From Verrucomicrobiota bacterium (lineage in GTDB: Bacteria > Verrucomicrobiota > Verrucomicrobiia > Palsa-1439), in NCBI GenBank assembly GCA_003152315.1, contig PLZV01000030.1, positions 62,001 to 126,000 on the forward strand: a stretch of DNA of 64,000 nucleotides, written 5' to 3'. Below are positions 1-64,000 of this stretch, one piece after another. Below the pieces are notes generated by a model that searched no databases, was not told where the DNA came from, and saw nothing but the letters and a program-made list of their open reading frames with translations. The position numbers and the translations under genes were made by a program. Position 1 is the first letter of the stretch; every line of letters starts with the position of its first letter.

Positions 1-3000
1 CATCGCTGTCGTAATCCTGAATGAAGGCGATCTCATTGACGGGGACACCGGCAATGACCAGTTTTGCTTGAACGTCGTTATACACCGAGAACCCGGCGTC
101 TTTCGGCGTGGACAAATCACAAAAGACGAGCTGCGTCAGCCGGTCGGCCTTCGTCTCCTGCCAAATGCGGAAGATTTCGTGGACCGCGAGGTTGGCTTTG
201 CTTTCAGGTTGATCGCGCGCGCTAGCATCGACCAACCGAAGATCCAGCGCCGCCTTTCGGCCTTCGGTCGTGATCTTGAGCATATTGTCCACGCGTGGAT
301 CGACCCGTCCTTTGCGCAACTTTTCCGCTCTCTCCGCGAGACCGGAAACGAGTGCCTTTAGTTCGGGCGTCGCTGGCGCACGGATGATCGCGGCTTTCCC
401 GTTGCGCAGCGCTGGCGTGGGAAGCTTCAACGTCTGTGCGGTCTGAATATCGGCAACCTGGCGGAACTGCTGCATCAGTTCCGGGACATTCACAAAACGC
501 GCAAACCGCGTATTCAGCCGGTAACCCGCACCATCCGGGGCAAGTTCCATTGCCGTCACCGGCTCGCCGAACGTCGCCGCCCACGAATCGAAGTGATGCA
601 CGTGCAGCTTCGTTAGCGCGGCCATTTGCAGATACCGCTGCATGGTGAACATCTCCGCCATGCTGTTGGAAATAGGCGTGCCGGTCGCGAACACCACACC
701 ACCCCCGCCGTTCACCTGCTGGATGTACCGGGTCTTGAGAAATAAATCGAATGCCCGCTCCGAAGCGGTCTGCGGCAGGCCCGCGATTCGAGTCATCTTG
801 CTGACGTAAAACAGATTCTTGAAGTACTGAGCTTCATCAATGAACAGCCGGTCCACGCCCAGTTCCTCGAACGTCAGCGTGTTGTCCTTCTTCTCGTCCG
901 CCATCAGCAGCTTGAGACGCGTCTCCAGTCGCTTTTTGGCCCGCTCAAGGTCTTTCACGATTCGCCGATCGTTCTTGCCCGCGCGCTGCTCACGAATTGC
1001 CATTTCCAATTCGTGGAGTTGTTCGCGGAAGAACGCCTTTTTGGTTTCATCCGATAGGGGGATTCTCTCGAAGCCCGAATGCGTGACGATCACCGCGTCC
1101 CAGTTCCCGGTGGCGATGCGGCTCATTAACTGCCGACGTTTGCTCGCCTCGAAGTCCTCCTTACCGGCCACGAGGATGTTTGCGCCCGGATAAAGCATGA
1201 GAAGTTCCGACGAGAATTGGCCGAGCATGTGATTCGGAACGACGAACAGCGGCTTGCTGGCCAACCCCAGCCGCTTCAACTCCATCCCGGCGGCAACCAT
1301 CGTGTACGTCTTGCCGGCGCCCACTACGTGCCCCAAGAGCGTGTTGGGAGTTTGCAGGATTCGCCAGACGCCCGCTTTCTGGTGTGGGTGCAACGTCACG
1401 ACTTGGCTCGCGCCCGGTAGTGTCAGATGATCGCCGCTGAACGTCCGCAGCCGAACATTGTTGAATTCTTCATTGTATTTCCGCACCAGCCGCTCGCGGC
1501 GCTCATCGTTCTCCCAAATCCATTCCTTGAACCGCTCTTTGATCTTCTGCTGCTTCTCGCGCGCACCTTCGGTTGCTCCCGGATTCACAATGAGTTTGTC
1601 TGACTTGGGTTCTTTGTCGTAAATGGTCGGCGTCCGGAGATTCAGCGCGTCTTGAATCAAGTCGAGGGCATCAGCGCGGTCCGTCCCCCATTCCGTGGTG
1701 TTCGCAACAGTGCGTCTGGCGAAGTAGTCGCCGGTGACCACCCACGTGCCGATGGCGTACGAATGGCTGACGTCGATGTCCGTTGCGCCGAGCAACTCCT
1801 GGCAGAACTTCTCGATGCCCTCTGGCGGAACCCACGACGAACCCAATCGCACGTCAATCTCGGTGGCCGTCAAATCCTCCGGCTGGACAGCCTTGAGCGC
1901 CTCGACGTTCTCCTTGAAGCGTGAGTCAGTGATGTGCGCGGCCTCGGCGATCTCCAACTTCTCGCGAACGTTGCCGGACAGGTATTGGTCGTCGGTCTCC
2001 CAATCGTTCGACTGCGGGTTGAGGAAAATCGCGCCTCTCAGTTCGGGCAGGAATTCCTCTACGGAGCGGCCGAGCAAGGCACTCATGTGGTCGAGGGCAA
2101 CGCGGCCTTTTTCGTTTAGTGAAACGATCAGAGCTTCCTTGGGCAGTTCGACCGATTCGATGGGTTTCTGATAGTGAATCGTTCGCTCGCGGAAGATCGC
2201 CGTTTTCTTGGCTCGTTTGGTCTCCTCGTCGTAGACCTCAAGGGACAGGAGCAACGGCAGGTCGGGATCACCGTCGAATGCGCGGGTGTTCGCACGGCTT
2301 GAAATCGGACCGAACCGCGAGACGAACGAGTCGTATGCCTGATTGAGTTTCTCTCTCGCTGCGACAATGGCTACCTCATCACTGCCATCGAGTTGGCTGC
2401 GGAGACATTCCCGCACAGCGTCACGAACCCGAATCAACCTTCTGATTCGCACTTTCGTCTCCGCTGACAGTCCCGGCAGTGTCTTCAACGAATCGCCCAC
2501 CCGGACGGCAACCTCGTCGTGAACCATCACGAAGGCATTCGGCTTGACGTGGTCGGGGGCGGGAAACGTCTGGTCGAGAGTGGGCGCGGCAACTACTCGC
2601 TTCTGGGCTCGATAGATGTTGTTTGGCAGATTGCTGATGGCTTCCGCCAACGCCTCGGCCAAATCCCGACCATCGCTGACCAGCGTGGGTTCGTTGTCGC
2701 GGTACATGCTGCCGGACAACTCCATCTCGCCGAGCATCATGTGCGGGTGCTTCGCGAAGTATTCGTTGATGTAGATCGTCTCGCCCTTGGCGTTGACGTG
2801 TTCCGCTGTCTCTTTCCACACCGAACCCGACGGGGCTTCGCCGGGATTCAATTTGCGCAACATCACGATGTCGGTGGTGACCTCGGTGTTCGCGTTGCGC
2901 TTGAAGGCATCGTTGGGGAGTCGTACTGCACCAACGAGGTTGGCCCGTTGCGCCAGGTATTCGCGCAGCGTCGAGTCCTCTTTGTCGAGCGTGCCTTTGG

Positions 3001-3754
3001 ATGTGACGAACAGAATCAGGCCGCCCGGGCGTACTTTCTCCAATGCGGCGGCGAAGAAGTAATCGTGTATGGGAAACTTGAAGATGTTGTAACGCGGATC
3101 GAACGGCTGGTAGTCCCCAAAGGGAATGTTGGAAATCGCCACGTCGTAGAAGCCATCGGCCAGCCGAGCTTCCTCGAATGGCTGGTGGCGAATGTCCGCA
3201 TCTGGATAAAGCGCCTTGGCGAGCCGGGCGGTGAGCAAGTCGATTTCAATGCCGGTAACCGTCGAGTGGGTGTGCATCTCCTCCGGCGTCAAGCCGATGA
3301 AGTGGCCCAGCCCGCAGGCAGGTTCCAGAATGCGCCCATGCCTGAAACCGAAACGCGCGAGCGCGGCGTACATTCCACGAACGATGACCGGCGAGGTGTA
3401 GTGGGCGTTGAGTGTCGAGGCGCGGGCGGACGTGTGTTCGTCGTCGGTCAGAAGTTTGGACAGTTCGACCTGCTCCTTGAACCATTCGCGCGAGTTGACA
3501 TCGAACACCTGCGGCAGCCCGCCCCAGCCGACGTACCGCACGAGCACCGCCTTTTCGTCATCAGAGGCAGGGCGCTTTTCGGATTCGAGGCCGCGCAGGA
3601 GCTTGATCGCCGCGACATTGGCGCGGAACTTTTGTTTGAGCGACCCTTGGCCGAGGTGGTCGCGGTCGGTAACCCGGTAATTGGCGAGATTGCGCGGCGG
3701 ACCTAATCGTTCTCCGGCGAAAGCAGGATGTACTTCTGCCTGACCATTTCCCAA
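1..3754 (-). CDS. Large adenine-N6 DNA methylase-helicase fusion (N12 class), partial
   Basis: I translated the minus strand; the reading frame is open from about 3754 to the window edge, so the 3' end is missing. The N-terminal part reads NYRVTDRDHLGQGSLKQKFR, then YVGWGGLPQ, then a SAM-binding stretch (ILEPACGLGHFIG) and a catalytic SNIPFG motif in place of the usual NPPF/Y. The second half is a helicase: Walker A VGAGKTYTM (near 1300), a DEAQ box in LFIDEAQYFKNL (near 830) and a motif III-like FATGTPISNS (near 680). Proteins of this build are typical of large conjugative elements, where they are thought to protect or process transferred DNA; that role is inference. The start is unclear. 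No ATG fits, and a TTG at 3754 inside the preceding 84-codon gene is my best guess. A 20-bp palindrome at 4111-4130 precedes the unit. Confidence 0.85.
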   Translation of the reverse strand, partial: MGNGQAEVHPAFAGERLGPPRNLANYRVTDRDHLGQGSLKQKFRANVAAIKLLRGLESEKRPASDDEKAVLVRYVGWGGLPQVFDVNSREWFKEQVELSKLLTDDEHTSARASTLNAHYTSPVIVRGMYAALARFGFRHGRILEPACGLGHFIGLTPEEMHTHSTVTGIEIDLLTARLAKALYPDADIRHQPFEEARLADGFYDVAISNIPFGDYQPFDPRYNIFKFPIHDYFFAAALEKVRPGGLILFVTSKGTLDKEDSTLREYLAQRANLVGAVRLPNDAFKRNANTEVTTDIVMLRKLNPGEAPSGSVWKETAEHVNAKGETIYINEYFAKHPHMMLGEMELSGSMYRDNEPTLVSDGRDLAEALAEAISNLPNNIYRAQKRVVAAPTLDQTFPAPDHVKPNAFVMVHDEVAVRVGDSLKTLPGLSAETKVRIRRLIRVRDAVRECLRSQLDGSDEVAIVAAREKLNQAYDSFVSRFGPISSRANTRAFDGDPDLPLLLSLEVYDEETKRAKKTAIFRERTIHYQKPIESVELPKEALIVSLNEKGRVALDHMSALLGRSVEEFLPELRGAIFLNPQSNDWETDDQYLSGNVREKLEIAEAAHITDSRFKENVEALKAVQPEDLTATEIDVRLGSSWVPPEGIEKFCQELLGATDIDVSHSYAIGTWVVTGDYFARRTVANTTEWGTDRADALDLIQDALNLRTPTIYDKEPKSDKLIVNPGATEGAREKQQKIKERFKEWIWENDERRERLVRKYNEEFNNVRLRTFSGDHLTLPGASQVVTLHPHQKAGVWRILQTPNTLLGHVVGAGKTYTMVAAGMELKRLGLASKPLFVVPNHMLGQFSSELLMLYPGANILVAGKEDFEASKRRQLMSRIATGNWDAVIVTHSGFERIPLSDETKKAFFREQLHELEMAIREQRAGKNDRRIVKDLERAKKRLETRLKLLMADEKKDNTLTFEELGVDRLFIDEAQYFKNLFYVSKMTRIAGLPQTASERAFDLFLKTRYIQQVNGGGGVVFATGTPISNSMAEMFTMQRYLQMAALTKLHVHHFDSWAATFGEPVTAMELAPDGAGYRLNTRFARFVNVPELMQQFRQVADIQTAQTLKLPTPALRNGKAAIIRAPATPELKALVSGLAERAEKLRKGRVDPRVDNMLKITTEGRKAALDLRLVDASARDQPESKANLAVHEIFRIWQETKADRLTQLVFCDLSTPKDAGFSVYNDVQAKLVIAGVPVNEIAFIQDYDSD

Positions 3755-3957
3755 GCTTGGTCGTGGGCTTGCTGTGGCGTTAGTCCGTGCTGGATCAATT
3801 GTCGGCGAATCGCGTCCATTTCGTCCTTGGTCTTCGCCTCGGCCTCCAGCAACATCTGCTGGAGCGTGCCCGTCCGCTCCATTTCCGCCACCATTCGCGG
3901 ACGGTGCTCCCGCCAATGTTGCTGCGCCATCAAGCCGTATTGAGTCAGCGTGCTCAT
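3703..3957 (-). CDS. Small conserved element protein, 84 aa (partner of the methylase-helicase)
   Basis: The product is a short, Gln/Met-rich, probably helical protein with MSTLTQYGLMAQQHWREHRP at the start and AWEMVRQKYI near the end. Small proteins with this pattern often precede large methylase-helicase genes in conjugative elements (TnpV-like, from memory). The gene lies immediately upstream of, and probably overlaps, the methylase-helicase, so the two are likely co-transcribed. No catalytic motif or membrane segment is visible, and the function is unknown. The ATG at 3957 is the only Met that gives the full conserved N-terminus. Confidence 0.7.
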   Translation of the reverse strand: MSTLTQYGLMAQQHWREHRPRMVAEMERTGTLQQMLLEAEAKTKDEMDAIRRQLIQHGLTPQQAHDQAWEMVRQKYILLSPEND

Positions 3958-4110
3958 GTCGGTTCGCGTTCCCTGAGAACAGGTCTAGTTGGCCTTGCGG
4001 TGCGCCCTTTTTCCCTTTGAGAGCCATTGGTTAAATCGCCCATGCTGCGTTTCCCCCTCATTTGAGGGCACTCGCTGCAAGGCGATTTAGCCATAACTGG
4101 CGTCCTACGC

Positions 4111-4130
4111 TTGTTCGCACCTGCGAACAA
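4111..4130. promoter_or_regulatory. Element operator copy 1
   Basis: TTGTTCGC-ACCT-GCGAACAA is a perfect inverted repeat with 8-bp arms. It lies about 150 bp upstream of the 84-codon gene and the methylase-helicase. The same palindrome recurs at 27990, 53328 and 60879, each time in front of an element operon, so it is a probable repressor site. Confidence 0.7.
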
Positions 4131-4428
4131 CTTTAGACGCGGGTTTTGAGTCCGTAGTTGCTTGGGATGGAGCCGAAAGCCAAGGCCAGAAATTGCAGCA
4201 TACGTCATGTGAGGCCGATTCCGAGAGAATCCAAAGAGCCGTCGGCCTGAAGACTCTCCAGCGTGAAGTCTTAGAAACCAAGCCGCTGGCGGAGCGAGCA
4301 CAGTCAAGGTGGAGGCTGTTGTTTGCACGACCTTGACGGCGCGCAGCGAGCCGTACAATAGAGGGGCGATTCACGCAAGCCGACTGAAAAAAGCGCGAAT
4401 GCGCTACGAAGTTGCGATTTCGGAAAGC

Positions 4429-4595
4429 GATGTGGCCGCGAGAACCTACGGCTCGCAGCGGTGACATCGCGGCGCGGTCTGATCGCGAACGGCACAGCCA
4501 AAGTCTTTGGGGTTTTGCAGCGGAGCAGAGCGAAGCGGGCCGAAGCGAAAAACCACAATGTCTTTGGCGGCCCGCACGGGTAGTGTCGGCTTAAC
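4429..4595. repeat. Dispersed repeat R1, copy a
   Basis: This begins gatgtggccgcgag, continues with ggctcgcagcggtgacatcg, and contains the phrases agccaaagtctttggg and gttttgcagcgga. Related copies lie at 16186-16345 and 18291-18459. Short open frames on both strands here are low-complexity by-products. The flanking stretches 4131-4428 and 4596-4656 hold no gene that I can support, although cggaaagc-type phrases suggest degenerate repeat material. Confidence 0.7.
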
Positions 4596-4656
4596 CTGTC
4601 AGCAAAACCAAACCGCCAGCAGTAGTATGGCGCATGGCGGTTGCCATCCCTGGAAG

Positions 4657-4814
4657 CAATGTGGCCGCGCGTGATGTGCAAGCGGCGACATTGCCGGCGA
4701 ATCAGATAGCCTATGCCAGAACAAAGTCTCGGAGCTTTGCGGGCGGCGGCACAGGGCAAAGGGGTAGGCCGAAGCGGCAAAGTCCGAGTCTTTGAATGGC
4801 TTTCCGAATCGGAA
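4657..4814. repeat. Dispersed repeat R2, copy a
   Basis: This runs from gcaatgtggccgcgcgtgat through gccagaacaaagtctcgga and gcggcaaagtccgagtcttt to ggctttccgaatcggaa. A close copy lies at 8788-8935 and a partial one at 18215-18270. R1 and R2 share the gtggccgcg opening and the agtctttg phrase, so they are probably subfamilies of one element. No coding content is evident. Confidence 0.75.
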
Positions 4815-4947
4815 TCCACCGGCACTCAATCGGCTGCGCAATGGTGAGGCACGATCAGCACCGGTTCTTTGATCAGAGGTTCTTAAAATTAACGTTATGC
4901 CGGTAGTCCTTGATGGAAACCCGCAAGTCTGCTCTCATGGGTCTGCA

Positions 4948-5205
4948 ATGAAACTGAGCCTCAAAATCCTTGCAGGCTTGCTCGTCTTGGTCTTGTTATA
5001 TCCGATGTTGGTCTGCGGTTATTGCCTTGTTGACGACTACGTCCTGCGCCCAGATGTCGGAAGATGGGAGTATCATCGCGGCACGTTCTGGCATACGTAT
5101 CACTTCGCTGACGGCTCTGACCCACAGTACGACCGGCAGATTGATCTTTGTTGCCCACCTAGGTTGAACCTCGGGTACGGCAAAGCCGAGCCGAAGGACA
5201 GATGA
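4948..5205 (+). CDS. Small membrane-anchored protein, 85 aa, unknown
   Basis: The product has one N-terminal hydrophobic segment (residues 5-30, KILAGLLVLVLLYPMLV) followed by a short polar, aromatic-rich domain containing RWEYHRGTFWHTYHF. I chose the ATG at 4948 rather than the upstream frame start at 4897 because it puts a signal-like segment at the N-terminus. The stop overlaps the next gene's start (ATGA), so it is the first gene of a three-gene operon. I do not recognise the family. Confidence 0.6.
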   Translation: MKLSLKILAGLLVLVLLYPMLVCGYCLVDDYVLRPDVGRWEYHRGTFWHTYHFADGSDPQYDRQIDLCCPPRLNLGYGKAEPKDR

Positions 5206-5504
5206 AGAAGACCGTTCTCATCTGTGCAGTTGTATTTGGCATGACCGGCTCCTTGATACTTCTACGGTGTCTCTCCTTGGCGTCGGGGCTGGGCGGCCTT
5301 GAGTACGGCGACTTTCTGCAATACTACTCCATCGGCCGAGACCCGAATACGGGCGAGGCCGGGGCAGACAATTACCCAACCGGTGAAGGACCTTGGTATG
5401 TCTATTTCTTCCATTTTTGCCCGGCGTGGTCGTTGGGTTTTGGGTGTTTGGGTCTTTCTACGGCGTCTGTCGTCACCTATCGAAAACTGCGCAAGCAATT
5501 GTGA
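5202..5504 (+). CDS. Small two-helix membrane protein, 100 aa, unknown
   Basis: There is an N-terminal hydrophobic segment (residues 4-25), an extracytoplasmic-looking loop with YYSIGRDPNTGEAGADNYPT and a second hydrophobic segment near residues 62-88, followed by a basic tail (TYRKLRKQL). It overlaps its upstream neighbour by ATGA and its downstream neighbour by GTGA, which suggests translational coupling. There is no recognisable domain, and the role within the operon is unknown. Confidence 0.6.
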   Translation: MKKTVLICAVVFGMTGSLILLRCLSLASGLGGLEYGDFLQYYSIGRDPNTGEAGADNYPTGEGPWYVYFFHFCPAWSLGFGCLGLSTASVVTYRKLRKQL

Positions 5505-6580
5505 AACTGACATTCACCATAATCGCCGTTCAAACGGTTCTCATTGCCGGCGCATTTGCCGCGCTCGCGGTGCCGGATGGGCTTTGGCAACCATTCTATT
5601 GCGAGAAGCTCCAAGTCGAATGGGATGTCGCTAGCAATACGCTGCCGGCGACAGTTGCGATTTACAGGGTGGTGCCAGCGTTGTTTTCTCCCACGGCCAT
5701 TTCCAACGTGGTGCAACTGGGTTCATTCACGCCGCGTGACCGCGTCAGGTCGTATGTTCTCGCTGTAGTCTATCCAAAGGCTCTTGCCTTCAAGAATTCC
5801 GACGAGACTGCTACGCTGTCGATTGCGCCGTCCCTAGGAACAATTGAATTTTCCAGTGAGGCCGATTCTACAGCGCCACTTGAAAACGTACCTACCCAGA
5901 CGCGAGCCTTCGAGTTGGGCACAAACATCCTCAACCAGCTGGAGCTTCCTACCGGCGAGTTTCAGACCGGTGGCGAGTATCAACCGCGTGCTTGGTTTTA
6001 TCCGGGAACTCGCGGACACCGTGACAAACAAACGCGCAAGCTGGTCGTCGAACCTCGTTCGATGGGAATCGAATTTCGCCGGAAGCTCGACAACATTCCT
6101 TGCGACGATGAACGCCTGCATATTGAATTTGAGAGCCGAGAAAGGATCACGCACTTGGAGCTTCACTGGCATGGTGTCAAACCGGCAAAGCGTTGCCCCG
6201 TTGCAACCAAGGAACAGATAATGGCGTGGATCAAGGAGGGAAGAGCGCGCGTGTTCGACGCTGCCGTGACAGGTGCGCGTGGACTGAGCGTGTGTGGCAT
6301 TAAGCGGCTAACGATTAAGGGAATGAGCCTGCATTATTCCCCGGTTACGTTTTACGGCGAAGATGGAAAGGAGCGGACAGTAAACCGGCTGTACCCATAC
6401 GCGGTCTTAGACGTGGAAGCCGAACTCGGACCCGGCGACAAGGAAAAATTCCCGCTGTTCTGTCCCGTCGCTGCCGAAGGATTGAACCCCACGTTACGCA
6501 AGAGCGGGGGGTTCGCCGTATTTCCAAGCGCACTGCACGAGCGGCGAACGAAAGAAGAGAAAGACGGCCAGCCGAATTAG
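5501..6580 (+). CDS. Secreted or membrane-anchored protein, about 359 aa, unknown
   Basis: The open frame begins at 5393, but a GTG at 5501 overlaps the previous stop (GTGA) and gives an N-terminal hydrophobic segment (KLTFTIIAVQTVLIAGAFAA), so I take 5501 as the start. The remainder is a mostly polar, beta-rich extracytoplasmic region without repeats, lipobox or catalytic signatures that I recognise. It is the last gene of the operon beginning at 4948, and its stop abuts the stop of the convergent gene at 6581. Confidence 0.6.
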   Translation: MKLTFTIIAVQTVLIAGAFAALAVPDGLWQPFYCEKLQVEWDVASNTLPATVAIYRVVPALFSPTAISNVVQLGSFTPRDRVRSYVLAVVYPKALAFKNSDETATLSIAPSLGTIEFSSEADSTAPLENVPTQTRAFELGTNILNQLELPTGEFQTGGEYQPRAWFYPGTRGHRDKQTRKLVVEPRSMGIEFRRKLDNIPCDDERLHIEFESRERITHLELHWHGVKPAKRCPVATKEQIMAWIKEGRARVFDAAVTGARGLSVCGIKRLTIKGMSLHYSPVTFYGEDGKERTVNRLYPYAVLDVEAELGPGDKEKFPLFCPVAAEGLNPTLRKSGGFAVFPSALHERRTKEEKDGQPN

Positions 6581-8416
6581 TCAGTGGACCGAACCTAGAC
6601 CTCTACGACCACCGCTACTCAGTAGCTCGTTGGTCTGACGATTGAAGGCGGCAATATCCTCTTCGGATGCCGGCATCGGCCACACAGCGTCACGCTCTTT
6701 CCAGATTGAATAGGCTCGCTTCCCTTCGATTGGCGTCGGATCGCCGCCGTCGTCGCGCCCATCCACTCCGACAGAATAAAGCGTAAATGTTTCATCTGAA
6801 TTCTGGTGATACCGGAGCGGCTTTCCATTCATCCAGTCGTGCGGAAGCTGCGGAAGATACTCCGGCACGAGCGCCGTGAGATCGGAAGGCAGCTTACCAG
6901 CGTGAAGTTGATACCGCTTGATGCCGATGGCTGCAATGGTCATTTCCCGCTGCGTCTCAAACTCGAACACACGTCGCAGTATCAATTCAAGATTGGGAGT
7001 GTATGCGTCCGATAACAAGAAGCGCTTCCGGTCGTATGGGAAATCCTTATCGGATAGTCCAAACGCCGACCAATCTCGGCGTTCAATGGCATTTCGAGCA
7101 TGATCGAGCATCAACTGATACAGGCGCAGAAATCGCAGTTCATCCTGATCTAACCATGCCAATCTCCAAGTGAACGCGTGCAGACTGTCTCGAAAGTATG
7201 CGAAGAATCCGCTCACGTCAGAAGGCCATGTTTCTCCCTGCCAACAGCCAAAAATGTAGTCGTGAAGTGCGCCCCAGCCGGGAAGTCTCCGTGCGTGCTC
7301 AAAACCGCTGCGATAGAACAGTCGGTTGATCTCCAAGATTGACGGGGTATTTTCGGAGACGCTGCTTTCCCGCCAAGCTTGCTCCAACGCAAACAACTGG
7401 TCGTCAGTCCAGCCGGATTGTTGGAGCGCCTCCCAAGTCAGATTCAATCCCGTCAAACCGATTTGCCAACGGTGAACCTGAGAAACGAGGAGTCGTTCGT
7501 CCCGTCCAAATTGTGATAAGCCGGCAATGGCCCGAATGTTCTGCGTGGCAGCTTCGAAATTGCGATTATGGAGATCGCCCATCGCTGCCAGTCCCAGCCA
7601 AGTTGTCGCGTTGCGAATCGGTTGAAGATGCGGCACACGCACATCGAAGCCCTGCGAGTAATCGATTTCCGCGCTCAACGCTGATTGACCCGCCGCTTGT
7701 TTGATTTCTTCTAGAACGTTCGACGCCTTCACCACCTGCTCATCGAGATCGGTCCAATCCGCTACGAGGTAAGTGATGCCATTCGTCGTTGGCTCAATCT
7801 CGCTTGATTGTCGTCCTCTGGGACCACCTCTGCCGCTCTGCGCGGAAGAATGACGGTTGAAGTTCACGCCCAAATCCGGTTGCTCACAGCGAACGACGGC
7901 GCGCCCCAGCCCTACTAAGCGAACTCTCGAAATGATAAAGAATGGTTCAAACGGACAATCACTTCGCAGCGCAGCAAACTGATTCGTCAGCGCCACCAGT
8001 GCGGCTATGCTGTTGCGGTCTTTTGGCGGTTTCGGCAATTTGATCTCCGCCAAAGTCAGCCTTTCGCCTTTGGAGCGCAACTCCCGGATGTAGGAGCGAA
8101 GCGCGATCTTGCCGCGAATGTTCTCTTCGAGAATGAACACCGCAAATACAGCCAGCAAGACGCCAACACCAATGACTGTTTTCTTGAGCACTGGCTTCAA
8201 CCGTTTGAGAGGGTCCCACCAGCCGAAGATAAAGCAAACGACGAAAAAGAGCAGACAGACAAATCCCCATCGCCAGATCGAAGAAAAATTGCGTAGTGTC
8301 TCAGCGCTTGGATACGACGGACCGCCAAGCCTGCAGAACAGAAACAGAAACGGCAGGAGAATCAGAGAAGCGATAATGCCAAACACTCTGGCCAGCTTTT
8401 TGAAAAGCTGCTTCAT
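6581..8416 (-). CDS. Verrucomicrobial-type membrane protein with pseudopilin-like tail, 611 aa
   Basis: The N-terminal 110 residues hold about three transmembrane segments (near 10-30, 50-66 and 80-97). A long, largely helical soluble region follows. The C-terminus has the pattern GKLPSDLTALVPEYLPQLPHD, then GKPLRY, then YSVGVDGRDDGGDPTP. That tail resembles the C-terminal part of type II secretion pseudopilins and is, in my memory, common in uncharacterised Verrucomicrobia and Planctomycetes proteins. Function unknown. The gene is convergent with the 4948-6580 operon, with no spacer between the stops. Confidence 0.7.
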   Translation of the reverse strand: MKQLFKKLARVFGIIASLILLPFLFLFCRLGGPSYPSAETLRNFSSIWRWGFVCLLFFVVCFIFGWWDPLKRLKPVLKKTVIGVGVLLAVFAVFILEENIRGKIALRSYIRELRSKGERLTLAEIKLPKPPKDRNSIAALVALTNQFAALRSDCPFEPFFIISRVRLVGLGRAVVRCEQPDLGVNFNRHSSAQSGRGGPRGRQSSEIEPTTNGITYLVADWTDLDEQVVKASNVLEEIKQAAGQSALSAEIDYSQGFDVRVPHLQPIRNATTWLGLAAMGDLHNRNFEAATQNIRAIAGLSQFGRDERLLVSQVHRWQIGLTGLNLTWEALQQSGWTDDQLFALEQAWRESSVSENTPSILEINRLFYRSGFEHARRLPGWGALHDYIFGCWQGETWPSDVSGFFAYFRDSLHAFTWRLAWLDQDELRFLRLYQLMLDHARNAIERRDWSAFGLSDKDFPYDRKRFLLSDAYTPNLELILRRVFEFETQREMTIAAIGIKRYQLHAGKLPSDLTALVPEYLPQLPHDWMNGKPLRYHQNSDETFTLYSVGVDGRDDGGDPTPIEGKRAYSIWKERDAVWPMPASEEDIAAFNRQTNELLSSGGRRGLGSVH

Positions 8417-8463
8417 CTAGCAGACGAGGCGCATTGGTGTACTGTGCTTTCCTGCCGGGGCTA

Positions 8464-8697
8464 CTACTTATTCTTCGCGGCCTTGATCTTCGCCCAACGC
8501 GCCTTCTGAGCGGCTCTGATTCTGGCAATGCCAGCCGCCGTGAACTTCGGCTTGCGCCTGAGTACACCTTTTACGGGCGCTGATTTGCCATCAAGCGATG
8601 TGAGCGCCTTGATCGCAAGATTAAGTTTTTCGATCTCGCGCTCCGCACCGTTGCGTTGGACCTTTAACTGACGAACGACCTGCTTAATTCCGGACAT
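8464..8697 (-). CDS. Small basic helical protein, 77 aa
   Basis: The N-terminal half looks like a short coiled coil (QLKVQRNGAEREIEKLNLAI). The C-terminal half is basic (IARIRAAQKARWAKIKAAKN). This RIRAAQKARWAKI tail recurs in many small proteins of Acidobacteria and Verrucomicrobia and is assumed to bind nucleic acid, but I know of no demonstrated function. The gene lies 47 bp beyond the start of the 611-codon gene on the same strand, so the two could be co-transcribed. Confidence 0.55.
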   Translation of the reverse strand: MSGIKQVVRQLKVQRNGAEREIEKLNLAIKALTSLDGKSAPVKGVLRRKPKFTAAGIARIRAAQKARWAKIKAAKNK

Positions 8698-8787
8698 AAG
8701 CCTCCCGAATCGTTAGAGATTTAAGTAATACTCACTGTAGTGTGAAGTGTAGCAAGATTATGGTGCGGGCGCAATTGCTTCTGGTCG

Positions 8788-8935
8788 CGATGTGGCCGCG
8801 CGTGATGTGCAAGCGGCGACATGCCAGCATCTCAGATAGCCTTTGCCAGAACAAAGTCTCGGAACCTTGCGGGCGGCGGCAAAGGGCAAAAGGGGAAGCC
8901 GAAGCGGCAAAGTCCGAGTCTTTGATCAGAATTTC
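8788..8935. repeat. Dispersed repeat R2, copy b
   Basis: This copy is close to the one at 4657-4814 (gtggccgcgcgtgatgtgca, gccagaacaaagtctcgga, gcggcaaagtccgagtctt). It fills most of the roughly 440-bp gap between 8697 and the lipoprotein operon. The rest of the gap (8936-9138) has no convincing gene; its tail encodes an in-frame extension of the next CDS, discussed under findings. Confidence 0.75.
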
Positions 8936-9138
8936 GCTAATGACGGACAGACTGATCCTGTAAGGTTTTTCACTGCAACTACGTCACAAGAAATGTCTTG
9001 CACCGCAACGCACTGAGGCATATAAGCCAACCAGTATCCCCGTTTATGGGGCCGCTTCTCGACCCCAACGCATCACGTCGTGCGAGCCTAGAAGAATTTT
9101 CTAAACGATTACGCGAGTTGAGAAAGGGAGAGGAGTCC

Positions 9139-10371
9139 ATGCACAACGATCAAACGATCAATCTAACACGCAGACCCACAAGAATCATTGTGGCTTCGTT
9201 TCCAACTTTCGTCTGTGGTGCCGCCCAAACAGCGTGTTCTTTCATGTTGTGCTTTTTGCCTTTGCTAGGCTGTCTCAGCACATCTGCAGCGGCAGAGACG
9301 GTCGCTCCAACCTCAAGCGATACTGTCCGCAAGGCAGCGATTTTTACAGCCAATCGCGCGGACAAGAGCTTCGATGAGAAACTTGCGACGTTTGAGGATT
9401 TCATCTCCAGCCACATTACGGAAAAGGGCTTCAGCGTTATCAGTCGAGAAGCGGCGACGGATGCGTTAAGCAGCTTACTGAAGGATAGCAAGCAAACCGA
9501 TGCGGATCAGCTTCTCAGCAATAATTCATCGACATTACGGCTGGGGCAGTTGTTGGGTGTGGATTATCTCGTCTTGGCTTCGATTAGTTCATACGGGGCG
9601 GATAAGAGGACTGTGGATGCCTACGGCGAGAAGACAGTCAACGTCACTCACAATCTGCGTGTGACGTACAAGATACTCGATGGGACGACGGGTGGCACGA
9701 TAGCCAGCGAAACAGTGAAAGCGAGTAAAACCATTCGTTTCAGTGAGAACAGCCGTGAGGACGACGGTGATCTCATCAATGGCTTGTTAGACGATGCTTC
9801 GGTCAAGGTGGCAGAGAGCGTGGGAAAGAAGGAAATCAAAGTGGTCTCGCTGTCAAAGGACCAGGTTGAGTTTAGTATCGCTTGTGGCATGCAGGATTTG
9901 GCGCAAGTGCCGATGAATATCCCTGATGTGCGAATGGTGGATAACAACACAGTGTTCGTCGGGAAGGAGAAGCTCGTAGTGGAAGCGTTGGATGTCACTG
10001 TGGAACTTGATGGCGTTATCGCGGGTTCTGCACCTGGCGCATTCAGAACATCCCCGGGATTGCACAAGCTCCGCCTGACCCGCGAGGGGTTCACTCCTTG
10101 GGAACGAACTATGAATGTCGTGGAAGGCCAAAAGCTCAAGGTGGCGTTGCAGATGAGCGATGCCGGTTATCAGCGCTGGAAAGACAACACGGCGTTTCTG
10201 GAATCGGTGAAGAATGGGCAGAAGCTGACCGATGCCGAAGCGGAGAAGCTTAGAGGCGAAGCGCAGATGTTGCGGCAGAGCGGACACAAGGTGGACGTGA
10301 AGGTTGACACCAAAGAAGGCGTCAAGGTTTACCAGCATCAGAGCCTCTTCTCGCAACAGCCAACGCCCTAA
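9139..10371 (+). CDS. Exported CsgG-like protein with PEGA domain, 410 aa
   Basis: I placed the start at the ATG at 9139, behind a strong GGGAGAGGAG ribosome site, although the frame extends back to 8998. After a signal-like hydrophobic stretch (residues about 25-58) comes a domain resembling the periplasmic CsgG/TolB-N fold: sensitivity to a stress operon is suggested by FSVISREAATDAL and LGVDYLVLASIS. A PEGA domain follows (VTVELDGVIAGSAPGAFRTS, then GLHKLRLTREGFTPWERT), which typically binds surface polymers. It is the first gene of a nine-gene run to 18212 on one strand. The role is probably in the envelope; the exact function is unknown. Confidence 0.65.
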   Translation: MHNDQTINLTRRPTRIIVASFPTFVCGAAQTACSFMLCFLPLLGCLSTSAAAETVAPTSSDTVRKAAIFTANRADKSFDEKLATFEDFISSHITEKGFSVISREAATDALSSLLKDSKQTDADQLLSNNSSTLRLGQLLGVDYLVLASISSYGADKRTVDAYGEKTVNVTHNLRVTYKILDGTTGGTIASETVKASKTIRFSENSREDDGDLINGLLDDASVKVAESVGKKEIKVVSLSKDQVEFSIACGMQDLAQVPMNIPDVRMVDNNTVFVGKEKLVVEALDVTVELDGVIAGSAPGAFRTSPGLHKLRLTREGFTPWERTMNVVEGQKLKVALQMSDAGYQRWKDNTAFLESVKNGQKLTDAEAEKLRGEAQMLRQSGHKVDVKVDTKEGVKVYQHQSLFSQQPTP

Positions 10372-10397
10372 CCGCCGACCGTTTTAGGAAAATATCC

Positions 10398-11270
10398 ATG
10401 AAAAACAAACCTCTCATTGTTGTCGTCGCATTGACCGCCGTGCTTGCCGGTACTTGGGCGCGCGCCGAAAAAAGCACCCTGGCTATCGGCCCTGTCAAAA
10501 CGTCTCCTTCATTGGTGGAGAGTGTAAAAAAAGACGGCAGAACAGATCAAATGGGGCAAGTAGTGGAAGCGTTGGATGGACAGTTGATTGACCGCATCAA
10601 CGCCACACGGAAGTTTGAGTTGGTATCTCGTAGTGATCTGAAAGAACTCCACGTTGAGATGGCCTACGCCAACTCTGAGCAGCTCAAAGAGGCGGGGGTA
10701 AAATATCTGCTTGTTACCAGCATGGATGGATTCAAGGACTACGGTGAAGCCTCTGTGATAGGGGAGACCGGCCAAAGTGCCACCATTCGGGTGCTCAGCG
10801 TTTCCATCGTTGCCAAAATTTATGACGTTACCACGACGAAGCTGCTGGAATCGGCCAATTTTCAGGTTCGCAAAGAGCAACGATTACTCAGCCTGAAGCG
10901 CGGGAATGAAAACAGCGCGCTCAGTGACGAGCTGTTGGTTGGTGTTGCTCGCGAAATGGCGGACAAAGTCGCCAATCGCGTGGCTGATGTGATTTTCCCT
11001 GCCAAGATCATCAGCAAGATCGACAAGCAGGTCACAATCAATCGAGGCGACGGCACTGGCATCGCCGTCGACCAAATCTGGAACGTGTACGCCCCGGGCA
11101 AGGAACTGAAAGATCCCGACACGGGGGAAATATTGGGGGTACAGGAGGTCCTCGTCGGCAAACTAAAAGTTACCAGTGTACTGCCCAAGGTTTCCACTGC
11201 CGATATACTTGGCGAAGACACTGGCATTGCCGAGGGAGCGATTGTGAGAGCCCCTCAGTCACCCCACTAA
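10398..11270 (+). CDS. CsgG/FlgT-like periplasmic protein, 290 aa
   Basis: The product has a cleavable-looking signal (MKNKPLIVVVALTAVLAGTW, cleavage near ARA). A CsgG-family N-terminal half follows, with AIGPVKTS, INATRKFELVSRSDL, LKEAGVKYLLVTSMDGF and IVAKIYDVTTTKLLES, then MADKVANRVADVIFPAKI. The C-terminal 90 residues look like a small beta domain of the FlgT type (KQVTINRGDGTGIAVDQIWNVY). There is no lipobox cysteine, unlike CsgG itself. It probably acts with the flanking lipoproteins in outer-membrane assembly or adhesion; that is inference from context. Confidence 0.65.
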   Translation: MKNKPLIVVVALTAVLAGTWARAEKSTLAIGPVKTSPSLVESVKKDGRTDQMGQVVEALDGQLIDRINATRKFELVSRSDLKELHVEMAYANSEQLKEAGVKYLLVTSMDGFKDYGEASVIGETGQSATIRVLSVSIVAKIYDVTTTKLLESANFQVRKEQRLLSLKRGNENSALSDELLVGVAREMADKVANRVADVIFPAKIISKIDKQVTINRGDGTGIAVDQIWNVYAPGKELKDPDTGEILGVQEVLVGKLKVTSVLPKVSTADILGEDTGIAEGAIVRAPQSPH

Positions 11271-11329
11271 CCCATCCACGCATTTTGTTAACACCCCCCA
11301 GAATACAAACAACCTAGGAGCCGACGACT

Positions 11330-12739
11330 ATGACTAAGGCGCAGGATTTGGTTCGTGTTCTCATCGCAGTTGCCAGCGTCGCAATTCTCGGAACTGGCTG
11401 TCAGACTTACAAGAGTCAGGCCAAAAATATGACCAGCGCATGGGCAATGGGCAACACGGCGCAAGCCGCCACCGAGTTCGGCAAGAAGGCGGACAAGTGT
11501 GGCAAGAGCGATTTGGTTGTTTGGCATTTGGAAGCGGGAGCCGCGTATCGGGCGTCAGGAGACTTCACGAATAGCAATAGCCATTTGGATGCCGCTGCGG
11601 CGCAGATTGACGTTTTTGAGGAACAAGCTAAAACCAAAGTCGGTCTAGAAACCGCAGCTATCATGACCGACCAGCAGAATCTACCGTACCAAGGGCGCTC
11701 CTATGACAAAATCATGCTCTATACCTACAAGGCCCTGAATTATCTCGCTGTGGGAGAAATTGAAAAGGCGCGACCGGAAATCATCCATGCCTATCAATGT
11801 CAGCAAGATGCGGTTGAGGAAAACAATCGCCGCATTGAAAAGTCCCAAGAAGCCGAACAAAATAGCAAGGAACACGCACAGATAGAAAAAGCCAAAGCCG
11901 ATCCCAAGTATGCCCAAGCGTTGGATGCCGGGACCAAGGATTTAGAGGGCTTTAAGGTCTACGCGGATTATGTCAATCCATTTACCGTTTATCTTGACGG
12001 CTTGTACTTTCTCTACAACGGCACTGGTGGATCTGACTTGGAACGGGCGCGCAAATCGTTGAGCCGGGTCCAAGAAATCGTTGGCAGTAATAAACTTATC
12101 GATGCGGATCTGCAGTTTGCCGAGAGCACCGCCGATGGTCAACCGCCGGCTCCCTGGACCTACGTCATTTTTGAAACGGGACAAGTGGCGAGTCGGGATC
12201 AGGTTCGCATTGACATCCCCATCATTGTCACCAAGGTATCGTACGTGGGGATCGCCTTCCCCAAGCTGGCTTTTCATGACAATCACGCAACGGAATTGAC
12301 CGTCAAGGCCGGTGAACTGGAGGAAAAGACCGTCACGGTTGCCAATATGGACTCCATTGTGGCTTTGGATTTTAGGAACGAATGGCCGACTATTCTGACG
12401 AAAACCATCATTTCAACTACGGCTAAGGCTGTGGCTGACTACGCCGCGAATAACGCCGCCCAGCAGTCAGGGGGCACTTGGGGTAGACTCGTAGTCAAGC
12501 TTGCCACTGCTACTATCGCGGCTGTGGTGAACATCGCCGACACGCGCACATGGACGACGCTGCCTAAGGAGTTCCAAGTGGCCCGGATTAGCACGCCGAC
12601 GGATCGCAAATTGGTTTTGACCACTCCGTTTGCCGCCCCCGTGGAAGTTGCGCTCATGGATGGAACGATCAACGTAGTCTATGCCAAATCAATCAGTGCC
12701 AGCAGCCCGATATTGGTCAGCCAATTTAAACTCAAATGA
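11330..12739 (+). CDS. COG3014-type lipoprotein, 469 aa
   Basis: The signal peptide ends in a lipobox (AILGTGC, Cys near residue 24), so it is a predicted outer-membrane lipoprotein. The body is helical and TPR-like (AWAMGNTAQAATEFGKKAD, DLVVWHLEAGAAYRASGDF, YKALNYLAVGEIEKARPEI). A C-terminal beta region follows, with a conserved-looking MDSIVALDFRNEWPTILTKT. This is the pattern of COG3014 proteins, which in gammaproteobacteria sit beside ycfL and lpoB homologues, exactly as here. Its stop overlaps the next start (ATGA). Biochemical function is unknown in any organism that I can recall. Confidence 0.7.
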   Translation: MTKAQDLVRVLIAVASVAILGTGCQTYKSQAKNMTSAWAMGNTAQAATEFGKKADKCGKSDLVVWHLEAGAAYRASGDFTNSNSHLDAAAAQIDVFEEQAKTKVGLETAAIMTDQQNLPYQGRSYDKIMLYTYKALNYLAVGEIEKARPEIIHAYQCQQDAVEENNRRIEKSQEAEQNSKEHAQIEKAKADPKYAQALDAGTKDLEGFKVYADYVNPFTVYLDGLYFLYNGTGGSDLERARKSLSRVQEIVGSNKLIDADLQFAESTADGQPPAPWTYVIFETGQVASRDQVRIDIPIIVTKVSYVGIAFPKLAFHDNHATELTVKAGELEEKTVTVANMDSIVALDFRNEWPTILTKTIISTTAKAVADYAANNAAQQSGGTWGRLVVKLATATIAAVVNIADTRTWTTLPKEFQVARISTPTDRKLVLTTPFAAPVEVALMDGTINVVYAKSISASSPILVSQFKLK

Positions 12740-13158
12740 AAATCACCTTCCTGCGTCTCGCCGGCCTTGCAACCCTTGCGGCCAGCTTGCTTCAATGCGG
12801 CTGCTCAACCGTCAATACCGTGGAACCCGCCGAGTCGGCGGCCCAGCGGCAAATGCTCTCCGACAAACGGGTCATCACTGATACCACCCTCTATGGTCGC
12901 GTCCGAATTGTAGGGCTTAATACCGCCACTGTCTCCACGGGTTTCCTCAAAGTCCAGGTTGAGGTGCAGAATCTCAGCAGTAGCGTTCAGCCGTTTGCCT
13001 ATCGTATCGAATGGTTCGATGAGAACGGCATGGTCGTCAACACGCCCACATCCGCGTGGATTGACCGGCAAATTCAGGGTGGGGAGGCGCTGTCGCTTAC
13101 TGCCATCGCCCCAACGGAAACTGCGAAGGATTTCCGGATCAAGTTTATTGCGAGGTAG
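12736..13158 (+). CDS. YcfL-like (DUF1425) lipoprotein, 140 aa
   Basis: There is a lipoprotein signal with lipobox (LQCGC; the modified Cys is near residue 23) and then a single beta-sandwich domain containing RVRIVGLNTATVSTGFLKVQ and YRIEWFDENGMVV. That pattern matches YcfL/DUF1425. The neighbour order COG3014-YcfL-LpoB supports the call. The start overlaps the preceding stop by ATGA. Role unknown; presumed to be a partner of the adjacent LpoB-like protein. Confidence 0.7.
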   Translation: MKITFLRLAGLATLAASLLQCGCSTVNTVEPAESAAQRQMLSDKRVITDTTLYGRVRIVGLNTATVSTGFLKVQVEVQNLSSSVQPFAYRIEWFDENGMVVNTPTSAWIDRQIQGGEALSLTAIAPTETAKDFRIKFIAR

Positions 13159-13193
13159 AACAGAACGCTCAACGAAAGGAAAGTGCGACGAAA

Positions 13194-13703
13194 ATGAAAA
13201 ACAAGATTAGCTGCTATGTGCTCGGCCTGTTGTGCCCTCTCCTATTGGTGGGATGTGCGACCGCGCCACACACAGTCGAAGGGACAAACAAACTGACCAC
13301 GATGGGGATCGATACCCAGGATTTTGCGGCCAAGGCGGATGAAATGATCGGTTCCCTAGTGGAATCGAGTGTTCTTGACAAGGCGCCGAGGAAGCCTGCG
13401 ATTCTTGTCGTCGGGCGCATCGCGAATGAAACCTCGCGCCAATTGGACACCGATCTGTTGACCAAGAAAATTCGCGTTGCCCTGAACAAGAGTGGCAAGG
13501 CCATGACCGATGTTACGGGCGGAGCATTGAGTGATCCCGACTTCACGCTTTCTGGGAAGATCATCGATACGTATGCCCGTCAGGGAGACAAGCGGCAACA
13601 TGCCTACACATTCCAACTGTCGCTTTCAAATCCGCAAGGACTTGCCGTTTGGGAAGACGAGAAGGAAATTACGAAACAGGCCGAGAGGTCAGTCGGTTTC
13701 TAA
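13194..13703 (+). CDS. LpoB-like penicillin-binding-protein activator lipoprotein, 169 aa
   Basis: The lipobox is LLLVGC (Cys near residue 21). The domain contains TTMGIDTQDFAAKADEMI, PAILVVGRIANETSRQLDTD, ALSDPDFTLSGKIIDTYARQ and YTFQLSLSNPQGLAVWEDEK, a classic PBP1b-LpoB family pattern. The protein is shorter than E. coli LpoB (213 aa), mainly in the N-terminal linker. In enterobacteria LpoB spans the periplasm and stimulates PBP1B; here that is only an inference from the fold. A GAAAGGAAAG ribosome site precedes the ATG. Its TAA is followed directly by the ATG of the CHAP-lipase gene. Confidence 0.75.
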   Translation: MKNKISCYVLGLLCPLLLVGCATAPHTVEGTNKLTTMGIDTQDFAAKADEMIGSLVESSVLDKAPRKPAILVVGRIANETSRQLDTDLLTKKIRVALNKSGKAMTDVTGGALSDPDFTLSGKIIDTYARQGDKRQHAYTFQLSLSNPQGLAVWEDEKEITKQAERSVGF

Positions 13704-15716
13704 ATGGCTCCTTTTTGGTTGAACCGCAATCGTCTCTTGCTGAGTTGCTCGGTGGCACTGGCCGCCGTCTGCCCGACCGCATCCAAGTGTGCGGAGATAG
13801 GCGAAGTCATTTCCAAGCCAATCTCCTACATGACCTATGTGCTCACGCCGGGGAAATTGACCGCAAAGGAGTTCTATTTTGAAAAGAACCTCTGCCGTGA
13901 ATTTCGCTTTGATCAGGATCTTGCATACAATAAGCCAAAGGAAACGGTCACGCTGAGATTCTCGCTGCGCGGCGGTTATCGTGCCCATGATATTTTCGGT
14001 CACGATGACTTCACGCCGCAGAATCCAACAGACGTAGCGACAGGATGGGTGCCAATCGCGACTGGTAACTTCCTAATCTGGCCTGATAAAACCAAAGAAC
14101 ATCTGCCCCGGTTCATCCCCGGTCTCACCAAGCTCATCTCGGTGCCGCTTATTAAGCAATTCGGTGATAAAGAGGTAGATGCCTACGATCTGGCGCTTGC
14201 GTTGGATCGCGTCAACAAAGGAGATGTTGAATCAATCCCCTTTCGAATCACGCCCTCTTTGACAGATACAGGAGCTGTGTATTTGATTCCCGCGCAACCT
14301 CTGTCTGCGGGCGTCTATTACGCGTACTCGCTGTCAGATGACGCGGAGAAATACCCCGGCATGGTGTATGGGTTTTTGTTCACGGTTGGCAACCCTGCTC
14401 TTGGTGCGTCAACTATTGGTGGCCGCGGTTCTGCACCAGATTTTAGTTTGCCAGCATATCGCCAAGACAATCCATTTTGGAGAAGCGGAAACGCGCCACA
14501 GTCCACAGAACCAAACAACCCTCAACTTGGAAACGCGCTTGGAAACTGCACTTGGTACGCTAACGGACGATTGCGAGAACTTGGTTACAGCAAAGACGAT
14601 CTGGACAAGTTGGTTCGCGATGCCTCGAAATGGGATAACATTGCTCAGGATAATGGCATCCCTGTTTCCAAAACACCAACACTGGGATCAATCGCCCAGA
14701 CAGATTCCGGCGCGAATGGGATGGGGCATGTTGCGGTAGTCGAGAGCCAAAATGCGGACGGTAGCATCACGGTATCGGAGTCGGCATACGCGGGTAACAA
14801 TCCGTCCGCTGACAGTAGTTGGAACTTCCTATATCGCATACGTACGGTTGCACCATCTTGGTTTCAGAACTTCATTCAGGTACGAAAGCAAACGGAATCA
14901 CGACCTTCTGAAGCTGGAAGTGCGCCTTCTCAGCCGCCAGGCATTGCTGCAAAAAGCAGTCTTCTGGTTGATGCGAATCTGGCTAAAGAAGTTTTGGATT
15001 ACGCACTCCTCAGCAATGCAGTTTACGATTTCGGCACCCCAAAATATGTGCCAGTACCGAACTGGAAAGTCATTAATCCGGCAACCTTATCACTCAATGA
15101 ACAGCAAACTGTGTTTTCTGATCCAGTAAACGGGTTTAGGGCTCAAGTTTATGTGAATGGGAGAAAACTCGCGATCGTGTTTGAAGGCACCACTCAAATT
15201 GTTGACTGGAGTACTGATATCGCCGCGTGGCTGGGAGCGCCGCCAGGGCAATATCAGGATGCTCTGGATTTTGTTGGTGGAATCGTTGCTGCAACAGGTG
15301 CGAAATACGATGTTGTTCTGACCGGACATTCGTTAGGAGGGGGGCTCGCGACGTATGCAGCACTGTATTACGGGAAAAAAGCTGTTGTTTTTAATCCGGC
15401 CGGTCTTGGGGGTGGACTACGGTCCAAGATTCCCAAAGATAATTTCGCGCAGCAGACATCTCTCGTCAGCAGTATCGATGTGGATGGCGATCCGGTCTCA
15501 GCATTCCATAAGCAAGTGGGTGTAATTTACACCCTTGTAATTCCAAAGAGTTGGATCGGTAAGGGGGATTTCGTTGATGTGAGGAGTCAAGTCGGCGTAG
15601 CTGCCGCTGCGATAAACCCGGACATGGTTGGAGACGCAAAGGCCACAACTATTGACCCTTTTGTGCTGCACAGCCTCAATACAGTGGTTAACGCCCTGCA
15701 GGCTCTCATGAAGTAA
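13704..15716 (+). CDS. Exported CHAP amidohydrolase - lipase (class 3) fusion, 670 aa
   Basis: The signal peptide spans about residues 1-30. Residues 31-235 form an unrecognised beta-rich domain. Residues about 270-395 are a CHAP domain: the nucleophile Cys is near residue 282 in GNCTWYANGRL, and MGHVAVVE supplies the His region. Residues about 420-670 are an alpha/beta hydrolase of the lipase-3 type, with GHSLGG (Ser near 543), LAIVFEGTTQIVDW as the oxyanion strand and a plausible late His in FVLHSLN. CHAP enzymes cut peptidoglycan and lipase-3 enzymes cut acyl esters, so one exported protein could attack both wall and lipid. It follows LpoB without a gap and may be its partner or an antagonistic effector; I cannot tell which. 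Confidence 0.75.
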   Translation: MAPFWLNRNRLLLSCSVALAAVCPTASKCAEIGEVISKPISYMTYVLTPGKLTAKEFYFEKNLCREFRFDQDLAYNKPKETVTLRFSLRGGYRAHDIFGHDDFTPQNPTDVATGWVPIATGNFLIWPDKTKEHLPRFIPGLTKLISVPLIKQFGDKEVDAYDLALALDRVNKGDVESIPFRITPSLTDTGAVYLIPAQPLSAGVYYAYSLSDDAEKYPGMVYGFLFTVGNPALGASTIGGRGSAPDFSLPAYRQDNPFWRSGNAPQSTEPNNPQLGNALGNCTWYANGRLRELGYSKDDLDKLVRDASKWDNIAQDNGIPVSKTPTLGSIAQTDSGANGMGHVAVVESQNADGSITVSESAYAGNNPSADSSWNFLYRIRTVAPSWFQNFIQVRKQTESRPSEAGSAPSQPPGIAAKSSLLVDANLAKEVLDYALLSNAVYDFGTPKYVPVPNWKVINPATLSLNEQQTVFSDPVNGFRAQVYVNGRKLAIVFEGTTQIVDWSTDIAAWLGAPPGQYQDALDFVGGIVAATGAKYDVVLTGHSLGGGLATYAALYYGKKAVVFNPAGLGGGLRSKIPKDNFAQQTSLVSSIDVDGDPVSAFHKQVGVIYTLVIPKSWIGKGDFVDVRSQVGVAAAAINPDMVGDAKATTIDPFVLHSLNTVVNALQALMK

Positions 15717-15760
15717 GAGGTATAGTTTTGATCGCAATCGCAATACACAGAGGAGGAGTC

Positions 15761-16162
15761 ATGCAACCGTACAGCGGAATTTTGATTGCCTTAACTGCCG
15801 CGATGTTCGGATTATTCAGTGCGGGTTGCACCAGCCCCAGTTACACCACCAGCCCATACCATCCGGGCCCGGCTATTGGCCGCGCGGTGGGCACGGGTGT
15901 CGGCGGTGTCGCCGGTACTGCGGCCGGTGCTGCCGTTGGTTTTGGTGAAAGCACCGTTGGCGGTGTCATGGCGCCGTTCGACACCACCACGCACATTGTT
16001 CGCCGCTGGCACACGGAAATCACTCCCGATGGCCGTACAATTCAGGTTCCGGAAGATATTCTTGTGGACGCTTACGGTCGTCCGGTTAACCGGCAGCCTC
16101 CACCGCCGCAGGCCCCACCGCAAACGGAACCGCAGCCAGCTACCAATTTTGGCCCGAAGTAA
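15761..16162 (+). CDS. Small glycine-rich lipoprotein, 133 aa
   Basis: A strong AGAGGAGGAG ribosome site precedes the ATG at 15761, so I reject the longer frame from 15728. The lipobox is LFSAGC (Cys near residue 22). Next come a short Ser/Thr/Tyr/Pro stretch and a glycine-zipper-like segment (GTGVGGVAGTAAGAAVGFGE), then a polar region with TPDGRTIQVPEDI, and a Pro/Gln-rich tail. Glycine-zipper lipoproteins often sit in or near the outer membrane. Function unknown; last gene before repeat R1b. Confidence 0.6.
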   Translation: MQPYSGILIALTAAMFGLFSAGCTSPSYTTSPYHPGPAIGRAVGTGVGGVAGTAAGAAVGFGESTVGGVMAPFDTTTHIVRRWHTEITPDGRTIQVPEDILVDAYGRPVNRQPPPPQAPPQTEPQPATNFGPK

Positions 16163-16185
16163 TAACTAACGGCTTTTGGGCTTTC

Positions 16186-16345
16186 GTCATCCGCAGCGGT
16201 GACATCGGGCCGGAGATAGATCGCCAAAGGCAAAGCCGAAGGTTTTTTGGTTTTGCAGCGGAGCGCCCCGCGTGGCGCGAGCCGAAGCCGAAAAGGCCAG
16301 AGTGTTTGGGTCCCCAAACGACTAGTTTTGGCGTGCGACGAGAGA
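16186..16345. repeat. Dispersed repeat R1, copy b
   Basis: The copy includes cgcagcggtgacatcg, gatcgccaaaggcaaagccg, gttttgcagcggagcg and ttttggcgtgcg, in the same order as at 4429 and 18291. It fills the gap between two lipoprotein genes and sits directly upstream of the ATG at 16357, so it may carry that gene's leader. Confidence 0.7.
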
Positions 16346-16356
16346 ACCAAATTCAA

Positions 16357-17718
16357 ATGAAAATCAAAACTTCTCCGTCTTTGTTAGTTGTTTTGCTGGT
16401 CTTGTGTCTACTGGTCAATGCCTGCAGGACTTCGTCGACGAGGGTTGCTGGTGCCAGATTCTTAAACGACATATCTCACCAAAAGGAATATGTTGTGCAG
16501 CCCGGGCCGAACGAATCTAAGAATATATGGACAACGAGTGTCTATTCATACGCTCCCGGGGGCGGCGGTCCTGGGGGAGGAGCGAATGATCTCCAATTGC
16601 GCGTCGGAGGGTGGGGCGATATGTACTATTCCCTACTACAGTTCGATCTGATGGGCTTACCGAAGAGAGCAGAATCGGCTGTTGTTTACCTGTATTGTTT
16701 CAAATTGGATGGCGGTGGAACACCCCTGTATCTTGACCGCATTGCCGAGCCTTGGAACTGGCGCACCTCTGGAACGGGTCCTGACCACGACAGGCTGTGG
16801 TGGACAGATAAGCCTGAGACATCGCTGTGGCGCGTCAATCAGTTAGGGACACCGATTCAAGGCAAGTGGTACCCTGTGGATATTACTGATCTATACAATG
16901 CGTGGCAAAACGGGACTTATCCCAATAATGGTTTGCAGTTCCGCCCAGTTCACAACGACAACAACAACTTTGATTCCTTTTACAGTGGGAATTATGCAGA
17001 TGATCCAGCGTTAAGACCCAAGCTCGTTGTCAGGGATTGTCGAACTTCAAGCTCTCTGCCTGCTACAACAACTGATCCCTCAACGGAATCAACGAACACG
17101 GCAACATTAGGCCGGAACCTGGAAGCGCCTCTACATCTAGGAGCGGTAATCAATCCGCTAGCAATTTATCGTGCTCAAGGAATCAAAGACATTCCAAAGG
17201 AGTCGCTGGGATGGGTCCACGGCAAATGGAAGATGAGCGCCTATAGTGTCGAAGGAATACGCCCAAAACGCAAAATAGAAGGAGTTTTCACAGTGTTTGT
17301 CGAGTTCTTCCCTCCCGACGCTGTTCCGGGTCCGTTCTTCCTCATCGAAGAGCAAGGCAAGTACTTCGTCCTGACCGGGACTAACTTTGCTAGGGTGTAC
17401 GGGCCAGTCGAGAAAGAAGAAGAGGTGCTCCCATATGCGCGAGCGTATGGCGACATCTTTCTCAGCCGTTTTGCAACTCTAGTGACTCAGAAAGAGGGAG
17501 ATCGCCAAGGAAACAGGATCCGCTATCCAGCAGGTGCTCCTGAGGTGACAGCCGTCACGACATCCGACTCGACCGGTTTCAACATACGATTGGTTTATTA
17601 CACTTTTCTGCATCGCGCGTGCTTCTACGCGATTGATATCTTTGTGAATCGAGAAGGTATTGTGAAAACACTCGACAAGAAACTTCTCAAGGACATGGGA
17701 GGAGGGGTGTTTTTTTAG
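16357..17718 (+). CDS. Lipoprotein with DNRLRE-type domain, 453 aa
   Basis: I chose the ATG at 16357, which gives a clean lipoprotein signal (LLVVLLVLCLLVNAC, Cys near residue 24). Residues about 45-230 match the DNRLRE/disaggregatase-related beta-sandwich: YYSLLQFDLMGLPKRAESAV, VYLYCFKLDG, WYPVDITDLYNAWQNG, NGLQFRPV and RPKLVV. The C-terminal 220 residues are of unknown fold. Such domains are usually extracellular and carbohydrate-associated. The signal-peptide DNA is almost duplicated at the start of the next gene (see findings). Confidence 0.65.
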   Translation: MKIKTSPSLLVVLLVLCLLVNACRTSSTRVAGARFLNDISHQKEYVVQPGPNESKNIWTTSVYSYAPGGGGPGGGANDLQLRVGGWGDMYYSLLQFDLMGLPKRAESAVVYLYCFKLDGGGTPLYLDRIAEPWNWRTSGTGPDHDRLWWTDKPETSLWRVNQLGTPIQGKWYPVDITDLYNAWQNGTYPNNGLQFRPVHNDNNNFDSFYSGNYADDPALRPKLVVRDCRTSSSLPATTTDPSTESTNTATLGRNLEAPLHLGAVINPLAIYRAQGIKDIPKESLGWVHGKWKMSAYSVEGIRPKRKIEGVFTVFVEFFPPDAVPGPFFLIEEQGKYFVLTGTNFARVYGPVEKEEEVLPYARAYGDIFLSRFATLVTQKEGDRQGNRIRYPAGAPEVTAVTTSDSTGFNIRLVYYTFLHRACFYAIDIFVNREGIVKTLDKKLLKDMGGGVFF

Positions 17719-18212
17719 TGAAAGAACCAATACAAATAAGAATCAAGAGTTCGTTGTCCTTGCTAGTTTCTTTGCTAGCCGTGTGTCTACTGGTCAATGC
17801 CTGCAGGACTCCGTCGACGAGGGTTACCGGCGGCACGCCTTTATCACGGCCGGCGGACACCGACACGAACATCGTTGCGGAAATTCAAACTAATACAATC
17901 GTGTTATGTAATCAGACGCGATACCTTATCCGTCTGTCTCGAAATGGAGTTCCGTGGACATATCAGGCTCGCATCAGAGACGACCATATGTATGACTTTC
18001 AGAGGGAAGTTAATTCAGGGCGGACTCTGGTGCTCTCCAATTGCACTTCGAGCATTCATGAAAGAATCGTTCTCGGACTTACCGCGGTGCGATCGGAGAT
18101 GATGGGCTGTCTGCATTTCGAAACACCCGTAAGCAATCGCTGCCTACCACTGGATTTAGGGATCAACGATCCGGCCACCGTGCTCATACTTCGAAGCACA
18201 GACTTTAAGTAA
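17718..18212 (+). CDS. Small lipoprotein, 164 aa, with duplicated signal module
   Basis: The GTG start shares its G with the preceding TAG (TAGTG), which is tight coupling. The signal peptide and lipobox (LLAVCLLVNAC) and the following RTPSTRV are nearly identical to those of the upstream gene. The rest (YLIRLSRNGVPWTYQARIRD and a C-terminal region with several Cys) does not resemble the DNRLRE protein and I do not recognise it. It is probably anchored in the outer membrane like its neighbour. Confidence 0.55.
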   Translation: MKEPIQIRIKSSLSLLVSLLAVCLLVNACRTPSTRVTGGTPLSRPADTDTNIVAEIQTNTIVLCNQTRYLIRLSRNGVPWTYQARIRDDHMYDFQREVNSGRTLVLSNCTSSIHERIVLGLTAVRSEMMGCLHFETPVSNRCLPLDLGINDPATVLILRSTDFK

Positions 18213-18214
18213 AG

Positions 18215-18459
18215 GGATACGCCGACGCGGCGAAGGCCAAGTCTTTGGATGGCCTTCCGAGTAGGAAACCACTCTCAGTAAATTCCCAGCGATGTGGCCG
18301 CGAGAAACCACGGCTCGCAGCGGCGACATCGGTACGCAGTTTGATCGCCAAAGGCAAAGCCAAAGTCTTTGGGTTTTGCAGCGAGGCACCGCACGGAGCG
18401 GTCCGAAGCGAAAAGGCCCAAAGTCTTTGGCTGCCCAAACGATTGGTTTTGGCGTGCGG
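18215..18459. repeat. Dispersed repeats R2 (partial) and R1 (copy c)
   Basis: 18215-18270 matches the tail of R2 (cggcgaaggccaagtctttg, ggccttccgagtaggaa). 18291-18459 is the longest R1 copy (gatgtggccgcgagaaacca, cgcagcggcgacatcgg, gccaaaggcaaagccaaagt, ttttggcgtgcgg). It ends right at the stop codon of the first transfer-operon gene on the other strand, so the repeat marks the border between cargo block and conjugation module. Confidence 0.7.
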
Positions 18460-18843
18460 TCAGACTTTTGCGGCCGGTGCTGACTGCCCTTGGCGCGGCG
18501 TGATGCTGCGCATCGTCCGGCTGGCGATGGAGACCATCACTTTCTCGCGTTGGTCTTCCGGCAGATGCTTCACCAGCGTCTCGTACGCCTGCTTCAGTTC
18601 GGGATTCTGGTCGAGCTTGCGCAAAATACCTGCCTTCATCTTTTCCAGGCGGTCGAGTTTGTTCACTTCGCTCAGAACGAGCGCGCGCTCCAACCGCTCG
18701 CGCGGCATCGACTGGATGTAGTCCCAGTGCTTCGGATTGTTCTTGATGTACTCGTCGATACGAGCGTTGACCTTCGGGTTGTCCCGGTATTGGCCGGGCT
18801 GTTCAACGGACTCATCTTGAGTCTTGGCTTTGCCTTTGAGCAT
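18460..18843 (-). CDS. Hypothetical transfer-operon protein, about 127 aa
   Basis: I place the start at the ATG at 18843, behind CCAGAGAGGAGAG; the frame opens at 18870. The product is helical, charged and Pro/Gly-rich at the ends, with RIDEYIKNNPKHWDYIQSM, ERLERALVLSEVNKLDRL and HLPEDQREKVMVSIASRT. It has no signal peptide or membrane segment and no domain that I can name. It is the last gene of the Trb-type operon, 39 bp after the lipoprotein gene, and so is probably co-transcribed with the secretion genes. Confidence 0.6.
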   Translation of the reverse strand: MLKGKAKTQDESVEQPGQYRDNPKVNARIDEYIKNNPKHWDYIQSMPRERLERALVLSEVNKLDRLEKMKAGILRKLDQNPELKQAYETLVKHLPEDQREKVMVSIASRTMRSITPRQGQSAPAAKV

Positions 18844-18882
18844 TTGCTCTCCTCTCTGGGGATTATTCATGTGGGTGAATGT

Positions 18883-19476
18883 TCACCAGTTTTGGTTTGG
18901 GGTTTCAGGTGCCCCGCTTTGTGTAGGGCTTTCCTTTTGCTGGTTGCGGATTTCCGCTTCCAACAAATCGAGACGCTGTTTGGTCAGGTCGATTTCCGTT
19001 TTGAGTTGCCGATTGTGTTCGGCGACCTGTTTGCTCGCGTCCAAAGCTGTTGAAATCTGCGTGAGCGTATTGTTCAGCCGCTTCCCCTGGTCGATGACCG
19101 TTTGAGTTGCGGCCTTCTGCCGGTTGACCTCGGCGATGACTTCCGCCGTGGTCGGCCCGTCTTTCCGTGCTGGATCGATGATCTGCACTGCCGGGCCTAA
19201 CGCGACCGTGGCCGGCTCGTTGGGGTGTAAGTTCCACTTGGCGGTGGTTTCCACACGGTACAGGACGTGCCGCTCGTGCATGACCAAAGCATTGTTTGGG
19301 TCAACATAGCGGCCAACGTTGTATGCCTTGATGTTTTCCGAGTAGCGCACCGACTCGATGTCGTCACCGGGCAGAGTCGTGCCGGGAACTGGGCGCGACA
19401 TGTTGAGCACGGCCAGTTTGCGGTTTGACGCGCAAGCCGTGAGGAATAGCAGAGGAATCAGGTAGATGGTTTTCAT
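18883..19476 (-). CDS. Coiled-coil lipoprotein of the transfer operon, 197 aa
   Basis: There is a lipobox at LLFLTAC (Cys near residue 15). Residues about 25-95 form a beta region with GDDIESVRYSENIKAYNVGR, VDPNNALVMHERHVLYRVET and a W-N-L-H-P-N motif. From residue 105 to 185 a long coiled coil runs (VIDQGKRLNNTLTQISTALD, QLKTEIDLTKQRLDLLEAEI). Its ATG overlaps the trbI stop. The position after trbI and the anchor suggest an outer-membrane or periplasmic accessory of the transfer apparatus. Confidence 0.65.
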   Translation of the reverse strand: MKTIYLIPLLFLTACASNRKLAVLNMSRPVPGTTLPGDDIESVRYSENIKAYNVGRYVDPNNALVMHERHVLYRVETTAKWNLHPNEPATVALGPAVQIIDPARKDGPTTAEVIAEVNRQKAATQTVIDQGKRLNNTLTQISTALDASKQVAEHNRQLKTEIDLTKQRLDLLEAEIRNQQKESPTQSGAPETPNQNW

Positions 19477-20516
19477 GGGCTGATGCGGTGTGAAAGACGA
19501 GGCATAATCGTCGGTGATGGATCATTGGTTTCGGTCGTCACGAGGCGACTACCGCCAAGGGCGGCATCGGACTTGTCGATGGTCTGCGTGACGTACAGAT
19601 AAAATTCTTTGCCGGCTGGAACGCGCACGTAGAATCCGTCCCGCTGAATCGTATCGAGAATCTGCTGTGCATAGGTGCCCAGGACATTCTGTGCCCCCTG
19701 CAACGGCGAATTCTGGAGGCTCGGCAACAGTTCTGTACCAACGACCGTCTGCCTCGTTTGAGACAGCGCTGAAGCCGCCCCACTCAGGAAGGTGGCGGCG
19801 AAAAGTTTGATCTCAGCCAGGTTGTCGGTCTTTAATACTTGGCCCCGCAAGCCGGCGCTGCCATCGGTGATGCCCCATCCTTCACCGTTGGGATCTTTCT
19901 CGCGGTCGAGAGCGACGCCATCCAAATGGAGTTCCTCGCCCGTTTGCCACACCAAAGTCCAGCCGCCGTTACTGGCGATACGTTCGCGTTTCCGGTCGGA
20001 CTGGGCTGTCCCGTGGACTTCTGTGCCAGCAGGAATGATGAGTCGGCCATCGTGGTAGATGTCATCGGTGACCAACGCGATAATCGGCGTTTGAATGGAA
20101 GAGGAGTCAACGGTCACGATGAGTTCGCAGGAAATCAGTCGTCCGTACGGCGCGTAGAATTTGCTCAATGGCTTGAGTTCCGGTTCGGTTGGGGCCGGTT
20201 CGGTGTAGAGACTGATTGGAGTGAAACTAAGGTCGTTGATCTGCTGCGGCTGCATGCCCGTTGATTGCGCTAACATTGCGGCGGAAGTGGTGCGAGGCGG
20301 TTTGAAGGGAACAATCTCGCGCTGGATCGTCTGAAGTACCTGGGATGTTCTATTTGTTTTCTCGGCTGACGTTAGTGTGGCAGCAGTCTTGGGCTTGCCC
20401 TTGTTGGGGTCGTAGAACCCTTTGATGAATACAATCGCGAAGATCAGCAGGACAACGAAGGACAGGAGTATGCCGGTCGGGCTGCGCAAAAATGTGATGG
20501 CATTGCGCGGGTTCAT
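19473..20516 (-). CDS. trbI: Type IV secretion protein TrbI/VirB10
   Basis: The product has a short cytoplasmic N-terminus, one transmembrane helix (residues 14-33), a Pro/Thr-rich linker and a C-terminal TrbI domain: ELIVTVDSSSIQTPIIALVT, GRLIIPAGTEVHGTAQSD, RIASNGGWTLVW, GLRGQVL and a final beta segment DGFYVRVPAGKEFYLYVTQT. VirB10 proteins bridge the inner and outer membranes and transmit ATP-driven changes to the channel. At 347 aa it is slightly short for the family, mainly in the linker. It overlaps trbG upstream and the lipoprotein downstream, each by 4 nt. Confidence 0.88.
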   Translation of the reverse strand: MNPRNAITFLRSPTGILLSFVVLLIFAIVFIKGFYDPNKGKPKTAATLTSAEKTNRTSQVLQTIQREIVPFKPPRTTSAAMLAQSTGMQPQQINDLSFTPISLYTEPAPTEPELKPLSKFYAPYGRLISCELIVTVDSSSIQTPIIALVTDDIYHDGRLIIPAGTEVHGTAQSDRKRERIASNGGWTLVWQTGEELHLDGVALDREKDPNGEGWGITDGSAGLRGQVLKTDNLAEIKLFAATFLSGAASALSQTRQTVVGTELLPSLQNSPLQGAQNVLGTYAQQILDTIQRDGFYVRVPAGKEFYLYVTQTIDKSDAALGGSRLVTTETNDPSPTIMPRLSHRISP

Positions 20517-21400
20517 TCTGACGGTTTCGATTCGGGTTGTACCGTTTGCAGCGGCACTGTGTTCGTCTCGACGCGGTCGAGAAGGACAGTGAAATCGTTC
20601 TTCAGGGACAGGTCATTGCGACCGCCGTTTGGTGTCCCGGTTACGGCGAAGTACGCGGGCGCTTGGCCCTTCGGCGGGATTATGCCGCTCGCGTCGCTGA
20701 TGGATTGCGGATACGTGCGTTCGCCGACGCGGAGCGAAAAGCCATCGGGTCTGTATTGAATCGATTGGTCAGTCTTGTTGCGCAGCAGAATCCGGAAAAT
20801 CAGCGTGTCCTCGGGGTTGAACCGGAAAACCTCGTCGAGTTGAACTTCGTAATCCCGGTAGTCCAAGACTCGCGGGTTCCTGCTGAAATTGACGTATTCG
20901 ACTTGGTCAACCGCATTGGCGTGGTATTCCTTGAGAAGAGGGTAGGCTTTGGCCTTGTCCAACAGCGCCAGTAGCCGGCTCGGTGTGACCCGGGCTGAGG
21001 CGGGGCGAATGTCGGCGTCGGTGTCGTACTGAAAGATCACCGAGTAGAACGGGGATGGACTCTCGACCAATTCGATCACGTAGGTCTTCTTGTTCCACCG
21101 GATGTTCATGTTGGTCATTGCCCTTTCGACCAACGCCCTCACTGACAGGAAATACGAACCCTTCGTGTGGGCGATTTGAAACAGTCCGGGGACTTTGGGG
21201 TCGCTCGTGACGTTCGCCGCATCAATCGCCGAGATCGGGCCGGGGAAGCTGATGGTTGTCACGCGGCTGCGGGATACCGGGATTGCGTACACGGTGTGTT
21301 CGTCCAAGCGGTATTCCGCGATGGAACTGGCATCCTTTGCAGAGCTTGACTGAAGGTACAGCAACAGCAGCAGGGCGATGTGTTTAAGGAGATGTTTCAT
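20513..21400 (-). CDS. trbG: Type IV secretion protein TrbG/VirB9
   Basis: The signal peptide (residues 1-21) is followed by RLDEHTVYAIPVSRSRVTTI, the N-terminal part of VirB9 with the usual two-strand start, then SVRALVERAMTNMNIRWN and the C-terminal domain VDQVEYVNFSRNPRVLDYRDYE. VirB9 forms part of the outer-membrane core complex with VirB10. At 295 aa the length fits. It overlaps the 3' end of trbF by 17 nt and trbI by 4 nt, in the fixed family order F-G-I. Confidence 0.8.
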   Translation of the reverse strand: MKHLLKHIALLLLLYLQSSSAKDASSIAEYRLDEHTVYAIPVSRSRVTTISFPGPISAIDAANVTSDPKVPGLFQIAHTKGSYFLSVRALVERAMTNMNIRWNKKTYVIELVESPSPFYSVIFQYDTDADIRPASARVTPSRLLALLDKAKAYPLLKEYHANAVDQVEYVNFSRNPRVLDYRDYEVQLDEVFRFNPEDTLIFRILLRNKTDQSIQYRPDGFSLRVGERTYPQSISDASGIIPPKGQAPAYFAVTGTPNGGRNDLSLKNDFTVLLDRVETNTVPLQTVQPESKPSE

Positions 21401-22052
21401 ATTTGAAATCGTACACGGCAGTTGGGAATCGTCCGTTCTGGACCATGTTAGGGTTACGCTGGAACTTGAAGGCGAGCGTGAATGGGACAGCTTCAGCGAA
21501 GGCCCTGTCTTGGAAGATCCCGGTGCGAACGAGTTGCCCGGTCACTTGGGTCAGGACGAAGTTTTCGCGGGTCTGAAGGATTGTGATCTTGGCAATCTCA
21601 GCCTTCTGATGCAATTGCTTCGCGGCGAACTCCGGCTCTTCCAAAGTCCGTAAGGTCTGAGCCTTGACCAGGGCGTTCTTCAAGAACATCTGCTTCAGCA
21701 GATCATCGTGGTCAAAGCCTTTGGGATTGCGTTCCAGAAAGGCGATGGTAGCCAGCGTACTTTGCTCGGCGTGGAGGTCTTTGGCCTCCTCGAATTTTAG
21801 CAGCGGCGCGACGTGGAATGTGCCGGATGGATCAAGAATGACCACGCGCTCGCGTTGCTTGAACGACTGCACCAGAAAGAAGCGATCAACAGCCGCTCCC
21901 ACAAGAATCAGTCCGGCTACGATGAACCAAAACCACGCGAGCCGGTCCCGGTCGACAAAGATGCGCGTCGGGTCGAATTTCTTGCGGGAGAGATTGGGGC
22001 GCTCGGTTTTCGGCACCGGAGTTTCTCGGAGCGTTGTCTCAATTGTGTTCAT
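21384..22052 (-). CDS. trbF: Type IV secretion protein TrbF/VirB8-like
   Basis: There is a cytoplasmic N-terminus of about 40 residues, one transmembrane helix (AWFWFIVAGLILVGAAV), then a periplasmic domain of about 150 residues. That layout and size fit VirB8/TrbF, which bind several channel components. Sequence motifs are weak, so the call rests mainly on topology and on the position between trbL and trbG. The ATG overlaps the trbL stop (ATGA). Confidence 0.7.
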   Translation of the reverse strand: MNTIETTLRETPVPKTERPNLSRKKFDPTRIFVDRDRLAWFWFIVAGLILVGAAVDRFFLVQSFKQRERVVILDPSGTFHVAPLLKFEEAKDLHAEQSTLATIAFLERNPKGFDHDDLLKQMFLKNALVKAQTLRTLEEPEFAAKQLHQKAEIAKITILQTRENFVLTQVTGQLVRTGIFQDRAFAEAVPFTLAFKFQRNPNMVQNGRFPTAVYDFKYETSP

Positions 22053-23194
22053 GTTGATGGGGAATGTGGGTTCTTGGTCTTGCGGAGCAACGCTTGCACG
22101 GCGTTGTCTCCGCTCACGTCCATCGCGGTGGGCGTGGGTGCGGACGTATTCGTGTCGTTACTTTCACGCTTCCTCGTGCTCGCACTTGTGGAGCGCATCT
22201 GCCCCAAAGCCGTGATCATCGAGCCGGTCGGCGAATAGGTGCTGCCGCTGAGTGATGAACCAACCAGCGTGGCCCCGGCCGCCGTGAGACCGCCGGCGGT
22301 CGCCATCGCCGCTCCGGCAACCCCGCCGCCTGCTCCGAACGTGCCGGCGGCAATGAATCCGCCTGCGGCGGCAGTGGTCGCGGCGGTGGCCACGCCGCTC
22401 ATCAGGGCTGCGCCAGCTTGTATGCCGTGGGTGATGACTCGTTGAATGATGATGGGCGCCGCGATGGTGCTGAAGATCAGCCACACGCCGAGCGCAGCGA
22501 CGCCGATGAAATTCTGAAACGCATACCCGGCCGCCCCGCCGAGTGACTGATTCCAAAGAAAACTCTGGTCGGTCATGAAAGTGATCAATCCTCCCGTGAC
22601 CAGCGATGCTGCGCCCCAGCCGAGCGGCCAGAGCATGACGCCAACGAGCGCGAGCAGGTAGTTCGCACCGGTTTGGTTCAGGGCGCGGATCGCCAGAAAG
22701 CCTATGAAGATGGGCGAGAGGGCATAGCCCATGTAGAGGATGAACTTCTGGATCAAGTACGCATAAAAAACGATAATGCTGGCCAGCAGGCCAAAGATCC
22801 ACAGCAAACCTGAGATGAGCGCCTCAAAGATGGACGTGCTCACGTTAAACAGCTTTTCCCACCAACTGTTTTGAGACGTGGTGGATTGCTGGGCCTGCAA
22901 CGCTTGGTTGTACTGCTGGTACACGTTGCTGGGATCGGCGTGAAGAACATTTGTGACCGTGCTGTCAGTAATGGTGGCAATCTGATTACCCCAATTCACC
23001 AGCTGCGTGAGGACGATGATGTAAACGATGGTCCGGCCCAGCGCTCGCAGGACGGCCCCGGCGCTGCGGCGACCCGCTATCGTGGACAACACCATACCGG
23101 TGACGAGAAGAAGATACGCCACCGGCATCAGGACCGACTTCAAGGCGGCGCAACTCGCTGCAAAATTCGGAAACAGAGTGTCGAAGTTGTTCAT
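22049..23194 (-). CDS. trbL: Type IV secretion protein TrbL/VirB6
   Basis: The protein is polytopic, with about six hydrophobic segments between residues 15 and 270 (for example VAYLLLVTGMVLSTIAG, IFGLLASIIVFYAYLI, LLALVGVMLWPLGWGAASLV). A Gly/Ala-rich stretch follows (near 265-310), then a hydrophilic Ser/Thr-rich tail. The layout is typical of TrbL/VirB6, the inner-membrane channel component. It follows the small gene at 23205-23369 after 10 nt and overlaps trbF. Confidence 0.85.
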   Translation of the reverse strand: MNNFDTLFPNFAASCAALKSVLMPVAYLLLVTGMVLSTIAGRRSAGAVLRALGRTIVYIIVLTQLVNWGNQIATITDSTVTNVLHADPSNVYQQYNQALQAQQSTTSQNSWWEKLFNVSTSIFEALISGLLWIFGLLASIIVFYAYLIQKFILYMGYALSPIFIGFLAIRALNQTGANYLLALVGVMLWPLGWGAASLVTGGLITFMTDQSFLWNQSLGGAAGYAFQNFIGVAALGVWLIFSTIAAPIIIQRVITHGIQAGAALMSGVATAATTAAAGGFIAAGTFGAGGGVAGAAMATAGGLTAAGATLVGSSLSGSTYSPTGSMITALGQMRSTSASTRKRESNDTNTSAPTPTAMDVSGDNAVQALLRKTKNPHSPST

Positions 23195-23204
23195 GGAACT
23201 ACCG

Positions 23205-23369
23205 CTATGGGAAATGCGGCGGCGCTGTGTCGAGATTCAGTGTCTTGTTGGTAGGCGTTGCCGGCGGCGATGGTCGCCTTTGATTTCCCTTGCGCGCAGA
23301 GAGCACAGCGACCATCACCGTGAGAATTACGAAGGCGACAACGAAAGCGACCATCAGTTTCCTGGTCAT
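23205..23369 (-). CDS. Small membrane protein in trbK position, 54 aa
   Basis: This open frame is easily missed because of its size. An ATG overlaps the trbJ stop (ATGA), and the product is one hydrophobic helix (KLMVAFVVAFVILTVMVAVL) followed by a short basic, Pro/Thr-rich tail. In RP4 the gene between trbJ and trbL is trbK, the entry-exclusion lipoprotein. This protein has the same place and size class but no lipobox cysteine, so I assign only positional equivalence. The coupling and hydrophobic helix argue that it is real. Confidence 0.6.
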   Translation of the reverse strand: MTRKLMVAFVVAFVILTVMVAVLSARKGNQRRPSPPATPTNKTLNLDTAPPHFP

Positions 23370-24175
23370 TGATTGGTCTCCGGAAACAGTGCCGGTTCGG
23401 AACTGAGTTTGACCGTGTTGTTGTACTTCTGGATGCCCTCAGAAAACTCGGCCTTTTGCTCTTCGACTCGCGCCTGTTGCTGCTTGGCTTGGTCGTTCTG
23501 GTTCTCCGCGTTCTGGACGATGCTTACGCTGGCGGCATGGTCGAGTTCCTTGTCCGTGGCGGAGAGTTCAGCATTCAGTCCAATCAAGACGCCCGTGAGC
23601 TTTTGCACTTCCGATGCAGTGGTGGCCACCCGGAGTTGTTCGGTGGTGGTGGCAATGTCTTGACGGAGCGAGTCGCGGCGGGAAACCACGTCAGCATACA
23701 CGCTGGTGAAGTTCTTGGTCGTCTCGTTAACGGCAGCGAATTGACGGTAGAGGTTGGCGGCTCTCGACACCGAATTGCCGTCGGGCGTCGTAAAGGTTTC
23801 GCCAATGTTGTGATAAAGGCCATTTGCATCGTATTTCAGGGCGTCGATTCCCTGAGCGACATTTTCGAGCTGGCCAATCGCCTGACCGACTCCCGTGTCT
23901 TGCAGGTCGGTGATCAACCCCGTAAGGCCGGCGAGGTTCAGGATTTGGGACGGATTGCCAAAGACCTTGTTGTACTGTTGAAGCTGCTGCAACTGCGATG
24001 TCAGCGTGCTGATCTGCTGAACCTGGTTGTCGATCATTTGCACGTACTTGGCAATGTTCTGGGCTTCATCAATGATGGTCTGCGTGTGCAACGCCGGGTC
24101 GTACACGACGTACTGCGCCCGGCTGGATGCGGTGCACAGCAAGATTGCGGCGATAACGATGAGCATACGGTTCAT
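23366..24175 (-). CDS. trbJ: Type IV secretion protein TrbJ/VirB5
   Basis: The signal peptide (residues 1-20, cleavage near SRA) is followed by the TrbJ start pattern QYVVYDPALHTQTIIDEAQN and a long helical, Gln-rich region (MIDNQVQQISTLTSQLQQLQQYNKVF). Later segments are coiled coil up to residue 255. VirB5/TrbJ are minor pilus-tip components that help contact the recipient. At 269 aa the length is usual. It begins 3 nt after the stop of the lipoprotein gene. Confidence 0.82.
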   Translation of the reverse strand: MNRMLIVIAAILLCTASSRAQYVVYDPALHTQTIIDEAQNIAKYVQMIDNQVQQISTLTSQLQQLQQYNKVFGNPSQILNLAGLTGLITDLQDTGVGQAIGQLENVAQGIDALKYDANGLYHNIGETFTTPDGNSVSRAANLYRQFAAVNETTKNFTSVYADVVSRRDSLRQDIATTTEQLRVATTASEVQKLTGVLIGLNAELSATDKELDHAASVSIVQNAENQNDQAKQQQARVEEQKAEFSEGIQKYNNTVKLSSEPALFPETNQ

Positions 24176-24178
24176 GGC

Positions 24179-24592
24179 TTATTCCTCGATTCGTAACAGT
24201 TTGGTTGTTGGGTTTAGGATCGTCCCATCGATTGTCTGTTCGGGGACCGGGATCTCGTAGTAGCGGACGTTCTCTTGGTTCTGTTCGGCTTTCTCCTTTT
24301 GTTGGTTGACCAGTATCCAGTACTGCCGTTTCACGGCGTCACTGCGCCCTTTCTCGTAGCCGGTGGTGTATGCGTTTCCGGCCTGCTTCTGGCTGGCGTA
24401 GTGCAGCCCTTCACTGACGAGGACGCCGCCGGCAGCACCGGCTGCGGTGATGGCTAGGTTGCCGTGGGAAAATTCACTCCCGAGCGCTGCGCCACCGGCA
24501 CCCATCGCGAGATCGCTGATGGGTCGTGTCGCGGCACAGCCGGTCATAAGGAGTGGAACACATGCGAGGGCGATGAGATGGAAAGATTTCAT
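24179..24592 (-). CDS. Transfer-operon lipoprotein with glycine-zipper segment, 137 aa
   Basis: The lipobox is LLMTGC (Cys near residue 19). A glycine-rich hydrophobic stretch follows (LAMGAGGAALGSEFSHG, AAGAAGGVLVSEGLHYASQK), then a charged helical half with YEKGRSDAVKRQYW, where a Trp-Gln region is conserved in similar conjugation lipoproteins as I recall them. It sits between trbE and trbJ, where TrbH-like or VirB7-like lipoproteins can occur; I cannot assign it to either. It overlaps the trbE stop by 4 nt. Confidence 0.62.
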   Translation of the reverse strand: MKSFHLIALACVPLLMTGCAATRPISDLAMGAGGAALGSEFSHGNLAITAAGAAGGVLVSEGLHYASQKQAGNAYTTGYEKGRSDAVKRQYWILVNQQKEKAEQNQENVRYYEIPVPEQTIDGTILNPTTKLLRIEE

Positions 24593-27318
24593 GCGGGTTC
24601 GGCTACGGGGGTTGGGTTGGCGTGGCGGATGATGCCGTCAATGATGTTGGCGCTGCCGCGCAATTCTTTGGCGCGCTTTTCAAAGTGTTCGCCACTGGAA
24701 CTGCTGCAATACAGCATCTCGGGTGAAGTGACGTTGTGAACTGTTCCGCAAATCGGTCGGAGTGAGTCGATTTGCAGATAGGTGAACGCGGAATACTTCT
24801 GTCCGACCTGATGGTCAGGGAGCGGATAGTTCATGAGGGTGTGCTTGGCGATCTCGGGGATGGCGATGTCCTGCGCGATGTCGTCGATGTCAGCCCGGTC
24901 GTTTTGCCGCATCAGAAAGAATTGCCGGCTATTGCCAAACACCGCCGACCGGATGCGACTCTGCTTGAACCGTGCGTACTGCTGCACGATCGAGATATTC
25001 CAGCAATTGAACTTGCGAAGCTGCGCATAGCTCTCCTTGACGATCTCCTCCCCGCCGGGGATGTCGAGGAAGCGGGCGACTTCCTCGTATACGTTCCGTT
25101 TCCGCAACGCACGGGGCAACGTGATAATGTGTTTGCGGGCATCGTTGGTGATGAGGAAGCCGGCAGCGGCGCGCAATTCCTTCGCCGAGTCCGGGATGTA
25201 ACCCAACTCGAAGTGGGCAATCTTGCCGGTCAGAGACAAGTTGGTGACGCCATCGAAGAGTGCACCGTAGTTGCCGTCGCGACACCACGGCAGAAGCAGG
25301 GTAGCAATCTCGTGGATTTGATCGCGCTCGGCCCCGGACGCGTCGAGGAACATCAATTCCTGCAACATCCGGTGCGTTGGAAAGTCTTCCGGCCTAAAAT
25401 AGGCGAACGTGAGATTGCGCACCTCTTTGCTCGTGTTGGGGTCTTTGAGAAACTTGAGAACCTCGCCCTCGTTGAACTGGTCGAGGTACGCGCGGGCTTC
25501 GTCCTCGTGCTTCGCTCCCCAGTCGCGCAAGTCCGCGAACGCTTCCAGCGTTGTTGCGCCGGGCGGCATCTTGTCATGCCGGTAGTGGCTCAAGGCGTAG
25601 GCATGCCGGGCGATGGCAAGCAGTTGCTCGGAACCTTTGCGCGACCAGTCCTGGAAAACATCCTCGTACAGCAGATTGATGTACTTGGCGATTTGCGCCT
25701 GCCGGAGCATCTGTTTGTCTTCGTGCTGACTGAGGCCAACCATGCGTGCGACCAGCGCGGTCGCCGACGCGAGATGATCGGGTGTCAGCGGGAGACCTTT
25801 CGTGTCGAGGTAATTGATTGTGATGTCGCCATCCGGCTGGATGATGATGGGCTTGGCGTCGGGATCGACCGTCTGAACGTAGATGCCGTAGGACAGCCCT
25901 TCCTCGATGATGACCGTGTATGCGAAGTAGCCTTCGGTTTGTGTCAGCAGATCGCAGACGGTGACGGATTTCCCAGCGCCGCTCATGCCCAGCAACACGG
26001 CGTGCTGCGGCGAGACGTTCGACGCCTGCCCTGCGAACGTCTTGATGCCGACCAGATTGCTCGCCGAGCCTTCGTAGATCGCCTCGGCGGTATCCAAGTG
26101 ACCGGTGAAGGTGGCACAAAATGGGAGCATGTCCGCGATGTAACGGCTTTCGCCGTAAAGTTTGCGGTGTTCGTAGTGTCCCCAGGTCCACCCCGGCCAT
26201 GTCTCGTAGAACAGCAGGCGCGATGTGCTTGGCAGCGCACTCTCGACATACTGCGCGCTGTTCATGCTGTTGATGGCGTTTTTGATGGCGCTGGTCTTGA
26301 CGGACAGCCCGTCCTTGGTCTTGTCCCAGGTGCGCACGATGAATTGCGCATGAAACGGCAGTGTGTCGCCTCGGGCGAGCGCGGCGATTTTCCGCTGCTT
26401 CTTTTCCAGCACGGTCAGGAGTGACACTTTCTTTTCGCTCGCGTAGTCGCCGGCGATTCGGTCGTGCTCCTTTTCTTCCTTGAGGATTTCCTGGCGAACG
26501 GGCAGCGGATCAACGTTGACCGTGATCGTGTAGTCGAGGAGCCGGAGATTGGTCAACCGGTGGACCAGACCGGGATGGGTCATTTTTGGCCAGCGCGTGA
26601 GGGCGATAATGGAGTGGTAGTAGCCGTCCATCCAAAAACCGTAGTCAGGTTGGCCGTTGGCTTCACAGTGCCAGCAATTCTCCTGGATGGACAACTCCGG
26701 GTCGAATGCGTCGAAAATGTCGTAATCGAATCGCTCGGCCAGAGACGGATTCAGGAACATCTTGTAGTGCCGGTAGTGGTCGGCATCGGTCATCGGGATG
26801 ATGCGTGCGCCCTGGCCAGCGAAGATGTTGGCCAGCATTTCGTGGACTTGGACGAATTCAGCTTGCATCTGCTCAAGCGTCATCTCGTAGAACGCCGCCA
26901 GCGCCTTGGCGGTGCTGGTGGCCTTCGGCGAGGTGTCTATCTTGCGCGAGATGTAGAGGACGAGACGCTGACGGCGGAGATTGCGGTCCGCCATGGCCTG
27001 CCAGTAGCGCATGAACCGCTCGTTCCGGCAGCGTTTCGTCCAGACGTTCTGCATTTTCTCGGTTTCCTGCTGATAGCGAAGCAGCGGTGCGCGGTAGTCC
27101 GAGTCGCAGTAGAACTGCACTTGTAGACGGCGCGCGTCACTGAGCGATGCCAGCAAGAGACTGATTTGATCTTGGAACTCGTTTAGGTCGGAGACTTGCG
27201 CGTTGTCGAGGTCGGGGGGCTCGAAGATAAAGCCCTTTGATACGAAACAGCCCTGACGCAGGCCATTGAAGACGATGAGGTCTCGGACGAAATAGCCGTT
27301 TGGAGCGTCATCGAACAT
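24589..27318 (-). CDS. trbE: Type IV secretion ATPase TrbE/VirB4
   Basis: The frame runs from 27438, but the ATG at 27318 overlaps the trbD 3' end by only 11 nt and gives the family-like N-terminus MFDDAPNGYFVRDLIVFNG. The result is about 909 aa. Walker A is GMSGAGKSVT near residue 449. Later motifs include GLSQHEDKQMLRQAQIAKYI and ATLLLPWCRDGNYGALFDGV, which in VirB4 proteins precedes the Walker B region (IAHFELGYI). A C-terminal VQQYARFKQ/VFGNSRQFFLMRQND region also fits. VirB4 energises pilus assembly and substrate transfer at the inner membrane. Confidence 0.88.
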   Translation of the reverse strand: MFDDAPNGYFVRDLIVFNGLRQGCFVSKGFIFEPPDLDNAQVSDLNEFQDQISLLLASLSDARRLQVQFYCDSDYRAPLLRYQQETEKMQNVWTKRCRNERFMRYWQAMADRNLRRQRLVLYISRKIDTSPKATSTAKALAAFYEMTLEQMQAEFVQVHEMLANIFAGQGARIIPMTDADHYRHYKMFLNPSLAERFDYDIFDAFDPELSIQENCWHCEANGQPDYGFWMDGYYHSIIALTRWPKMTHPGLVHRLTNLRLLDYTITVNVDPLPVRQEILKEEKEHDRIAGDYASEKKVSLLTVLEKKQRKIAALARGDTLPFHAQFIVRTWDKTKDGLSVKTSAIKNAINSMNSAQYVESALPSTSRLLFYETWPGWTWGHYEHRKLYGESRYIADMLPFCATFTGHLDTAEAIYEGSASNLVGIKTFAGQASNVSPQHAVLLGMSGAGKSVTVCDLLTQTEGYFAYTVIIEEGLSYGIYVQTVDPDAKPIIIQPDGDITINYLDTKGLPLTPDHLASATALVARMVGLSQHEDKQMLRQAQIAKYINLLYEDVFQDWSRKGSEQLLAIARHAYALSHYRHDKMPPGATTLEAFADLRDWGAKHEDEARAYLDQFNEGEVLKFLKDPNTSKEVRNLTFAYFRPEDFPTHRMLQELMFLDASGAERDQIHEIATLLLPWCRDGNYGALFDGVTNLSLTGKIAHFELGYIPDSAKELRAAAGFLITNDARKHIITLPRALRKRNVYEEVARFLDIPGGEEIVKESYAQLRKFNCWNISIVQQYARFKQSRIRSAVFGNSRQFFLMRQNDRADIDDIAQDIAIPEIAKHTLMNYPLPDHQVGQKYSAFTYLQIDSLRPICGTVHNVTSPEMLYCSSSSGEHFEKRAKELRGSANIIDGIIRHANPTPVAEPA

Positions 27319-27655
27319 GCTGACCCTTGAGCGGATGCCCGGGCTGGTGGTATGCGGCAGGACCGAATCCAGACCCCTTGATCCATAAATCCAAACAATC
27401 AGTGTCGTAGCCCGGCGGTTTTCCCTGTCGGAAGCCATACACGTATAGGAGCGTGAGCAGTAGTGGAATTGCGGCGATTACCAAGGAACCCAGAAACGAC
27501 ACCTTTGCGACGCTGAACGTAATCAACAACGTCATCACGGATGCGAAGCAGCCGCCGGTCATGTACCAGAACAGGTTGCCTTCCAGCCCCCATGTTCGAC
27601 CTTTGGAGTCGTCGGCGCTGTTCGTCTCGGTAAGTCGTAGCGTTTGATTGCTCAT
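27308..27655 (-). CDS. trbD: Type IV secretion protein TrbD/VirB3
   Basis: The product is 115 aa with two hydrophobic segments (near residues 30-50 and 54-73) and a cytoplasmic C-terminus containing YVYGFRQGKPPGYD, which is typical of VirB3/TrbD. It overlaps trbC by 4 nt and trbE by 11 nt. VirB3 is an inner-membrane partner of VirB4. Confidence 0.78.
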   Translation of the reverse strand: MSNQTLRLTETNSADDSKGRTWGLEGNLFWYMTGGCFASVMTLLITFSVAKVSFLGSLVIAAIPLLLTLLYVYGFRQGKPPGYDTDCLDLWIKGSGFGPAAYHQPGHPLKGQHVR

Positions 27656-27954
27656 TGGAACGTGCCCACGTCAACGGTGGAAGTGCCGATGCCGAATGCG
27701 ACGAAGAGTGCCTTCACGATCACGGGCGCACCGGCGATGATGAGGCCGCCGACGATGGAGAGTTTCCCGGAATCGGTGTCGCCACGGCGGATCGCAAAGC
27801 CGCCACTAATGACACAGATTGTTCCGAAGAGGAACCCGATGAGCATGACGATGCCCAATGCGCTGCTGGTACCTTGCGTGAGGGTGGTGCCGCCGCCAGC
27901 CTGCGCCAGAATGGGTGTGAGTCGAATTGCGAATGTTAAGAAGGTCGTCTTCAT
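27652..27954 (-). CDS. trbC: Type IV secretion pilin TrbC/VirB2
   Basis: The product is 100 aa with a signal peptide ending at LAQA, followed by the pilin core: two hydrophobic helices (SSALGIVMLIGFLFGTICVI and LSIVGGLIIAGAPVIVKALFVAFG) joined by a short basic loop (RRGDTDSGK). It is the first gene of the operon reading to 18460. The shared upstream region carries the element operator at 27990. Confidence 0.82.
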   Translation of the reverse strand: MKTTFLTFAIRLTPILAQAGGGTTLTQGTSSALGIVMLIGFLFGTICVISGGFAIRRGDTDSGKLSIVGGLIIAGAPVIVKALFVAFGIGTSTVDVGTFQ

Positions 27955-27989
27955 AGGGGCGAGGTTGTACTGCGGCTAGCGGTGGTTGC

Positions 27990-28007
27990 TGTTCGCAGGC
28001 GCGAACA
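27990..28007. promoter_or_regulatory. Element operator copy 2
   Basis: TGTTCGC-AGGC-GCGAACA lies in the 86-bp divergent gap between trbC (minus) and the ClpB-like gene (plus). It has the same arms as the copies at 4111, 53328 and 60879, and the same central AGGC as the last. Its position lets one repressor control both directions. Confidence 0.72.
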
Positions 28008-28040
28008 ATTTTCAACGAGCAATCGGTAGGATAGGAACCG

Positions 28041-28952
28041 ATGACAACGGCGGGTTCACCGGTTAGGACGAATGGCAAACTGCACGAACTGGAATCGCAC
28101 CTCCGGCAGCGGATTCGCGGCCAAGATCAGGTCTTGCCGCGTATCGTTTCCCTTCTTCAACGTGGCGAACTCGGGTTGACGAAACCCGGTCGTCCGCGTG
28201 GGAGTTTCCTGTTCCTCGGCCCAACCGGTGTAGGCAAAACGGAAGTCACGCTGACGTTCACCGGTTTTCTAATGAGCAAGGAACACCTATTCCGCTTCGA
28301 CATGTCAGAGTATCAAACACAGGAGAGCTTGGGGCTGCTGCTCGGTGGGAAGCTCGGTGAGCGCGGGACATTGGGGATGGTCTATGACAAGTCGCGAGTC
28401 GGCACGCTGCTGTTTGACGAGATCGAAAAGGCACATCCCCGCGTGCTGGATGTCTTTCTGCAAATCCTGGACGCAGCACGCGTGACGCTGGCCAGCGGTG
28501 AGACGCTCGAATTGAGCGGGTTCTACGTCGTGTTTACATCTAACATTGGCAGCGCCGACTTGATGAACTTGCAATACTCAACGCCAGCCACGATGGAGCG
28601 CCATGTTCTGACGCGTGCACAACAACAGATGCGCCCTGAATTGTATGCGCGTATCACGGAGAAGCTGGTCTTCAACCGACTCAGTTACGACCACCAGTTG
28701 GAGATTGCGCAGCTTCTGCTGACTCAGGAGTTAGAGTTCCTGAAAGTTAAAGGCCACGAACTCAAACCGGACGATGCCGTTCTGCCATTCCTTGTCCGTC
28801 GCGGTTTCCATCCCAAGCTGGGAGCGCGCCCGATGCGTGACGCCGTCGAAAAACTTATTGGCGACGCTGTGGCGGTTGACCTGCTGACGGGCGGCAATGC
28901 CTGCGGAACACTTGCCGTGGACGAGACCGCGAATTGTCTGTCGATCCGTTGA
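28041..28952 (+). CDS. Single-domain ClpB/ClpA-like AAA+ ATPase, 303 aa
   Basis: The product starts with a region like the linker before ClpB D2 (LESHLRQRIRGQDQVLPRIV). Then come Walker A GPTGVGKTEVT (near residues 61-71), FDMSEYQTQES, Walker B LLFDEIEKAHP, sensor-1 VVFTSNIGS, and a C-terminal small domain (RRGFHPKLGARPMRDAVEKL) with the sensor-2 GARP. It therefore corresponds to one D2-type AAA+ module without the N-domain, D1 or middle domain of ClpB. It stands alone and divergent from the secretion operon, sharing the operator at 27990. It may remodel or energise transfer machinery, or act in the adjoining defence region; the target is unknown. Confidence 0.8.
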   Translation: MTTAGSPVRTNGKLHELESHLRQRIRGQDQVLPRIVSLLQRGELGLTKPGRPRGSFLFLGPTGVGKTEVTLTFTGFLMSKEHLFRFDMSEYQTQESLGLLLGGKLGERGTLGMVYDKSRVGTLLFDEIEKAHPRVLDVFLQILDAARVTLASGETLELSGFYVVFTSNIGSADLMNLQYSTPATMERHVLTRAQQQMRPELYARITEKLVFNRLSYDHQLEIAQLLLTQELEFLKVKGHELKPDDAVLPFLVRRGFHPKLGARPMRDAVEKLIGDAVAVDLLTGGNACGTLAVDETANCLSIR

Positions 28953-29045
28953 TCTCCGCTGCTGTGCAATGTTAAATTGGCACAATGCAGCCGGGAGCAT
29001 CGTGAGCAGGCGTGTTGACGGCTCGGCTCAGTTCGTACGAGCCAC

Positions 29046-31733
29046 TTAGCTCTCGGCAAAATGGCTCACCAGTCCGGCAATCGTCATGTTCTCCGCAATC
29101 CCATCGTGCGGAATGAGAGCGTACTTCCACGGTTTGCCGCCGCTGGTCTTGGCATGGTCGGTGGCGTGACTGCACCACTTGATGGCCGCGTCTTTCTTGG
29201 CCAATACCTCAACGTCATCCATCTCTTTACGCATCTTCGGTTCGAGCATGTAAATGCAGTCCGTTGTTTCGGCCACGAAATCTGGTTGGTATTCGAGCTG
29301 GTCGGGACCCGACTTGTAGAAAATCTGGAACTGGCCTTTGGCCGGCTTAAACCATTTCAACGACTCACGGTCAAGAATCACAGCCAGCTTACGCTCAGGA
29401 TCAGACTGAAACTTTTCCTCAGTATAAAGGCACCGGGTAAATCCCGTGAAGAGGTAACGTGCCATGTTGCTCTTGTCGCCGGGCGATTGGTGGAAGTCTA
29501 GCATCGCCTCGCCCGCCGCTTGCGTATAAGCCCGCTGCTTCAAATCGGTGAATCCTTTACTGATCTTGACTTCGTAACCGATAGTCTCTTCCCAGTAGTG
29601 ATCCTGCATCTGTGCGTGAATGAAGCGCGCAATGTCCCTCTGGTAGCAGCGCAACACTTTTCGCAATTCATCTTCCGCAAGATAGGTCTTGAAGTGTTCG
29701 ACCGTTTGTCGCGCAAGATCGTAGAGCAGTTCGGCGTGGTCGTCATAGGAAATATCATCGAAATCCACCAAGCCACTGACGACGTAATCTTCCGCGCGTG
29801 CCTCCTCGACGCCGCCCTTGCCCATCGCGATCACATCAATCTGGCCGGTTCGCAAATGCTTCGCCCACAATTCGTCCGATACCGCCGGATACTTTAGCGT
29901 ATCCAGCTTGAGCTTGAAGGGCTTGAACCCCGACTTCACTTCGCCTTTCGGCACCACAAGAATACGAGGAATGTCGATCACCTCTTGGGCAACAAGCTCA
30001 GCCGTCTTGGCAACGATCTTTGCAATATCGGGTGGCGCAACTACTGCGCCCATTTCCAATTGGGGCGGACGGTATTGGGCTGCTACTTGTTCAGCGATGG
30101 CGTTCTGTATTTCCTTCTTTTGGAGATAGCTGACGCTGGGCAGCTTTTGTGGCTGGTTCTCCATCTTCTTGATTACATCGAAAGCGATTTGTGCCACCTT
30201 TTGATCTTCGGGATTCGTGAATACCGGCACGGTGCTCTTGCCGCCCATCACCGTGCTTGACGTAGTCTGTTCCGGTTTCATGCCGAGCTTCGACGCCAGT
30301 TGCGATTGCGACACCACGGTAACTGTTTTCTGTCCGAGTTGGTCCGGATTGAGTATCACGGCCTGCAACCGAATTGATGAGTCTGGCCGGTTCGCTTCGT
30401 CAATAATCTCCTGAAACTTGTCGTGCGCGACGATGTTGAGGCGGTCAACCGACACTACGCCGGTCCGCTTTCCATACGGCAGGCGCAGCCCGCGTCCGAT
30501 GGATTGCTCGATGAGAATGCGCGCGTTCGCGGCGCGAAGCGGGACAATCGTGTAAAGGTTCGTCACGTCCCAGCCTTCTTTGAGCATGTTGACGTGGATC
30601 ACGATCTCGGTCGGTTCGTCAGTATGCTCCACCTTGAGCAGGCGCTCCACCATCTCATCTTCTTCCGCACCGGTCTTGCTGGAATCTACTTGGATAACCT
30701 TGTCCTTGTAACGCCCCTCGAAAAACTTGTCGCCCTGAATCCATTTGAGCAACTGCCCGGCGTGCGTCGTGTCCCGCGCGATGACCAACAGGAACGGCTT
30801 CACAATCGCGTTGCTGCTCTCGCGGGCGTAGGTTTCCAACTCAACCTTCACGCTTTCGTGCAAGCGGACGCCGTCCTCCAGTTTCAGCCGCTCAATCTCC
30901 TCGGGCGACATCCCGGCTGGATTGAAGTTCTTGCGCGTCACCACGGCCGGTTCTTTTACGAAGCCATCGGCCATCGCCTTTCCGAGAGGATAATCGTAGA
31001 TAACGTTCTTGAACTGTACTCCGCCTTTGCCGGTTTCGACGAAAGGCGTGGCAGTTAACTCCAAGCCGAGAATCGGCTTCAACTCGTTGATCGCCCGGAT
31101 ACCGGCGCTGGCCCGGTAACGGTGCGACTCGTCCATGATGAGTACCAAGTCCGGCAATCCGGCCAGATACTCGAAATAGCTCTCGCCGATATATTCGGAC
31201 AACCGTTTGATGCGGGGCGATTTTCCGCCGCGCACTTCGGAGTTGATTTTCGAGATGTTGAAGACGTTCACCTTGCAACGCAACGTCAGGTCAAACAACG
31301 TGCCGGCTTTGGCCTCATAATCATCGCCGGTGATAAGAGCCGGGGCATCCGTCGCGAACTCCGCGATTCCCTTGAAGACATACTTCGGGGTGTTCGGGGT
31401 GAAGTCGGTCTTGAGTTTGTTGTAAATCGTCAGGTTCGGGGCGAGAACGAAGAAATTGTTGAACCCATGCGCGAGATGCAGATAGCTAATGAATGCGCCC
31501 ATCAACCGCGTCTTGCCCACGCCCGTGGCGAGTGCGAAGCACACGGACGGGAACTCACGCTCGAAATCGGTGACCGATGGAAACTCGCTGCGGATGGCGG
31601 TCAGTGCCGCTTGAACGTCACCGTCCTTCTTCGGCGGGGCGATCTCGGTAATCCGATCCAGAATCTCCAGCGAGTGCCGTTGCGGGGGGCGCAAACTCAG
31701 GCGACCGGCGATGGCGTTGACATGCGGGTTCAC
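29046..31733 (-). CDS. res: Type III restriction enzyme, Res subunit
   Basis: This 895-aa SF2 translocase/nuclease has Walker A LATGVGKTRLM near residue 72, a DESH box (LVLIMDESHRYRA) and motif III ELTATPF. Motif VI reads EQSIGRGLRLPYGKR. The C-terminus carries a PD-(D/E)xK-type signature, YQPDFVAET followed by YMLEPKMRKEM. Type III enzymes cut when Res translocates between two unmethylated sites recognised through Mod. The gene overlaps mod by 4 nt and is the last of the island; it converges on the AAA+ gene with a 93-bp gap in which I see no gene. Confidence 0.88.
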   Translation of the reverse strand: MNPHVNAIAGRLSLRPPQRHSLEILDRITEIAPPKKDGDVQAALTAIRSEFPSVTDFEREFPSVCFALATGVGKTRLMGAFISYLHLAHGFNNFFVLAPNLTIYNKLKTDFTPNTPKYVFKGIAEFATDAPALITGDDYEAKAGTLFDLTLRCKVNVFNISKINSEVRGGKSPRIKRLSEYIGESYFEYLAGLPDLVLIMDESHRYRASAGIRAINELKPILGLELTATPFVETGKGGVQFKNVIYDYPLGKAMADGFVKEPAVVTRKNFNPAGMSPEEIERLKLEDGVRLHESVKVELETYARESSNAIVKPFLLVIARDTTHAGQLLKWIQGDKFFEGRYKDKVIQVDSSKTGAEEDEMVERLLKVEHTDEPTEIVIHVNMLKEGWDVTNLYTIVPLRAANARILIEQSIGRGLRLPYGKRTGVVSVDRLNIVAHDKFQEIIDEANRPDSSIRLQAVILNPDQLGQKTVTVVSQSQLASKLGMKPEQTTSSTVMGGKSTVPVFTNPEDQKVAQIAFDVIKKMENQPQKLPSVSYLQKKEIQNAIAEQVAAQYRPPQLEMGAVVAPPDIAKIVAKTAELVAQEVIDIPRILVVPKGEVKSGFKPFKLKLDTLKYPAVSDELWAKHLRTGQIDVIAMGKGGVEEARAEDYVVSGLVDFDDISYDDHAELLYDLARQTVEHFKTYLAEDELRKVLRCYQRDIARFIHAQMQDHYWEETIGYEVKISKGFTDLKQRAYTQAAGEAMLDFHQSPGDKSNMARYLFTGFTRCLYTEEKFQSDPERKLAVILDRESLKWFKPAKGQFQIFYKSGPDQLEYQPDFVAETTDCIYMLEPKMRKEMDDVEVLAKKDAAIKWCSHATDHAKTSGGKPWKYALIPHDGIAENMTIAGLVSHFAES

Positions 31734-33421
31734 TTGCTCGCCTCTTCGGCGAACAACGATTGTTGGCCGGGTTTTGCCGGGGCTTTCGGCAGGTTCTGCA
31801 CCTGCAACGAATAGTCGTCATGCGACCACTCGCACCGGGAGAGAACCTGCTTCGGAATCTTCTTCACTGTGAGATTCGGATACCGGTCGGCCTTGCCGCG
31901 AAACGCCGTGCAGAGCACCAGCAACGACCGGTCCGTTCCTACTTCATCATTCAGTTGCTCAAGCTGGGCGTGATTCAGGTTGGCCGTGGTCACGTAAATA
32001 AAATCTCGCTCCGTCGAATGACCGTGCTGCCAATAAAGAGTGTCGCTGGGTGCGTACTGGAAACCTTCCAACTTGCAGACGGCCTCGGTCAACATCGCGG
32101 CGTTAAACTTTTTACTGATGACCCAATTGCCCCACTTGTCCTTCTCCAGCAATGATGGCGCGAGTCGGTAATACCGGAACCCGCCGCCGCCCTTCCAGCC
32201 AACGGCTTCGCTGATCCCGCCTTGGTCTGTCCCGTCGATGACCATTTTTAGCCGGGGAATGATATGCGTATGGCAATGCTCCCCCAACTCGACCATGATC
32301 CAACGTCGCCCCATTTTGTGGGCAACGGCTCCGGTCGTGCCGGAACCGCCGAAGGAGTCGAGAACCCAATCATTAGGATGTGACCCAATTGTTAGGATTC
32401 GCTCCAAGAGGCGCTCCGGTTTTGGCGTAGTAAAAGGATCGTCTCGGTTGAACTCCTTAATTTCAGCCGCCGCAACCCGGTTCTCCCCCACATCCTCGTA
32501 ATGCCAAACAGTCATTGGGACTACGCCATTTTCCTGAATCTCAGACAAGAATCGCTTCACACAGGGGCGATTGTTTCCACTATCGCCAAAGGTGATTCGG
32601 TGATCCTTGACCATTTCCTCGAACCTCTCCTTAGAAAACCGCCAGCACGTGCCTGCCGGTGGGAGAATCTTTCGACCCGAAGGAACTGTGATTTCGTAGA
32701 CGTTGGCAGAGTGTCCAGTCCGAGCAAACTGAGCACCACGCTGTCCCCCTCTTAAACTAGCTGTTGCATCACCGGGAAACCAACCACCACGTCCATACTG
32801 CTTACCTTCCGCATCTATGCCGTCAAAATCATCTGAGTGCCGATAAATGGCGTTCTGTTCCTCTGTGCGCCCCAATTTATTCGGACGCCAGATTCTCTTG
32901 TTCTTGGCATAGACTAAGACATGGTCGTGGCTGTCAGATAACCACACGGCGTTAGGTTGTGGAGATGATTTTTTCTGCCAGACCACGTTTGCAACGAAGT
33001 TCTCCCGCCCAAAAATCTCATCACAAAGGACTTTTAGGTAATGGGACTCGGTGTCGTCGATAGTAATCCAGAGCGAGCCGTCATCCGCCAGCAAGCGTTT
33101 CAATAGTTCCAATCTGTCACGAATGAGCGACAACCAGAGCGAATGTTCGACACCGTCATCATAGTGTGTGAACGCTGACCCGGTATTGTAGGGCGGATCG
33201 ATAAACTCACACTTAATCTTGCCGGTGAATTCCTGTTCGAGGGCTTTTAGGGCGAGGAGATTGTCGCCGAAGATGAGGCGGTTATCGAACAGGTCGTTGT
33301 CCGTCACCCGGTGCTTGGCATGATAGGATTTTGCCGGGTCTTCGAGCAGAATGCGCGGCTCCAGCTTGGGCCGGTTCTCCTTCCCAATCCACGTCAGTTC
33401 GAGTTTTTGTTTCTTGGACAC
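31730..33421 (-). CDS. mod: Type III modification methyltransferase, Mod subunit
   Basis: The product is 563 aa and begins with a GTG. The N-terminus KKQKLELTWIGKENRPKLEP is the segment that recurs in truncated form three times upstream. The catalytic motif is FIDPPYNTGSAF near residue 75 (amino-methyltransferase, beta order). The SAM-binding motif is LDSFGGSGTTG near residue 357, followed by VELGEHCHTHIIPRL. The region between them contains the target-recognition part. It is probably an N6-adenine methylase providing protection and specificity for Res. It follows the AIPR stop after 2 nt. Confidence 0.88.
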   Translation of the reverse strand: MSKKQKLELTWIGKENRPKLEPRILLEDPAKSYHAKHRVTDNDLFDNRLIFGDNLLALKALEQEFTGKIKCEFIDPPYNTGSAFTHYDDGVEHSLWLSLIRDRLELLKRLLADDGSLWITIDDTESHYLKVLCDEIFGRENFVANVVWQKKSSPQPNAVWLSDSHDHVLVYAKNKRIWRPNKLGRTEEQNAIYRHSDDFDGIDAEGKQYGRGGWFPGDATASLRGGQRGAQFARTGHSANVYEITVPSGRKILPPAGTCWRFSKERFEEMVKDHRITFGDSGNNRPCVKRFLSEIQENGVVPMTVWHYEDVGENRVAAAEIKEFNRDDPFTTPKPERLLERILTIGSHPNDWVLDSFGGSGTTGAVAHKMGRRWIMVELGEHCHTHIIPRLKMVIDGTDQGGISEAVGWKGGGGFRYYRLAPSLLEKDKWGNWVISKKFNAAMLTEAVCKLEGFQYAPSDTLYWQHGHSTERDFIYVTTANLNHAQLEQLNDEVGTDRSLLVLCTAFRGKADRYPNLTVKKIPKQVLSRCEWSHDDYSLQVQNLPKAPAKPGQQSLFAEEASK

Positions 33422-33423
33422 GG

Positions 33424-35223
33424 TTATGAATTTGTAGCCGGTGGTTGAGGAGTTTGCGAGTTCGCAATTGGGGGAGTCGCAGCCGAAGCAGGCAGGGCGA
33501 TCGCAGCTACCTCCACAGCCTGTACGGCTAGCCGCTCCGCATCTTGCTGTGCAAGTCGTTGCATAACATCACGCGCAAGCGGCTCCGCGTCGGTGAGGTT
33601 GCGAAAAACAGCGAGGTAGCCCTTGCCGCTTTGAATGCGTATCGTCTCGGCGTGTGTGAAAATGAATTCAGCAAGGTCGGTTATGGCGCGAGACAGTTCG
33701 AGTTGATCTGCTTGAGATAGATCCAGCTCTACTTTTTCGATGATAGCTCGATGGCGTCGCGCAAAGATGTGAATTATGAACAGGCGGCCATGTCGGTAGT
33801 ACATCCGCTGGTAGTAGTCAGCAGCCGCCACCCCGGAGCTTGCAAGAATGTTGTTGAGATAATTGTAGATGCGGATGGCCCGACAGAGACGGATGCCCGA
33901 CAAACCAGCCCCAAAAAGCGCCTGGTAATATTCGCCGTCACGGTCGTAGAGTTGTCCGCTATCCTTCTTCGCTGCCACGACAGTCCGCGTGCTGCCACTA
34001 AGCGCCGCAAGGGCTGTCGCCGCCTGGTCAATCGCAATGTGATTGGTGCCACCCTGATCCGCTTCGGCCGAGGGACGGTAGTGGTAGACAATGTGTTCTA
34101 TGTCGAGTTCCTGCCGCAGTCGCTCTTGTTCCGGGTCCAGGGCCGCAAAGTGCAATCCGCGAATTTCGTTTTGTGTGTTGCGAGCTCGGGTAATTTCTGG
34201 ACCCGGATTCGCGGCTCCATCGCCAACGTGGATGAGCGTGATGAGCACCTGAGCCGCTGCCGCCACGGGGCCGTGCGTGTTTCGTGACGAGAAGATGGAA
34301 CCGACAGTCTGTGCGCCATTAACGACAGAGAATCCTTCGAGACGGAAGTCGCCCTGCTCTTGCGTCGCACCGGGCAACGGCGTGATATTGGTGCAGACGG
34401 CAGTAAGGCCGTTGTTAAGATAGAACAATTCGCCAGGGCGTTCCCACACAGTATCCGCAATGGCCTCATTTACGGCCTGCCGTCCAAGGTAATGGCGGAT
34501 GTTTTTCTCAAAGAGTGTGTTGCCGTGCTGCTGATACAAGTCCGCCAACTGTCCTGCAGCAACGAGACCGTAGTAGGCGCGGCGAGGTTGGTCAAACCCA
34601 TGCCATTTGCGTAGCGTGAGCGCAATGGGTTGGATAGCGACGGCGTGCTCCTGTGTGAGCCAGCCGTGGGCTTTGGCGAGGTCGACTTCTTGCCAATCAA
34701 AGCGCTCCACAAACTGGTTCAACTCAGTTTTTAGTTGATTGAGATCAGTAACCGCATGCGGGCCGAGCCCCTGCTCACCCAGATGAACTTGGTAACCAAT
34801 GATCACCAACCTCGGCGAATCGAGAGCGTCTTCCACGTCGACTAGCAGGCGGACAAAACTGGCGTTGAACTTGTTAAAGCGCGCAAAGACGAGGTCGCGG
34901 ATGCCGTCGCAGAACTTCTTGTTTTCGGCCATGTCGGGAGCGCCCCCGGCTTTCGACTGCACGACCCAAAGAAGATTTTTGTGGCGGTCGAAATGAATTG
35001 CATCAAGGCCATTGTCGTTCCCCCCATCGACAATGGCGTTGGCCGCTTCAGCCGGGGTAACTTCTGCTAGCTTCTCAATGGCAAAAGCCGCGAGCGAGCG
35101 ACTCAGCCGATTCTTCTCCTGCTGTACGGGGTCAGGATTGCCCGGCAACGGCTGAATCATCGGGAAATACCGCAGCTTCAACATTTCGTTAACTTGGAGT
35201 TTATGAGCGTCGGCGTCGGGCAT
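33424..35223 (-). CDS. AIPR-family (abortive infection phage resistance) protein, 599 aa
   Basis: The N-terminal half carries a nuclease-like signature, DGGNDNGLDAIHFD followed by LLWVVQSKA (a D...Q-x-K pattern resembling PD-(D/E)xK folds). The central part is the AIPR domain: ELFYLNNGLTAVCTNITPL, then LEGFSVVNGAQTVGSIF, then RARNTQNEI. AIPR proteins are known from abortive-infection loci and often sit within restriction-modification operons; I infer a DNA-damaging role. The ATG lies 7 nt after the stop of mod fragment 1, so its translation may be coupled to that remnant. Confidence 0.8.
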   Translation of the reverse strand: MPDADAHKLQVNEMLKLRYFPMIQPLPGNPDPVQQEKNRLSRSLAAFAIEKLAEVTPAEAANAIVDGGNDNGLDAIHFDRHKNLLWVVQSKAGGAPDMAENKKFCDGIRDLVFARFNKFNASFVRLLVDVEDALDSPRLVIIGYQVHLGEQGLGPHAVTDLNQLKTELNQFVERFDWQEVDLAKAHGWLTQEHAVAIQPIALTLRKWHGFDQPRRAYYGLVAAGQLADLYQQHGNTLFEKNIRHYLGRQAVNEAIADTVWERPGELFYLNNGLTAVCTNITPLPGATQEQGDFRLEGFSVVNGAQTVGSIFSSRNTHGPVAAAAQVLITLIHVGDGAANPGPEITRARNTQNEIRGLHFAALDPEQERLRQELDIEHIVYHYRPSAEADQGGTNHIAIDQAATALAALSGSTRTVVAAKKDSGQLYDRDGEYYQALFGAGLSGIRLCRAIRIYNYLNNILASSGVAAADYYQRMYYRHGRLFIIHIFARRHRAIIEKVELDLSQADQLELSRAITDLAEFIFTHAETIRIQSGKGYLAVFRNLTDAEPLARDVMQRLAQQDAERLAVQAVEVAAIALPASAATPPIANSQTPQPPATNS

Positions 35224-35229
35224 GGTGGT

Positions 35230-35439
35230 TCAGTCCATTCTCCAAAGAGACACAACAAGTTGCTGAGTTAGCTTCTCTGCCTCGGCTTGTCCGCAGAAGC
35301 TATTCAACAGCTGGCGATCTGTTCCGCCTTGGGTCCTAGGGTGCGACTTCGACGGGTCTTCAAGCAGAATGCGCGGCTCCAGCTTGGGCCGGTTCTCCTT
35401 CCCAATCCACGTCAGTTCGAGTTTCTGCTTTTTCGTCAT
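35230..35439 (-). pseudogene. Truncated mod 5' fragment 1
   Basis: The frame starts MTKKQKLELTWIGKENRPKL and follows intact mod for about 29 codons (through LLEDP), then leaves homology and stops at 35230. About 62 consecutive bases are identical to the start of intact mod by my hand alignment. The start codon lies 5 nt after the stop of the HNH-DGQHR gene, and the stop lies 7 nt before AIPR. Confidence 0.85.
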
Positions 35440-35443
35440 GAAA

Positions 35444-37069
35444 TCAGTTTTGCCCATCTTGGGGCTGGATCATCTTGATAAGATCAAGCCTTTGGCCCAA
35501 CACCTTCTGCCCATCAGGAGTTTGACCTTCCTCGAAGATTTGCTTCCAAAAATCGTTGTTCCGTTTGCCTCCGAAGACGGAAGTGGCCATGTCGCGATTG
35601 ACCCATAGTGGAAGTTGTTTAAGCGAGATGGCAAAGTTGCGGATGTTATTCCACGCATTGGTCGGCAGCGGTTTTTGTAACGGGGCATTTTCATCGAAGG
35701 GGGTGCCAGCGTTAACAAAAGCCATCTGGATTACCTGTTTGATGTAGCGGAGCCAGTTATAAATGATTTCTTCCTTGGCCATACGGTAGGCGATCAAGTG
35801 AGGTTCAGGAATGTCCTCGCCTTTGGATACTTTGTTCTCAATGCGACTGGTGCCGATGGCTGGCTCAAATTTGCCGACAAATATTTCCTCGGCGATGATG
35901 TTCATTAAGTTGACGATTTGATCGATCTCCAACTGGCGAGGATTCAACCCTTCCTCAGCGCGATGGTTGAACCGGGTGGAGAGTAAATCGGAACTGATGA
36001 AAAAGGAGTAAAAGGTTTTCTCAATGGTGCTATAACTGAGAGGGAATTCGGAGCCGCGTCCGCCATATTCGATGAAGTCGCGCAGTTTGTTGTCCTTGTG
36101 GTGGGTGATGCTGCTGCGAATCCAGTCGAGGATGTATTTCTTCATCTCCCGGCTTTCGCCCTTGAAATGGCGTTGGAGATCCTGCTCGGAAAAGGACTCG
36201 CTATCCTCGGCCAAGCCGCAGTCAGTCCGGTAACGCTGCATGCGGTCCGCGAGCAGAGCGCTGCCCAGATTTCTTTGCACAGACTTGTCGAATGCAACCT
36301 GACGCAAAGTTGTGCCAGCGATGGTGTTGGCGGTGAGCAGGACATCGAGATCCGGATTAACAAAAATCCGCACGGGAAGTTCTTTGGTGCCAAGGAGAAT
36401 CTGGGCGGCGGCTTTGTGCTGACCGTCGAATATGCGCACCTTGGGCGCGTCGTTGCCTTGCAGGGTTATCCAGCCAAGAGCCACATGAAGCTGCGGCCTT
36501 TTCAAGTGGAATTCTTTGATGAGCTTTTTTACGTTCGACCCGATAGCGCGAGGATTCATTTTGCCATCATGGTGGAGGTATTGGATCGGTAATTGAGCGA
36601 AGAAGAAGTGAAACCCTGAAAGTGCGTCCACATACAGCGGAAGGGTTACGAGGTCATTTCTGCCGACCTCCGGCAGAGAAAATGTCACTGTTTTTTCCTC
36701 TGCTTTCATGGCGAAATTATAACTGCCATTGGCGTAAGCTTTGAGGATGTCTCCCAGGTTTGCAGCCCGGCTTTCGGTAGCAACGCCTTCATTGATCTCG
36801 TCGAATCTTGCGATGATCCGGGCTACCCGCAGGTCGCTGTCTTGCTTGCCCCGATTGCAGGAGTCGTGCGTAACCGCAAAATTACTTGGATTATCGGGGC
36901 CATTCAGAGTGGTGGGGATGACATGATCAATATCGATTGAGTTTTTGTGGAGTTGAAGATCAATCGTCTTACCGCAGATAAAACAGTTTCCACTTTGCCG
37001 CGTGTGCAGCTCTTGTAGCAGATTTGATCGATCCTCAGCGGAGAGGCGGTTTAGATAAAGAGATGACAT
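35444..37069 (-). CDS. HNH nuclease - DGQHR-type protein, 541 aa
   Basis: Residues about 25-75 form an HNH finger: NCFICGK, IDIDHVIPTTL, then AVTHDSCNRGKQDSD. Around residues 195-240 lies a DGQHR-like segment, RIFDGQHKAAAQILLGTKEL, with Lys replacing the final Arg. This segment is shared with DndB-like/ParB-superfamily proteins. The remaining 300 residues are helical without a named domain. The combination resembles a nuclease controlled by a sensor domain and fits an anti-phage role by context. The ATG at 37069 is 15 nt after the stop of mod fragment 2. Confidence 0.7.
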   Translation of the reverse strand: MSSLYLNRLSAEDRSNLLQELHTRQSGNCFICGKTIDLQLHKNSIDIDHVIPTTLNGPDNPSNFAVTHDSCNRGKQDSDLRVARIIARFDEINEGVATESRAANLGDILKAYANGSYNFAMKAEEKTVTFSLPEVGRNDLVTLPLYVDALSGFHFFFAQLPIQYLHHDGKMNPRAIGSNVKKLIKEFHLKRPQLHVALGWITLQGNDAPKVRIFDGQHKAAAQILLGTKELPVRIFVNPDLDVLLTANTIAGTTLRQVAFDKSVQRNLGSALLADRMQRYRTDCGLAEDSESFSEQDLQRHFKGESREMKKYILDWIRSSITHHKDNKLRDFIEYGGRGSEFPLSYSTIEKTFYSFFISSDLLSTRFNHRAEEGLNPRQLEIDQIVNLMNIIAEEIFVGKFEPAIGTSRIENKVSKGEDIPEPHLIAYRMAKEEIIYNWLRYIKQVIQMAFVNAGTPFDENAPLQKPLPTNAWNNIRNFAISLKQLPLWVNRDMATSVFGGKRNNDFWKQIFEEGQTPDGQKVLGQRLDLIKMIQPQDGQN

Positions 37070-37084
37070 AATAGTTGGTGTCTT

Positions 37085-37297
37085 TCAGGTGGGTTGCTGG
37101 AGTGGGTGCAGTCGCCGTGTTTCGCCGGAGTTCGACCAGTATATTTTCGGCTTCTTGTTATCGAACAGTTCGTTCTCTGACAACCGGTGCTTGGCGTGGT
37201 AGGACTTCGCCGGGTCTTCGAGGAGAATGTGCGGCTCCAACTTGGGCCGGTTCTCCTTCCCAATCCACGTCAGTTCCAGTTTTTGCTTCTTGTTCAT
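37085..37297 (-). pseudogene. Truncated mod 5' fragment 2
   Basis: Homology to mod runs about 47 codons (start MNKKQKLELTW; end NELFDN), then the frame continues through unrelated codons to 37085. It is more diverged than the other copies: H replaces R in LEPHILLEDP and LSENE replaces VTDND. It therefore came from a related mod allele rather than from the local one. Confidence 0.82.
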
Positions 37298-37323
37298 TCC
37301 AGTGGACAATCAATGTACCAAAC

Positions 37324-38433
37324 TCATCCCAGCGAAAAGTCCATAATCACGAAACTGCAACCGCCATCGCCGCCTTCAGGAATATCCGGCCTTTCGTTTC
37401 CGAGTCGTGGCGGTTCGGATATCGAACCCTCGTCCGCGGCGCGGAAGCGTTCGTGTTGCTCCTTCTTGAACTTCTCTTCATCGAAGTGCTCGCTCAGATA
37501 CTCCAATTTCATCCCGATTTCGTGCAATTCGGGATCAAAAATCTTGAAGATGTGTCCGAAGGAACTGCGAATCAGGAATGGCACATCCGCTGCGCCCGTT
37601 GCTCCGACGGCGCGAATTGCATCCTCGCCTCGAAGCGGCTCGCGGTTGCGTGAAATATACGCGTTCTGCCGGCGGAATGTGGATTTTGCTGTGTGACGAA
37701 TCATGTCGTCAACTATTCTGCTCCAGTCCTGCTGGTTCGTGCCGTGCGACGCACGCACGCGTCGTCCGACGACGCCACAGATTAAGTCGGCCAGCACCAA
37801 TGAAAATGGCCATTCAGCTTGGGGGTAAATGTGCCGGCGAGCGCAGAGTCCGCCAGTGGACCACCGGTAAGGGAGTTCGGACCACCAGACGCGGTCAGTG
37901 AAATCCCAGTACCAAAGTGCGTAGGGGCAATCCGTAAGATTGCGATACTGCCCGGCAAGACCGCCAGGGCTCCGGTACAAAAAGCTATCCGCTGTCTCAT
38001 ACAAACATTCCTGTAACGTACCTCGCACGCTTCGCGCATCCTGCTTGGCCTGCACCAAGAAGGCGTTTCCAAGATAGTTGTTGTACAGCCTCCGACCATA
38101 GGTGATGAGGAACAGGAGGTCGCCAAGTTCACAGCTTTGTTGCGCGAGTTTTGCGGACGGTTGCGGCTCGACGCGTGGCGTCTGGTGGCAGAAGATACCG
38201 CTGATGGTGGGCCGGATTCTGTGCGGCCGGAAGATGTGACGGAACTGGTTTTCGAGAGCCGGCAGGCCCTCAAGAAAAAAATAAACCAGCCGGTCAACCT
38301 CGCCTGCCTGGCCGGCGCACCCCACTTCGGCAGCAGAGAAAGTCAGATTGATAGTCTGCGTGATCGAATAGATCATGCGGTCTCGCTCCATGAGCAATGG
38401 GCCAAGAATTTCTGCTGGCGGTCGAATCGGCAT
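37324..38433 (-). CDS. Uncharacterised island protein, possible nuclease, 369 aa
   Basis: I do not recognise a named family. Near residues 101-129 the pattern CELGDLLFLITY...NAFLVQAKQ resembles the acidic ... Q-x-K core of some PD-(D/E)xK-like nucleases, with Gln in place of Glu. A Trp/Tyr/Arg-rich central part follows (YALWYWDFTDRVWWSELPYR) and a region with LVLADLICGVVGRRV. There is no signal peptide or membrane helix. The ATG lies 3 nt after the stop of mod fragment 3. The defence role is inferred from position only. Confidence 0.6.
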   Translation of the reverse strand: MPIRPPAEILGPLLMERDRMIYSITQTINLTFSAAEVGCAGQAGEVDRLVYFFLEGLPALENQFRHIFRPHRIRPTISGIFCHQTPRVEPQPSAKLAQQSCELGDLLFLITYGRRLYNNYLGNAFLVQAKQDARSVRGTLQECLYETADSFLYRSPGGLAGQYRNLTDCPYALWYWDFTDRVWWSELPYRWSTGGLCARRHIYPQAEWPFSLVLADLICGVVGRRVRASHGTNQQDWSRIVDDMIRHTAKSTFRRQNAYISRNREPLRGEDAIRAVGATGAADVPFLIRSSFGHIFKIFDPELHEIGMKLEYLSEHFDEEKFKKEQHERFRAADEGSISEPPRLGNERPDIPEGGDGGCSFVIMDFSLG

Positions 38434-38436
38434 GTT

Positions 38437-38541
38437 TCAGATTGTAACCGGTGATTGAGGGAGAAGAATGCGCGGCTCCAGCTTGGGCCGGTTCTCCTTC
38501 CCAATCCACGTCAGTTCGAGTTTCTGTTTGCGGTTGTTCAT
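38437..38541 (-). pseudogene. Truncated mod 5' fragment 3
   Basis: A 34-codon frame beginning MNNRKQKLELTWIGKENRPK follows intact mod through EPRILL and then ends at TGA. About 59 consecutive bases match intact mod and 62 match fragment 1. Its ATG overlaps the stop of the GHKL ATPase gene (ATGA), and its stop lies 3 nt before the next gene, so it forms a coupled leader frame. Confidence 0.85.
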
Positions 38542-40556
38542 TTCCCAACGCGCGTTGAAAGTGCGAGTTTATCGAAGAAAGCAGCATTCCGCTTCTTTGC
38601 GTCTGCAACCATCTTGGTATATGAGATTACGTCGATGTACGCTTTGTATTGCCGTTTGTATCCGAAGAACCCTTGCCCATCTGGCGTTTTCTCAAGCTCG
38701 AAATCGTATGCTTGCCGCTCAAGGCTGGGCGTAATGTCAGTGACGATGTAGCAGAAAAAGGGAACATCCTTTCCTACTGGTATATCACGTCCATCAGAAG
38801 TGCGGGCTTTGCCCTCTCGGATGTCGGTGATGTATTCGCGGATCTGAACAAACGGATTATCTTCGGAAGTGTAATCGTCACGCATCGGCCGCTTGAATTC
38901 GACAAGCGTGATGGCCGAATACGGGACATCGCTGCCCGTGGCAAACGCACATGCCTTGTCGAACACCAGAATATCCGGCTCCTTCCGGCTGCCGGTGCTG
39001 ACTTGTGGGTTCGTGCGCAGGGGTTTATCTGAGGCTAGAAAAGTGTGATAAACCAACTTCTCGTCGAGCAGCCAAAGGTTGTGGTCGTCAAACTGAACTT
39101 CATCTGAGGTTTTCCGGAGTGGGAAAATGATCTTATGAATCCGCTCTTCAAGCCGGTACTTGCCATCCGCACGAAGCGTGAGTTGCTGATGCAAGAAGTC
39201 CAGCACGGCCTTGCGATGGCAAACGTACCGGGCGAGGTCAGACTTGTTGATGTCGCTAATCTTGTCGAAATACTCTTGGAGTTGGCGGAGGAATTCATCC
39301 CCATTTTGGTCTTTGACCTCCTTCTCCAGTAGTTGCTGTCCTTGCGTCCGCAGTTCGACCTGTAGGTCGTGGTATGCCTGATATAATCGGAGATCGAGCG
39401 CTTCGTCGCTAATTTCAAGGTCGATGAGGTCGATCTTGTCTTCAACGTACTTGAGAATGGGGCGGTACATTGGACCGTCTGAAGCGACGAACGTTTCGAT
39501 GCGCCTTGCTTTTTGTTCCCGAATCGGAGCCGTGTATGGCTTCAGAAAATTCCGGCAGCTTTCAAACACCGCCGTTCGAATCGTGGACCAGGTGATTGTC
39601 TTCACAAGCAGACCTGCGTCATCTTCTGCGATGGTAAAATCCGTGCGCTCCGCATTGACCGATTCGTCGAGTATCTTGCCGTCCACGTAAGCAGCGTAAA
39701 TGAAATCCTTCCCCTTATCGTCCTGGATGTGGCGAGCAAGATTCGGTAGGCGACCAAGGAGCTTCTCCGACTTCACGACACGACTATCCGCGCAAAAATG
39801 AAGTTGATGGTCGTTGACGTGGGTCGAATACAGCCGAACATGCAGGACATAGAACTCATGTTCGTCCACCGTAACGGTGTCGCGAGTGGACTGGCCGGCC
39901 ATCTCGTGCTCAAACTGGTCATTTAGGTTCAGCGACTCACTCGCACTGGCGTCATTCAATACAATTTCCGGGCAGTCTGCGCGGATGAAGTATTCCAAGC
40001 AGTGCTCGATCAGATGCGTAGCAATTGTTTCGAGTTTCTTCGGACATTGCTGCTGGTACTTGGACCGGAACCCGGTGAGGCGAACGGTCGTTAAAGAGTT
40101 TATCTCAGCGGAGTCCGCAATCGTCATGCCTCGGACGCCATCACCTTCAGGGGCGAACTCGAACTTACGGCAGCGAACATTTCCGTTCTGTTTGAAGTGG
40201 CTCTCGACTTCAACGCGCTCAAACGCGACGAGCCACAAGAACCGGCCGATGCCCTTGCCTCCGCGCTCCGCTTTGTACGTGGTGTCTGAGGTCTCGAACG
40301 CGCGATAGTTTTCTTCGTTAAAGCCCACACCGTTATCGATCACCTCGAATCCGATGATGTCACCAAATCCGGCATCTTGTTCGCCCAGAAGATGCTCATT
40401 ATCCCGCAGAATCCTGATCGTGATTCGCCCTTTGCTCTCCTCGTGCGCGTCCTGAATGGCTTGGACAGAGTTCACAACGGCCTCGTAGAGCGGTAGCAAT
40501 GGTTTGCTCGCTGCAAGTGTCGTGTTTTTTACCCGTCCGGCAACGTCTGTTCTCAT
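38538..40556 (-). CDS. GHKL (MORC/MutL-like) ATPase - PD-(D/E)xK nuclease fusion, 672 aa
   Basis: The N-terminal 200 residues form a GHKL ATPase: N-box LYEAVVNSVQAI, G1 box EVIDNGVGFNEEN, and G2 loop ERGGKGIGRFLWLVAF. The middle is helical with a coiled-coil portion (DLQVELRTQGQQLLEKEVKD). The C-terminus carries a nuclease core, KEPDILVFDKACAF...ITLVEFKRP (D...E-x-K). GHKL ATPases tied to restriction-modification loci have been described as bacterial relatives of MORC; this fusion fits that idea. It is probably ATP-gated DNA cleavage. The gene lies 18 nt after KTSC. Confidence 0.75.
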   Translation of the reverse strand: MRTDVAGRVKNTTLAASKPLLPLYEAVVNSVQAIQDAHEESKGRITIRILRDNEHLLGEQDAGFGDIIGFEVIDNGVGFNEENYRAFETSDTTYKAERGGKGIGRFLWLVAFERVEVESHFKQNGNVRCRKFEFAPEGDGVRGMTIADSAEINSLTTVRLTGFRSKYQQQCPKKLETIATHLIEHCLEYFIRADCPEIVLNDASASESLNLNDQFEHEMAGQSTRDTVTVDEHEFYVLHVRLYSTHVNDHQLHFCADSRVVKSEKLLGRLPNLARHIQDDKGKDFIYAAYVDGKILDESVNAERTDFTIAEDDAGLLVKTITWSTIRTAVFESCRNFLKPYTAPIREQKARRIETFVASDGPMYRPILKYVEDKIDLIDLEISDEALDLRLYQAYHDLQVELRTQGQQLLEKEVKDQNGDEFLRQLQEYFDKISDINKSDLARYVCHRKAVLDFLHQQLTLRADGKYRLEERIHKIIFPLRKTSDEVQFDDHNLWLLDEKLVYHTFLASDKPLRTNPQVSTGSRKEPDILVFDKACAFATGSDVPYSAITLVEFKRPMRDDYTSEDNPFVQIREYITDIREGKARTSDGRDIPVGKDVPFFCYIVTDITPSLERQAYDFELEKTPDGQGFFGYKRQYKAYIDVISYTKMVADAKKRNAAFFDKLALSTRVGK

Positions 40557-40574
40557 GGCGTGCCTCTCCCCCTG

Positions 40575-40781
40575 CTAAACACGTGCATAGCGATACGCGC
40601 CCTTGATATTCTGCGCAAGGAATTGCCCCTTAGAAGAAGCGGACTTCATTTGTTCGAAAACGCTCTCAGGAACGTCAAAATATTCGTATGTGGAACCGCT
40701 CTTAAATTCCACGGTAAGCGTTGACGCCTCGTATCGGAAGCGCGCGATGGTTGAGGATTCAGGTGTATCGATCCAATTCAT
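40575..40781 (-). CDS. KTSC-domain small protein, 68 aa
   Basis: The ATG at 40781 overlaps the HerA stop (ATGA), so I reject the longer frame from 40865. The KTSC fold is seen in SSTIARFRYEASTLTVEFKS, YEYFDVPESVFEQMKSASSK and GQFLAQNIKGAYRYAR. KTSC is named for a domain found on lysyl-tRNA synthetases and as stand-alone proteins; its function is unclear. Coupling to HerA suggests a third component of the SIR2-HerA operon. Confidence 0.78.
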   Translation of the reverse strand: MNWIDTPESSTIARFRYEASTLTVEFKSGSTYEYFDVPESVFEQMKSASSKGQFLAQNIKGAYRYARV

Positions 40782-42700
40782 TTTGTTCCTTTCTTCTTTT
40801 TCGTACCGTCGGCTGTTTTCGGTATTGGGGGCTTGGCTTCGTAATGCGGGCTTTGCTTCCGCCATTGCCTAACAACCGCAGGGTAGTCTGACTTGTCTCG
40901 CCTTTGATTCCAGCCCCCAGGGCCTTCGAATCCATCCTTTTGCAGGCTTCCCCTAACTGCAACGCGGGGATCTACGCTGTCGGGTCTCCGGTTCTTCGCG
41001 GGCGGGTCGATCAAAGTGCGAACAGGCAAACTGACGGCTTCGCCGACGATAATCGCCTCGCCCGTTCTAAGCACAGGCAGCATCTCGAACAAGCCTTTAA
41101 GGTTGTCTGAGGCTGCGCTGGTCACATGCCCGCGATCGGTGTCGTTGGCGAGTCGCATTGCGAATATGGTGCCACATTGTGAGAGGATCGTCTGGTCAAT
41201 TTCGGATGGCCGTTGGCTCACGACCATCAGACCGACACCATACTTGCGACCTTCCTTGGCAATCCGGCGCACCGCCGTCGCTGCCGCTCCTGAATTCTCC
41301 TTACCCAAGTAGGCGTGCGCCTCTTCAAGAACGATCAATAGCGGACGTTCGCGACCGCCTTCGGGCAATTTCCTCGCCCAGAAGAGCGCGTCGTATAAAA
41401 TGCGCAACAGCGCTCCGATCAGGTCATTCAGAACGGTCGATGGAATGCCAGATAGATCCAGAATCGTAATCGCCTTCGGCCCGCCAATCCAATCCTGCAG
41501 AAATGCGTCGAGGTCTTTGGTTGTCTTCCCGTCCAAGTCCGGAAGCCAATCTCCAGGCTTGAACAAAAAAGCAAAGCGGGGATCGCGGAGTTTGGATGCC
41601 AATCCCGCGATCTGCTGGCGAATACCGATGGCCTCCTTGCCATGGTTGACCCGCTCGGAAGCTGTTCCGGTCGTTTTCACAGTACGGTATAGAGGCGGTG
41701 TGACCGACATTGCGTCGCCCGTTTGGACAGGAGTGGTATCGTCGGCCAACACGTAAGCTGGCTCAATCTCGTCTGCACTTCCCCCCGGCTTTGGAATGAC
41801 CGTCATATTCTCCCTCTTGTGAAGCTCCAACCACATCTTGTGAATGCAGAATGGAACTGGGGAATCGACGGTTGTTGTTTCTGGTGTAACTCCATCACGC
41901 GGGTAACTGGATAAAGCTTCTCGCTTGAGTTGAAGCATGAAGTCCGCAACAGGAGCGGCCTTCTGCCCATCAAGGCCGCCAAATCCGAGCGAGATCAATT
42001 CTTCAAAACTGAGCGCCCAGAAGGGAATATGCAACATTCGCTCACCTTTACTTTCGTCAGCACCTACGCGAAAAACGGTGCTGCGATCTGAAAGAGCACG
42101 TGCATATTCTCCATGTATGTCCAATACAACGATGCGTGCGGACGGATACCGAACGGAGTCTGAGAGCGATGTGAGAAGTCCTGCAACTGTCGTAGATTTT
42201 CCTGCGCCGGTTGTACCAACGATGGCTGCGTGACGGGTTATCAACTTGTTAATGTCCACCAAGGTAGGAATCGATTCTGCGCTTGCCAAATGGCCAATCG
42301 AAACGAAGTCATCGGGTTCGCCGGGGCCATAAATCGCTCGCAGGTCTGCCTCAGTAACGATGTGAACGCGGTCATCAATCGTGGGATGTTGCGAAATCCC
42401 ACGCTCAAATTGGCCACCCGGTCTTCCTTCGCCGACCAACTGCACCAGCAACCAACGGTTACCATAGGGGTGTTGGTCGCCTTCCCGTACAGGTGCTGCT
42501 CCCGCACCGACCTGAGACACTACGCCGTACAGACTGGCAAAACCTAATGGAATTCGCACGAAACTACCGACCTGTCCGATACGGTACCCCTCACCATTGA
42601 CAAAACTCAGGCCGGTTACAGTCTCATTCGTCAACTCGACCCGGATGGTCGCTCCGTTAACGTCCTGTACCGTGCCAATCAGCGTCGGATCATTTGGCAT
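40778..42700 (-). CDS. HerA-type (DUF87) DNA-translocase ATPase, about 640 aa
   Basis: I start at the ATG at 42700, which overlaps the SIR2 gene by 11 nt and gives MPNDPTLIGTVQDVNGATIR, a HAS-barrel-like start. Walker A is IVGTTGAGKSTTV near residue 168. RIVVLDIHGEYARAL follows. Walker B is PLLIVLEEAHAYLGKE. The C-terminal MVVSQRPSEIDQTILSQCGT is the HerA/FtsK sensor region. HerA hexamers move DNA. In Sir2-HerA anti-phage systems HerA assembles with the SIR2 partner and controls its activity. Confidence 0.85.
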   Translation of the reverse strand: MPNDPTLIGTVQDVNGATIRVELTNETVTGLSFVNGEGYRIGQVGSFVRIPLGFASLYGVVSQVGAGAAPVREGDQHPYGNRWLLVQLVGEGRPGGQFERGISQHPTIDDRVHIVTEADLRAIYGPGEPDDFVSIGHLASAESIPTLVDINKLITRHAAIVGTTGAGKSTTVAGLLTSLSDSVRYPSARIVVLDIHGEYARALSDRSTVFRVGADESKGERMLHIPFWALSFEELISLGFGGLDGQKAAPVADFMLQLKREALSSYPRDGVTPETTTVDSPVPFCIHKMWLELHKRENMTVIPKPGGSADEIEPAYVLADDTTPVQTGDAMSVTPPLYRTVKTTGTASERVNHGKEAIGIRQQIAGLASKLRDPRFAFLFKPGDWLPDLDGKTTKDLDAFLQDWIGGPKAITILDLSGIPSTVLNDLIGALLRILYDALFWARKLPEGGRERPLLIVLEEAHAYLGKENSGAAATAVRRIAKEGRKYGVGLMVVSQRPSEIDQTILSQCGTIFAMRLANDTDRGHVTSAASDNLKGLFEMLPVLRTGEAIIVGEAVSLPVRTLIDPPAKNRRPDSVDPRVAVRGSLQKDGFEGPGGWNQRRDKSDYPAVVRQWRKQSPHYEAKPPIPKTADGTKKKKGTK

Positions 42701-43910
42701 CGTTTTTCCCTTTGTCGTCTTCGCGATTCGACAACTGGTGAGTAAGGAATTGTCCGAGGGCTTTGAAGTCGCCAAGAAGAAACTTGGAACGCTCAGCGGG
42801 TGCGTCGGTGCGCTGATTCATTTCGCCAGTCTGTGCTGCTAGGCCGCACAGAGGATGATCTGCCTTATCTTCAGAGTGCCAGTCCTGCTCGACCGTATTG
42901 AGGACAGCGCCGTCCACGGCCAGCAGGCTCAGGTTCGCGCGAGAGCGAGCAGATTTGACTGCGACATCATAGTGTTTCCGGTCTCCGAACAACAACCCGA
43001 AGCAGATTGCTGTCGAGTTCCCTGTCAGTCCCTGCAAAATCACATCATTAAGATGCCGATCTGAGAATGAGTAACCACAGGTGACCAAAACAGCTTGGCC
43101 GCGAAGAAGGAAGCTGCGCAGCCGGTCCAGCATTGCCAAATAAGGCATACGACGACTCTCATCATACTTCAGGTGCGAAGGATGAATCATTTGTTGAGCC
43201 CCGTCATTCAGATTTGTATGCCGCTCGATATTCCCTGTTTCGCTGCGCCACCAATTGACCGATCCATGAACTTTCCATAGGCGCGCCCAGCGACTGGGCA
43301 GAGCGTCTTGCTCCATTGAGGCGAGATCGAAGAATGTACGATCAGATCCGATAAACCCATCGAAATACGGAACTCGCTGTTTCTCAAGTGCCTGTTCGGC
43401 CAGAAGGTCGTAGTTGGGCGTGAATACCTCGACGGGATGAGCACGCGTTACACCGCCAATCCATGCCGCGAGGTGATGGAAGGGAGTATCGTCAGAAGGC
43501 AGCGGGACACTAACGACGTTGGTGGTAATCCGGCAAATCTCTTTATCCAAATCGAGAAGATTCTTCTGGGATAATCCATCAATGTTACCGCTCCCGACCA
43601 CTTCTTGAAGGGCGCGAATATGGCTAAGAATCTCCTCGATGTTCGGATTGCCTTTGCCACTTGTGGACAATCGTTGAAGGATGACTGCAAAACTGGCTTT
43701 TAACTCGGCATTTGCATTGAGCGAAGACAAAATCTGCTTGGTCAGTCCATCAATGTCTGGAATTAACGGCTTTGTTCCGGTGCCGTCGGGAACTCGGATC
43801 GCTGTGGGACACCCCGCTCCAAGGAAAAACGCCACACGCATTTTATCAGGCGCCAACGCTTGTTGCAGAAGCGAAGCCTGTCGGTAAGGACAATGAAATG
43901 ACGCTGCCAT
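42690..43910 (-). CDS. SIR2-family effector of a SIR2-HerA system, 406 aa
   Basis: SIR2 motifs appear in order: FFLGAGCP (GAG at residues 31-33), FTPNYDLL (T-x-N-Y-D at 164-168), WKVHGSVNW (catalytic His at 215) and VTCGYSFSDRHLNDVI. Defence SIR2 proteins degrade NAD+, and some SIR2-HerA complexes have also been reported to cut DNA. The gene overlaps herA, starts 18 nt after DUF2130, and so belongs to the same unit. NADase activity is predicted from intact motifs, not shown. Confidence 0.83.
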   Translation of the reverse strand: MAASFHCPYRQASLLQQALAPDKMRVAFFLGAGCPTAIRVPDGTGTKPLIPDIDGLTKQILSSLNANAELKASFAVILQRLSTSGKGNPNIEEILSHIRALQEVVGSGNIDGLSQKNLLDLDKEICRITTNVVSVPLPSDDTPFHHLAAWIGGVTRAHPVEVFTPNYDLLAEQALEKQRVPYFDGFIGSDRTFFDLASMEQDALPSRWARLWKVHGSVNWWRSETGNIERHTNLNDGAQQMIHPSHLKYDESRRMPYLAMLDRLRSFLLRGQAVLVTCGYSFSDRHLNDVILQGLTGNSTAICFGLLFGDRKHYDVAVKSARSRANLSLLAVDGAVLNTVEQDWHSEDKADHPLCGLAAQTGEMNQRTDAPAERSKFLLGDFKALGQFLTHQLSNREDDKGKNDAK

Positions 43911-43928
43911 GACGATAACCTCGATTGA

Positions 43929-45203
43929 CTACGTTACGGCTGGTTTGGGCGCTTCCAGCGCCTTCATCTCCAACCCTTCGATTTCCTGAATGGTCTTGCC
44001 GGCGATACCTTGAAGATCGCCGTACATGCCAACGGTGGCCCCCATGACATTTCCAATTTGTTCCTCGCGCTTTGCCCACTGTTTCGTGATCACCTTCTTC
44101 TCCTTGTTGAGGTCGTCTTGCATCGAAGAGAAGGCTTCAACGATTGCCTGCACCCGTTGACGAAATCGCGGTCCTGTTAGGTATTGATAGAGCATCTCCG
44201 TTTTGGTCTGTTGGCCCTCAGACGCTTGCCGGGCAAAGGCGACTTCCAGCAACGTCTGCCGGAGCACCATGGCGACCGGGATGGCCGTGTTCGGTCGTGT
44301 GACCCACACACCATCCATGAACTCGAAAGTTTCCACGCCCTTTGGAAGCGTTTTCGTCACGATCACCGCAAGTTCGGCTTTGGCTTTGCGCTGGTCATCG
44401 CGAAGCTTCACAAGCCAACCATCGCTCCAGCCCTTTGTTCGTTTCGATTCCCATAGAATCGTACCACATGTCTGGCCAGTCGGACTGACGACTCGATGCA
44501 ACACGTCGCCGCCATGTTCGCCTTTCGGGACTGGCTCGATGGTGTCACGCGGAAACTTGGCACGCAACAACCCTTCCAACTCCAGTTCCTGCACTTCGCC
44601 CTGGAGTTGTTGGGAACCCTGCTCGGCCTTGCGTTTGAGGACTTCAATCTGCGTCTGCATGGAGATTATGGTTTGTTCTTTCTCCATAACCTTGAGTTTC
44701 ATTTCCTCCTCAGCCTCTTTTCGAGCTTGCTGACGAGTGGCTGTCAGCCCTTCCTGCACCCGCTTCTCGACGTTCAGTTCAAGCTCGCGTTTTGCATCAT
44801 CCAGTTCGCGTTGCTTCCGTAACAGACCGGCTTGGGCTTGCTGAGCCTCGGCAAGCTTGGTGTCGCGCTGCTTGAGGATTTCCTGGAGGTCAGCCAACTC
44901 TCTGATTTTTTGTTCCAGATCATTCCCCAAAGCGAGCTTCGCTTTCTTGGCTTCTTCGGTCGCGATCTTCGAGCGTTCCTGTCGGACTTTTTCCGCGACC
45001 TGATCGTCGATGGTGTCTTTGGCCTTTGAGAGCGCGGCCTCGCGTTCCTGAAGCGAGCCCTCTCGCTTGGCAATATCTGTGTCCTTCTGTGTCAACCGTT
45101 GTTCATACTCGCGGCGGGTCGTCTCAATGAGCGGGGCGGCCAGCGATTCGGTGAGTTTGATCTCGTTCTTACACTTCGGACAAATGATTGTTGGTTCCGC
45201 CAT
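43929..45203 (-). CDS. DUF2130 protein: zinc ribbon, coiled coil, nuclease-like C-terminus
   Basis: A ribosome site AAGGAG precedes the ATG at 45203, so I use that start rather than 45236 (about 424 aa). The N-terminus has a Cys pair (IICPKCKNEI), followed by a 200-residue coiled coil (for example EQRLTQKDTDIAKREGSLQE). From about residue 235, DUF2130 proper begins: RGDVLHRV-type core in GGDVLHRVVSPTGQTCGTIL, then WESKRTKGWSDGWLVKLRDD. That is a D...E-x-K pattern suggesting a PD-(D/E)xK fold. It lies 17 nt after the helicase gene and probably works with it. Confidence 0.75.
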   Translation of the reverse strand: MAEPTIICPKCKNEIKLTESLAAPLIETTRREYEQRLTQKDTDIAKREGSLQEREAALSKAKDTIDDQVAEKVRQERSKIATEEAKKAKLALGNDLEQKIRELADLQEILKQRDTKLAEAQQAQAGLLRKQRELDDAKRELELNVEKRVQEGLTATRQQARKEAEEEMKLKVMEKEQTIISMQTQIEVLKRKAEQGSQQLQGEVQELELEGLLRAKFPRDTIEPVPKGEHGGDVLHRVVSPTGQTCGTILWESKRTKGWSDGWLVKLRDDQRKAKAELAVIVTKTLPKGVETFEFMDGVWVTRPNTAIPVAMVLRQTLLEVAFARQASEGQQTKTEMLYQYLTGPRFRQRVQAIVEAFSSMQDDLNKEKKVITKQWAKREEQIGNVMGATVGMYGDLQGIAGKTIQEIEGLEMKALEAPKPAVT

Positions 45204-45220
45204 TGTTCGCTCCTTGTTAC

Positions 45221-48070
45221 TCATTTGAGGCACCATCGAATACTGAAAAGGGTCTTTATTTCCACGCTTTGTTGCAGCTTTCCTTCGATCTGAAGAATGA
45301 ATTCCTCTCGCCGTTTGTCCACGTCATCCTGTGCGTCAAACAAGGAACGACGCTTTTGGCTGCGCTGAGATTCCAGCGCTTTGATTTGCTTCTGACCGGC
45401 GAGCTTCTCTTCAAGCGTCAAAGCCGTGGTCGCGGCACGTCGGGCTTCCTTAATCTGGCGGTCGAGCTCCTTGATTTCCCGTTCCAAGCCCAATTTCAGG
45501 TCGTCCGACCAGCCTTCGAGTTTTTCGGCCTCGATCTCGAAGAAGCGTGCGTTGCGTTCGGAGATCACGCGCTGGATTGATTCCTGCCGCTGGCGGGTAA
45601 TTGCGGACAAGGCATCGGGAAGCGGCGCGCTGAGGTTATCGCGTCCTACCTTACCGGGGAGCGAGAACAAACGGTTCGTGGCTTCTTCGTCGAGGACTTG
45701 TCCCACATCAGTGACAGCAGCAAATACAAGATGGTCTTCTGTGTGGTCGAGTGATTCTACTGTGAACATCGAAAGAGACAGAGATCCGGTCTTGCCGAGC
45801 AACGGTTCCAAGGCGCTGACGATTCCTTCGTGTTCACTGTAATCGAAGTGAATCTCGACCGGAGCGAGGTCGCGGTTCTTGGCCTGCGATAGCACCGAGT
45901 CCGCCAGCGGATGATTGAGCCGGTAAAGATGCGCCTCTCCAGAACGACGCGGGAGTTCGTAAAGACCCAATGGGATGTCGCCAGCGAAGGGGCACGTCTT
46001 CAGGTGGAATGATGAATCGTCAACAAACTCGGCGTGTCTGTTCAACTCGTGCCGGGTGAGTTGAATGAGCAGGCGCTCATATTGGTTCAGGTAAGCGCGG
46101 GATGCTTCGTCGCTCACCTTGAGCTTTTCCCGGACTTCGTCATCAAAGTTTTCCAGCAGTTGCCGCCGCGTGCGGGTCATCGCCTCATTGATCTCCAGAC
46201 TCAACTCAAGCTGAAGCTGGTCGAAGGCGGTCTTGATTTCTTCGGGTTTGCGGCAGCGCTGGTAGATACCAGCGATCCGTTTCTCAAAGTCCACGCCGGA
46301 TTCAATCGCTCCCAGCACTTCATCGCTGGCGCCGAAGATTCCCTCAAATAACTGGAATTTCTCCGAGAGGAGTTCGAAGACGCGGCGATCCGCTTCATTC
46401 TTGCGATTGAGAAAGTTGACGACCACGACATCGTGCTTCTGGCCATACCGGTGGCACCGGCCAATACGCTGTTCGATGCGTTGGGGATTCCACGGCAAGT
46501 CGTAGTTCACCACCAGCGCACAGAACTGCAAATTGATGCCTTCCGCACCGGCTTCGGTGGCGATCATGATGCGTCCCTCGTCGCGGAAATAGTCCACGAG
46601 TGCGGAGCGTAGGTCTGCCGTCTTCGAGCCGGATACTCGATCCGTACCCTGATGTCTTTCGAGCCATGCCGCGTAAATCTCTTTGGAGCGGTCATCGTTG
46701 TTGGAGCCGTTGAACAACACGATGCCGTCCTTGAACGGGCTGTCCGCAAGCACACGCAGTAGGTAGCTTTGCGTGCGGCGGGATTCTGTGAAGATGATGG
46801 CCTTTTGTGCAGCGCCTAGTTCAGCAGCTTTGGCGAAAGCAATGCCAAGCGCCTTGACCAAGGCTTTGCCTTTGGCGTTGTGGTCAATGGAGGTTGCAAG
46901 CTGCGCGAAACCGTCGAGGTCAGCAATCTCCTGCTTCAATGCGGCTTGGTCAGCATCGGAGAGCGGTTCGACCGGCTCTTCCTCGGGCCATTCGTCCGCA
47001 GTCTCGTCGAGAGCTTCGTAGTCTTCGTCGAGTTCGTCTTCGAGCGGCACTGCGGGTTGCTGTTTCGCGAGCTTTGCTTTGAGTCGCTTTGAAATGGATT
47101 CCAACGCGCCGGCGATGGCGAACGTCGAAGATGCGAGCAGTTTGCGGAGAACCAAAGTCATTAGCGAGCGCTGGCTGGCCGGTAGTGCCTGAAGATTGTC
47201 ACGGCGTAAGTACTCGGAAACGAGATTGTACAGTTGGTCTTCGCCTTCCTCCGGTGTGAACTCCTGGAGGATCGGACGCCGTTGCGTGTAGGGAATGTAA
47301 GAAGTGACCTGACGACGAAGCGTGCGATAGCACATCGGCTTCAGCCGGTCTTTCAGAGTTTTGAACACTTGTTCCTGACTGAGATTGGCAAACTGTTCGC
47401 GGAAACTCTTGAGGTCACCAAAGGCGTGCTCGTCAATAAAACTGACGAGGCCGAAAAGTTCGAGTAATGAGTTTTGCAGTGGTGTGGCGGTGAGGAGCAA
47501 CTTCGGAGCTTTCGCCAAGGCTTGTTTGAGCGTGTTGGCGATGACGTTGGAGGGCTTGTAAACGTTGCGAAGCCGGTGGGCTTCGTCGATAACCACAAGA
47601 TCCCACGGGGTGTTCGCGACATCCGGCGCTTTATTGCGCGCGAAATGGTAGGAACAAATGACAATGTCGTTCCCCTCAAAAGGGCGGAGTTTGCCCTGCT
47701 TGACGGCAGCATTGTAGGACTTCGCTTCGAGAATCCGGCAAGGCAGGAAGAATTTCTCCGTGAGTTCCTGGTGCCACTGTTTGCGGAGATTGGAGGGAAC
47801 AATGATCAGAATGCGTCGCTTCCGTTCCGCCCACTTTTGCGAAAGCACGAGACCAGCTTCGATTGTCTTCCCAAGCCCGACTTCGTCCGCCAATAGCGCG
47901 CCCTTGGAGAGCGGCGAATTGAATGCAAACAGAGCCGCGTCCACTTGGTGCGGATTCAGATCTACTTGCGCTCCCGCGACCGCTCCCGCGAGCTTTTCCA
48001 AGCTGTCGGAAGAGCACCGCTTGGTCAGTTCATGCGCGAAGTATTTCGCATGGTAGTCTGTAAGATTCAT
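45221..48070 (-). CDS. SNF2/RapA-like DEAH helicase, about 949 aa
   Basis: I start at the ATG at 48070 (MNLTDYHAKYFAHEL); the frame opens at 48121. Motif I is LADEVGLGKTIEAGLV, motif II is VVIDEAHRLRNV and motif III is LLLTATPLQNS. Motif VI lies in WNPQRIEQRIGRCHRYGQKH. This is the SNF2-like helicase pattern with an inserted acidic region (near residues 335-390). The C-terminal 250 residues contain a coiled coil (KELDRQIKEARRAATTALTL). Such stand-alone helicases are frequent in defence islands. It is the first large gene after the XRE regulator. Confidence 0.82.
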   Translation of the reverse strand: MNLTDYHAKYFAHELTKRCSSDSLEKLAGAVAGAQVDLNPHQVDAALFAFNSPLSKGALLADEVGLGKTIEAGLVLSQKWAERKRRILIIVPSNLRKQWHQELTEKFFLPCRILEAKSYNAAVKQGKLRPFEGNDIVICSYHFARNKAPDVANTPWDLVVIDEAHRLRNVYKPSNVIANTLKQALAKAPKLLLTATPLQNSLLELFGLVSFIDEHAFGDLKSFREQFANLSQEQVFKTLKDRLKPMCYRTLRRQVTSYIPYTQRRPILQEFTPEEGEDQLYNLVSEYLRRDNLQALPASQRSLMTLVLRKLLASSTFAIAGALESISKRLKAKLAKQQPAVPLEDELDEDYEALDETADEWPEEEPVEPLSDADQAALKQEIADLDGFAQLATSIDHNAKGKALVKALGIAFAKAAELGAAQKAIIFTESRRTQSYLLRVLADSPFKDGIVLFNGSNNDDRSKEIYAAWLERHQGTDRVSGSKTADLRSALVDYFRDEGRIMIATEAGAEGINLQFCALVVNYDLPWNPQRIEQRIGRCHRYGQKHDVVVVNFLNRKNEADRRVFELLSEKFQLFEGIFGASDEVLGAIESGVDFEKRIAGIYQRCRKPEEIKTAFDQLQLELSLEINEAMTRTRRQLLENFDDEVREKLKVSDEASRAYLNQYERLLIQLTRHELNRHAEFVDDSSFHLKTCPFAGDIPLGLYELPRRSGEAHLYRLNHPLADSVLSQAKNRDLAPVEIHFDYSEHEGIVSALEPLLGKTGSLSLSMFTVESLDHTEDHLVFAAVTDVGQVLDEEATNRLFSLPGKVGRDNLSAPLPDALSAITRQRQESIQRVISERNARFFEIEAEKLEGWSDDLKLGLEREIKELDRQIKEARRAATTALTLEEKLAGQKQIKALESQRSQKRRSLFDAQDDVDKRREEFILQIEGKLQQSVEIKTLFSIRWCLK

Positions 48071-48232
48071 GAATCCGCTTCCATCTCTTATCTCCGGGTG
48101 AACCTCGCCGTCCTTGACCAAGCATCATAGCAGGCATCGCAAGGAACACGAATGTCGATTTTCGCAGCGGATATTTGCCAAGGCAGGGCGTAACGCTGGC
48201 TGATGCGTACGCCCTGGCGACGCCAAGTGCAG

Positions 48233-48637
48233 CTAACGAAGAACCATTCTTCGCCCCTGCAGCAACCAAGAGATAGAAACATTCAAGGCTTTCGCAAGCA
48301 CAAGGACTTCAAAATCGCACACGCAGCGAAGGCCGATTTCAATCTTGGCAATGCCGGCTCGGTCGATGTTCGCTCCCGTGCTCGCGACACGATCCGCCAA
48401 CTGCTGCTGTGTGAGCCGAGGCCGCGACCGCAAACGCGCTTGGCGGACACGAGGGCCGATGATGTTCTTTCGCAGCTCCTGAAGTCTCCTTGAGCGCATC
48501 TTACGCCGGCGCTTCTTCGAGCCTCGTTCGGAAGGTTTCGACCCGAACCAACGGTTTGTAGATTCGTGAAGAACGGTCGCGGCAGTGCGCTTCTGATGAA
48601 CAACGGTCTGCTGATGTGTCTGAGATGTTTTATTCAT
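48233..48637 (-). CDS. XRE-family regulator at the head of the defence island, 134 aa
   Basis: The frame opens at 48682, but I favour the ATG at 48637, which keeps the operator-like palindrome (48673-48692) outside the coding region. Residues 1-55 are basic and unstructured (KKRRRKMRSRRLQELRKN). An XRE helix-turn-helix follows: RPRLTQQQLADRVASTGANI, DRAGIAKIEIG, and DFEVLVLAKALNVSISWLL. It is a candidate repressor of the island and perhaps of all the TGTTCGC palindromes; that link is inference. It lies 162 bp before the helicase gene. Confidence 0.72.
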   Translation of the reverse strand: MNKTSQTHQQTVVHQKRTAATVLHESTNRWFGSKPSERGSKKRRRKMRSRRLQELRKNIIGPRVRQARLRSRPRLTQQQLADRVASTGANIDRAGIAKIEIGLRCVCDFEVLVLAKALNVSISWLLQGRRMVLR

Positions 48638-48672
48638 AGTAGGTGGCAAGTATGCACAAGCCCTTTCCACGA

Positions 48673-48692
48673 TTGTTCGCAAGCGAAAACAA
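48673..48692. promoter_or_regulatory. Degenerate element operator
   Basis: TTGTTCGC-AAGC-GAAAACAA keeps a perfect left arm; the right arm differs from GCGAACAA at two positions. It lies 36 bp before the chosen start of the XRE gene. A weak site in front of the regulator's own gene would suit autoregulation. Confidence 0.5.
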
Positions 48693-49036
48693 CTTTCGGT
48701 AGTCGCAGCGCTCTTCGGTGAACCCGCACTTCCGCTGGGGTCGGCTTTATGTCTGGTTTCACCTCAACAACTGCTGCTGGTGCTCGTCGGTACATTCGTT
48801 ACGCAAGTTGCGTTACGCAGTCTGCATAATCCCACGAGCACGGTTTCCATAAATGGCTCATTTCTAGCGCGCTTTGCTGTGGGATTTGTGGACATGTCCC
48901 GTTTGTCCCCTTTGTGTCCCCTTTGGGAACGAGGACATAGTAAATACCTGACATACCGATTGGAGGTAGGCTCGTACCTTGCGTGGGTACGGATAATGAT
49001 TCAGTTTGGTGGCGAGGACGTGTCGATCCCTCGTTT
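48693..49036. other. Intergenic stretch without a supported gene
   Basis: This 344-bp gap between the XRE gene and the DUF1016 gene holds no frame with recognisable coding content. The only pattern I see is three near-repeats of GTCCC-TTT around 48897-48927, followed by an imperfect complement (gggaacgaggacat). It probably contains the promoter for the leftward XRE unit. Confidence 0.4.
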
Positions 49037-50203
49037 CTACTTCTGCGCTATTCGCTCGATTAACTTCAGTTCTCGTTGCAGTTCCGTCTTCAACTCGGCC
49101 TCGGTGGGTAGGTGGAGTTTGTAGCGACTAGCAAAAATCTTCTGTTGCTGGTCCGGGCCAAGCGTGTACCGCACCACTGCATCGTTCTTGTCCGTGCACA
49201 AGATCAGTCCTAGCGTGGGATTGTCACCCAACGTTCGTCGCTCTTGATCGTAATAATTTACGTACAACTGAAGCTGGCCAAGATCCTGGTGCGTCAGCTT
49301 TCCAATTTTCAGATCAATCAGGACGTAGCATTTCAGGATGGTGTGGTAGAAAACGAGGTCGATGTAGAAATGATCGCCATCGATGGTCAGGCGTTCCTGC
49401 CGTGACACAAAGGCGAACCCTTTTCCCAGTTCCAGCAGAAATGCTTGCAGATGATTGATCAGCGCCTCTTCCAACTCCGATTCCACCAAACGGGTCGATT
49501 CGGGTAAACCGAGAAACTCGATCACGACCGGGTCTTTGAAAATATCCACCGCCTGCTGAACCTCGTGGCCTTTCGTAGCCAGTTTCATCAGGCCCGCCTT
49601 GTTCTTGCTCTTGGACAGCCGTTCAAACAGAAGACTGTTGATTTGCCGCTCCAGTTCCCGGGCCGACCAATTGTTGCGGATGGCTTCGATTTCGTAAAAC
49701 GCACGGGCCTGCGGCAGGTCCACGCGCAACAGGGTCCGGTAGTGCGTCCAAGAGAGGTTCGGGTGCAGCCGTCCGGGCTGCCAAGATTCTTTACCCGGCG
49801 CTTGCAGAATCTCTGAAACGGTCAACATGGCGGTGGCCGATGCAGGGGGAGCCGGAGATTTCCCACGCAGTGCGTGGGATTTCTCAGTGACCCGCAATTC
49901 CCCACGCGGCGCGTGGGAAATTGGTGTCGTCACCAATTTCGGATAGGTGATGTAAAAGTTGCGAAAATGCTCCAGATTGTTGACCGAATACCCGCTGCCA
50001 AACTCGCGCGTAATCTGCGCTGAAAGCGACGCGATCAACCGTTCGCCGTAGCCAGCGCGACGTTTTCCCAGCTGTTCCTGCTCAACGATCTCCCGGCCAA
50101 TTAGCCAATTGGCACAAACTTGGGTAGTGTTGACCGTGCGCGCTACACCAAGGCGCGCGGATTCCAGAATCTGCCGAATACGCTGGTAGAGTGTTGACCT
50201 CAT
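49037..50203 (-). CDS. DUF1016 / YhcG-type PD-(D/E)xK nuclease, about 388 aa
   Basis: The ATG at 50203 gives the family start RSTLYQRIRQILESARLGVA. The N-terminal DUF1016-N domain includes NWLIGREIVEQEQLGKRRAG and GYSVNNLEHFRNFY. The catalytic C-terminal domain has IDLVFYHTILKCYVLIDLKIGK (D...D-x-K) and QLQLYVNYYDQERR. A 30-residue segment between them (near residues 98-130) is encoded by three DNA hairpins and contains a repeated SHAxRG motif. YhcG proteins are common in defence islands and near restriction systems. The gene lies between the defence island and the coupling-protein operon on the same strand. Confidence 0.8.
   Translation of the reverse strand: MRSTLYQRIRQILESARLGVARTVNTTQVCANWLIGREIVEQEQLGKRRAGYGERLIASLSAQITREFGSGYSVNNLEHFRNFYITYPKLVTTPISHAPRGELRVTEKSHALRGKSPAPPASATAMLTVSEILQAPGKESWQPGRLHPNLSWTHYRTLLRVDLPQARAFYEIEAIRNNWSARELERQINSLLFERLSKSKNKAGLMKLATKGHEVQQAVDIFKDPVVIEFLGLPESTRLVESELEEALINHLQAFLLELGKGFAFVSRQERLTIDGDHFYIDLVFYHTILKCYVLIDLKIGKLTHQDLGQLQLYVNYYDQERRTLGDNPTLGLILCTDKNDAVVRYTLGPDQQQKIFASRYKLHLPTEAELKTELQRELKLIERIAQK
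49861..49939. repeat. Three tandem hairpins inside the DUF1016 coding region
   Basis: 49861-49879 is TCCCACGC-AGT-GCGTGGGA, 49901-49917 is CCCACGC-GGC-GCGTGGG, and 49918-49939 is AAATTGGTG-TCGT-CACCAATTT. All have perfect arms (8, 7 and 9 bp). The first two are near copies of one another, like a REP pair. The open frame passes through all three without interruption. Confidence 0.8.
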
Positions 50204-50267
50204 TTTCGTCTTTCTTACTACGCGTTCTCGCTTCATCAATTGCGGATCATATCACAGACCAATTTGA

Positions 50268-51758
50268 TCAGAATAGCCGCTTCCTGAACCACGGCGAGAC
50301 TTGGCCGTTGGGTTCGAGGGGCGGCAGGATTGTGCGTTTGAAGCCGTGTTCACAATGAACGAGAACAGCCGTGTGTTTCGGCAGGGCACGCAGAATGTGG
50401 GGTTTGATCTTGTGTTCCTCATGCTCGGCGTAGCTGCGGTTGGCTTGCCCGGCGGAATAACCCCATGTCTTCTTGATCACTTGTTTCTTGCCGAGAAAGT
50501 CGGCGCTGTCCAGCGCACCTTCCTCGTCGGCGGCTTTGAAGATGATGCGGTTGCGCAGATTGAGCACCAGCACCTTCGACTTATCCTTTCCAAGCGCTGG
50601 CAGAAATGATGTGGACGATTGCGCGGCGGCAACGACGGCGGCATTCGCCTCGCGGACCACGTCGATGGAATTGTAGTCGCTCATGCCGTCCTCGTTCGAG
50701 GTCATGAACCGCTGCGCTTCATCGGCCCAAAGAATAAGGAGATTGTCGTCTTTACGCTGTTCCTTCGGCCGGTCGAAGCGGCGCAAGACGTGCGTGTAGA
50801 AGAGCATTTTCAGGAACGTGTTCACGTACCGGCGTTCCGTCTGGAATTTTTGCGGCATCGCCACGCAGATGATCTTGCCCCGGTCGATGTCACCGAAATC
50901 GAACGTGTTTTTGCTCGGGCAAAAGACTTGCGCGATGTCCGGCGTGAGAAAATTGTGTAAATAGTTGGCGATGGTCTCTTTCACGCCGCCCATTTGTTCG
51001 GGCGGTTGGGTGATGTAACGGTTCTGCAGATGCTCCACGAGTACGCGGCGGCGCTCGGTCGGATAGCCGTCCGCCAACTCCTCTAGTGCGTCGTCGAGTT
51101 CCTCTTCGTTCAACAGGAGTTCGTGGGCGTTCTCCAATGTCACGTCGGCCTGAATTTCGTACAGCGCCTCCAATGCGTGCGCGATGTGCGTCTGCGCCTG
51201 GCTCTTGAAGAATCCCTTGTCGCCCTGCTGGCCGAGGCTGGCGGCCGTGTCCACGACGAACTTGGCGAACGTGCTGTACGGGATGCCGGCATCGGAAGTG
51301 AGATTATAGGTGTGCGTCGGTTTCCAACTGAGCGGTGCGTTGTCGGGTCGGACTTGGAGCAGGATCAAATCGTTCTGCCGGTTGAAATGGTGGGCCATCT
51401 CCGAGAGGGTTTCCCAATAAATACCTTTGTCATCAATGCAGAGTCCGCCCCAGCGTGGGTCGTTCTGGAACACTTGGTACAGCAGCGGTGTGATCCCGGA
51501 CCGCGTTTTTCCGGAGCCGGTGTCGCCGGTAATCAGCCAGCCGCGACAGAAATCCTCCCGCGTCCACGTCAGCCCCTTCAATCGCACGATCGGACGATGG
51601 CTCGTGCGAAGAGAAGTGGCAGCCGCGTAGCCGGCAAGAATCCCGAAGGTCGCGGCGAACACCCACGAGAGCGGTGGGGCTTGGCTCATGAGAAAGTACG
51701 CTCCGGCTACAAGGGACAAGCCGGCGGTTGTGAATCCAAGATGTCGCGCGTTGCTCAT
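50268..51758 (-). CDS. Type IV coupling protein (VirD4/TraG-like), 496 aa
   Basis: Two N-terminal transmembrane helices (residues 8-25 and 30-48) precede Walker A ITGDTGSGKTRS (residues 77-86). Walker B lies in NLLILWADEAQRF. The protein also has PQKFQTERRYVNTFLKML and a C-terminal FKAADEEGALDSADFLGKK, comparable to TraD/TraG proteins. Coupling proteins dock the relaxosome to the secretion channel and help pump DNA. At 496 aa it is compact and seems to lack a large all-alpha insert. It overlaps the 120-codon gene by 4 nt. Confidence 0.85.
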   Translation of the reverse strand: MSNARHLGFTTAGLSLVAGAYFLMSQAPPLSWVFAATFGILAGYAAATSLRTSHRPIVRLKGLTWTREDFCRGWLITGDTGSGKTRSGITPLLYQVFQNDPRWGGLCIDDKGIYWETLSEMAHHFNRQNDLILLQVRPDNAPLSWKPTHTYNLTSDAGIPYSTFAKFVVDTAASLGQQGDKGFFKSQAQTHIAHALEALYEIQADVTLENAHELLLNEEELDDALEELADGYPTERRRVLVEHLQNRYITQPPEQMGGVKETIANYLHNFLTPDIAQVFCPSKNTFDFGDIDRGKIICVAMPQKFQTERRYVNTFLKMLFYTHVLRRFDRPKEQRKDDNLLILWADEAQRFMTSNEDGMSDYNSIDVVREANAAVVAAAQSSTSFLPALGKDKSKVLVLNLRNRIIFKAADEEGALDSADFLGKKQVIKKTWGYSAGQANRSYAEHEEHKIKPHILRALPKHTAVLVHCEHGFKRTILPPLEPNGQVSPWFRKRLF

Positions 51759-52117
51759 TGCGTGAGCCTTCCGATCAGGATGCCCGCAAGCAGCGCCAGC
51801 GCGGCGGTGAATACCAACGCGAACATCGGGAAGCGGTTCAGGTCGCTCCTGATTTTCGGAACAGCCCGCAATTCCTCAATGATCTCGGCGGCTCGTCCGG
51901 TGAAGTCACCGCATAGCCGCTCCAACTGCTCCATCGTACTGCGGAAGTCTTCAAACGAAGGGGGTTGTTCCTTCGGTCCGTTGAGTTGAGCGTGGATGAA
52001 GTAAATTTCCCACAATTCCACAGCGGCCAGCATGGGATCGCCGTCCTGAACACTGTATTTCTTCCGCCATTCCAGAATGGCATTTTTCAGGGCCAGTTTT
52101 GGGTCGTCGTCGCTCAT
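51755..52117 (-). CDS. Small tail-anchored transfer protein, 120 aa, unknown
   Basis: A soluble helical part (LKNAILEWRKKYSVQDGDPM, MEQLERLCGDFTGRAAEIIE) is followed by one C-terminal membrane helix (MFALVFTAALALLAGILIG). It overlaps both ParA and the coupling protein gene by ATGA, so the three are translated together. Small membrane proteins beside coupling ATPases can act as docking partners (compare TraJ/MobB); this is inference. I do not recognise the family. Confidence 0.6.
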   Translation of the reverse strand: MSDDDPKLALKNAILEWRKKYSVQDGDPMLAAVELWEIYFIHAQLNGPKEQPPSFEDFRSTMEQLERLCGDFTGRAAEIIEELRAVPKIRSDLNRFPMFALVFTAALALLAGILIGRLTQ

Positions 52118-52812
52118 GCGTCACCCGGCAAGACGATTTGACGGACGGTGTTGATTTGTTCGTAAAACTGTCGCTGCCAGTTCTTGAGCCGCTGGCGGTC
52201 CATGAGGGAGAATTTCTGGTGTTGAATCCCCTGGCCGACAGGGAGATTTACCTGATGCAGCAACGCAACCAACCAGTCGTGGAGTTTGGGCATGATCATT
52301 TCCTTGGCAGCCAGTTCGTTCAACAATCGTTTCCGCGTCTTGCTGGTGTCGTAAATCGTGAAGTGCTCCGTGAGGCCGTGGTTCTTCACCACCAGATAGC
52401 GGCAGCGGTTGTTGAATGCCTTCGCGATGATTCTGATTTGCTCCACGCTGTCGAGGTCGTGATTCACCGGCGACACCACCGTCAGAGCGGCGCCCATGCT
52501 GTTGAGGACATCGAAGACCGTCAACTCGGCGAAGTAGTTCAGGAACACGTTCGTTGAGGCGGCTCGGCAATCCACCACCACGAGGCGGGCGCTTTCGACG
52601 GCGGCAACCAGTTCGTCGAGTTCCCGCAGGTTGGCGAGATTCACGAACCGGGCGTCCGGGTGAAATCGTTTCAGGGTCGAGTTCTCGTTATCCGTGTCAA
52701 TGGCGACATGGGGCATCTGCTGGTCTTTGAGGTACTGAACGAAATTCGTGGCAAAGAAGCTTTTTCCAACTCCACCCTTGCCGTTGAGAACGAGATTGAT
52801 CTGTTTTTGCAT
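52114..52812 (-). CDS. ParA/MinD-like ATPase, about 232 aa
   Basis: The ATG at 52812 starts MQKQINLVLNGKGGVGKSFF, so the deviant Walker A (KGGVGKS) lies at residues 12-18; the longer frame from 53007 overlaps the preceding gene. IDTDNENSTLKRF and LVVVDCRAAST correspond to Walker A' and B. It is a TraL/ParA-like protein and could aid element partitioning during the circular phase or relaxosome placement. No ParB homologue is seen nearby. It starts 2 nt after the stop of the upstream gene. Confidence 0.78.
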   Translation of the reverse strand: MQKQINLVLNGKGGVGKSFFATNFVQYLKDQQMPHVAIDTDNENSTLKRFHPDARFVNLANLRELDELVAAVESARLVVVDCRAASTNVFLNYFAELTVFDVLNSMGAALTVVSPVNHDLDSVEQIRIIAKAFNNRCRYLVVKNHGLTEHFTIYDTSKTRKRLLNELAAKEMIMPKLHDWLVALLHQVNLPVGQGIQHQKFSLMDRQRLKNWQRQFYEQINTVRQIVLPGDA

Positions 52813-52814
52813 GG

Positions 52815-53219
52815 CTAAACGGTGTTGGGATCGGCGATGCGTGGTCCGTTTGCTTCCGTCCAGCGGTCGGCCTTTTGCGGTGAACCGCCGGGACTCAGTG
52901 CCTGTGGTGCGGGTGAATCCTTGCCCGGTCTTTTCCTCACTCTCGGCGTCGAGGTCTTCCGCTTCCGCCTGTAGCGAGCCTTTGGTTCGCCCAGGATTTC
53001 GTGACAAAACCGAAAAACCGTGTCACAGGCTACCTGGATGTCGAGGTTGTGCAGAATGTCCGCGATGGTCTTGTAAGACGCGCGCCTTTTCCTCAAATCC
53101 GCGATTCCCGCTTTCAGCGGCAGCAGTTTTTGAAACTTGCGCGAAGGCTTTGGCGCATAGTCTCGGATGGCGCTTTCAAACCTGCTCGTATGTGAATCGG
53201 ATGCCGAATCGGATTTCAT
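52815..53219 (-). CDS. Small HTH-like DNA-binding transfer protein, 134 aa
   Basis: A central segment, GIADLRKRRASYKTIADILH followed by ACDTVFRFCHEIL, has the look of a helix-turn-helix found in small conjugation-associated proteins. The C-terminal third is very basic and Pro/Ser-rich. It is the first gene of the leftward operon with parA, the 120-codon gene and the coupling protein, and it is divergent from the relaxase. A relaxosome accessory or regulator role is likely but not shown. Confidence 0.6.
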   Translation of the reverse strand: MKSDSASDSHTSRFESAIRDYAPKPSRKFQKLLPLKAGIADLRKRRASYKTIADILHNLDIQVACDTVFRFCHEILGEPKARYRRKRKTSTPRVRKRPGKDSPAPQALSPGGSPQKADRWTEANGPRIADPNTV

Positions 53220-53327
53220 TCGTATGTGCCGTCGGATGTTCGTCGGACAAGAACTTCTAGCGTAAGCTAGAGGTCAGGCGTGCCCTGTTTAATTGTGCTG
53301 CAGTAAAGCGCACCTTCGAAAGAACTC

Positions 53328-53345
53328 TGTTCGCCCCTGCGAACA
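53328..53345. promoter_or_regulatory. Element operator copy 3
   Basis: TGTTCGC-CCCT-GCGAACA lies 32 bp before the relaxase ATG and 108 bp before the divergent HTH-parA-coupling operon. It has the same arms as at 4111, 27990 and 60879. Confidence 0.72.
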
Positions 53346-53377
53346 CAAATCGCGGTTTGTCACCGTATTCCTTGCGC

Positions 53378-56200
53378 ATGCTGTCGCGAAAAGTGCAATG
53401 CAACCTGGCCAACGCGAAGGAGTATTTCGAGGAACACCTTTGTGCGGGTGACTACTACAGCGAAGGCGAACAGATCACCGGTCAGTGGTGCGGCATTGGT
53501 GCGGAATCGCTGGGTCTATCAGGAAAGGTGAAGCGCGACGAGTTTTTGAGCCTGTGCGACAATCTCGATCCGAACACTGGCAAACTGCTCACGCAGCGGC
53601 TCAAGACCACCCGAACCGTGACCGGTGACGATGGCGATGCGCAGACCATTGCCAACCGGCGCGTGTTCTTCGACTTCACGTTTTCCCCGCCCAAGTCGGT
53701 CTCCGTGGTCGCACTGGTCGGAGAGGATGGCCGCATCGTGGATGCCCACAACCGCGCGGTTCAGGCAGCGGTGACGGAATTGGAACGGTTTGCAGGGACA
53801 CGTGTGCATTCCGGCGGCCACATATCCGACCGGGTCACAGGTAACGTCATGTGCGCCGTGTTTCGCCACGACACGTCGCGCGCGCTCGATCCGCACCTGC
53901 ACAGCCACTGCATTGTGTTCAACGCCACGTACGACAATGTTGAAAAGCGATGGAAGGCCCTGCAGAACTTCGAGATGGTGCACGCGCGGAAATACATTGA
54001 GAACGTCTATTACCACGAGCTGGCACGCGAACTTCGACGTTTCGGCTACGACGTGGTCAACCATCCGCGTGGGGATTTTGAGATCAAAGGGGTTTCCAAG
54101 GAACTTTGTCAGCGGTTCTCCAAACGGCATGAGGAAATCGACGAGAAAACGCGGGAGTTACTGGTGCAGAAGCCGCATTTGGCAGGCGGGAACGTCAAGG
54201 ACATACGGGAAGGCATCGCCCAAAGCGAGCGACTGCGGAAGATCAAGGGAATCACGGCTGAGGAACTCCGTAGTCTGTGGATGGGCCAGGTCTCGAAGGC
54301 CGAAAAGAAAACGATAGCTGCGTTGAAAAGCGGCTCGGTAACGCAATCAACCACGCAAAAGAAGGATCGCGCCATTGAGGCGGTTGTTTGGGCGGAAGAA
54401 CACCTGTTTGACCGCCGCTCGGTCGTCCCGGAGTACGAACTGTGGCGACACGCACTGGAACACGTGCGAGGCGGCAACGTCTCAATTGCGGAAATTCAGG
54501 ATGTCACCCGCAAGCGGAATTATGTCCGTAACGCAAACAGTCGTTACGGAGTTACGACACGGACGGTGTTGGACCGCGAATGGGACATCGTCTCCACGGC
54601 AAGGGAAGGGATCAGACAGTTTCGTCCGTTCTGCGTAAATCACTCGGTCATGAAGTCTGGTCTCGACCAGGATCAAAGCCAAGCGGTCGAGCACATATTG
54701 GGTTCCCGCGACTTTGTGACCTTGTTTCGCGGTGGCGCGGGCACCGGCAAAAGCTATGCACTTCGGGAAGTGAGGAACGGACTGCTGGCGACCGGGCACC
54801 CGCTGCAAGTCATAGCGCCGCAACGCCAGCAGGTCATCGATCTGGAGCATGATGGAATGACTGGCGCTCAGACCGTCAGCGAATTCCTCGCGAAGCGGCA
54901 ATTGCCTCGTGGTGCGGTTGTCATCGTGGACGAGGCCGGACAAATTGGCGCGAAGCAAATGCAGCAGCTTCTTCACTATGTCCAAGACAGCGGGGGCCGG
55001 GTCATTCTCTCCGGGGATACGCGCCAGCACGGTCCGGTGGAAGCATCCGACGCATTGTGGGCAATCGAAAAATACTCGGGACTGAAGCCAGCCGAACTGA
55101 AAGAAATTCGTCGGCAAGACCCAGCCCGTGGCAAGACCAAGGAGGAGCGAGCGCAGATCGCGGAATACAAACAGGCCGTGAAAGAGGCGTCCGAAGGTAA
55201 GCTCAGTGATTCGTTCCGCCGATTGGAGCGGCAAGGCGCACTCGTTGAGTGTTCGTCACTCAACCGGCAGGAGCACCTCGCCGAACAGTTCCTCGCCTTG
55301 GTCGATCAGAAACATTCGGTTGTGGTCGTTTCGCAAACGTGGTCGGAGATTCACAAGGTAAACGAGCGCGTGCGCTCCGCCCTGAAGTCTCGCGGCCTGT
55401 TAGGCGCGAACGAACAGACGATGACCGCGCTTGAGCCGGTCGATCTGACAGCCGCGCAGAAACGGGATCGGCGGTTCTACGATGAGAACAGCGTTGTGCT
55501 GCTGAATCGCAACGCGGGTGGCTTCAAAAAAGGTCATGCAGCCCGTCTCGTGGATATCACGCGCACCGGAGTCGTCTTGGAAAGTGCAAACAGCGTGCGG
55601 ACCATCCCGTTCAAGTTTGTGGATCGTCTCACCGTATGCCAGCCTCGCGAACTCGCGCTGGCAACAGGTGACCGGCTCCAACTGAAAGCCAACGCGGCAG
55701 CCACAGACGGGCGGCGCGTCGCAAATGGCGAGTTGGTCACAGTCGAAAAAGTGTCAACGGATGGACGAATCAAGCTCCGCGACGGGCGAACTCTCGCGAA
55801 GAATTACCGGCAGTTCGTGCGCGGCTTCGCGATCACTTCGTATGCGTCACAGGGCAAGACTGTCGATTACGTCCTGTTTTCCGATTCCGCCATCAAGCCG
55901 GCCACGAACCGGCAGCAGTGGTACGTGACGATCTCGCGCGGGCGCAAAGGCATCAAGATTTTCACCAGCGACAAAGCACAATTGCGAGAGAACATTCTCC
56001 GCTCTGGCGACCGCGCTCTGGCTATGGACCTAGCAACCAAAGGATTCGTCCAAAGGCTCGGAATCCCTTGGAGGTGGGTTCGCAGTTATCGTCATCCCCG
56101 CGCATTCGCGGTGACCATCAAGCAACGGATGCGCAAGTTCATGGCCGCCCGGAGAACACGCCACATTCGTCAAGCGCCTTCAGTTGCGGTGACCTCATGA
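53378..56200 (+). CDS. MobF-family (TrwC/TraI) conjugative relaxase-helicase, 940 aa
   Basis: I use the ATG at 53378 (MLSRKVQCNLANAKEYFEEH); a TTG at 53357 is possible. The relaxase domain spans about residues 1-290, with YYSEGEQITGQWCG for the catalytic Tyr pair (near 24-25), FDFTFSPPKSVSV, and the metal-binding His cluster DPHLHSHCIVF near residue 173. The helicase half begins near 430 with Walker A FRGGAGTGKSYAL (about residue 454), then VIVDEAGQIG and QHGPVEASDALW. Near residue 830 lies SYASQGKTVD. It nicks oriT and unwinds the transferred strand. oriT is probably in the region before 53378, but I cannot point to the nick site. Confidence 0.88.
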   Translation: MLSRKVQCNLANAKEYFEEHLCAGDYYSEGEQITGQWCGIGAESLGLSGKVKRDEFLSLCDNLDPNTGKLLTQRLKTTRTVTGDDGDAQTIANRRVFFDFTFSPPKSVSVVALVGEDGRIVDAHNRAVQAAVTELERFAGTRVHSGGHISDRVTGNVMCAVFRHDTSRALDPHLHSHCIVFNATYDNVEKRWKALQNFEMVHARKYIENVYYHELARELRRFGYDVVNHPRGDFEIKGVSKELCQRFSKRHEEIDEKTRELLVQKPHLAGGNVKDIREGIAQSERLRKIKGITAEELRSLWMGQVSKAEKKTIAALKSGSVTQSTTQKKDRAIEAVVWAEEHLFDRRSVVPEYELWRHALEHVRGGNVSIAEIQDVTRKRNYVRNANSRYGVTTRTVLDREWDIVSTAREGIRQFRPFCVNHSVMKSGLDQDQSQAVEHILGSRDFVTLFRGGAGTGKSYALREVRNGLLATGHPLQVIAPQRQQVIDLEHDGMTGAQTVSEFLAKRQLPRGAVVIVDEAGQIGAKQMQQLLHYVQDSGGRVILSGDTRQHGPVEASDALWAIEKYSGLKPAELKEIRRQDPARGKTKEERAQIAEYKQAVKEASEGKLSDSFRRLERQGALVECSSLNRQEHLAEQFLALVDQKHSVVVVSQTWSEIHKVNERVRSALKSRGLLGANEQTMTALEPVDLTAAQKRDRRFYDENSVVLLNRNAGGFKKGHAARLVDITRTGVVLESANSVRTIPFKFVDRLTVCQPRELALATGDRLQLKANAAATDGRRVANGELVTVEKVSTDGRIKLRDGRTLAKNYRQFVRGFAITSYASQGKTVDYVLFSDSAIKPATNRQQWYVTISRGRKGIKIFTSDKAQLRENILRSGDRALAMDLATKGFVQRLGIPWRWVRSYRHPRAFAVTIKQRMRKFMAARRTRHIRQAPSVAVTS

Positions 56201-56568
56201 AGGGCAGCCACATTAACGATAACGCTGGCCGCGAAACACCTAGCAAACAGTTCGTGTGCTGGAACAAGGACGCGCAAGCGCAAATGCTGCGTGTGGAATT
56301 GGCCGACGGCAGCTTTTTCCTGTTTCCCCATGACCATCTCAATGTCGTGAGATTTGAGCGGCACAATGAAGGTGATCTCCTCACGCTTCTTTTTCACACA
56401 CACGAGATCGAGATTGCAGGAAAACATCTGCGGGAGCTTGGTCTGGCATTTCAAAGGCTTGCCGTCGATTGGGTGAAAGAATTGCCAGCGCGCTACGCTG
56501 CGACAGCGAATCACGACAGTGTTTACATCGTCAGCATCAAGGTCAGCGAAATCCATGCGGAGCAATGA
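56197..56568 (+). CDS. Small protein coupled to the relaxase, 123 aa
   Basis: The ATG at 56197 overlaps the relaxase stop (ATGA), so I reject the longer frame from 55918. The protein contains MLRVELADGSFFLFPHDHLN, a short beta domain with LLTLLFHTHEIEIAGKHL, and a helical end WVKELPARYAATANHDSVYI. It has no signal peptide. Translational coupling suggests it assists the relaxase or regulates its level. I do not recognise the family. Confidence 0.6.
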   Translation: MKGSHINDNAGRETPSKQFVCWNKDAQAQMLRVELADGSFFLFPHDHLNVVRFERHNEGDLLTLLFHTHEIEIAGKHLRELGLAFQRLAVDWVKELPARYAATANHDSVYIVSIKVSEIHAEQ

Positions 56569-56622
56569 TCGGGTCGGAGACCCCCCGTTGCCGCAGCTCG
56601 CGCATTGAAGTCTGTGCTCAGT

Positions 56623-56988
56623 TCAGAAGCTGTATTCCTCGACCTCATGCAAGCACCAGATGACTCGGCTACGGTAGATGATGAAGTGGCTCCTGCACCC
56701 TACGGTTCTTCTTACCGATGGCAATAAGGTCACGTGCCCATTTCTGTGTTTCTGAAGTCTCCACGAAGGCCGAGCATCGTGAACCAAACTTAGGTGAATC
56801 ACATCCTCACAGCCACAAGGACAGCGGAGTGCCGCAGCCCAAACACACTCGTCATCCCCGATCTGGTAAATCACATTGGGACGGATCAAATCGGGCAGTC
56901 GCTTGGTCTTCTGCGTCCGGAACCGCGGCGGTTCACGGCGATTGGCGCGAAGCCAATCAGCCAACCGTTTTCGGAAGATGCGTCTCAT
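56623..56988 (-). CDS. DUF6527-type protein of a ubiquitin-like operon, 121 aa
   Basis: The ATG at 56988 overlaps the E1 stop (ATGA); the longer frame from 57084 is inside E1. The protein contains a Cys-x-Cys-x-Cys cluster, LRCPCGCEDVIHLSLVHD, then PSWRL, GHVTLLPSVRRTVGCRSHFI and a final RVIWC. This matches DUF6527, a small metal-binding-looking family encoded with bacterial ubiquitin-like genes as I recall. It may process or deconjugate the modifier; that is inference. It is the last gene of the operon. Confidence 0.75.
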   Translation of the reverse strand: MRRIFRKRLADWLRANRREPPRFRTQKTKRLPDLIRPNVIYQIGDDECVWAAALRCPCGCEDVIHLSLVHDARPSWRLQKHRNGHVTLLPSVRRTVGCRSHFIIYRSRVIWCLHEVEEYSF

Positions 56989-58373
56989 AATAAGGCTGGG
57001 TTCCCTAGCAGCGGATTCACATCGCCCCGGCCGACGCAACGATAAAGCAGCTTGCAGGGCGGGCCATCTGGAAGTTGTAGCCAAGATCCATCACAAAGCG
57101 AGAACACCTGATATCGAAAGCCTTGATTCGGGTCACGCCGGTAGGGGTGCACTCGTGCGAGCATCTCGTTCACAGCGTGCGTCGCGACGAAGCCGTTCAC
57201 GCTGATCACCGCTGGTCGGTCAACAGCGACACCCTTGATGTAGCCTTCCCTTTTCAAAGCGGCATACTGTTCCGGGTTCGTCCGGCGCAGTGCCTGCGCC
57301 TGCACCTGTTCCGGTGTAATCACCCCCCGCGATAAAAGGCTTGAGCCGCCCGGTATTAGATAATGCAATGCACAACATATCTGTTCAATTCCACCGCGAC
57401 CGTCCGCATCCAGCCGAACTCCAATATCGATGTAGGGCACCAAGTAATATGCGGCAATCCGATTCAATAGGTCCCGGCCATCAGCAGAGTCCATGCATCC
57501 AAACAGGAAATCACAGCCTGCCAAGGAATTGATCACTTCCGTCTTAGCCAAGTCGCATTGGAAGGTTTCGACAATCGTACCGAGTCCGATCGCTCGAACC
57601 GCATCTGCCAGAACATTTACTTTCGCGCGTTTGTTTTCTGCATCGACTGCCTTAGAGTTAACGATTCGATTCAGGTTCTTACGCTCAATGTGATCAGGGT
57701 CGATCAAAACGAGTTGTCCGACACCCAATCTAGTGAGTGCTTCAATTACCCAGCTACCCGTCCCCGAACAGCCAACCACTCCGATAGTCATCGATTTGAG
57801 CAGATTTACAGTTCCATCTCCAAACACCTGACGGGTTCGCAAGTTGACTTCATCTTCATTCAGCCGTGATTCGGCTTTAGTGAAGGATACCTCATCGCCA
57901 ACGGCCATTACTCGATCCACGGCCTGAAAACCCGCTTCGGTGTCCACAACACGGGCCCAAAGCTTTCCAGATGGCGACATGAATGCGCTGATCAGGCTTG
58001 GTGAGCGTTCCAGAACTGCCTCGATTGCTTTCCCCAATTGAGAATCCGTTTCGTCGTCTTGCGGAGAAAATCGCTCATATCCCTCCGGATGGGAGTGAAT
58101 CTTCATCACCCACATCCCTCGCTTGAGTGCCTTCTCCAACACAGGCACGAGCGTCTGCACGTCCCATCGAACTGCCGACCGGCTACGAAGCGAACAAGCC
58201 TTGACGGGAACTTCGGTTATTTCATGTACACAATAGACCTGGTTGTCCTTGCCAATGCGCGTCCCGCATAGAGCCAAAGCCGCCGACTCTCGCCCGTCGC
58301 CGGAAAAGAGATGGCACTGTAACCGAATTCGCTGCTCCTCAGTGAGGCGCAGTCTCCTGCTGGGGACGTCCAT
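56985..58373 (-). CDS. JAB deubiquitinase-like - E1-like fusion of a ubiquitin-like system, 462 aa
   Basis: I start at the ATG at 58373, 2 nt after the E2 stop. Residues about 20-150 are a JAB/JAMM peptidase: Glu near 51-54, then KIHSHPEGYERFSPQDD with H93, H95, S103 and D106 in perfect H-x-H-x7-S-x2-D spacing. Residues about 180-400 are a ThiF/E1 adenylation domain: IGVVGCSGTGSW, LVLIDPDHIERKNLNRIV, DAENKRAKV and CMDSADGRDLLNRI. At residues 342-349 the sequence is GGSSLLSR, with Ser344/345 and Ser348 where I would expect Cys-x-x-Cys. C-terminal adenylation of the modifier is predicted; transfer chemistry is discussed under findings. Confidence 0.85.
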   Translation of the reverse strand: MDVPSRRLRLTEEQRIRLQCHLFSGDGRESAALALCGTRIGKDNQVYCVHEITEVPVKACSLRSRSAVRWDVQTLVPVLEKALKRGMWVMKIHSHPEGYERFSPQDDETDSQLGKAIEAVLERSPSLISAFMSPSGKLWARVVDTEAGFQAVDRVMAVGDEVSFTKAESRLNEDEVNLRTRQVFGDGTVNLLKSMTIGVVGCSGTGSWVIEALTRLGVGQLVLIDPDHIERKNLNRIVNSKAVDAENKRAKVNVLADAVRAIGLGTIVETFQCDLAKTEVINSLAGCDFLFGCMDSADGRDLLNRIAAYYLVPYIDIGVRLDADGRGGIEQICCALHYLIPGGSSLLSRGVITPEQVQAQALRRTNPEQYAALKREGYIKGVAVDRPAVISVNGFVATHAVNEMLARVHPYRRDPNQGFRYQVFSLCDGSWLQLPDGPPCKLLYRCVGRGDVNPLLGNPALL

Positions 58374-58375
58374 TT

Positions 58376-58765
58376 CTAGTTTTTCCCTGTCTCGTGTTCC
58401 AACCAATGGCGGACGAGCACAATATGGGTTCCAACGTTATGCTGCCCGGGAATCCAGGAATAATGCCTCGACCAGCGTTGCCACTCCTTGCCGTCTACAC
58501 TCATGCGAGCTTGAGTCTGCCTGGGGGGGCGACCGTCGGCTAGGGCCAAATGGGGGAAAAAGTAGGCCATGTCGAGTGGCGCAACTGGATAGTTGCTTGG
58601 AATCTGAACGGCAACCGATCCGTTTGGGAGGTTAAAGCCCGGCGGAAATGCCAACCCATGAAGCAGAAGCCACTGGCCGTTAGCCTCTCGAATGGTTTCC
58701 CAATCGACTCCCAACGAATCGAGCTGTTCAATGTCATCTTCTGGGAGAGAAAACTGCCGACGCAT
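58376..58765 (-). CDS. E2-like protein (prokaryotic family E) without cysteine, 129 aa
   Basis: The protein has the short prokaryotic E2 pattern: LPEDDIEQL, GFNLPNGSVAVQIPSNYPVA, PLDMAYFFPHLAL, a central EWQRWSRHYSWIPG and a C-terminal THIVLVRHWLEHET helix. I read through all 129 residues and found no cysteine, so it cannot form the thioester typical of E2 enzymes. His, Ser and Trp residues near WQRWSRHYSW are candidates for a replacement function. It lies 3 nt after the ubiquitin-like gene and 2 nt before E1. Confidence 0.8.
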   Translation of the reverse strand: MRRQFSLPEDDIEQLDSLGVDWETIREANGQWLLLHGLAFPPGFNLPNGSVAVQIPSNYPVAPLDMAYFFPHLALADGRPPRQTQARMSVDGKEWQRWSRHYSWIPGQHNVGTHIVLVRHWLEHETGKN

Positions 58766-58768
58766 TGC

Positions 58769-59125
58769 TCAACCCTCTTGGACTTGACGCGGCAAGGTGT
58801 TGAACCGTTCAATGCCCGGCTTGGTGAAGTCGACTACCTCACCCAGTTCGACCGTGTGCAGTCCACCGCCCCGTATCTTCTGTGTCAGGATATAGCTTTC
58901 GGGTGGTGTCTTGCCCGCCAACAACAGGATGGCCCGCCCCGTCATGCGAGGCTCGGTCACTACGAAATAGCGGTCATCAACTCGAATCCGATACCGCTTG
59001 GCCTTCGGCGGGTGCTTGCCTGCGCGTGCGCATTCTTCAATATCGACCTCCTCGATGATGATTTCTTCAACAATGATGACCTCTTCGACGCGGTCTCCCT
59101 TCGGCTGCTTGTCATTTGTACTCAT
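58769..59125 (-). CDS. Ubiquitin-like modifier (Multiubiquitin family, single domain), 118 aa
   Basis: A ribosome site AAAGGA precedes the ATG. The N-terminal 42 residues are acidic (VEEVIIVEEIIIEEVDIEE). One beta-grasp-like domain follows: KRYRIRVDDRYFVVTEPRMT, RAILLLAGKTPPESYILTQK and LGEVVDFTKPGIERF. The chain ends QVQEG, leaving a C-terminal glycine ready for activation without processing. Related proteins can carry tandem domains, but here there is one. It is the first gene of the E2-E1-DUF6527 series, with 3 nt to the E2. Confidence 0.83.
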   Translation of the reverse strand: MSTNDKQPKGDRVEEVIIVEEIIIEEVDIEECARAGKHPPKAKRYRIRVDDRYFVVTEPRMTGRAILLLAGKTPPESYILTQKIRGGGLHTVELGEVVDFTKPGIERFNTLPRQVQEG

Positions 59126-59185
59126 ATCAATGTATCCTTTCGATTTGGATTGTTTTCCTTTGGCACTGGGTTTCTGTGTGTGAAT

Positions 59186-59467
59186 CTACGGGCACTCAGG
59201 CAGGCTCAGCAGATTGTCCGGCTGCTCGCCATCGGCGATGGTCTTAAGATACTTGTGTCCAAAACGGCTAACAGCAACGATAACATCCACAACTCTACCG
59301 CCCTGATTCACGTAGAATTCCCACTTGCCGCTTTCAATGCCTTGAATGGCTTCTTCCTCCGTGATTTTCCACCGTGAACCGTTTGAGCCACCGATGTGAC
59401 TGATTCGCTCATGAGGGTTGTAACGGTCTGTTTTGTTAATGCATCGTACTTCGTGTCTACTGGCCAT
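59186..59467 (-). CDS. DUF3892-domain protein, 93 aa
   Basis: An AGGAGA ribosome site precedes the ATG at 59467, which I prefer to the frame start at 59638. DUF3892 is seen in VRCINKTDRYNPHERISHIG, GSRWKITEEEAIQGIESGKW and GRVVDVIVAVSRFGHKYLKT. The family is widespread and uncharacterised. It sits 60 bp before the ubiquitin-like gene, on the same strand, and may belong to the same transcript; whether it is part of the system is uncertain. Confidence 0.78.
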   Translation of the reverse strand: MASRHEVRCINKTDRYNPHERISHIGGSNGSRWKITEEEAIQGIESGKWEFYVNQGGRVVDVIVAVSRFGHKYLKTIADGEQPDNLLSLPECP

Positions 59468-59516
59468 GTTGTTTCTCCTGATCCTTGTTTTCTCTGCTGT
59501 TGTTTGGTTGCGTTCC

Positions 59517-59538
59517 GCGCGAGCGCAGAGACTCGCGC
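59517..59538. terminator. Stem-loop between immA and the DUF3892/ubiquitin-like genes
   Basis: GCGCGAG-N8-CTCGCGC forms a 7-bp GC-rich stem, without a clear U-run. It lies in the 210-bp gap after the ImmA stop and 50 bp before the DUF3892 start. It could end the regulator transcript or sit in the leader of the next one. Confidence 0.4.
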
Positions 59539-59677
59539 ACAACGTGCGCTGCTTTAGTGTTTCGTATCCTTCGGCGGATAGGGGTTCCCGACTGCTTAAA
59601 GTGACGATCCGCCCACCACTTAGATGTAGTGTTGACACTCAACTCAATAGTTCGACCAAAAAAAAGAGCCATGTCAC

Positions 59678-60397
59678 TCATAAATTTAGGGCTCCTTGTC
59701 CGACCGCCTTGTCCCGCGACTCGTACAAAACGTTGTTGCTCCCGATTCGCAAAAGGTCGAGTTGCTCTAAGCGCACCCTTAGCGCACTGATGTTGACGCC
59801 GAACTGTTCTGCTAAGCGATACAGATTAGGCCATTTTGTGCGATCAATTTTCAGGGCCTCCTCCCGCAGTAACGCTTTGGGCATCGAAATGGCAGCCGCA
59901 TATCGGTTAACGGCCCTTGCTTCACTAGATTCATCAGCACGTGAATTCATCTTGCGAAGAAGTTCTTGGCCTTCGGGCGATGATTGTAAAATCTTAAGAA
60001 CGGTCACTTCTCCCGCAGGACAACTCCGAAAAGCAAACGGGCCTTGTTCGTCGACGCCAAACAAAGCTGGATGATCGAGAGTTGCTTTATCAACGAACAA
60101 GTCCCAATGCCCCATCTCGTGTCCTTTGGTGGAGCGCTCCAAGCCAGGCTTTTGTTGGAAAAGCCCTCGGCGCTTCTCATTCAATACGACCAACCTCTTC
60201 TTGGGAATAAGCGCTCCCAAAATCATTTCCCCAGGGAGCTCATCAATTTGATCCCACAAAAAATTAAGCTCCAAAATTCTTTCGGCCAGCAGGTCAATTG
60301 GGATTGGAGGCGTCAAAGGTTTGCCCACAAGACGTTCTAGCTCCGCAAGACGTGCTTCGGCAAGTTCCTCGATCTGCTGGTTGCGGAAGAATTTCAC
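59678..60397 (-). CDS. ImmA/IrrE-type metallopeptidase, 239 aa
   Basis: The GTG at 60397 overlaps the XRE stop (GTGA), so I use it instead of the ATG at 60439. The zinc motif is KGHEMGHWDLF (H93-E94-x-x-H97), and SRADESSEARAVNRYAAAIS provides the downstream Glu region. A C-terminal winged-helix-like part includes PNLYRLAEQFGVNISALRVR. In ICEBs1, ImmA cleaves the repressor ImmR to free the element. The same pairing occurs here with the XRE gene, so an antirepressor role is likely. Confidence 0.82.
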   Translation of the reverse strand: MKFFRNQQIEELAEARLAELERLVGKPLTPPIPIDLLAERILELNFLWDQIDELPGEMILGALIPKKRLVVLNEKRRGLFQQKPGLERSTKGHEMGHWDLFVDKATLDHPALFGVDEQGPFAFRSCPAGEVTVLKILQSSPEGQELLRKMNSRADESSEARAVNRYAAAISMPKALLREEALKIDRTKWPNLYRLAEQFGVNISALRVRLEQLDLLRIGSNNVLYESRDKAVGQGALNL

Positions 60398-60774
60398 TTG
60401 GCCTTTTCTTCTTTGAGTTTTCGTGAAAGCTCCTGCCATTGTTCCTCACTTAAATTCATGTCTTTGGCCGACCTGAAAAAAACACGCGCTCCCTCACTGT
60501 TTTTAATTGTGTCAGCCACGTCTGGATGGGCCTTCCCTGCCAATGCCAGTAGCTCATCTTCGTTAGCCCCAAGCTCCTTTGCAAGTTGGATAATGGCTGC
60601 GATAGAGGGAGGCAGCATCCTGTCGTTTTCGATCTTGCTCAGGTAAGTGAAGTCGAACCCCCGTCCGTCATCCTCCTTCAAGCGAGCAGCTACTCGCTCG
60701 GCGAGTTCGCGTTGAGACAGGTTCTTAAGCTGCCGAAGCAATCGCACTCGCTGACCAAATGTTTGCGATTTCAC
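60394..60774 (-). CDS. XRE-family (ImmR-like) repressor, 126 aa
   Basis: The start is GTG with AGAGG upstream. The HTH lies at residues 7-65: GQRVRLLRQLKNLSQRELAE, DFTYLSKIENDRMLPPSIAA and QLAKELGANEDELL. The C-terminal part (ARVFFRSAKDMNLSEEQWQE) is the usual link to ImmA-type regulation. A palindrome at 60793-60810 sits in its promoter. It is coupled to the ImmA gene by GTGA and divergent from the excisionase/integrase genes. Confidence 0.83.
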   Translation of the reverse strand: MKSQTFGQRVRLLRQLKNLSQRELAERVAARLKEDDGRGFDFTYLSKIENDRMLPPSIAAIIQLAKELGANEDELLALAGKAHPDVADTIKNSEGARVFFRSAKDMNLSEEQWQELSRKLKEEKAK

Positions 60775-60792
60775 GCCTCTAAGCTAGACGAT

Positions 60793-60810
60793 GTTGAGTA
60801 AATAGTCAAC
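60793..60810. promoter_or_regulatory. Palindrome in the XRE promoter, probable XRE operator
   Basis: GTTGA-N8-TCAAC overlaps a TTGACT -35-like box (minus strand) followed 17 bp later by TAGCTT, 7 bp before the GTG. Repressor binding here would block its own promoter. The arms differ from those of the element operator. Confidence 0.45.
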
Positions 60811-60878
60811 AGCAAAACTGCGAAGCTGGTATCGTACGTTTGCTTCGTCATGGGGTGACCCGAATCGTGAGGTGACTT

Positions 60879-60896
60879 TGTTCGCAGGCGCGAACA
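60879..60896. promoter_or_regulatory. Element operator copy 4
   Basis: TGTTCGC-AGGC-GCGAACA lies 34 bp before the excisionase-like gene at 60931 and upstream of the integrase. It is identical to the copy at 27990, including the centre. Confidence 0.72.
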
Positions 60897-60930
60897 GCAG
60901 AACGCGCCCCACTGATTAGAGTGGCCTCCA

Positions 60931-61161
60931 ATGTCTGGGAACCACGAATCAGCGAACGTCGCACCGCCGACGCTGCCGGAAGCTCTGACGCAGACGGATC
61001 GCCTTGTCTATTCCGTCGAGGAAGCAGCCGAGCTTTTGGGTGTCCACTATTTCAGCGTCTATCGGATGATCCAGCGCGGCAAACTGCGCGCGTGCCGCGT
61101 GCTGCGGGGCAAACTGCTCGTGCCTCGGTCGGAACTGCTCAAACTCTTGAAGGCTGAATGA
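60931..61161 (+). CDS. Excisionase-type HTH protein 1, 76 aa
   Basis: The HTH_17/MerR-like winged helix spans residues 25-74: LVYSVEEAAELLGVHYFSVY, RMIQRGKLRACRVLRGKLLV and PRSELLKLL. Proteins of this type serve as excisionases or regulators of ICEs. The gene follows the operator at 60879 and is the first of the rightward recombination module. Confidence 0.75.
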   Translation: MSGNHESANVAPPTLPEALTQTDRLVYSVEEAAELLGVHYFSVYRMIQRGKLRACRVLRGKLLVPRSELLKLLKAE

Positions 61162-61180
61162 GGGCACGGAAAGGAGACGC

Positions 61181-61834
61181 ATGATCAAGAGAAAGGGCCA
61201 ACAACACCGGGAGGGCGTGACCCCACCGTCGCTTAAGCGGATGAGCGACACGGAGCACGCGGCATACTTTGAAGCATTTGGTGCTATCAAGGGCGATTAC
61301 CAGGCGCTCTGTTTGATCGGCGACAAGCTGCGCGAGGTCGAGGCAAGCGCACCTGGGCTTGGCTCTCTTGATTCTCAAGCACAGAGCGGGCATGCGGAGT
61401 TGCCCGACTTGGCTGGCGGTCGAAGTCCGTGGGAAGCCTGCGCTTCGTTGATGAGGCTGAACAACAACGAAGTTATCCTCTGCAAGCGAGTTAGTGAGCA
61501 CGGCTTGGAATATGCCGTGATTGATCACTCATCGGTCGCTTCGGCTTACGCCAAGGCGCATGGACCACTGGATGTGTTGCGCACTGGCGATAACCCGCGA
61601 CAAGTCCTTCGCGACTACCTGCGGAGCGAACGCGAGACTTTGGAACTCATGACCAACGACATCACCGCGAACGTCCGACTCCTCATCGCAGAGCGTTTTC
61701 CGAAGCAGGATTTGCGACGCGTCGTCAACGAGATCACGCGCATGTGCAAGAAAGTCGCTCGCTTCGGTTTCTCAGAAACGCCGACCGACGCCGCGACTCA
61801 GGCACAAAAACACGGAGGCGGTGTCCGTGTTTGA
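61181..61834 (+). CDS. Unknown protein of the recombination module, 217 aa
   Basis: The ATG at 61181 follows GGAAAGGAGACGC, a good ribosome site. The product is soluble and helical, with LKRMSDTEHAAYFEAFGAIK, a central segment LICKRVSEHGLEYAVIDHSS and a C-terminal basic helix (LLIAERFPKQDLRRVVNEIT). I see no catalytic signature. Its 3' end overlaps the GTG of the next gene by 14 nt, so it is translated with the second excisionase-like gene. Confidence 0.6.
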   Translation: MIKRKGQQHREGVTPPSLKRMSDTEHAAYFEAFGAIKGDYQALCLIGDKLREVEASAPGLGSLDSQAQSGHAELPDLAGGRSPWEACASLMRLNNNEVILCKRVSEHGLEYAVIDHSSVASAYAKAHGPLDVLRTGDNPRQVLRDYLRSERETLELMTNDITANVRLLIAERFPKQDLRRVVNEITRMCKKVARFGFSETPTDAATQAQKHGGGVRV

Positions 61835-62102
61835 GGAGCGTGACGCTTGTAGTGCGCCACTTGCATCTCCAGTGAAGGCTGAAATAAACACACCGTCAGA
61901 CAAGTTCCTCACAATTCAGAAAGTGGGCGAGCGGCTCAACTTGAGCCGCACAACAATTTGGCGACTCATGAATCAGCATGGCTTGCGTTTCGTTCGCATT
62001 GGTGGGGCGCGCCGCATCCGGGAGCGGGACTTGGAGACGTGGATTGAGCGGCATTCCGTCAGCCTCAATGCCGACAAGGACGACAAGGCCAAAGACGAAT
62101 AG
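61821..62102 (+). CDS. Excisionase-type HTH protein 2, 93 aa
   Basis: The GTG start overlaps the preceding gene. The HTH lies at residues 29-78: FLTIQKVGERLNLSRTTIWR, LMNQHGLRFVRIGGARRIRE and RDLETWIERH. The tail is acidic and Lys-rich. It lies directly before the integrase gene, the usual place of an excision directionality factor; either this or the protein at 60931 may fill that role. Confidence 0.73.
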   Translation: MSVFEERDACSAPLASPVKAEINTPSDKFLTIQKVGERLNLSRTTIWRLMNQHGLRFVRIGGARRIRERDLETWIERHSVSLNADKDDKAKDE

Positions 62103-62118
62103 AACCGATAACAGCAAG

Positions 62119-63369
62119 ATGAGCGACGGACAGACAGGGGAGACGAAGCAGCGAACCGCATTGGTGACGCCGGAAAAGATTGAGGGCGAGCCTGGGTTGT
62201 ATTGGCGCGGCGGGATGATTTACGCGCGTGTGCGCGTTGACGGCAAACAAACCTTTCGCTGCACCAGCACTGACAAGATTGCGGCGGCGCGGAAGGTTCT
62301 GGCGAAGTGGCGTGAGGATGCTGTGATGCGCCAGCATGGAATTGAGCCGAAGCAGGCGGCATTGGAGCGCAACCGGCTGACTGTGGCCGCAGTGCTTAAA
62401 GAGTATGTCGAATTTGGTTTCCCTGATCGCAAGAGCCGCATCAAGAAAACTGCCGCGACTCGGGAGACAGAGGGAAAGTCGATCCAGCGGTTGGAGGCAT
62501 TTTTCGGATCGCGCGCGGCGGTGAGCCTGACACTAAAGGATTGCGATGCCTACCGTAAATGGCGGGCAAACGGTGGATACACCTGGCAGCATGGTGAGAA
62601 GCTGCGCCGTAGTCGGGCGGGTGACCGGTGCGTGGACATCGAATTGCAGACACTCGGTAATGCGCTGGCGCACACTGTTCGACAGGAGAAACTAAAGGCC
62701 AATCCGCTGACGGGTCGAGGGCGTTACCACAGCGAAGAAGACACGCGCCATTGCCGCGAGACCGCGCCGACGCCTCAACAACTGCGCATCATCGCGCAGA
62801 CGTTCCGACAACGCAGCGAGGATGTGATTGCTGACTGCCTCTTGTTTCTAGGGTTCTCCGGGCTGCGCGTCCGTGAGGCGCTACGGCTGGATTGGGAAGC
62901 AGTGGATTGGGCAAACGGCGTGATACACGTCAAACGCGAGAAGCGCGGCATCAACCCGTTCGTGGCGATTCTGCCGGAAATGGAGACCTTGCTCCATGAG
63001 ATGCAGACACGCGCACCGAGCCACATGCTGTTCCCGTCGGACTTGGATGTGAACCGTCCGCTGCCGTATCCCACCGTAGCGAACAAGCTGCGCAATCTCT
63101 GTCGGTCGACCGGAATGCGGCATGTAACGCTTCACGGGTTGCGTAGTTTCTTCGTGACACAGTGTAGGGAATCAGGATTGCCCGATACGGAGATTGCCGC
63201 GTTGATCGGCGACAAGAGCGGCCCGGCCATCATCGCCCGCACCTACGGTGATGTGCGGCCTGAGCATCTACTCAAGCAGGCTCAGCGTGTCCGCTTCTTG
63301 GTAGGGGTAAAACCTAATGCCGAGACACCGAAGTTCGTCGCACAACGACCCCAAACCATCCGTCCTTGA
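62119..63369 (+). CDS. Tyrosine site-specific integrase, 416 aa
   Basis: I use the ATG at 62119; the frame opens at 61978 within the preceding gene. The N-terminal SAM-like core-binding domain lies near residues 85-200. The catalytic part has GLRVREALRLDWEAVDW (first Arg, near 248), HVTLHGLRSFFV (H-x-x-R near 339) and RTYGDVRPEHLL (Tyr nucleophile near 376). The gene ends 160 bp before the tRNA-Cys remnant, the standard arrangement for a tRNA-targeting integrase. Confidence 0.88.
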   Translation: MSDGQTGETKQRTALVTPEKIEGEPGLYWRGGMIYARVRVDGKQTFRCTSTDKIAAARKVLAKWREDAVMRQHGIEPKQAALERNRLTVAAVLKEYVEFGFPDRKSRIKKTAATRETEGKSIQRLEAFFGSRAAVSLTLKDCDAYRKWRANGGYTWQHGEKLRRSRAGDRCVDIELQTLGNALAHTVRQEKLKANPLTGRGRYHSEEDTRHCRETAPTPQQLRIIAQTFRQRSEDVIADCLLFLGFSGLRVREALRLDWEAVDWANGVIHVKREKRGINPFVAILPEMETLLHEMQTRAPSHMLFPSDLDVNRPLPYPTVANKLRNLCRSTGMRHVTLHGLRSFFVTQCRESGLPDTEIAALIGDKSGPAIIARTYGDVRPEHLLKQAQRVRFLVGVKPNAETPKFVAQRPQTIRP

Positions 63370-63528
63370 AACTTCTGTGATACTCGCTGTGATACTCACC
63401 TTGCTCAAAGTTGCCCGATGTTTCACGATGTTGACAGTTTTGCAGAAATCACGTAAATGACTATCAATCAAAGTGTTCAATGCAAGATTAGCTAAAGGCG
63501 GAAACAGGCTGAAACCCCCATTTTTAGC

Positions 63529-63572
63529 CTGCAAAACTCCTATCGTGAGTTCGATTCTCACACCCGCCTCCA
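63529..63572 (+). other. tRNA-Cys 3' half remnant, right attachment site of the element
   Basis: The sequence reads anticodon GCA (63531-63533), anticodon-stem 3' strand, T-arm GTGAG-TTCGATT-CTCAC (63545-63561), acceptor 3' strand ACCCGCC (63562-63568), discriminator T and CCA (63570-63572). U73 and GCA together point to tRNA-Cys. The 5' half is missing: bases before 63529 do not pair with the stem. The crossover therefore probably lies in the anticodon loop. A hairpin (CAGGCT ... AGCCTG, 63505-63531) overlaps its start. Confidence 0.8.
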
Positions 63573-63748
63573 ACTCTAACTGTGAGTGCAGCAACGAGTT
63601 CGGAGCCGAGTGGTCCACAACGGACACCAGAACGGACACCAGTTTTCCAACTCCGTGAGAATTCAGCGTAACGGGCGTTAACTCGTCCACTACTCGCTGA
63701 CCGAGCGGAGTCGGCCTCGCTTATAGTCGCGGTTGCGTGAAAGGAAAT

Positions 63749-64000
63749 GTGAAAACACGCTACCGTTTAATTCGTCGGGGTAACCGCGGCGGGGCCTTCT
63801 ACTGCGTCGATACGGAAACTGGCAAACGCTCCAGCTTGGGCGCGGTCACGGAAGATGAGGCAAGCCAGATCGTTGAGGCCAAGAATACGGCACGGCGACA
63901 ACCGCAACTGAATCTGCACATCGCGCGGGCCTACCTGGCCGGAACTGATTCAGGTATCGCCACGCGAACGTGGCAAGACGCCCTCAATTTCATTATTGAA
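63749..64000 (+). CDS. Second integrase-like protein, N-terminal part (runs off window)
   Basis: The translation begins KTRYRLIRRGNRGGAFYCVD (GTG at 63749, or 63737) and continues TGKRSSLGAVTEDEASQIVE, then NLHIARAYLAGTDSGIATRT. This matches the N-terminal part of a tyrosine-recombinase type that I associate with Verrucomicrobia. The catalytic part lies beyond the window. It begins about 180 bp to the right of the tRNA remnant, so it belongs to the chromosome or to a neighbouring element. The gap 63573-63748 holds a short direct repeat (acggacaccag twice) and no gene. Confidence 0.65.
   Translation, partial: MKTRYRLIRRGNRGGAFYCVDTETGKRSSLGAVTEDEASQIVEAKNTARRQPQLNLHIARAYLAGTDSGIATRTWQDALNFIIE

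Follow-up and report, generated by a model that had tools for sequence, protein, structure and literature searches.

The window analysed here is a 64,000-nucleotide stretch of a Verrucomicrobiota genome (contig PLZV01000030.1, positions 62,001 to 126,000 of the forward strand), and all coordinates below refer to it. Between 40778 and 63369 it carries a DUF1016/YhcG nuclease gene among genes that are likely those of an integrative conjugative element with defence-type cargo:

40778-42775, HerA, adjoining the SIR2-like gene
42690-43910, SIR2-like gene
43929-45236, DUF2130 gene
45221-48121, SNF2 helicase
49037-50239, minus strand, DUF1016/YhcG nuclease gene (400 amino acids), which matches the PADLOC candidate defence system PDC-S02
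50268-51758, TraD-like gene
52114-53007, ParA-like gene
53357-56200, TrwC relaxase
56985-58406, ThiF/JAB gene
61978-63369, phage-type integrase

DUF1016 genes on plasmids (L144, L147, L151, L141, L152) adjoin genes for a restriction S subunit, a DNA methyltransferase or a recombinase/integrase.

The protein encoded in the window has two Pfam domains over the cut-offs, DUF1016_N (residues 21-207, E = 5.6e-37) and YhcG_C (residues 232-387, E = 5.6e-58), and Pfam detected nothing besides these two. Within the gene we distinguish the following features:

49079-49546, minus strand, PD-(D/E)XK nuclease domain YhcG_C, residues 232-387 (Pfam)
49640-49756, minus strand, LSWTHYR..., residues 162-200, putative counterpart of the ParB helix-turn-helix stretch with its GHAR-type motif (from profile comparisons on homologues and fold-comparison rows)
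49790-49924, minus strand, variable linker, residues 106-150, predicted to be disordered (pLDDT <50), inside DUF1016_N
49858-49882, minus strand, palindrome unit 2, 25 bp, centre at 49870, 10/12 pairs, encoding KSHALRGKS
49897-49921, minus strand, palindrome unit 1, 25 bp, centre at 49909, 11/12 pairs, encoding ISHAPRGEL
49917-49940, no strand, third hairpin, perfect 10-bp arms and a 4-nt loop
49952-50002, minus strand, FGSGYSVNNLEHFRNFY, residues 80-96, tentatively assigned by eye as standing in place of the ParB recognition helix

An earlier note on this DNA, made from the letters alone, had described three perfect hairpins absorbed in frame into the nuclease gene as a linker with a repeated SHAxRG motif. 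All three are indeed read through by the minus-strand gene, and the two units do repeat this peptide. Perfect pairing holds for the cores (TCCCACGC-N3-GCGTGGGA at 49861-49879 and CCCACGC-N3-GCGTGGG at 49901-49917) and for the arms of the third hairpin, but not for the full 25-bp units. Two of the three share a core, whereas the third hairpin differs from the units in sequence and overlaps unit 1 by 5 nt; its membership in the family feature described below is only putative. The note had also placed the hairpins between the N-domain and the catalytic domain. Given the domain boundaries, they lie inside DUF1016_N instead. The two units are spaced by 39 nt, the commonest spacing in the DUF1016 family (25/80). 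When synonymous codons were redrawn from the gene itself, only 26 of 20,000 recoded linkers had at least two 25-bp dyads of at least 10/12 pairs, as the window gene has.

The hairpins had been taken for a REP-like mobile repeat, which should be dispersed in the genome. However, across the 4.89-Mb genome the strict core was detected at two places, both within the DUF1016 gene, and a looser pattern added a single place (L127, at about position 10668 of contig C53 in genome G000). A genome-wide REP was ruled out on this basis, as the many dispersed and mainly extragenic copies that mark REPs are not seen here. BLAST of the insert against its own genome returned the insert itself, its own inverted match and then 11 short matches at E values of 0.3-6.8. 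At the extra place on C53, a ParA-like frame similar to that at 52114-53007 continues directly into a DUF1016-like peptide, IRHAVRTEPWQP. The junction looks as if a related element broke and rejoined at a palindrome, and we read this place as a remnant of such an element. RAYT transposases are linked to REP elements as their enzyme partner, and a search for one had been proposed together with the search for dispersed copies. The genome has 11 Y1_Tnp matches, a count that takes RAYT and IS200 members together, so enzymes of the IS200/RAYT type are present, but the palindrome itself was not found in dispersed copies.

The palindromes are better understood from homologues. We assembled 109 loci, of which 80 come from other species and the remainder from a set of 57 related genomes, and 108 of them gave a tblastn match with an open frame. 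L039 was dropped because its linker was too short for scoring, and with the window's own added there were 108 linkers in total, of which 103 are distinct. They span 20 to 112 amino acids between the NFY helix and LSWTHY, and the peptides found there include SHAxRG, SETVSRK, SDAVRRK, GYALRS and QQPVAQ. Linker length and unit number differ from homologue to homologue, and short homologues with a single unit also show palindromes in their DNA. We defined a unit as two 12-bp arms around one centre base, with at least 9/12 positions paired and the centre at codon position 1. At least one unit occurs in 100 of the 103 distinct linkers (180 units in total), and the other two phases and even centres combined gave 10 hits. 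After synonymous recoding of the 103 linkers a mean of 9.8 genes had a unit (maximum 21), which rules out a chance origin. The three linkers without a unit are those of L096, L114 (8/12) and L044 (poorly aligned). Outside the linker, the rest of the genes showed no phase preference, with 18, 23 and 22 odd-centred hits in the three phases in 104,886 bases.

A second set was independent of similarity to the window. Among 150 evenly drawn Pseudomonadota genomes, 30 have DUF1016_N and each contributed one locus, one of which (L244) is the Variovorax gene already present as L068. A phase-0 unit with at least 9/12 pairs was found in 24 of the 30 loci (recoding mean 4.4, maximum 9, which leaves room for a few chance cases among the 24), one with at least 10/12 in 20 (mean 0.5, maximum 3) and one with at least 11/12 in 17 (mean 0.05, maximum 1). 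Loci without a unit were L229 and L241, plus the short frames L245, L246, L247 and L251. Plasmid and phage homologues, 12 of which were hand-picked for varied taxa among the 73 matches listed, have a unit in 11 cases, the exception being that of Ilyobacter (L141). The position is constant as well: among the 16 short-linker genes that the motif caught, 15 have the centre of the unit exactly 4 codons ahead of L-x-W.

Phase-0 dyads with at least 11/12 pairs anywhere in the genes encode 94 distinct 9-residue peptides. Peptides thus differ widely while pairing persists, and purely protein-level conservation was ruled out. The earlier note had named, as the outcome that would speak against it, homologues that all carry the same peptide in non-palindromic codons; nearly the opposite was observed, as homologues from many phyla share the type of palindrome, its place and its codon phase but have other arms and other peptides. 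An absorbed mobile REP is therefore not supported, and what stands of that proposal is that palindromic DNA encodes a linker predicted to be disordered. In the sets examined the palindrome is family-wide, fixed in place and codon phase, and its arms have been kept pairing as their sequence drifts.

The unit has a defined anatomy: the centre is purine-N-pyrimidine (R-N-Y), the stem covers positions 2 to 12 of either arm, and the ends are rich in A/T. In the window's subfamily the consensus is ATT NNNN ACGCA N TGCGT NNNN AAT, and elsewhere the stems read CAGAC/GTCTG (E. coli), GAGAC/GTCTC (Variovorax) or CAACAG/CTGTTG (a Wolbachia-like group). Pairing is strong at positions 2-12, falls to 90/180 at position 13 (78 expected) and is at or below expectation at positions 14-16. 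Position 1 is a purine on the left and a pyrimidine on the right with little covariation (97/156 paired; shuffle mean 87, maximum 104), and the centre is therefore described as R-N-Y, a form present in 167 of 170 distinct units. A similar pattern whose core is shorter occurred at 12 places in the 57 genomes, and by eye none of these places had fully paired arms.

Because the 180 units had been picked for pairing, we repeated the covariation test on 156 units (146 distinct) chosen by six constant bases and codon phase alone. At arm positions 6-9 of this arm-blind set, 504 of 584 pairs are Watson-Crick, against 131-185 when the partner is slid by one or two bases; shared ancestry is only partly removed from these comparisons, as the slid control keeps it and the shuffles do not. 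Mismatches in the arms of the 146 distinct units include 16 G-T (64 expected) and 26 A-C (73 expected). G-U pairs should be tolerated in an RNA stem, yet G-T is as depleted as A-C, which suggests a constraint at the level of DNA rather than mRNA.

This bears on the possibility that the hairpins work in the transcript, by slowing translation or by being bound for autoregulation. The earlier note had suggested that the mRNA folds strongly here and could slow translation between domains. The first part holds as a prediction, as the minus strand of 49840-49960 folds as RNA at -50 kcal/mol (shuffle mean -31.5, z = -6.1), and the weak covariation at position 1 would suit a 3-nt loop. The tolerance of G-U typical of RNA stems is not seen, however, extra units lie in intergenic DNA of some genomes, and Rfam returned no match at the gathering score. 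We consider a role of mRNA hairpins, slowing included, distinctly unlikely.

Which arm sequence is used appears to matter less than that the arms pair. In the first set, 121 of the 170 distinct units are fully paired in the arms, and 40 different arms occur. Arms are identical in 33 of 108 within-gene pairs of units and in 6.8% of comparisons between genes, and 12 of the 51 genes with at least two core-selected units have two fully paired units with different arms. As the units of one gene often differ in their arms, it is pairing and not one arm sequence that is kept.

Alleles of yhcG in E. coli show how the arms change. One to three units were present in all of 13 E. coli loci, picked from 60 matches listed, and three further loci have two units each. 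There are two allele families, in which unit 1 is ATTCGCCAGACAGTGTCTGGCGAAT or ATTGTGCAGACACTGTCTGCACAAT, with arms that differ on both sides; L134 and L135 show the same kind of two-sided difference in the arms of unit 2. Pairing is not perfect throughout, as unit 2 of the common family pairs at 9-10/12 and K-12 departs from the common allele on one side of unit 1. Comparison of L129 with L254 revealed 24 differences outside the linker (~1007 sites) and 34 inside (~106 sites). Two units were removed from an O157 allele by a 78-nt in-frame deletion, and another strain has a yhcG shorter by 80 nt that carries a frameshift annotation. Thus the linker changes much faster than the remaining gene, with pairing mostly kept. 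A yhcG match of any kind was found in 4417 of 5426 E. coli genomes and a match over at least 80% of its length in 3310; the gene is frequently lost or broken, with insertion sequences and deletions in several strains.

Equal arms could also be maintained by mutation. In quasipalindrome correction, template switching copies one arm onto the other, a mechanism documented in PMC8794818 and PMC7202029; the pairing would then be unused and the linker would merely tolerate it. Template switching accounts for the multi-base, two-sided changes, for the absence of G-T intermediates and for the fast change of the linker, and such repair probably helps to keep the arms equal. It is the main rival explanation for that equality. 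However, it acts on any quasipalindrome, whereas the unit keeps one codon position, an end near position 12, the R-N-Y centre and the A/T ends across the sampled subfamilies, and the rest of the genes lacks the phase preference. The flanking DNA (407,727 bases) contains 15 dyads with 11/12 or more pairs, against a mean of 2.0 after block shuffling; six of these have A/T ends (shuffled 0.2), and five of the six lie in the one apparently non-coding cluster described below. As the whole explanation of the palindromes, template switching therefore seems unlikely to us.

Copies of the palindrome also occur outside DUF1016 genes. In the 57 relatives an ACGC pattern was detected at 10 places in 5 genomes, with 5 places in DUF1016 genes and 4 outside them. 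One further place, imperfectly paired and in coding sequence of G004, was taken as a chance place; the homologue search found no DUF1016 relative in that genome. In G024 the single outside copy has the DUF1016 gene on one side and an HsdS-like gene on the other. Of the three in G034, one lies 490 bp upstream of its DUF1016 gene. The other two in G034 are identical, free-standing copies of ATTGTGCACGCACTGCGTGCACAAT on contigs C76 and C147 (L220 at 2140, L221 at 2176) that are apparently intergenic, and the 4.5-kb stretches around them contain no DUF1016 gene. In 48 host genomes the same pattern gave 51 places in 32 genomes (0 for the reversed-pattern control). Among these, 14 stretches were inspected, and tblastn detected a DUF1016 gene in 12, not in L208 or L214. 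In an Elusimicrobia genome (G088, L215) we observed an apparently non-coding cluster of palindromes at 1451-1975, just upstream of the DUF1016 gene. Its arms are varied, and three of its palindromes match the ACGC pattern.

These copies (in G034, G024, G088, L208 and L214) are what would be expected of a mobile palindromic element of the REP, RPE or PARCEL kind that spreads in trans, with the DUF1016 linker as a safe site and the nuclease perhaps as mobiliser. They are few, however (4 of the 10 places in the 57 relatives, plus the chance place), the window's genome has no strict-core copy outside the gene, and the units share one homologous position and phase and are not at scattered sites. 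The places inspected in the relatives and hosts are mostly in or near DUF1016 genes, with a few intergenic ones, and none of them was shown to be an insertion into another working gene. We regard spread as a mobile element as very doubtful.

What might recognise the palindrome is suggested by the protein itself. The window protein and a short homologue were modelled with AlphaFold2 (mean pLDDT 66 and 67); in both models the N-domain is better and the nuclease half of low confidence. In VIA-align, the first 11 rows for the homologue model (Z 7.5-9.3) and the first 7 for the window protein (Z 7.7-9.8) are all ParB/Spo0J/Noc; the best row has an rmsd of 3.0 over 111 residues at Z 9.8, the best non-ParB rows reach 7.2 and 7.4, and all of the ParB scores sit below the VIA-align caution level for helical folds. 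Several of the top ParB/Noc rows are structures crystallised on parS or NBS. Plain Foldseek on the homologue model returned nothing at E 0.001 or better, phmmer found no solved structure of a relative at E 1, and NCBIfam had no match.

Profile comparison points the same way. Aligned by hhalign, 22 DUF1016_N and 10 ParB domains score 32.0 (P 1.1e-4), and ELSWTHYR... is paired with KLTTGHAK...; the best of 60 column-permuted controls scored 18.1 and the reversed control 11.6. The Pfam HTH_ParB profile matched four of seven pieces at E 0.0005-0.006 and one at 0.12, all below the curated cut-off, and gave no match to two. From these sequence profiles and models, DUF1016_N is predicted to be a palindrome-binding domain of the ParB/Noc type, and in the ParB mapping the palindrome would sit between the counterparts of alpha-4 and alpha-6. 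A scan for parS-like sites that allowed up to 2 mismatches found none in the window and none in 15 ParB loci; it covered whole loci, including the 5 of the 15 in which the motif missed the ParB frame. The nuclease half of YhcG has been linked to YraN-type and archaeal Holliday junction resolvases (PMC1189080). Fold rows for this half were weak (EndoMS, Hjc) and prove nothing alone.

In combination, we favour a model in which the palindrome is recognised by the product of its own gene, a putative ParB-like and Holliday-junction-resolvase-like nuclease, to which we give a probability of about 0.5. DUF1016_N would bind the palindrome in its own gene, either as a duplex dyad or as an extruded hairpin or cruciform. 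Cruciforms are four-way junctions, and junctions of this kind are the substrates of the resolvases to which YhcG_C shows a resemblance. The bound palindrome may load, restrain or direct the attached nuclease, and the outcome could be self-regulation or self-cleavage, which may also drive linker cassettes to be exchanged. Where linkers are long, the unit would have multiplied, since the loop that follows the recognition helix can accommodate insertions in frame. The arm differences within genes speak against a dimer that reads one arm sequence. Counting against self-recognition as such are the genes without a unit (L096, L114, L044, L229, L241, L141 and the four short frames) and the many E. 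coli genomes that have no intact yhcG.

There is a further, quite improbable extension of self-recognition, in which site and reader are the same. The palindrome encodes the peptide between the putative recognition helix and the next DNA-contacting helix, that is, a part of its own putative reader, and each change of the site therefore alters the reader. The nuclease could in this way discriminate its own allele and attack or convert rival alleles or elements. If true, this would explain why E. coli has two allele families with different palindromes, and why the genes occur on conjugative elements and in candidate defence loci.

Some known systems resemble parts of this arrangement. In B. subtilis, a parS site lies inside spo0J itself. 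ParB-parS and Noc-NBS likewise combine a DNA-binding domain, here predicted, with a palindromic site, and have their GHAR-type motif where DUF1016 has WTHYR (PMC7383237). Unlike ParB and Noc, DUF1016 proteins bear a PD-(D/E)XK nuclease, and their 25-bp unit is distinct from parS and NBS, has variable arms and lies within the gene almost everywhere. PARCEL elements are also palindromic DNA that codes for in-frame protein repeats in many taxa, with a link to mobile elements, but they form 25-residue DUF285-type repeats in ORFs without an assigned function, many of them membrane-targeted, and their palindromes vary in length and phase (PMC2996958); neither "DUF1016" nor "nuclease" occurs in the main text of that paper. 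Rickettsia palindromic elements (RPE) are read in frame inside genes as well. They measure about 100-150 nt and insert not only into coding sequences but also into functional RNAs and intergenic regions (PMC4316617), whereas the DUF1016 unit has 25 bp and is tied to one gene family. The palindromes described here thus differ in anatomy from both RPE and PARCEL. REPs are palindromes of 20-40 bp (PMC3733652), and a partnership of enzyme and palindrome is a possible further likeness; DUF1016 units are neither high-copy nor mainly extragenic, and their partner would be a PD-(D/E)XK nuclease.

In the literature searched, which comprised titles and the beginnings of abstracts and had most subscription papers and preprints outside its scope, we found no description of palindromes in DUF1016/YhcG genes, and yhcG is absent from the main text of an inverted-repeat map of E. 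coli (PMC6060812). As a sequence feature the palindrome appears to be new, and its function may be a variant of ParB-parS.

DUF1016/YhcG is a widespread and uncharacterised nuclease family, with one member in E. coli K-12. A DNA structure kept in its genes across the sampled phyla gives a direct lead on substrate or regulation and brings the function of YhcG within reach of tests in a laboratory E. coli strain. In addition, the family offers an uncommon example of coding sequence that owes its shape to a DNA palindrome and not to the protein, in which the peptides differ and the palindrome stays.

Follow-up and report, generated by a model that had tools for sequence, protein, structure and literature searches.

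The window analysed here, a 64-kb stretch of Verrucomicrobiota DNA, contains a complete Bub-type ubiquitin-like conjugation operon (positions 56623-59125, minus strand), a fresh example of a known system. From comparison of its protein sequences with those of relatives, we consider it probable that this operon moves the ubiquitin-like protein (Ubl) BubA by way of oxygen esters, from Tyr378 of the E1 to Ser99 of the E2 and on to a target, and that it is controlled by a CapH/CapP pair and carried as cargo by an ICE-like element.

Operon organization and relationship to known systems

Four tightly packed genes make up the operon, separated by 3 nt, 2 nt and finally a 4-nt overlap:

58769-59125, minus strand: bubA, Ubl, 118 aa; Pfam Multi_ubiq (PF14452, 5.7e-16), with matches to solved BubA in PDB entries 9d59 (2.7e-5) and 9ea8 (4.6e-4)
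58376-58765, minus strand: bubB, E2-like protein, 129 aa, 0 Cys; Prok-E2_E (PF14462, 8.3e-32) and Citrobacter BubB 9eae (6.5e-24)
56985-58373, minus strand: bubCD, fusion of a JAB domain (JAMM protease) and a ThiF/E1 domain, 462 aa counted from the ATG; ThiF 1.2e-27, Prok-JAB 1.8e-5
56623-56988, minus strand: bubE, DUF6527 protein, 121 aa; PF20137 (1.4e-18)

An earlier note, made from the sequence alone, had described this order (a Ubl ending in Gly, an E2-like protein, a JAB-E1 fusion and a DUF6527 protein, closely spaced) and had pointed to 'Bub' operons; the reading frames and Pfam matches bear out the former, and homology to solved Citrobacter BubA, BubB and BubCD, with all of the Pfam domains present, bears out the latter. 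The four components recur together in plasmid and chromosomal relatives, with the E2 either separate or fused to the Ubl, and the DUF6527 gene occupies the same last position as it does here. A single-protein scan of genome contigs and an alignment scan of viral contigs each returned one full-length relative. Among contigs classed as viral, an IMG/VR contig (975-5724) carries a complete Bub operon (BubAB fusion, BubCD, BubE) together with a gene for an HExxH peptidase, and adjoins genes that appear Mu-like by eye.

The closest solved system is that of Citrobacter (PDB 9ea4, 9ea5, 9ea8, 9eae, 9eav), which has the same proteins in the same order, the same WSRH motif in the E2 and the same Tyr in the E1; its BubCD (9ea4) matches the window's BubCD at 3.4e-70 over query residues 6-461. 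The two differ in BubA, which is a single, unfused, mature Ubl here but comprises three Ubl domains fused to BubB in a Citrobacter relative; in residues 345/348 of the E1, which are Ser/Ser here and Thr/Asp in Citrobacter; and in the adjoining regulators, which here are capH/capP-like genes on the same strand with a DUF3892 gene between them and bubA, whereas that Citrobacter locus pairs a hypothetical gene with one for a winged-HTH protein, and by their position these may be CapK/CapS-like.

Bil, which is set apart from the window's operon by its description, uses cysteine chemistry. It likewise combines a Ubl, an E1, an E2 and a JAB protein (BilABCD), and is antiphage according to literature as cited in PMC13373217. 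The Cap2/Cap3 proteins of type II CBASS also share the E1, E2 and JAB machinery and are sometimes found beside HTH and IrrE genes; Cap2, however, is an E2-E1 fusion that conjugates a CD-NTase, and its similarity to the window's BubCD is confined to the E1 domain. Iyer, Burroughs and Aravind had already listed this operon type, as row 6e, in 2006 (PMC1779556), and the Bub pathway has been studied by Ye et al. 2026, to judge by the passage of PMC13373217 that cites that work, along with Gong et al. 2025.

Candidate acceptor residues in the E1

The adenylation residues R236, K251 and D295 of BubCD are intact, and on the strength of their conservation the E1 half would be expected to adenylate the C-terminal Gly of BubA. 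The question is which residue, if any, then accepts BubA from the adenylate. Two sites within the E1 bear on this:

57240-57242, minus strand: codon for E1 Tyr378, in the crossover loop; putative E1 acceptor
57330-57344, minus strand: E1 Ser344-Ser345-Leu-Leu-Ser348; read as the vestige of a lost zinc-binding Cys-x-x-Cys

No conserved transfer Cys was found in the crossover loop of the 33 E1s compared. The conserved C293 adjoins the adenylation residue Asp295, and the 'ICC' cysteines that the earlier note had offered as another transfer site are indeed present, but as C333/C334 rather than near residues 342-343; they vary among relatives and were rejected as a transfer site. Tyr378, on the other hand, is retained in 32 of the 33 E1s. 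A global profile alignment, which alone spans the crossover loop (the local MoeB/BubCD profile alignment stops short of it), places the transfer Cys of MoeB approximately 4 residues before Tyr378, an offset that is itself approximate. Comparison of BubCD in PDB entries 9eav and 9ea5 reveals, within the aligned stretch, a Tyr to Phe substitution at the Tyr378-equivalent position (chain residue 372), corresponding to about Tyr370 provided that the D104A numbering offset applies. This substitution is a sign of the depositors' interest in the Tyr rather than of a particular role for it. Ye and colleagues are said to have described oxyester intermediates in the Bub pathway, and also a serine-protease family.

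We favor a route, suggested by these alignments, in which the adenylate is probably converted to an aryl ester on Tyr378. Chemical reasoning suggests that a Tyr-linked aryl ester would react more readily than an ester on Ser, which would let BubA pass on to Ser99 of the E2. Tyr378 could instead serve in binding of the substrate or of the E2, and a related scheme dispenses with a covalent E1 intermediate altogether, having Ser99 attack the BubA adenylate directly and leaving Tyr378 only to position the E2 or the adenylate. An E1 with intact adenylation residues and no conserved transfer Cys would suit such a scheme, yet Tyr378 is nearly invariant in precisely the loop where a nucleophile is expected, and we regard direct attack as possible, if rather unlikely.

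The earlier note had assigned the acceptor role to Ser344, Ser345 or Ser348, within the motif GGSSLLSR (E1 residues 342-349), and had placed a Cys-x-x-Cys pair at this site in relatives. The latter was correct: positions 345/348 are Cys/Cys in 11 of the 33 E1s, Ser/Ser in 12, and some other pair in 10 (Thr/Asp, Ser/Asp, Ser/Thr, Ser/Ala or Gly/Gln). The Cys-x-x-Cys, however, comes and goes with a second Cys pair downstream, which is present in 9/11 E1s with the first pair and in 0/22 of the others (Fisher p 1.4e-6, phylogeny ignored). This second pair (CPVC, CPIC, CLEC, CQFC or CxC) lies 47-48 residues past position 393; of the two Cys-x-x-Cys E1s without it, one ends at the edge of its locus and the other, from Phenylobacterium, genuinely lacks the pair. 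The same two pairs (CYRC with CPVC or CPLC) occur in the MoeB proteins encoded by related genomes, and in MoeB they hold a structural zinc. Given this co-occurrence, the Ser-x-x-Ser of the window's E1 is best read as the vestige of a lost zinc site.

Transfer of BubA to these serines as a serine oxyester could draw on the finding that 21 of the 22 E1s lacking the Cys pair have Ser or Thr at position 345. Position 348, by comparison, varies in such E1s (Ser, Thr, Asp, Ala or Gln), a Planctomycete E1 has Gly/Gln at 345/348, and the solved Citrobacter type has Thr/Asp. Moreover, the zinc-type relatives with the Cys pair retain the same E2 serine (WSRH in the E2 of five such operons, S-x-H in four more), so that whether the E1 has Cys or Ser here is not coupled to the chemistry of the E2. 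We consider an acceptor role for these serines improbable, and Tyr378 the better candidate within the E1.

The cysteine-free E2

As the earlier note had pointed out, the 129-residue BubB contains no Cys, and thus lacks the catalytic residue of a classical thioester cascade; thioester transfer through this protein is impossible. The absence is a property of the family, in which there is no conserved Cys column and 10 of 22 E2 domains are entirely free of Cys. A sequencing error masking a Cys in the window's E2 is, for the same reason, unlikely to matter. What the family conserves instead is centered on two codons:

58469-58471, minus strand: codon for E2 Ser99, in the invariant WSRH; probable oxyester acceptor
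58463-58465, minus strand: codon for E2 His101 of WSRH; likely catalytic helper, invariant in the 18-sequence alignment

Eleven residues are invariant among 18 aligned BubB proteins (D11, L15, Y59, M66, P71, Q96, W98, S99, R100, H101 and W104). When 11 operons were added to the first 22, the S-x-H motif was found to be retained in 31/33 E2s, the exceptions being Mesorhizobium AR07 (SRR) and an archaeal Haloarcula protein. Ser99 lies a few residues ahead of an invariant Trp, and in canonical E2s the catalytic Cys is likewise located a few residues before a Trp. The conservation of WSRH and S-x-H, the lack of a conserved Cys and this placement of the serine together make Ser99 the likely acceptor residue of BubB. 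In the mechanism that we propose, BubA would next form an oxyester with Ser99, assisted by His101, whose invariance suggests this role, and would then be passed to an amine of the target. When E1 and E2 were aligned with their homologues, as the earlier note had suggested, the E1 Ser-x-x-Ser proved variable and the E2 WSRH invariant among the 18 BubB proteins aligned; the serine-based oxyester transfer envisaged in that note thus finds support in the E2, with its invariant Ser99 and His101, but not in E1 residues 344, 345 and 348.

The type 6e systems have the same architecture as the window's operon (polyUbl, cysteine-less E2/RWD-like protein, JAB-E1 and metal-binding protein), and the missing Cys was noted when they were described, but the E2 was predicted to be inactive (Iyer et al. 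2006, PMC1779556, row 6e), whereas we favor a serine-based site. An E2-like protein that is catalytically dead and acts as an RWD-like Ubl binder would fit a family without a conserved Cys, as well as the weak matches of the BubB AlphaFold model (pLDDT 88) to canonical E2s such as UBE2N. The same model matches 9eae_C ('Citrobacter BubCD(D104A)-BubB') with a TM score of 0.93, and both the deposition of this BubCD-BubB complex in the PDB and the strict conservation of WSRH speak against a dead E2, which we judge improbable.

More distant arrangements were also encountered. At three loci (L077, L078 and L079, from genomes G007, G049 and G087), a three-Ubl protein is fused to an S-x-H E2 and accompanied by a JAB-E1 with Cys-x-x-Cys and Cys-x-Cys in which Tyr378 is conserved; no DUF6527 gene was detected at these loci. 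On a Haloarcula plasmid (841-3874), a KTSC-domain gene lies downstream of an archaeal operon of Prok-E2_E and ThiF genes that has neither WSRH nor the conserved Tyr.

BubA, the JAB domain and BubE

BubA consists of one Multi_ubiq domain (residues 45-112) behind an acidic N-terminal segment, and ends in LPRQVQEG, so that its reading frame stops at the conserved [E/D/N]G and yields the mature form directly. In close relatives, unfused BubA proteins stop exactly at EG, whereas fused ones run on past [E/D/N]G into BubB; the solved Citrobacter BubA ends in NNG, with BubB starting directly after. The JAMM residues, which the earlier note had described as intact, are E29, H93, H95 and D106 of BubCD, and are invariant in all 33 E1-JAB proteins compared. 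BubE bears the motif CPCGC...PS...GCRSHF, of which C56, C60, S91, C98 and H101 are kept among its relatives, residues compatible with either a metal site or a Ser-His protease; BubE is a possible Ubl protease. Sequence searches of BubE against the PDB gave no match, nor did its AlphaFold model (poor, pLDDT 67, from a 3-sequence alignment) yield a fold match. Removal or processing of BubA would be expected to fall to the JAB domain of BubCD and to BubE, which, since BubA is mature as translated and needs no maturation here, more likely serve deconjugation.

Regulatory genes and the surrounding element

Upstream of bubA, on the same strand, are three further genes, and the operon lies inside an ICE-like element:

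60394-60774, minus strand: capH-like helix-turn-helix repressor; HTH_19 3.4e-11, PADLOC capH 1.3e-5 (PADLOC HTH_VI slightly better, at 1.6e-6)
59678-60439, minus strand: capP-like IrrE/ImmA metallopeptidase with HEMGH (HExxH); PADLOC capP 1.7e-8, Peptidase_M78 9.9e-4 (just under the Pfam cut-off)
59186-59467, minus strand: small DUF3892 protein (93 aa), encoded between the capH/capP-like pair and bubA; PF13031 (1.9e-22)
19473-56200 and 60931-63369 of the window: ICE-like element, with conjugation genes, TrwC, TrbI, a ParA-type gene, excisionase-like HTHs and an integrase

A DNA-damage regulator next to the operon is a common but non-universal trait of Bub systems, 219/544 of which are linked to CapW or CapH+CapP (PMC13373217), and the capP and capH matches indicate its presence here. 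By analogy with the literature on relatives, CapH would repress the operon until CapP, activated by DNA damage, cuts it. The match to capH is a weak one, and a pair of HTH and IrrE genes beside an integrase could instead regulate the ICE. Most relatives have their HTH and IrrE genes in divergent orientation to the Bub operon. On a Rhizobium phaseoli plasmid (1-3778), genes for an HTH protein, an IrrE peptidase, a DUF2188 protein, bubA, bubB, bubCD and bubE follow one another on one strand, with a Cys-x-x-Cys E1 paired with a WSRH E2. YegP homologues have been located after capK-capS (PMC13373217), and the position between the regulators and bubA appears to act as a slot for a small-protein gene.

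The conjugation genes of the window (encoding a TrwC relaxase, TraG/TrwB-like proteins and TrbI), together with the ParA-type gene and a tyrosine integrase, argue that the Bub operon is cargo of the ICE-like element; no tRNA genes were found within the 64-kb window. Other cargo includes a ResIII/N6_N4_Mtase restriction-modification pair, AIPR, HNH, SIR2 with HerA, DUF2130, an SNF2 helicase and a YhcG-type nuclease. The operon would probably act in a stress response or in phage defence; phage protection by Bub operons has so far not been demonstrated, according to PMC13373217. Location in an ICE-like island might suggest a dead remnant decaying on a mobile element, but with four open, tightly coupled frames and every invariant residue kept, this is highly improbable.

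DUF3892 proteins and Ubl operons

A second DUF3892 gene of the same genome is found on another contig (6400-9126, minus strand), in a Cap2-Cap3 operon (Cap2 PADLOC E1-E2 2.1e-138, Cap3 JAB 2.8e-50) where it takes the place of the CD-NTase. Its product ends in DLRGGGRHG, resembling the tails of CD-NTases that partner Cap2 (GGGRYG, GGGRFG and GGGRHA in related operons), and the genome yielded no SMODS CD-NTase; this protein may serve as the cargo that is conjugated, or may have arisen by a deletion fusion. The DUF3892 protein of the window has no GGGRHG-type tail. On a Cupriavidus taiwanensis plasmid (3489-5990), a DUF3892 gene precedes, in this order, a small gene and the genes for a short Ubl, for a divergent ThiF protein and for a DUF6527 protein; divergent HTH and IrrE (capH/capP-type) genes flank them.

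Other genomes of the class showed no DUF3892 gene within about 1.5 kb of their Cap2-type genes, and no convincing match of DUF3892 to solved structures was obtained. As other DUF3892 genes are unlinked to Ubl or Cap2 operons, a general link is not established, and we propose only tentatively that the DUF3892 protein whose gene separates capH/capP from bubA is an intrinsic component of Ubl conjugation systems, as cargo or as a preferred target.

Implications

The comparison separates a likely zinc-site vestige, the Ser-x-x-Ser of the E1, from the real candidates for BubA transfer, Tyr378 of the E1 and Ser99 of the E2. With its single, pre-processed Ubl, the operon offers a version of the system convenient for assay, in which the deconjugation role of its two proteases would be separable from maturation. 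More broadly, it confirms that Ubl conjugation with a cysteine-free E2 is both widespread and mobile.
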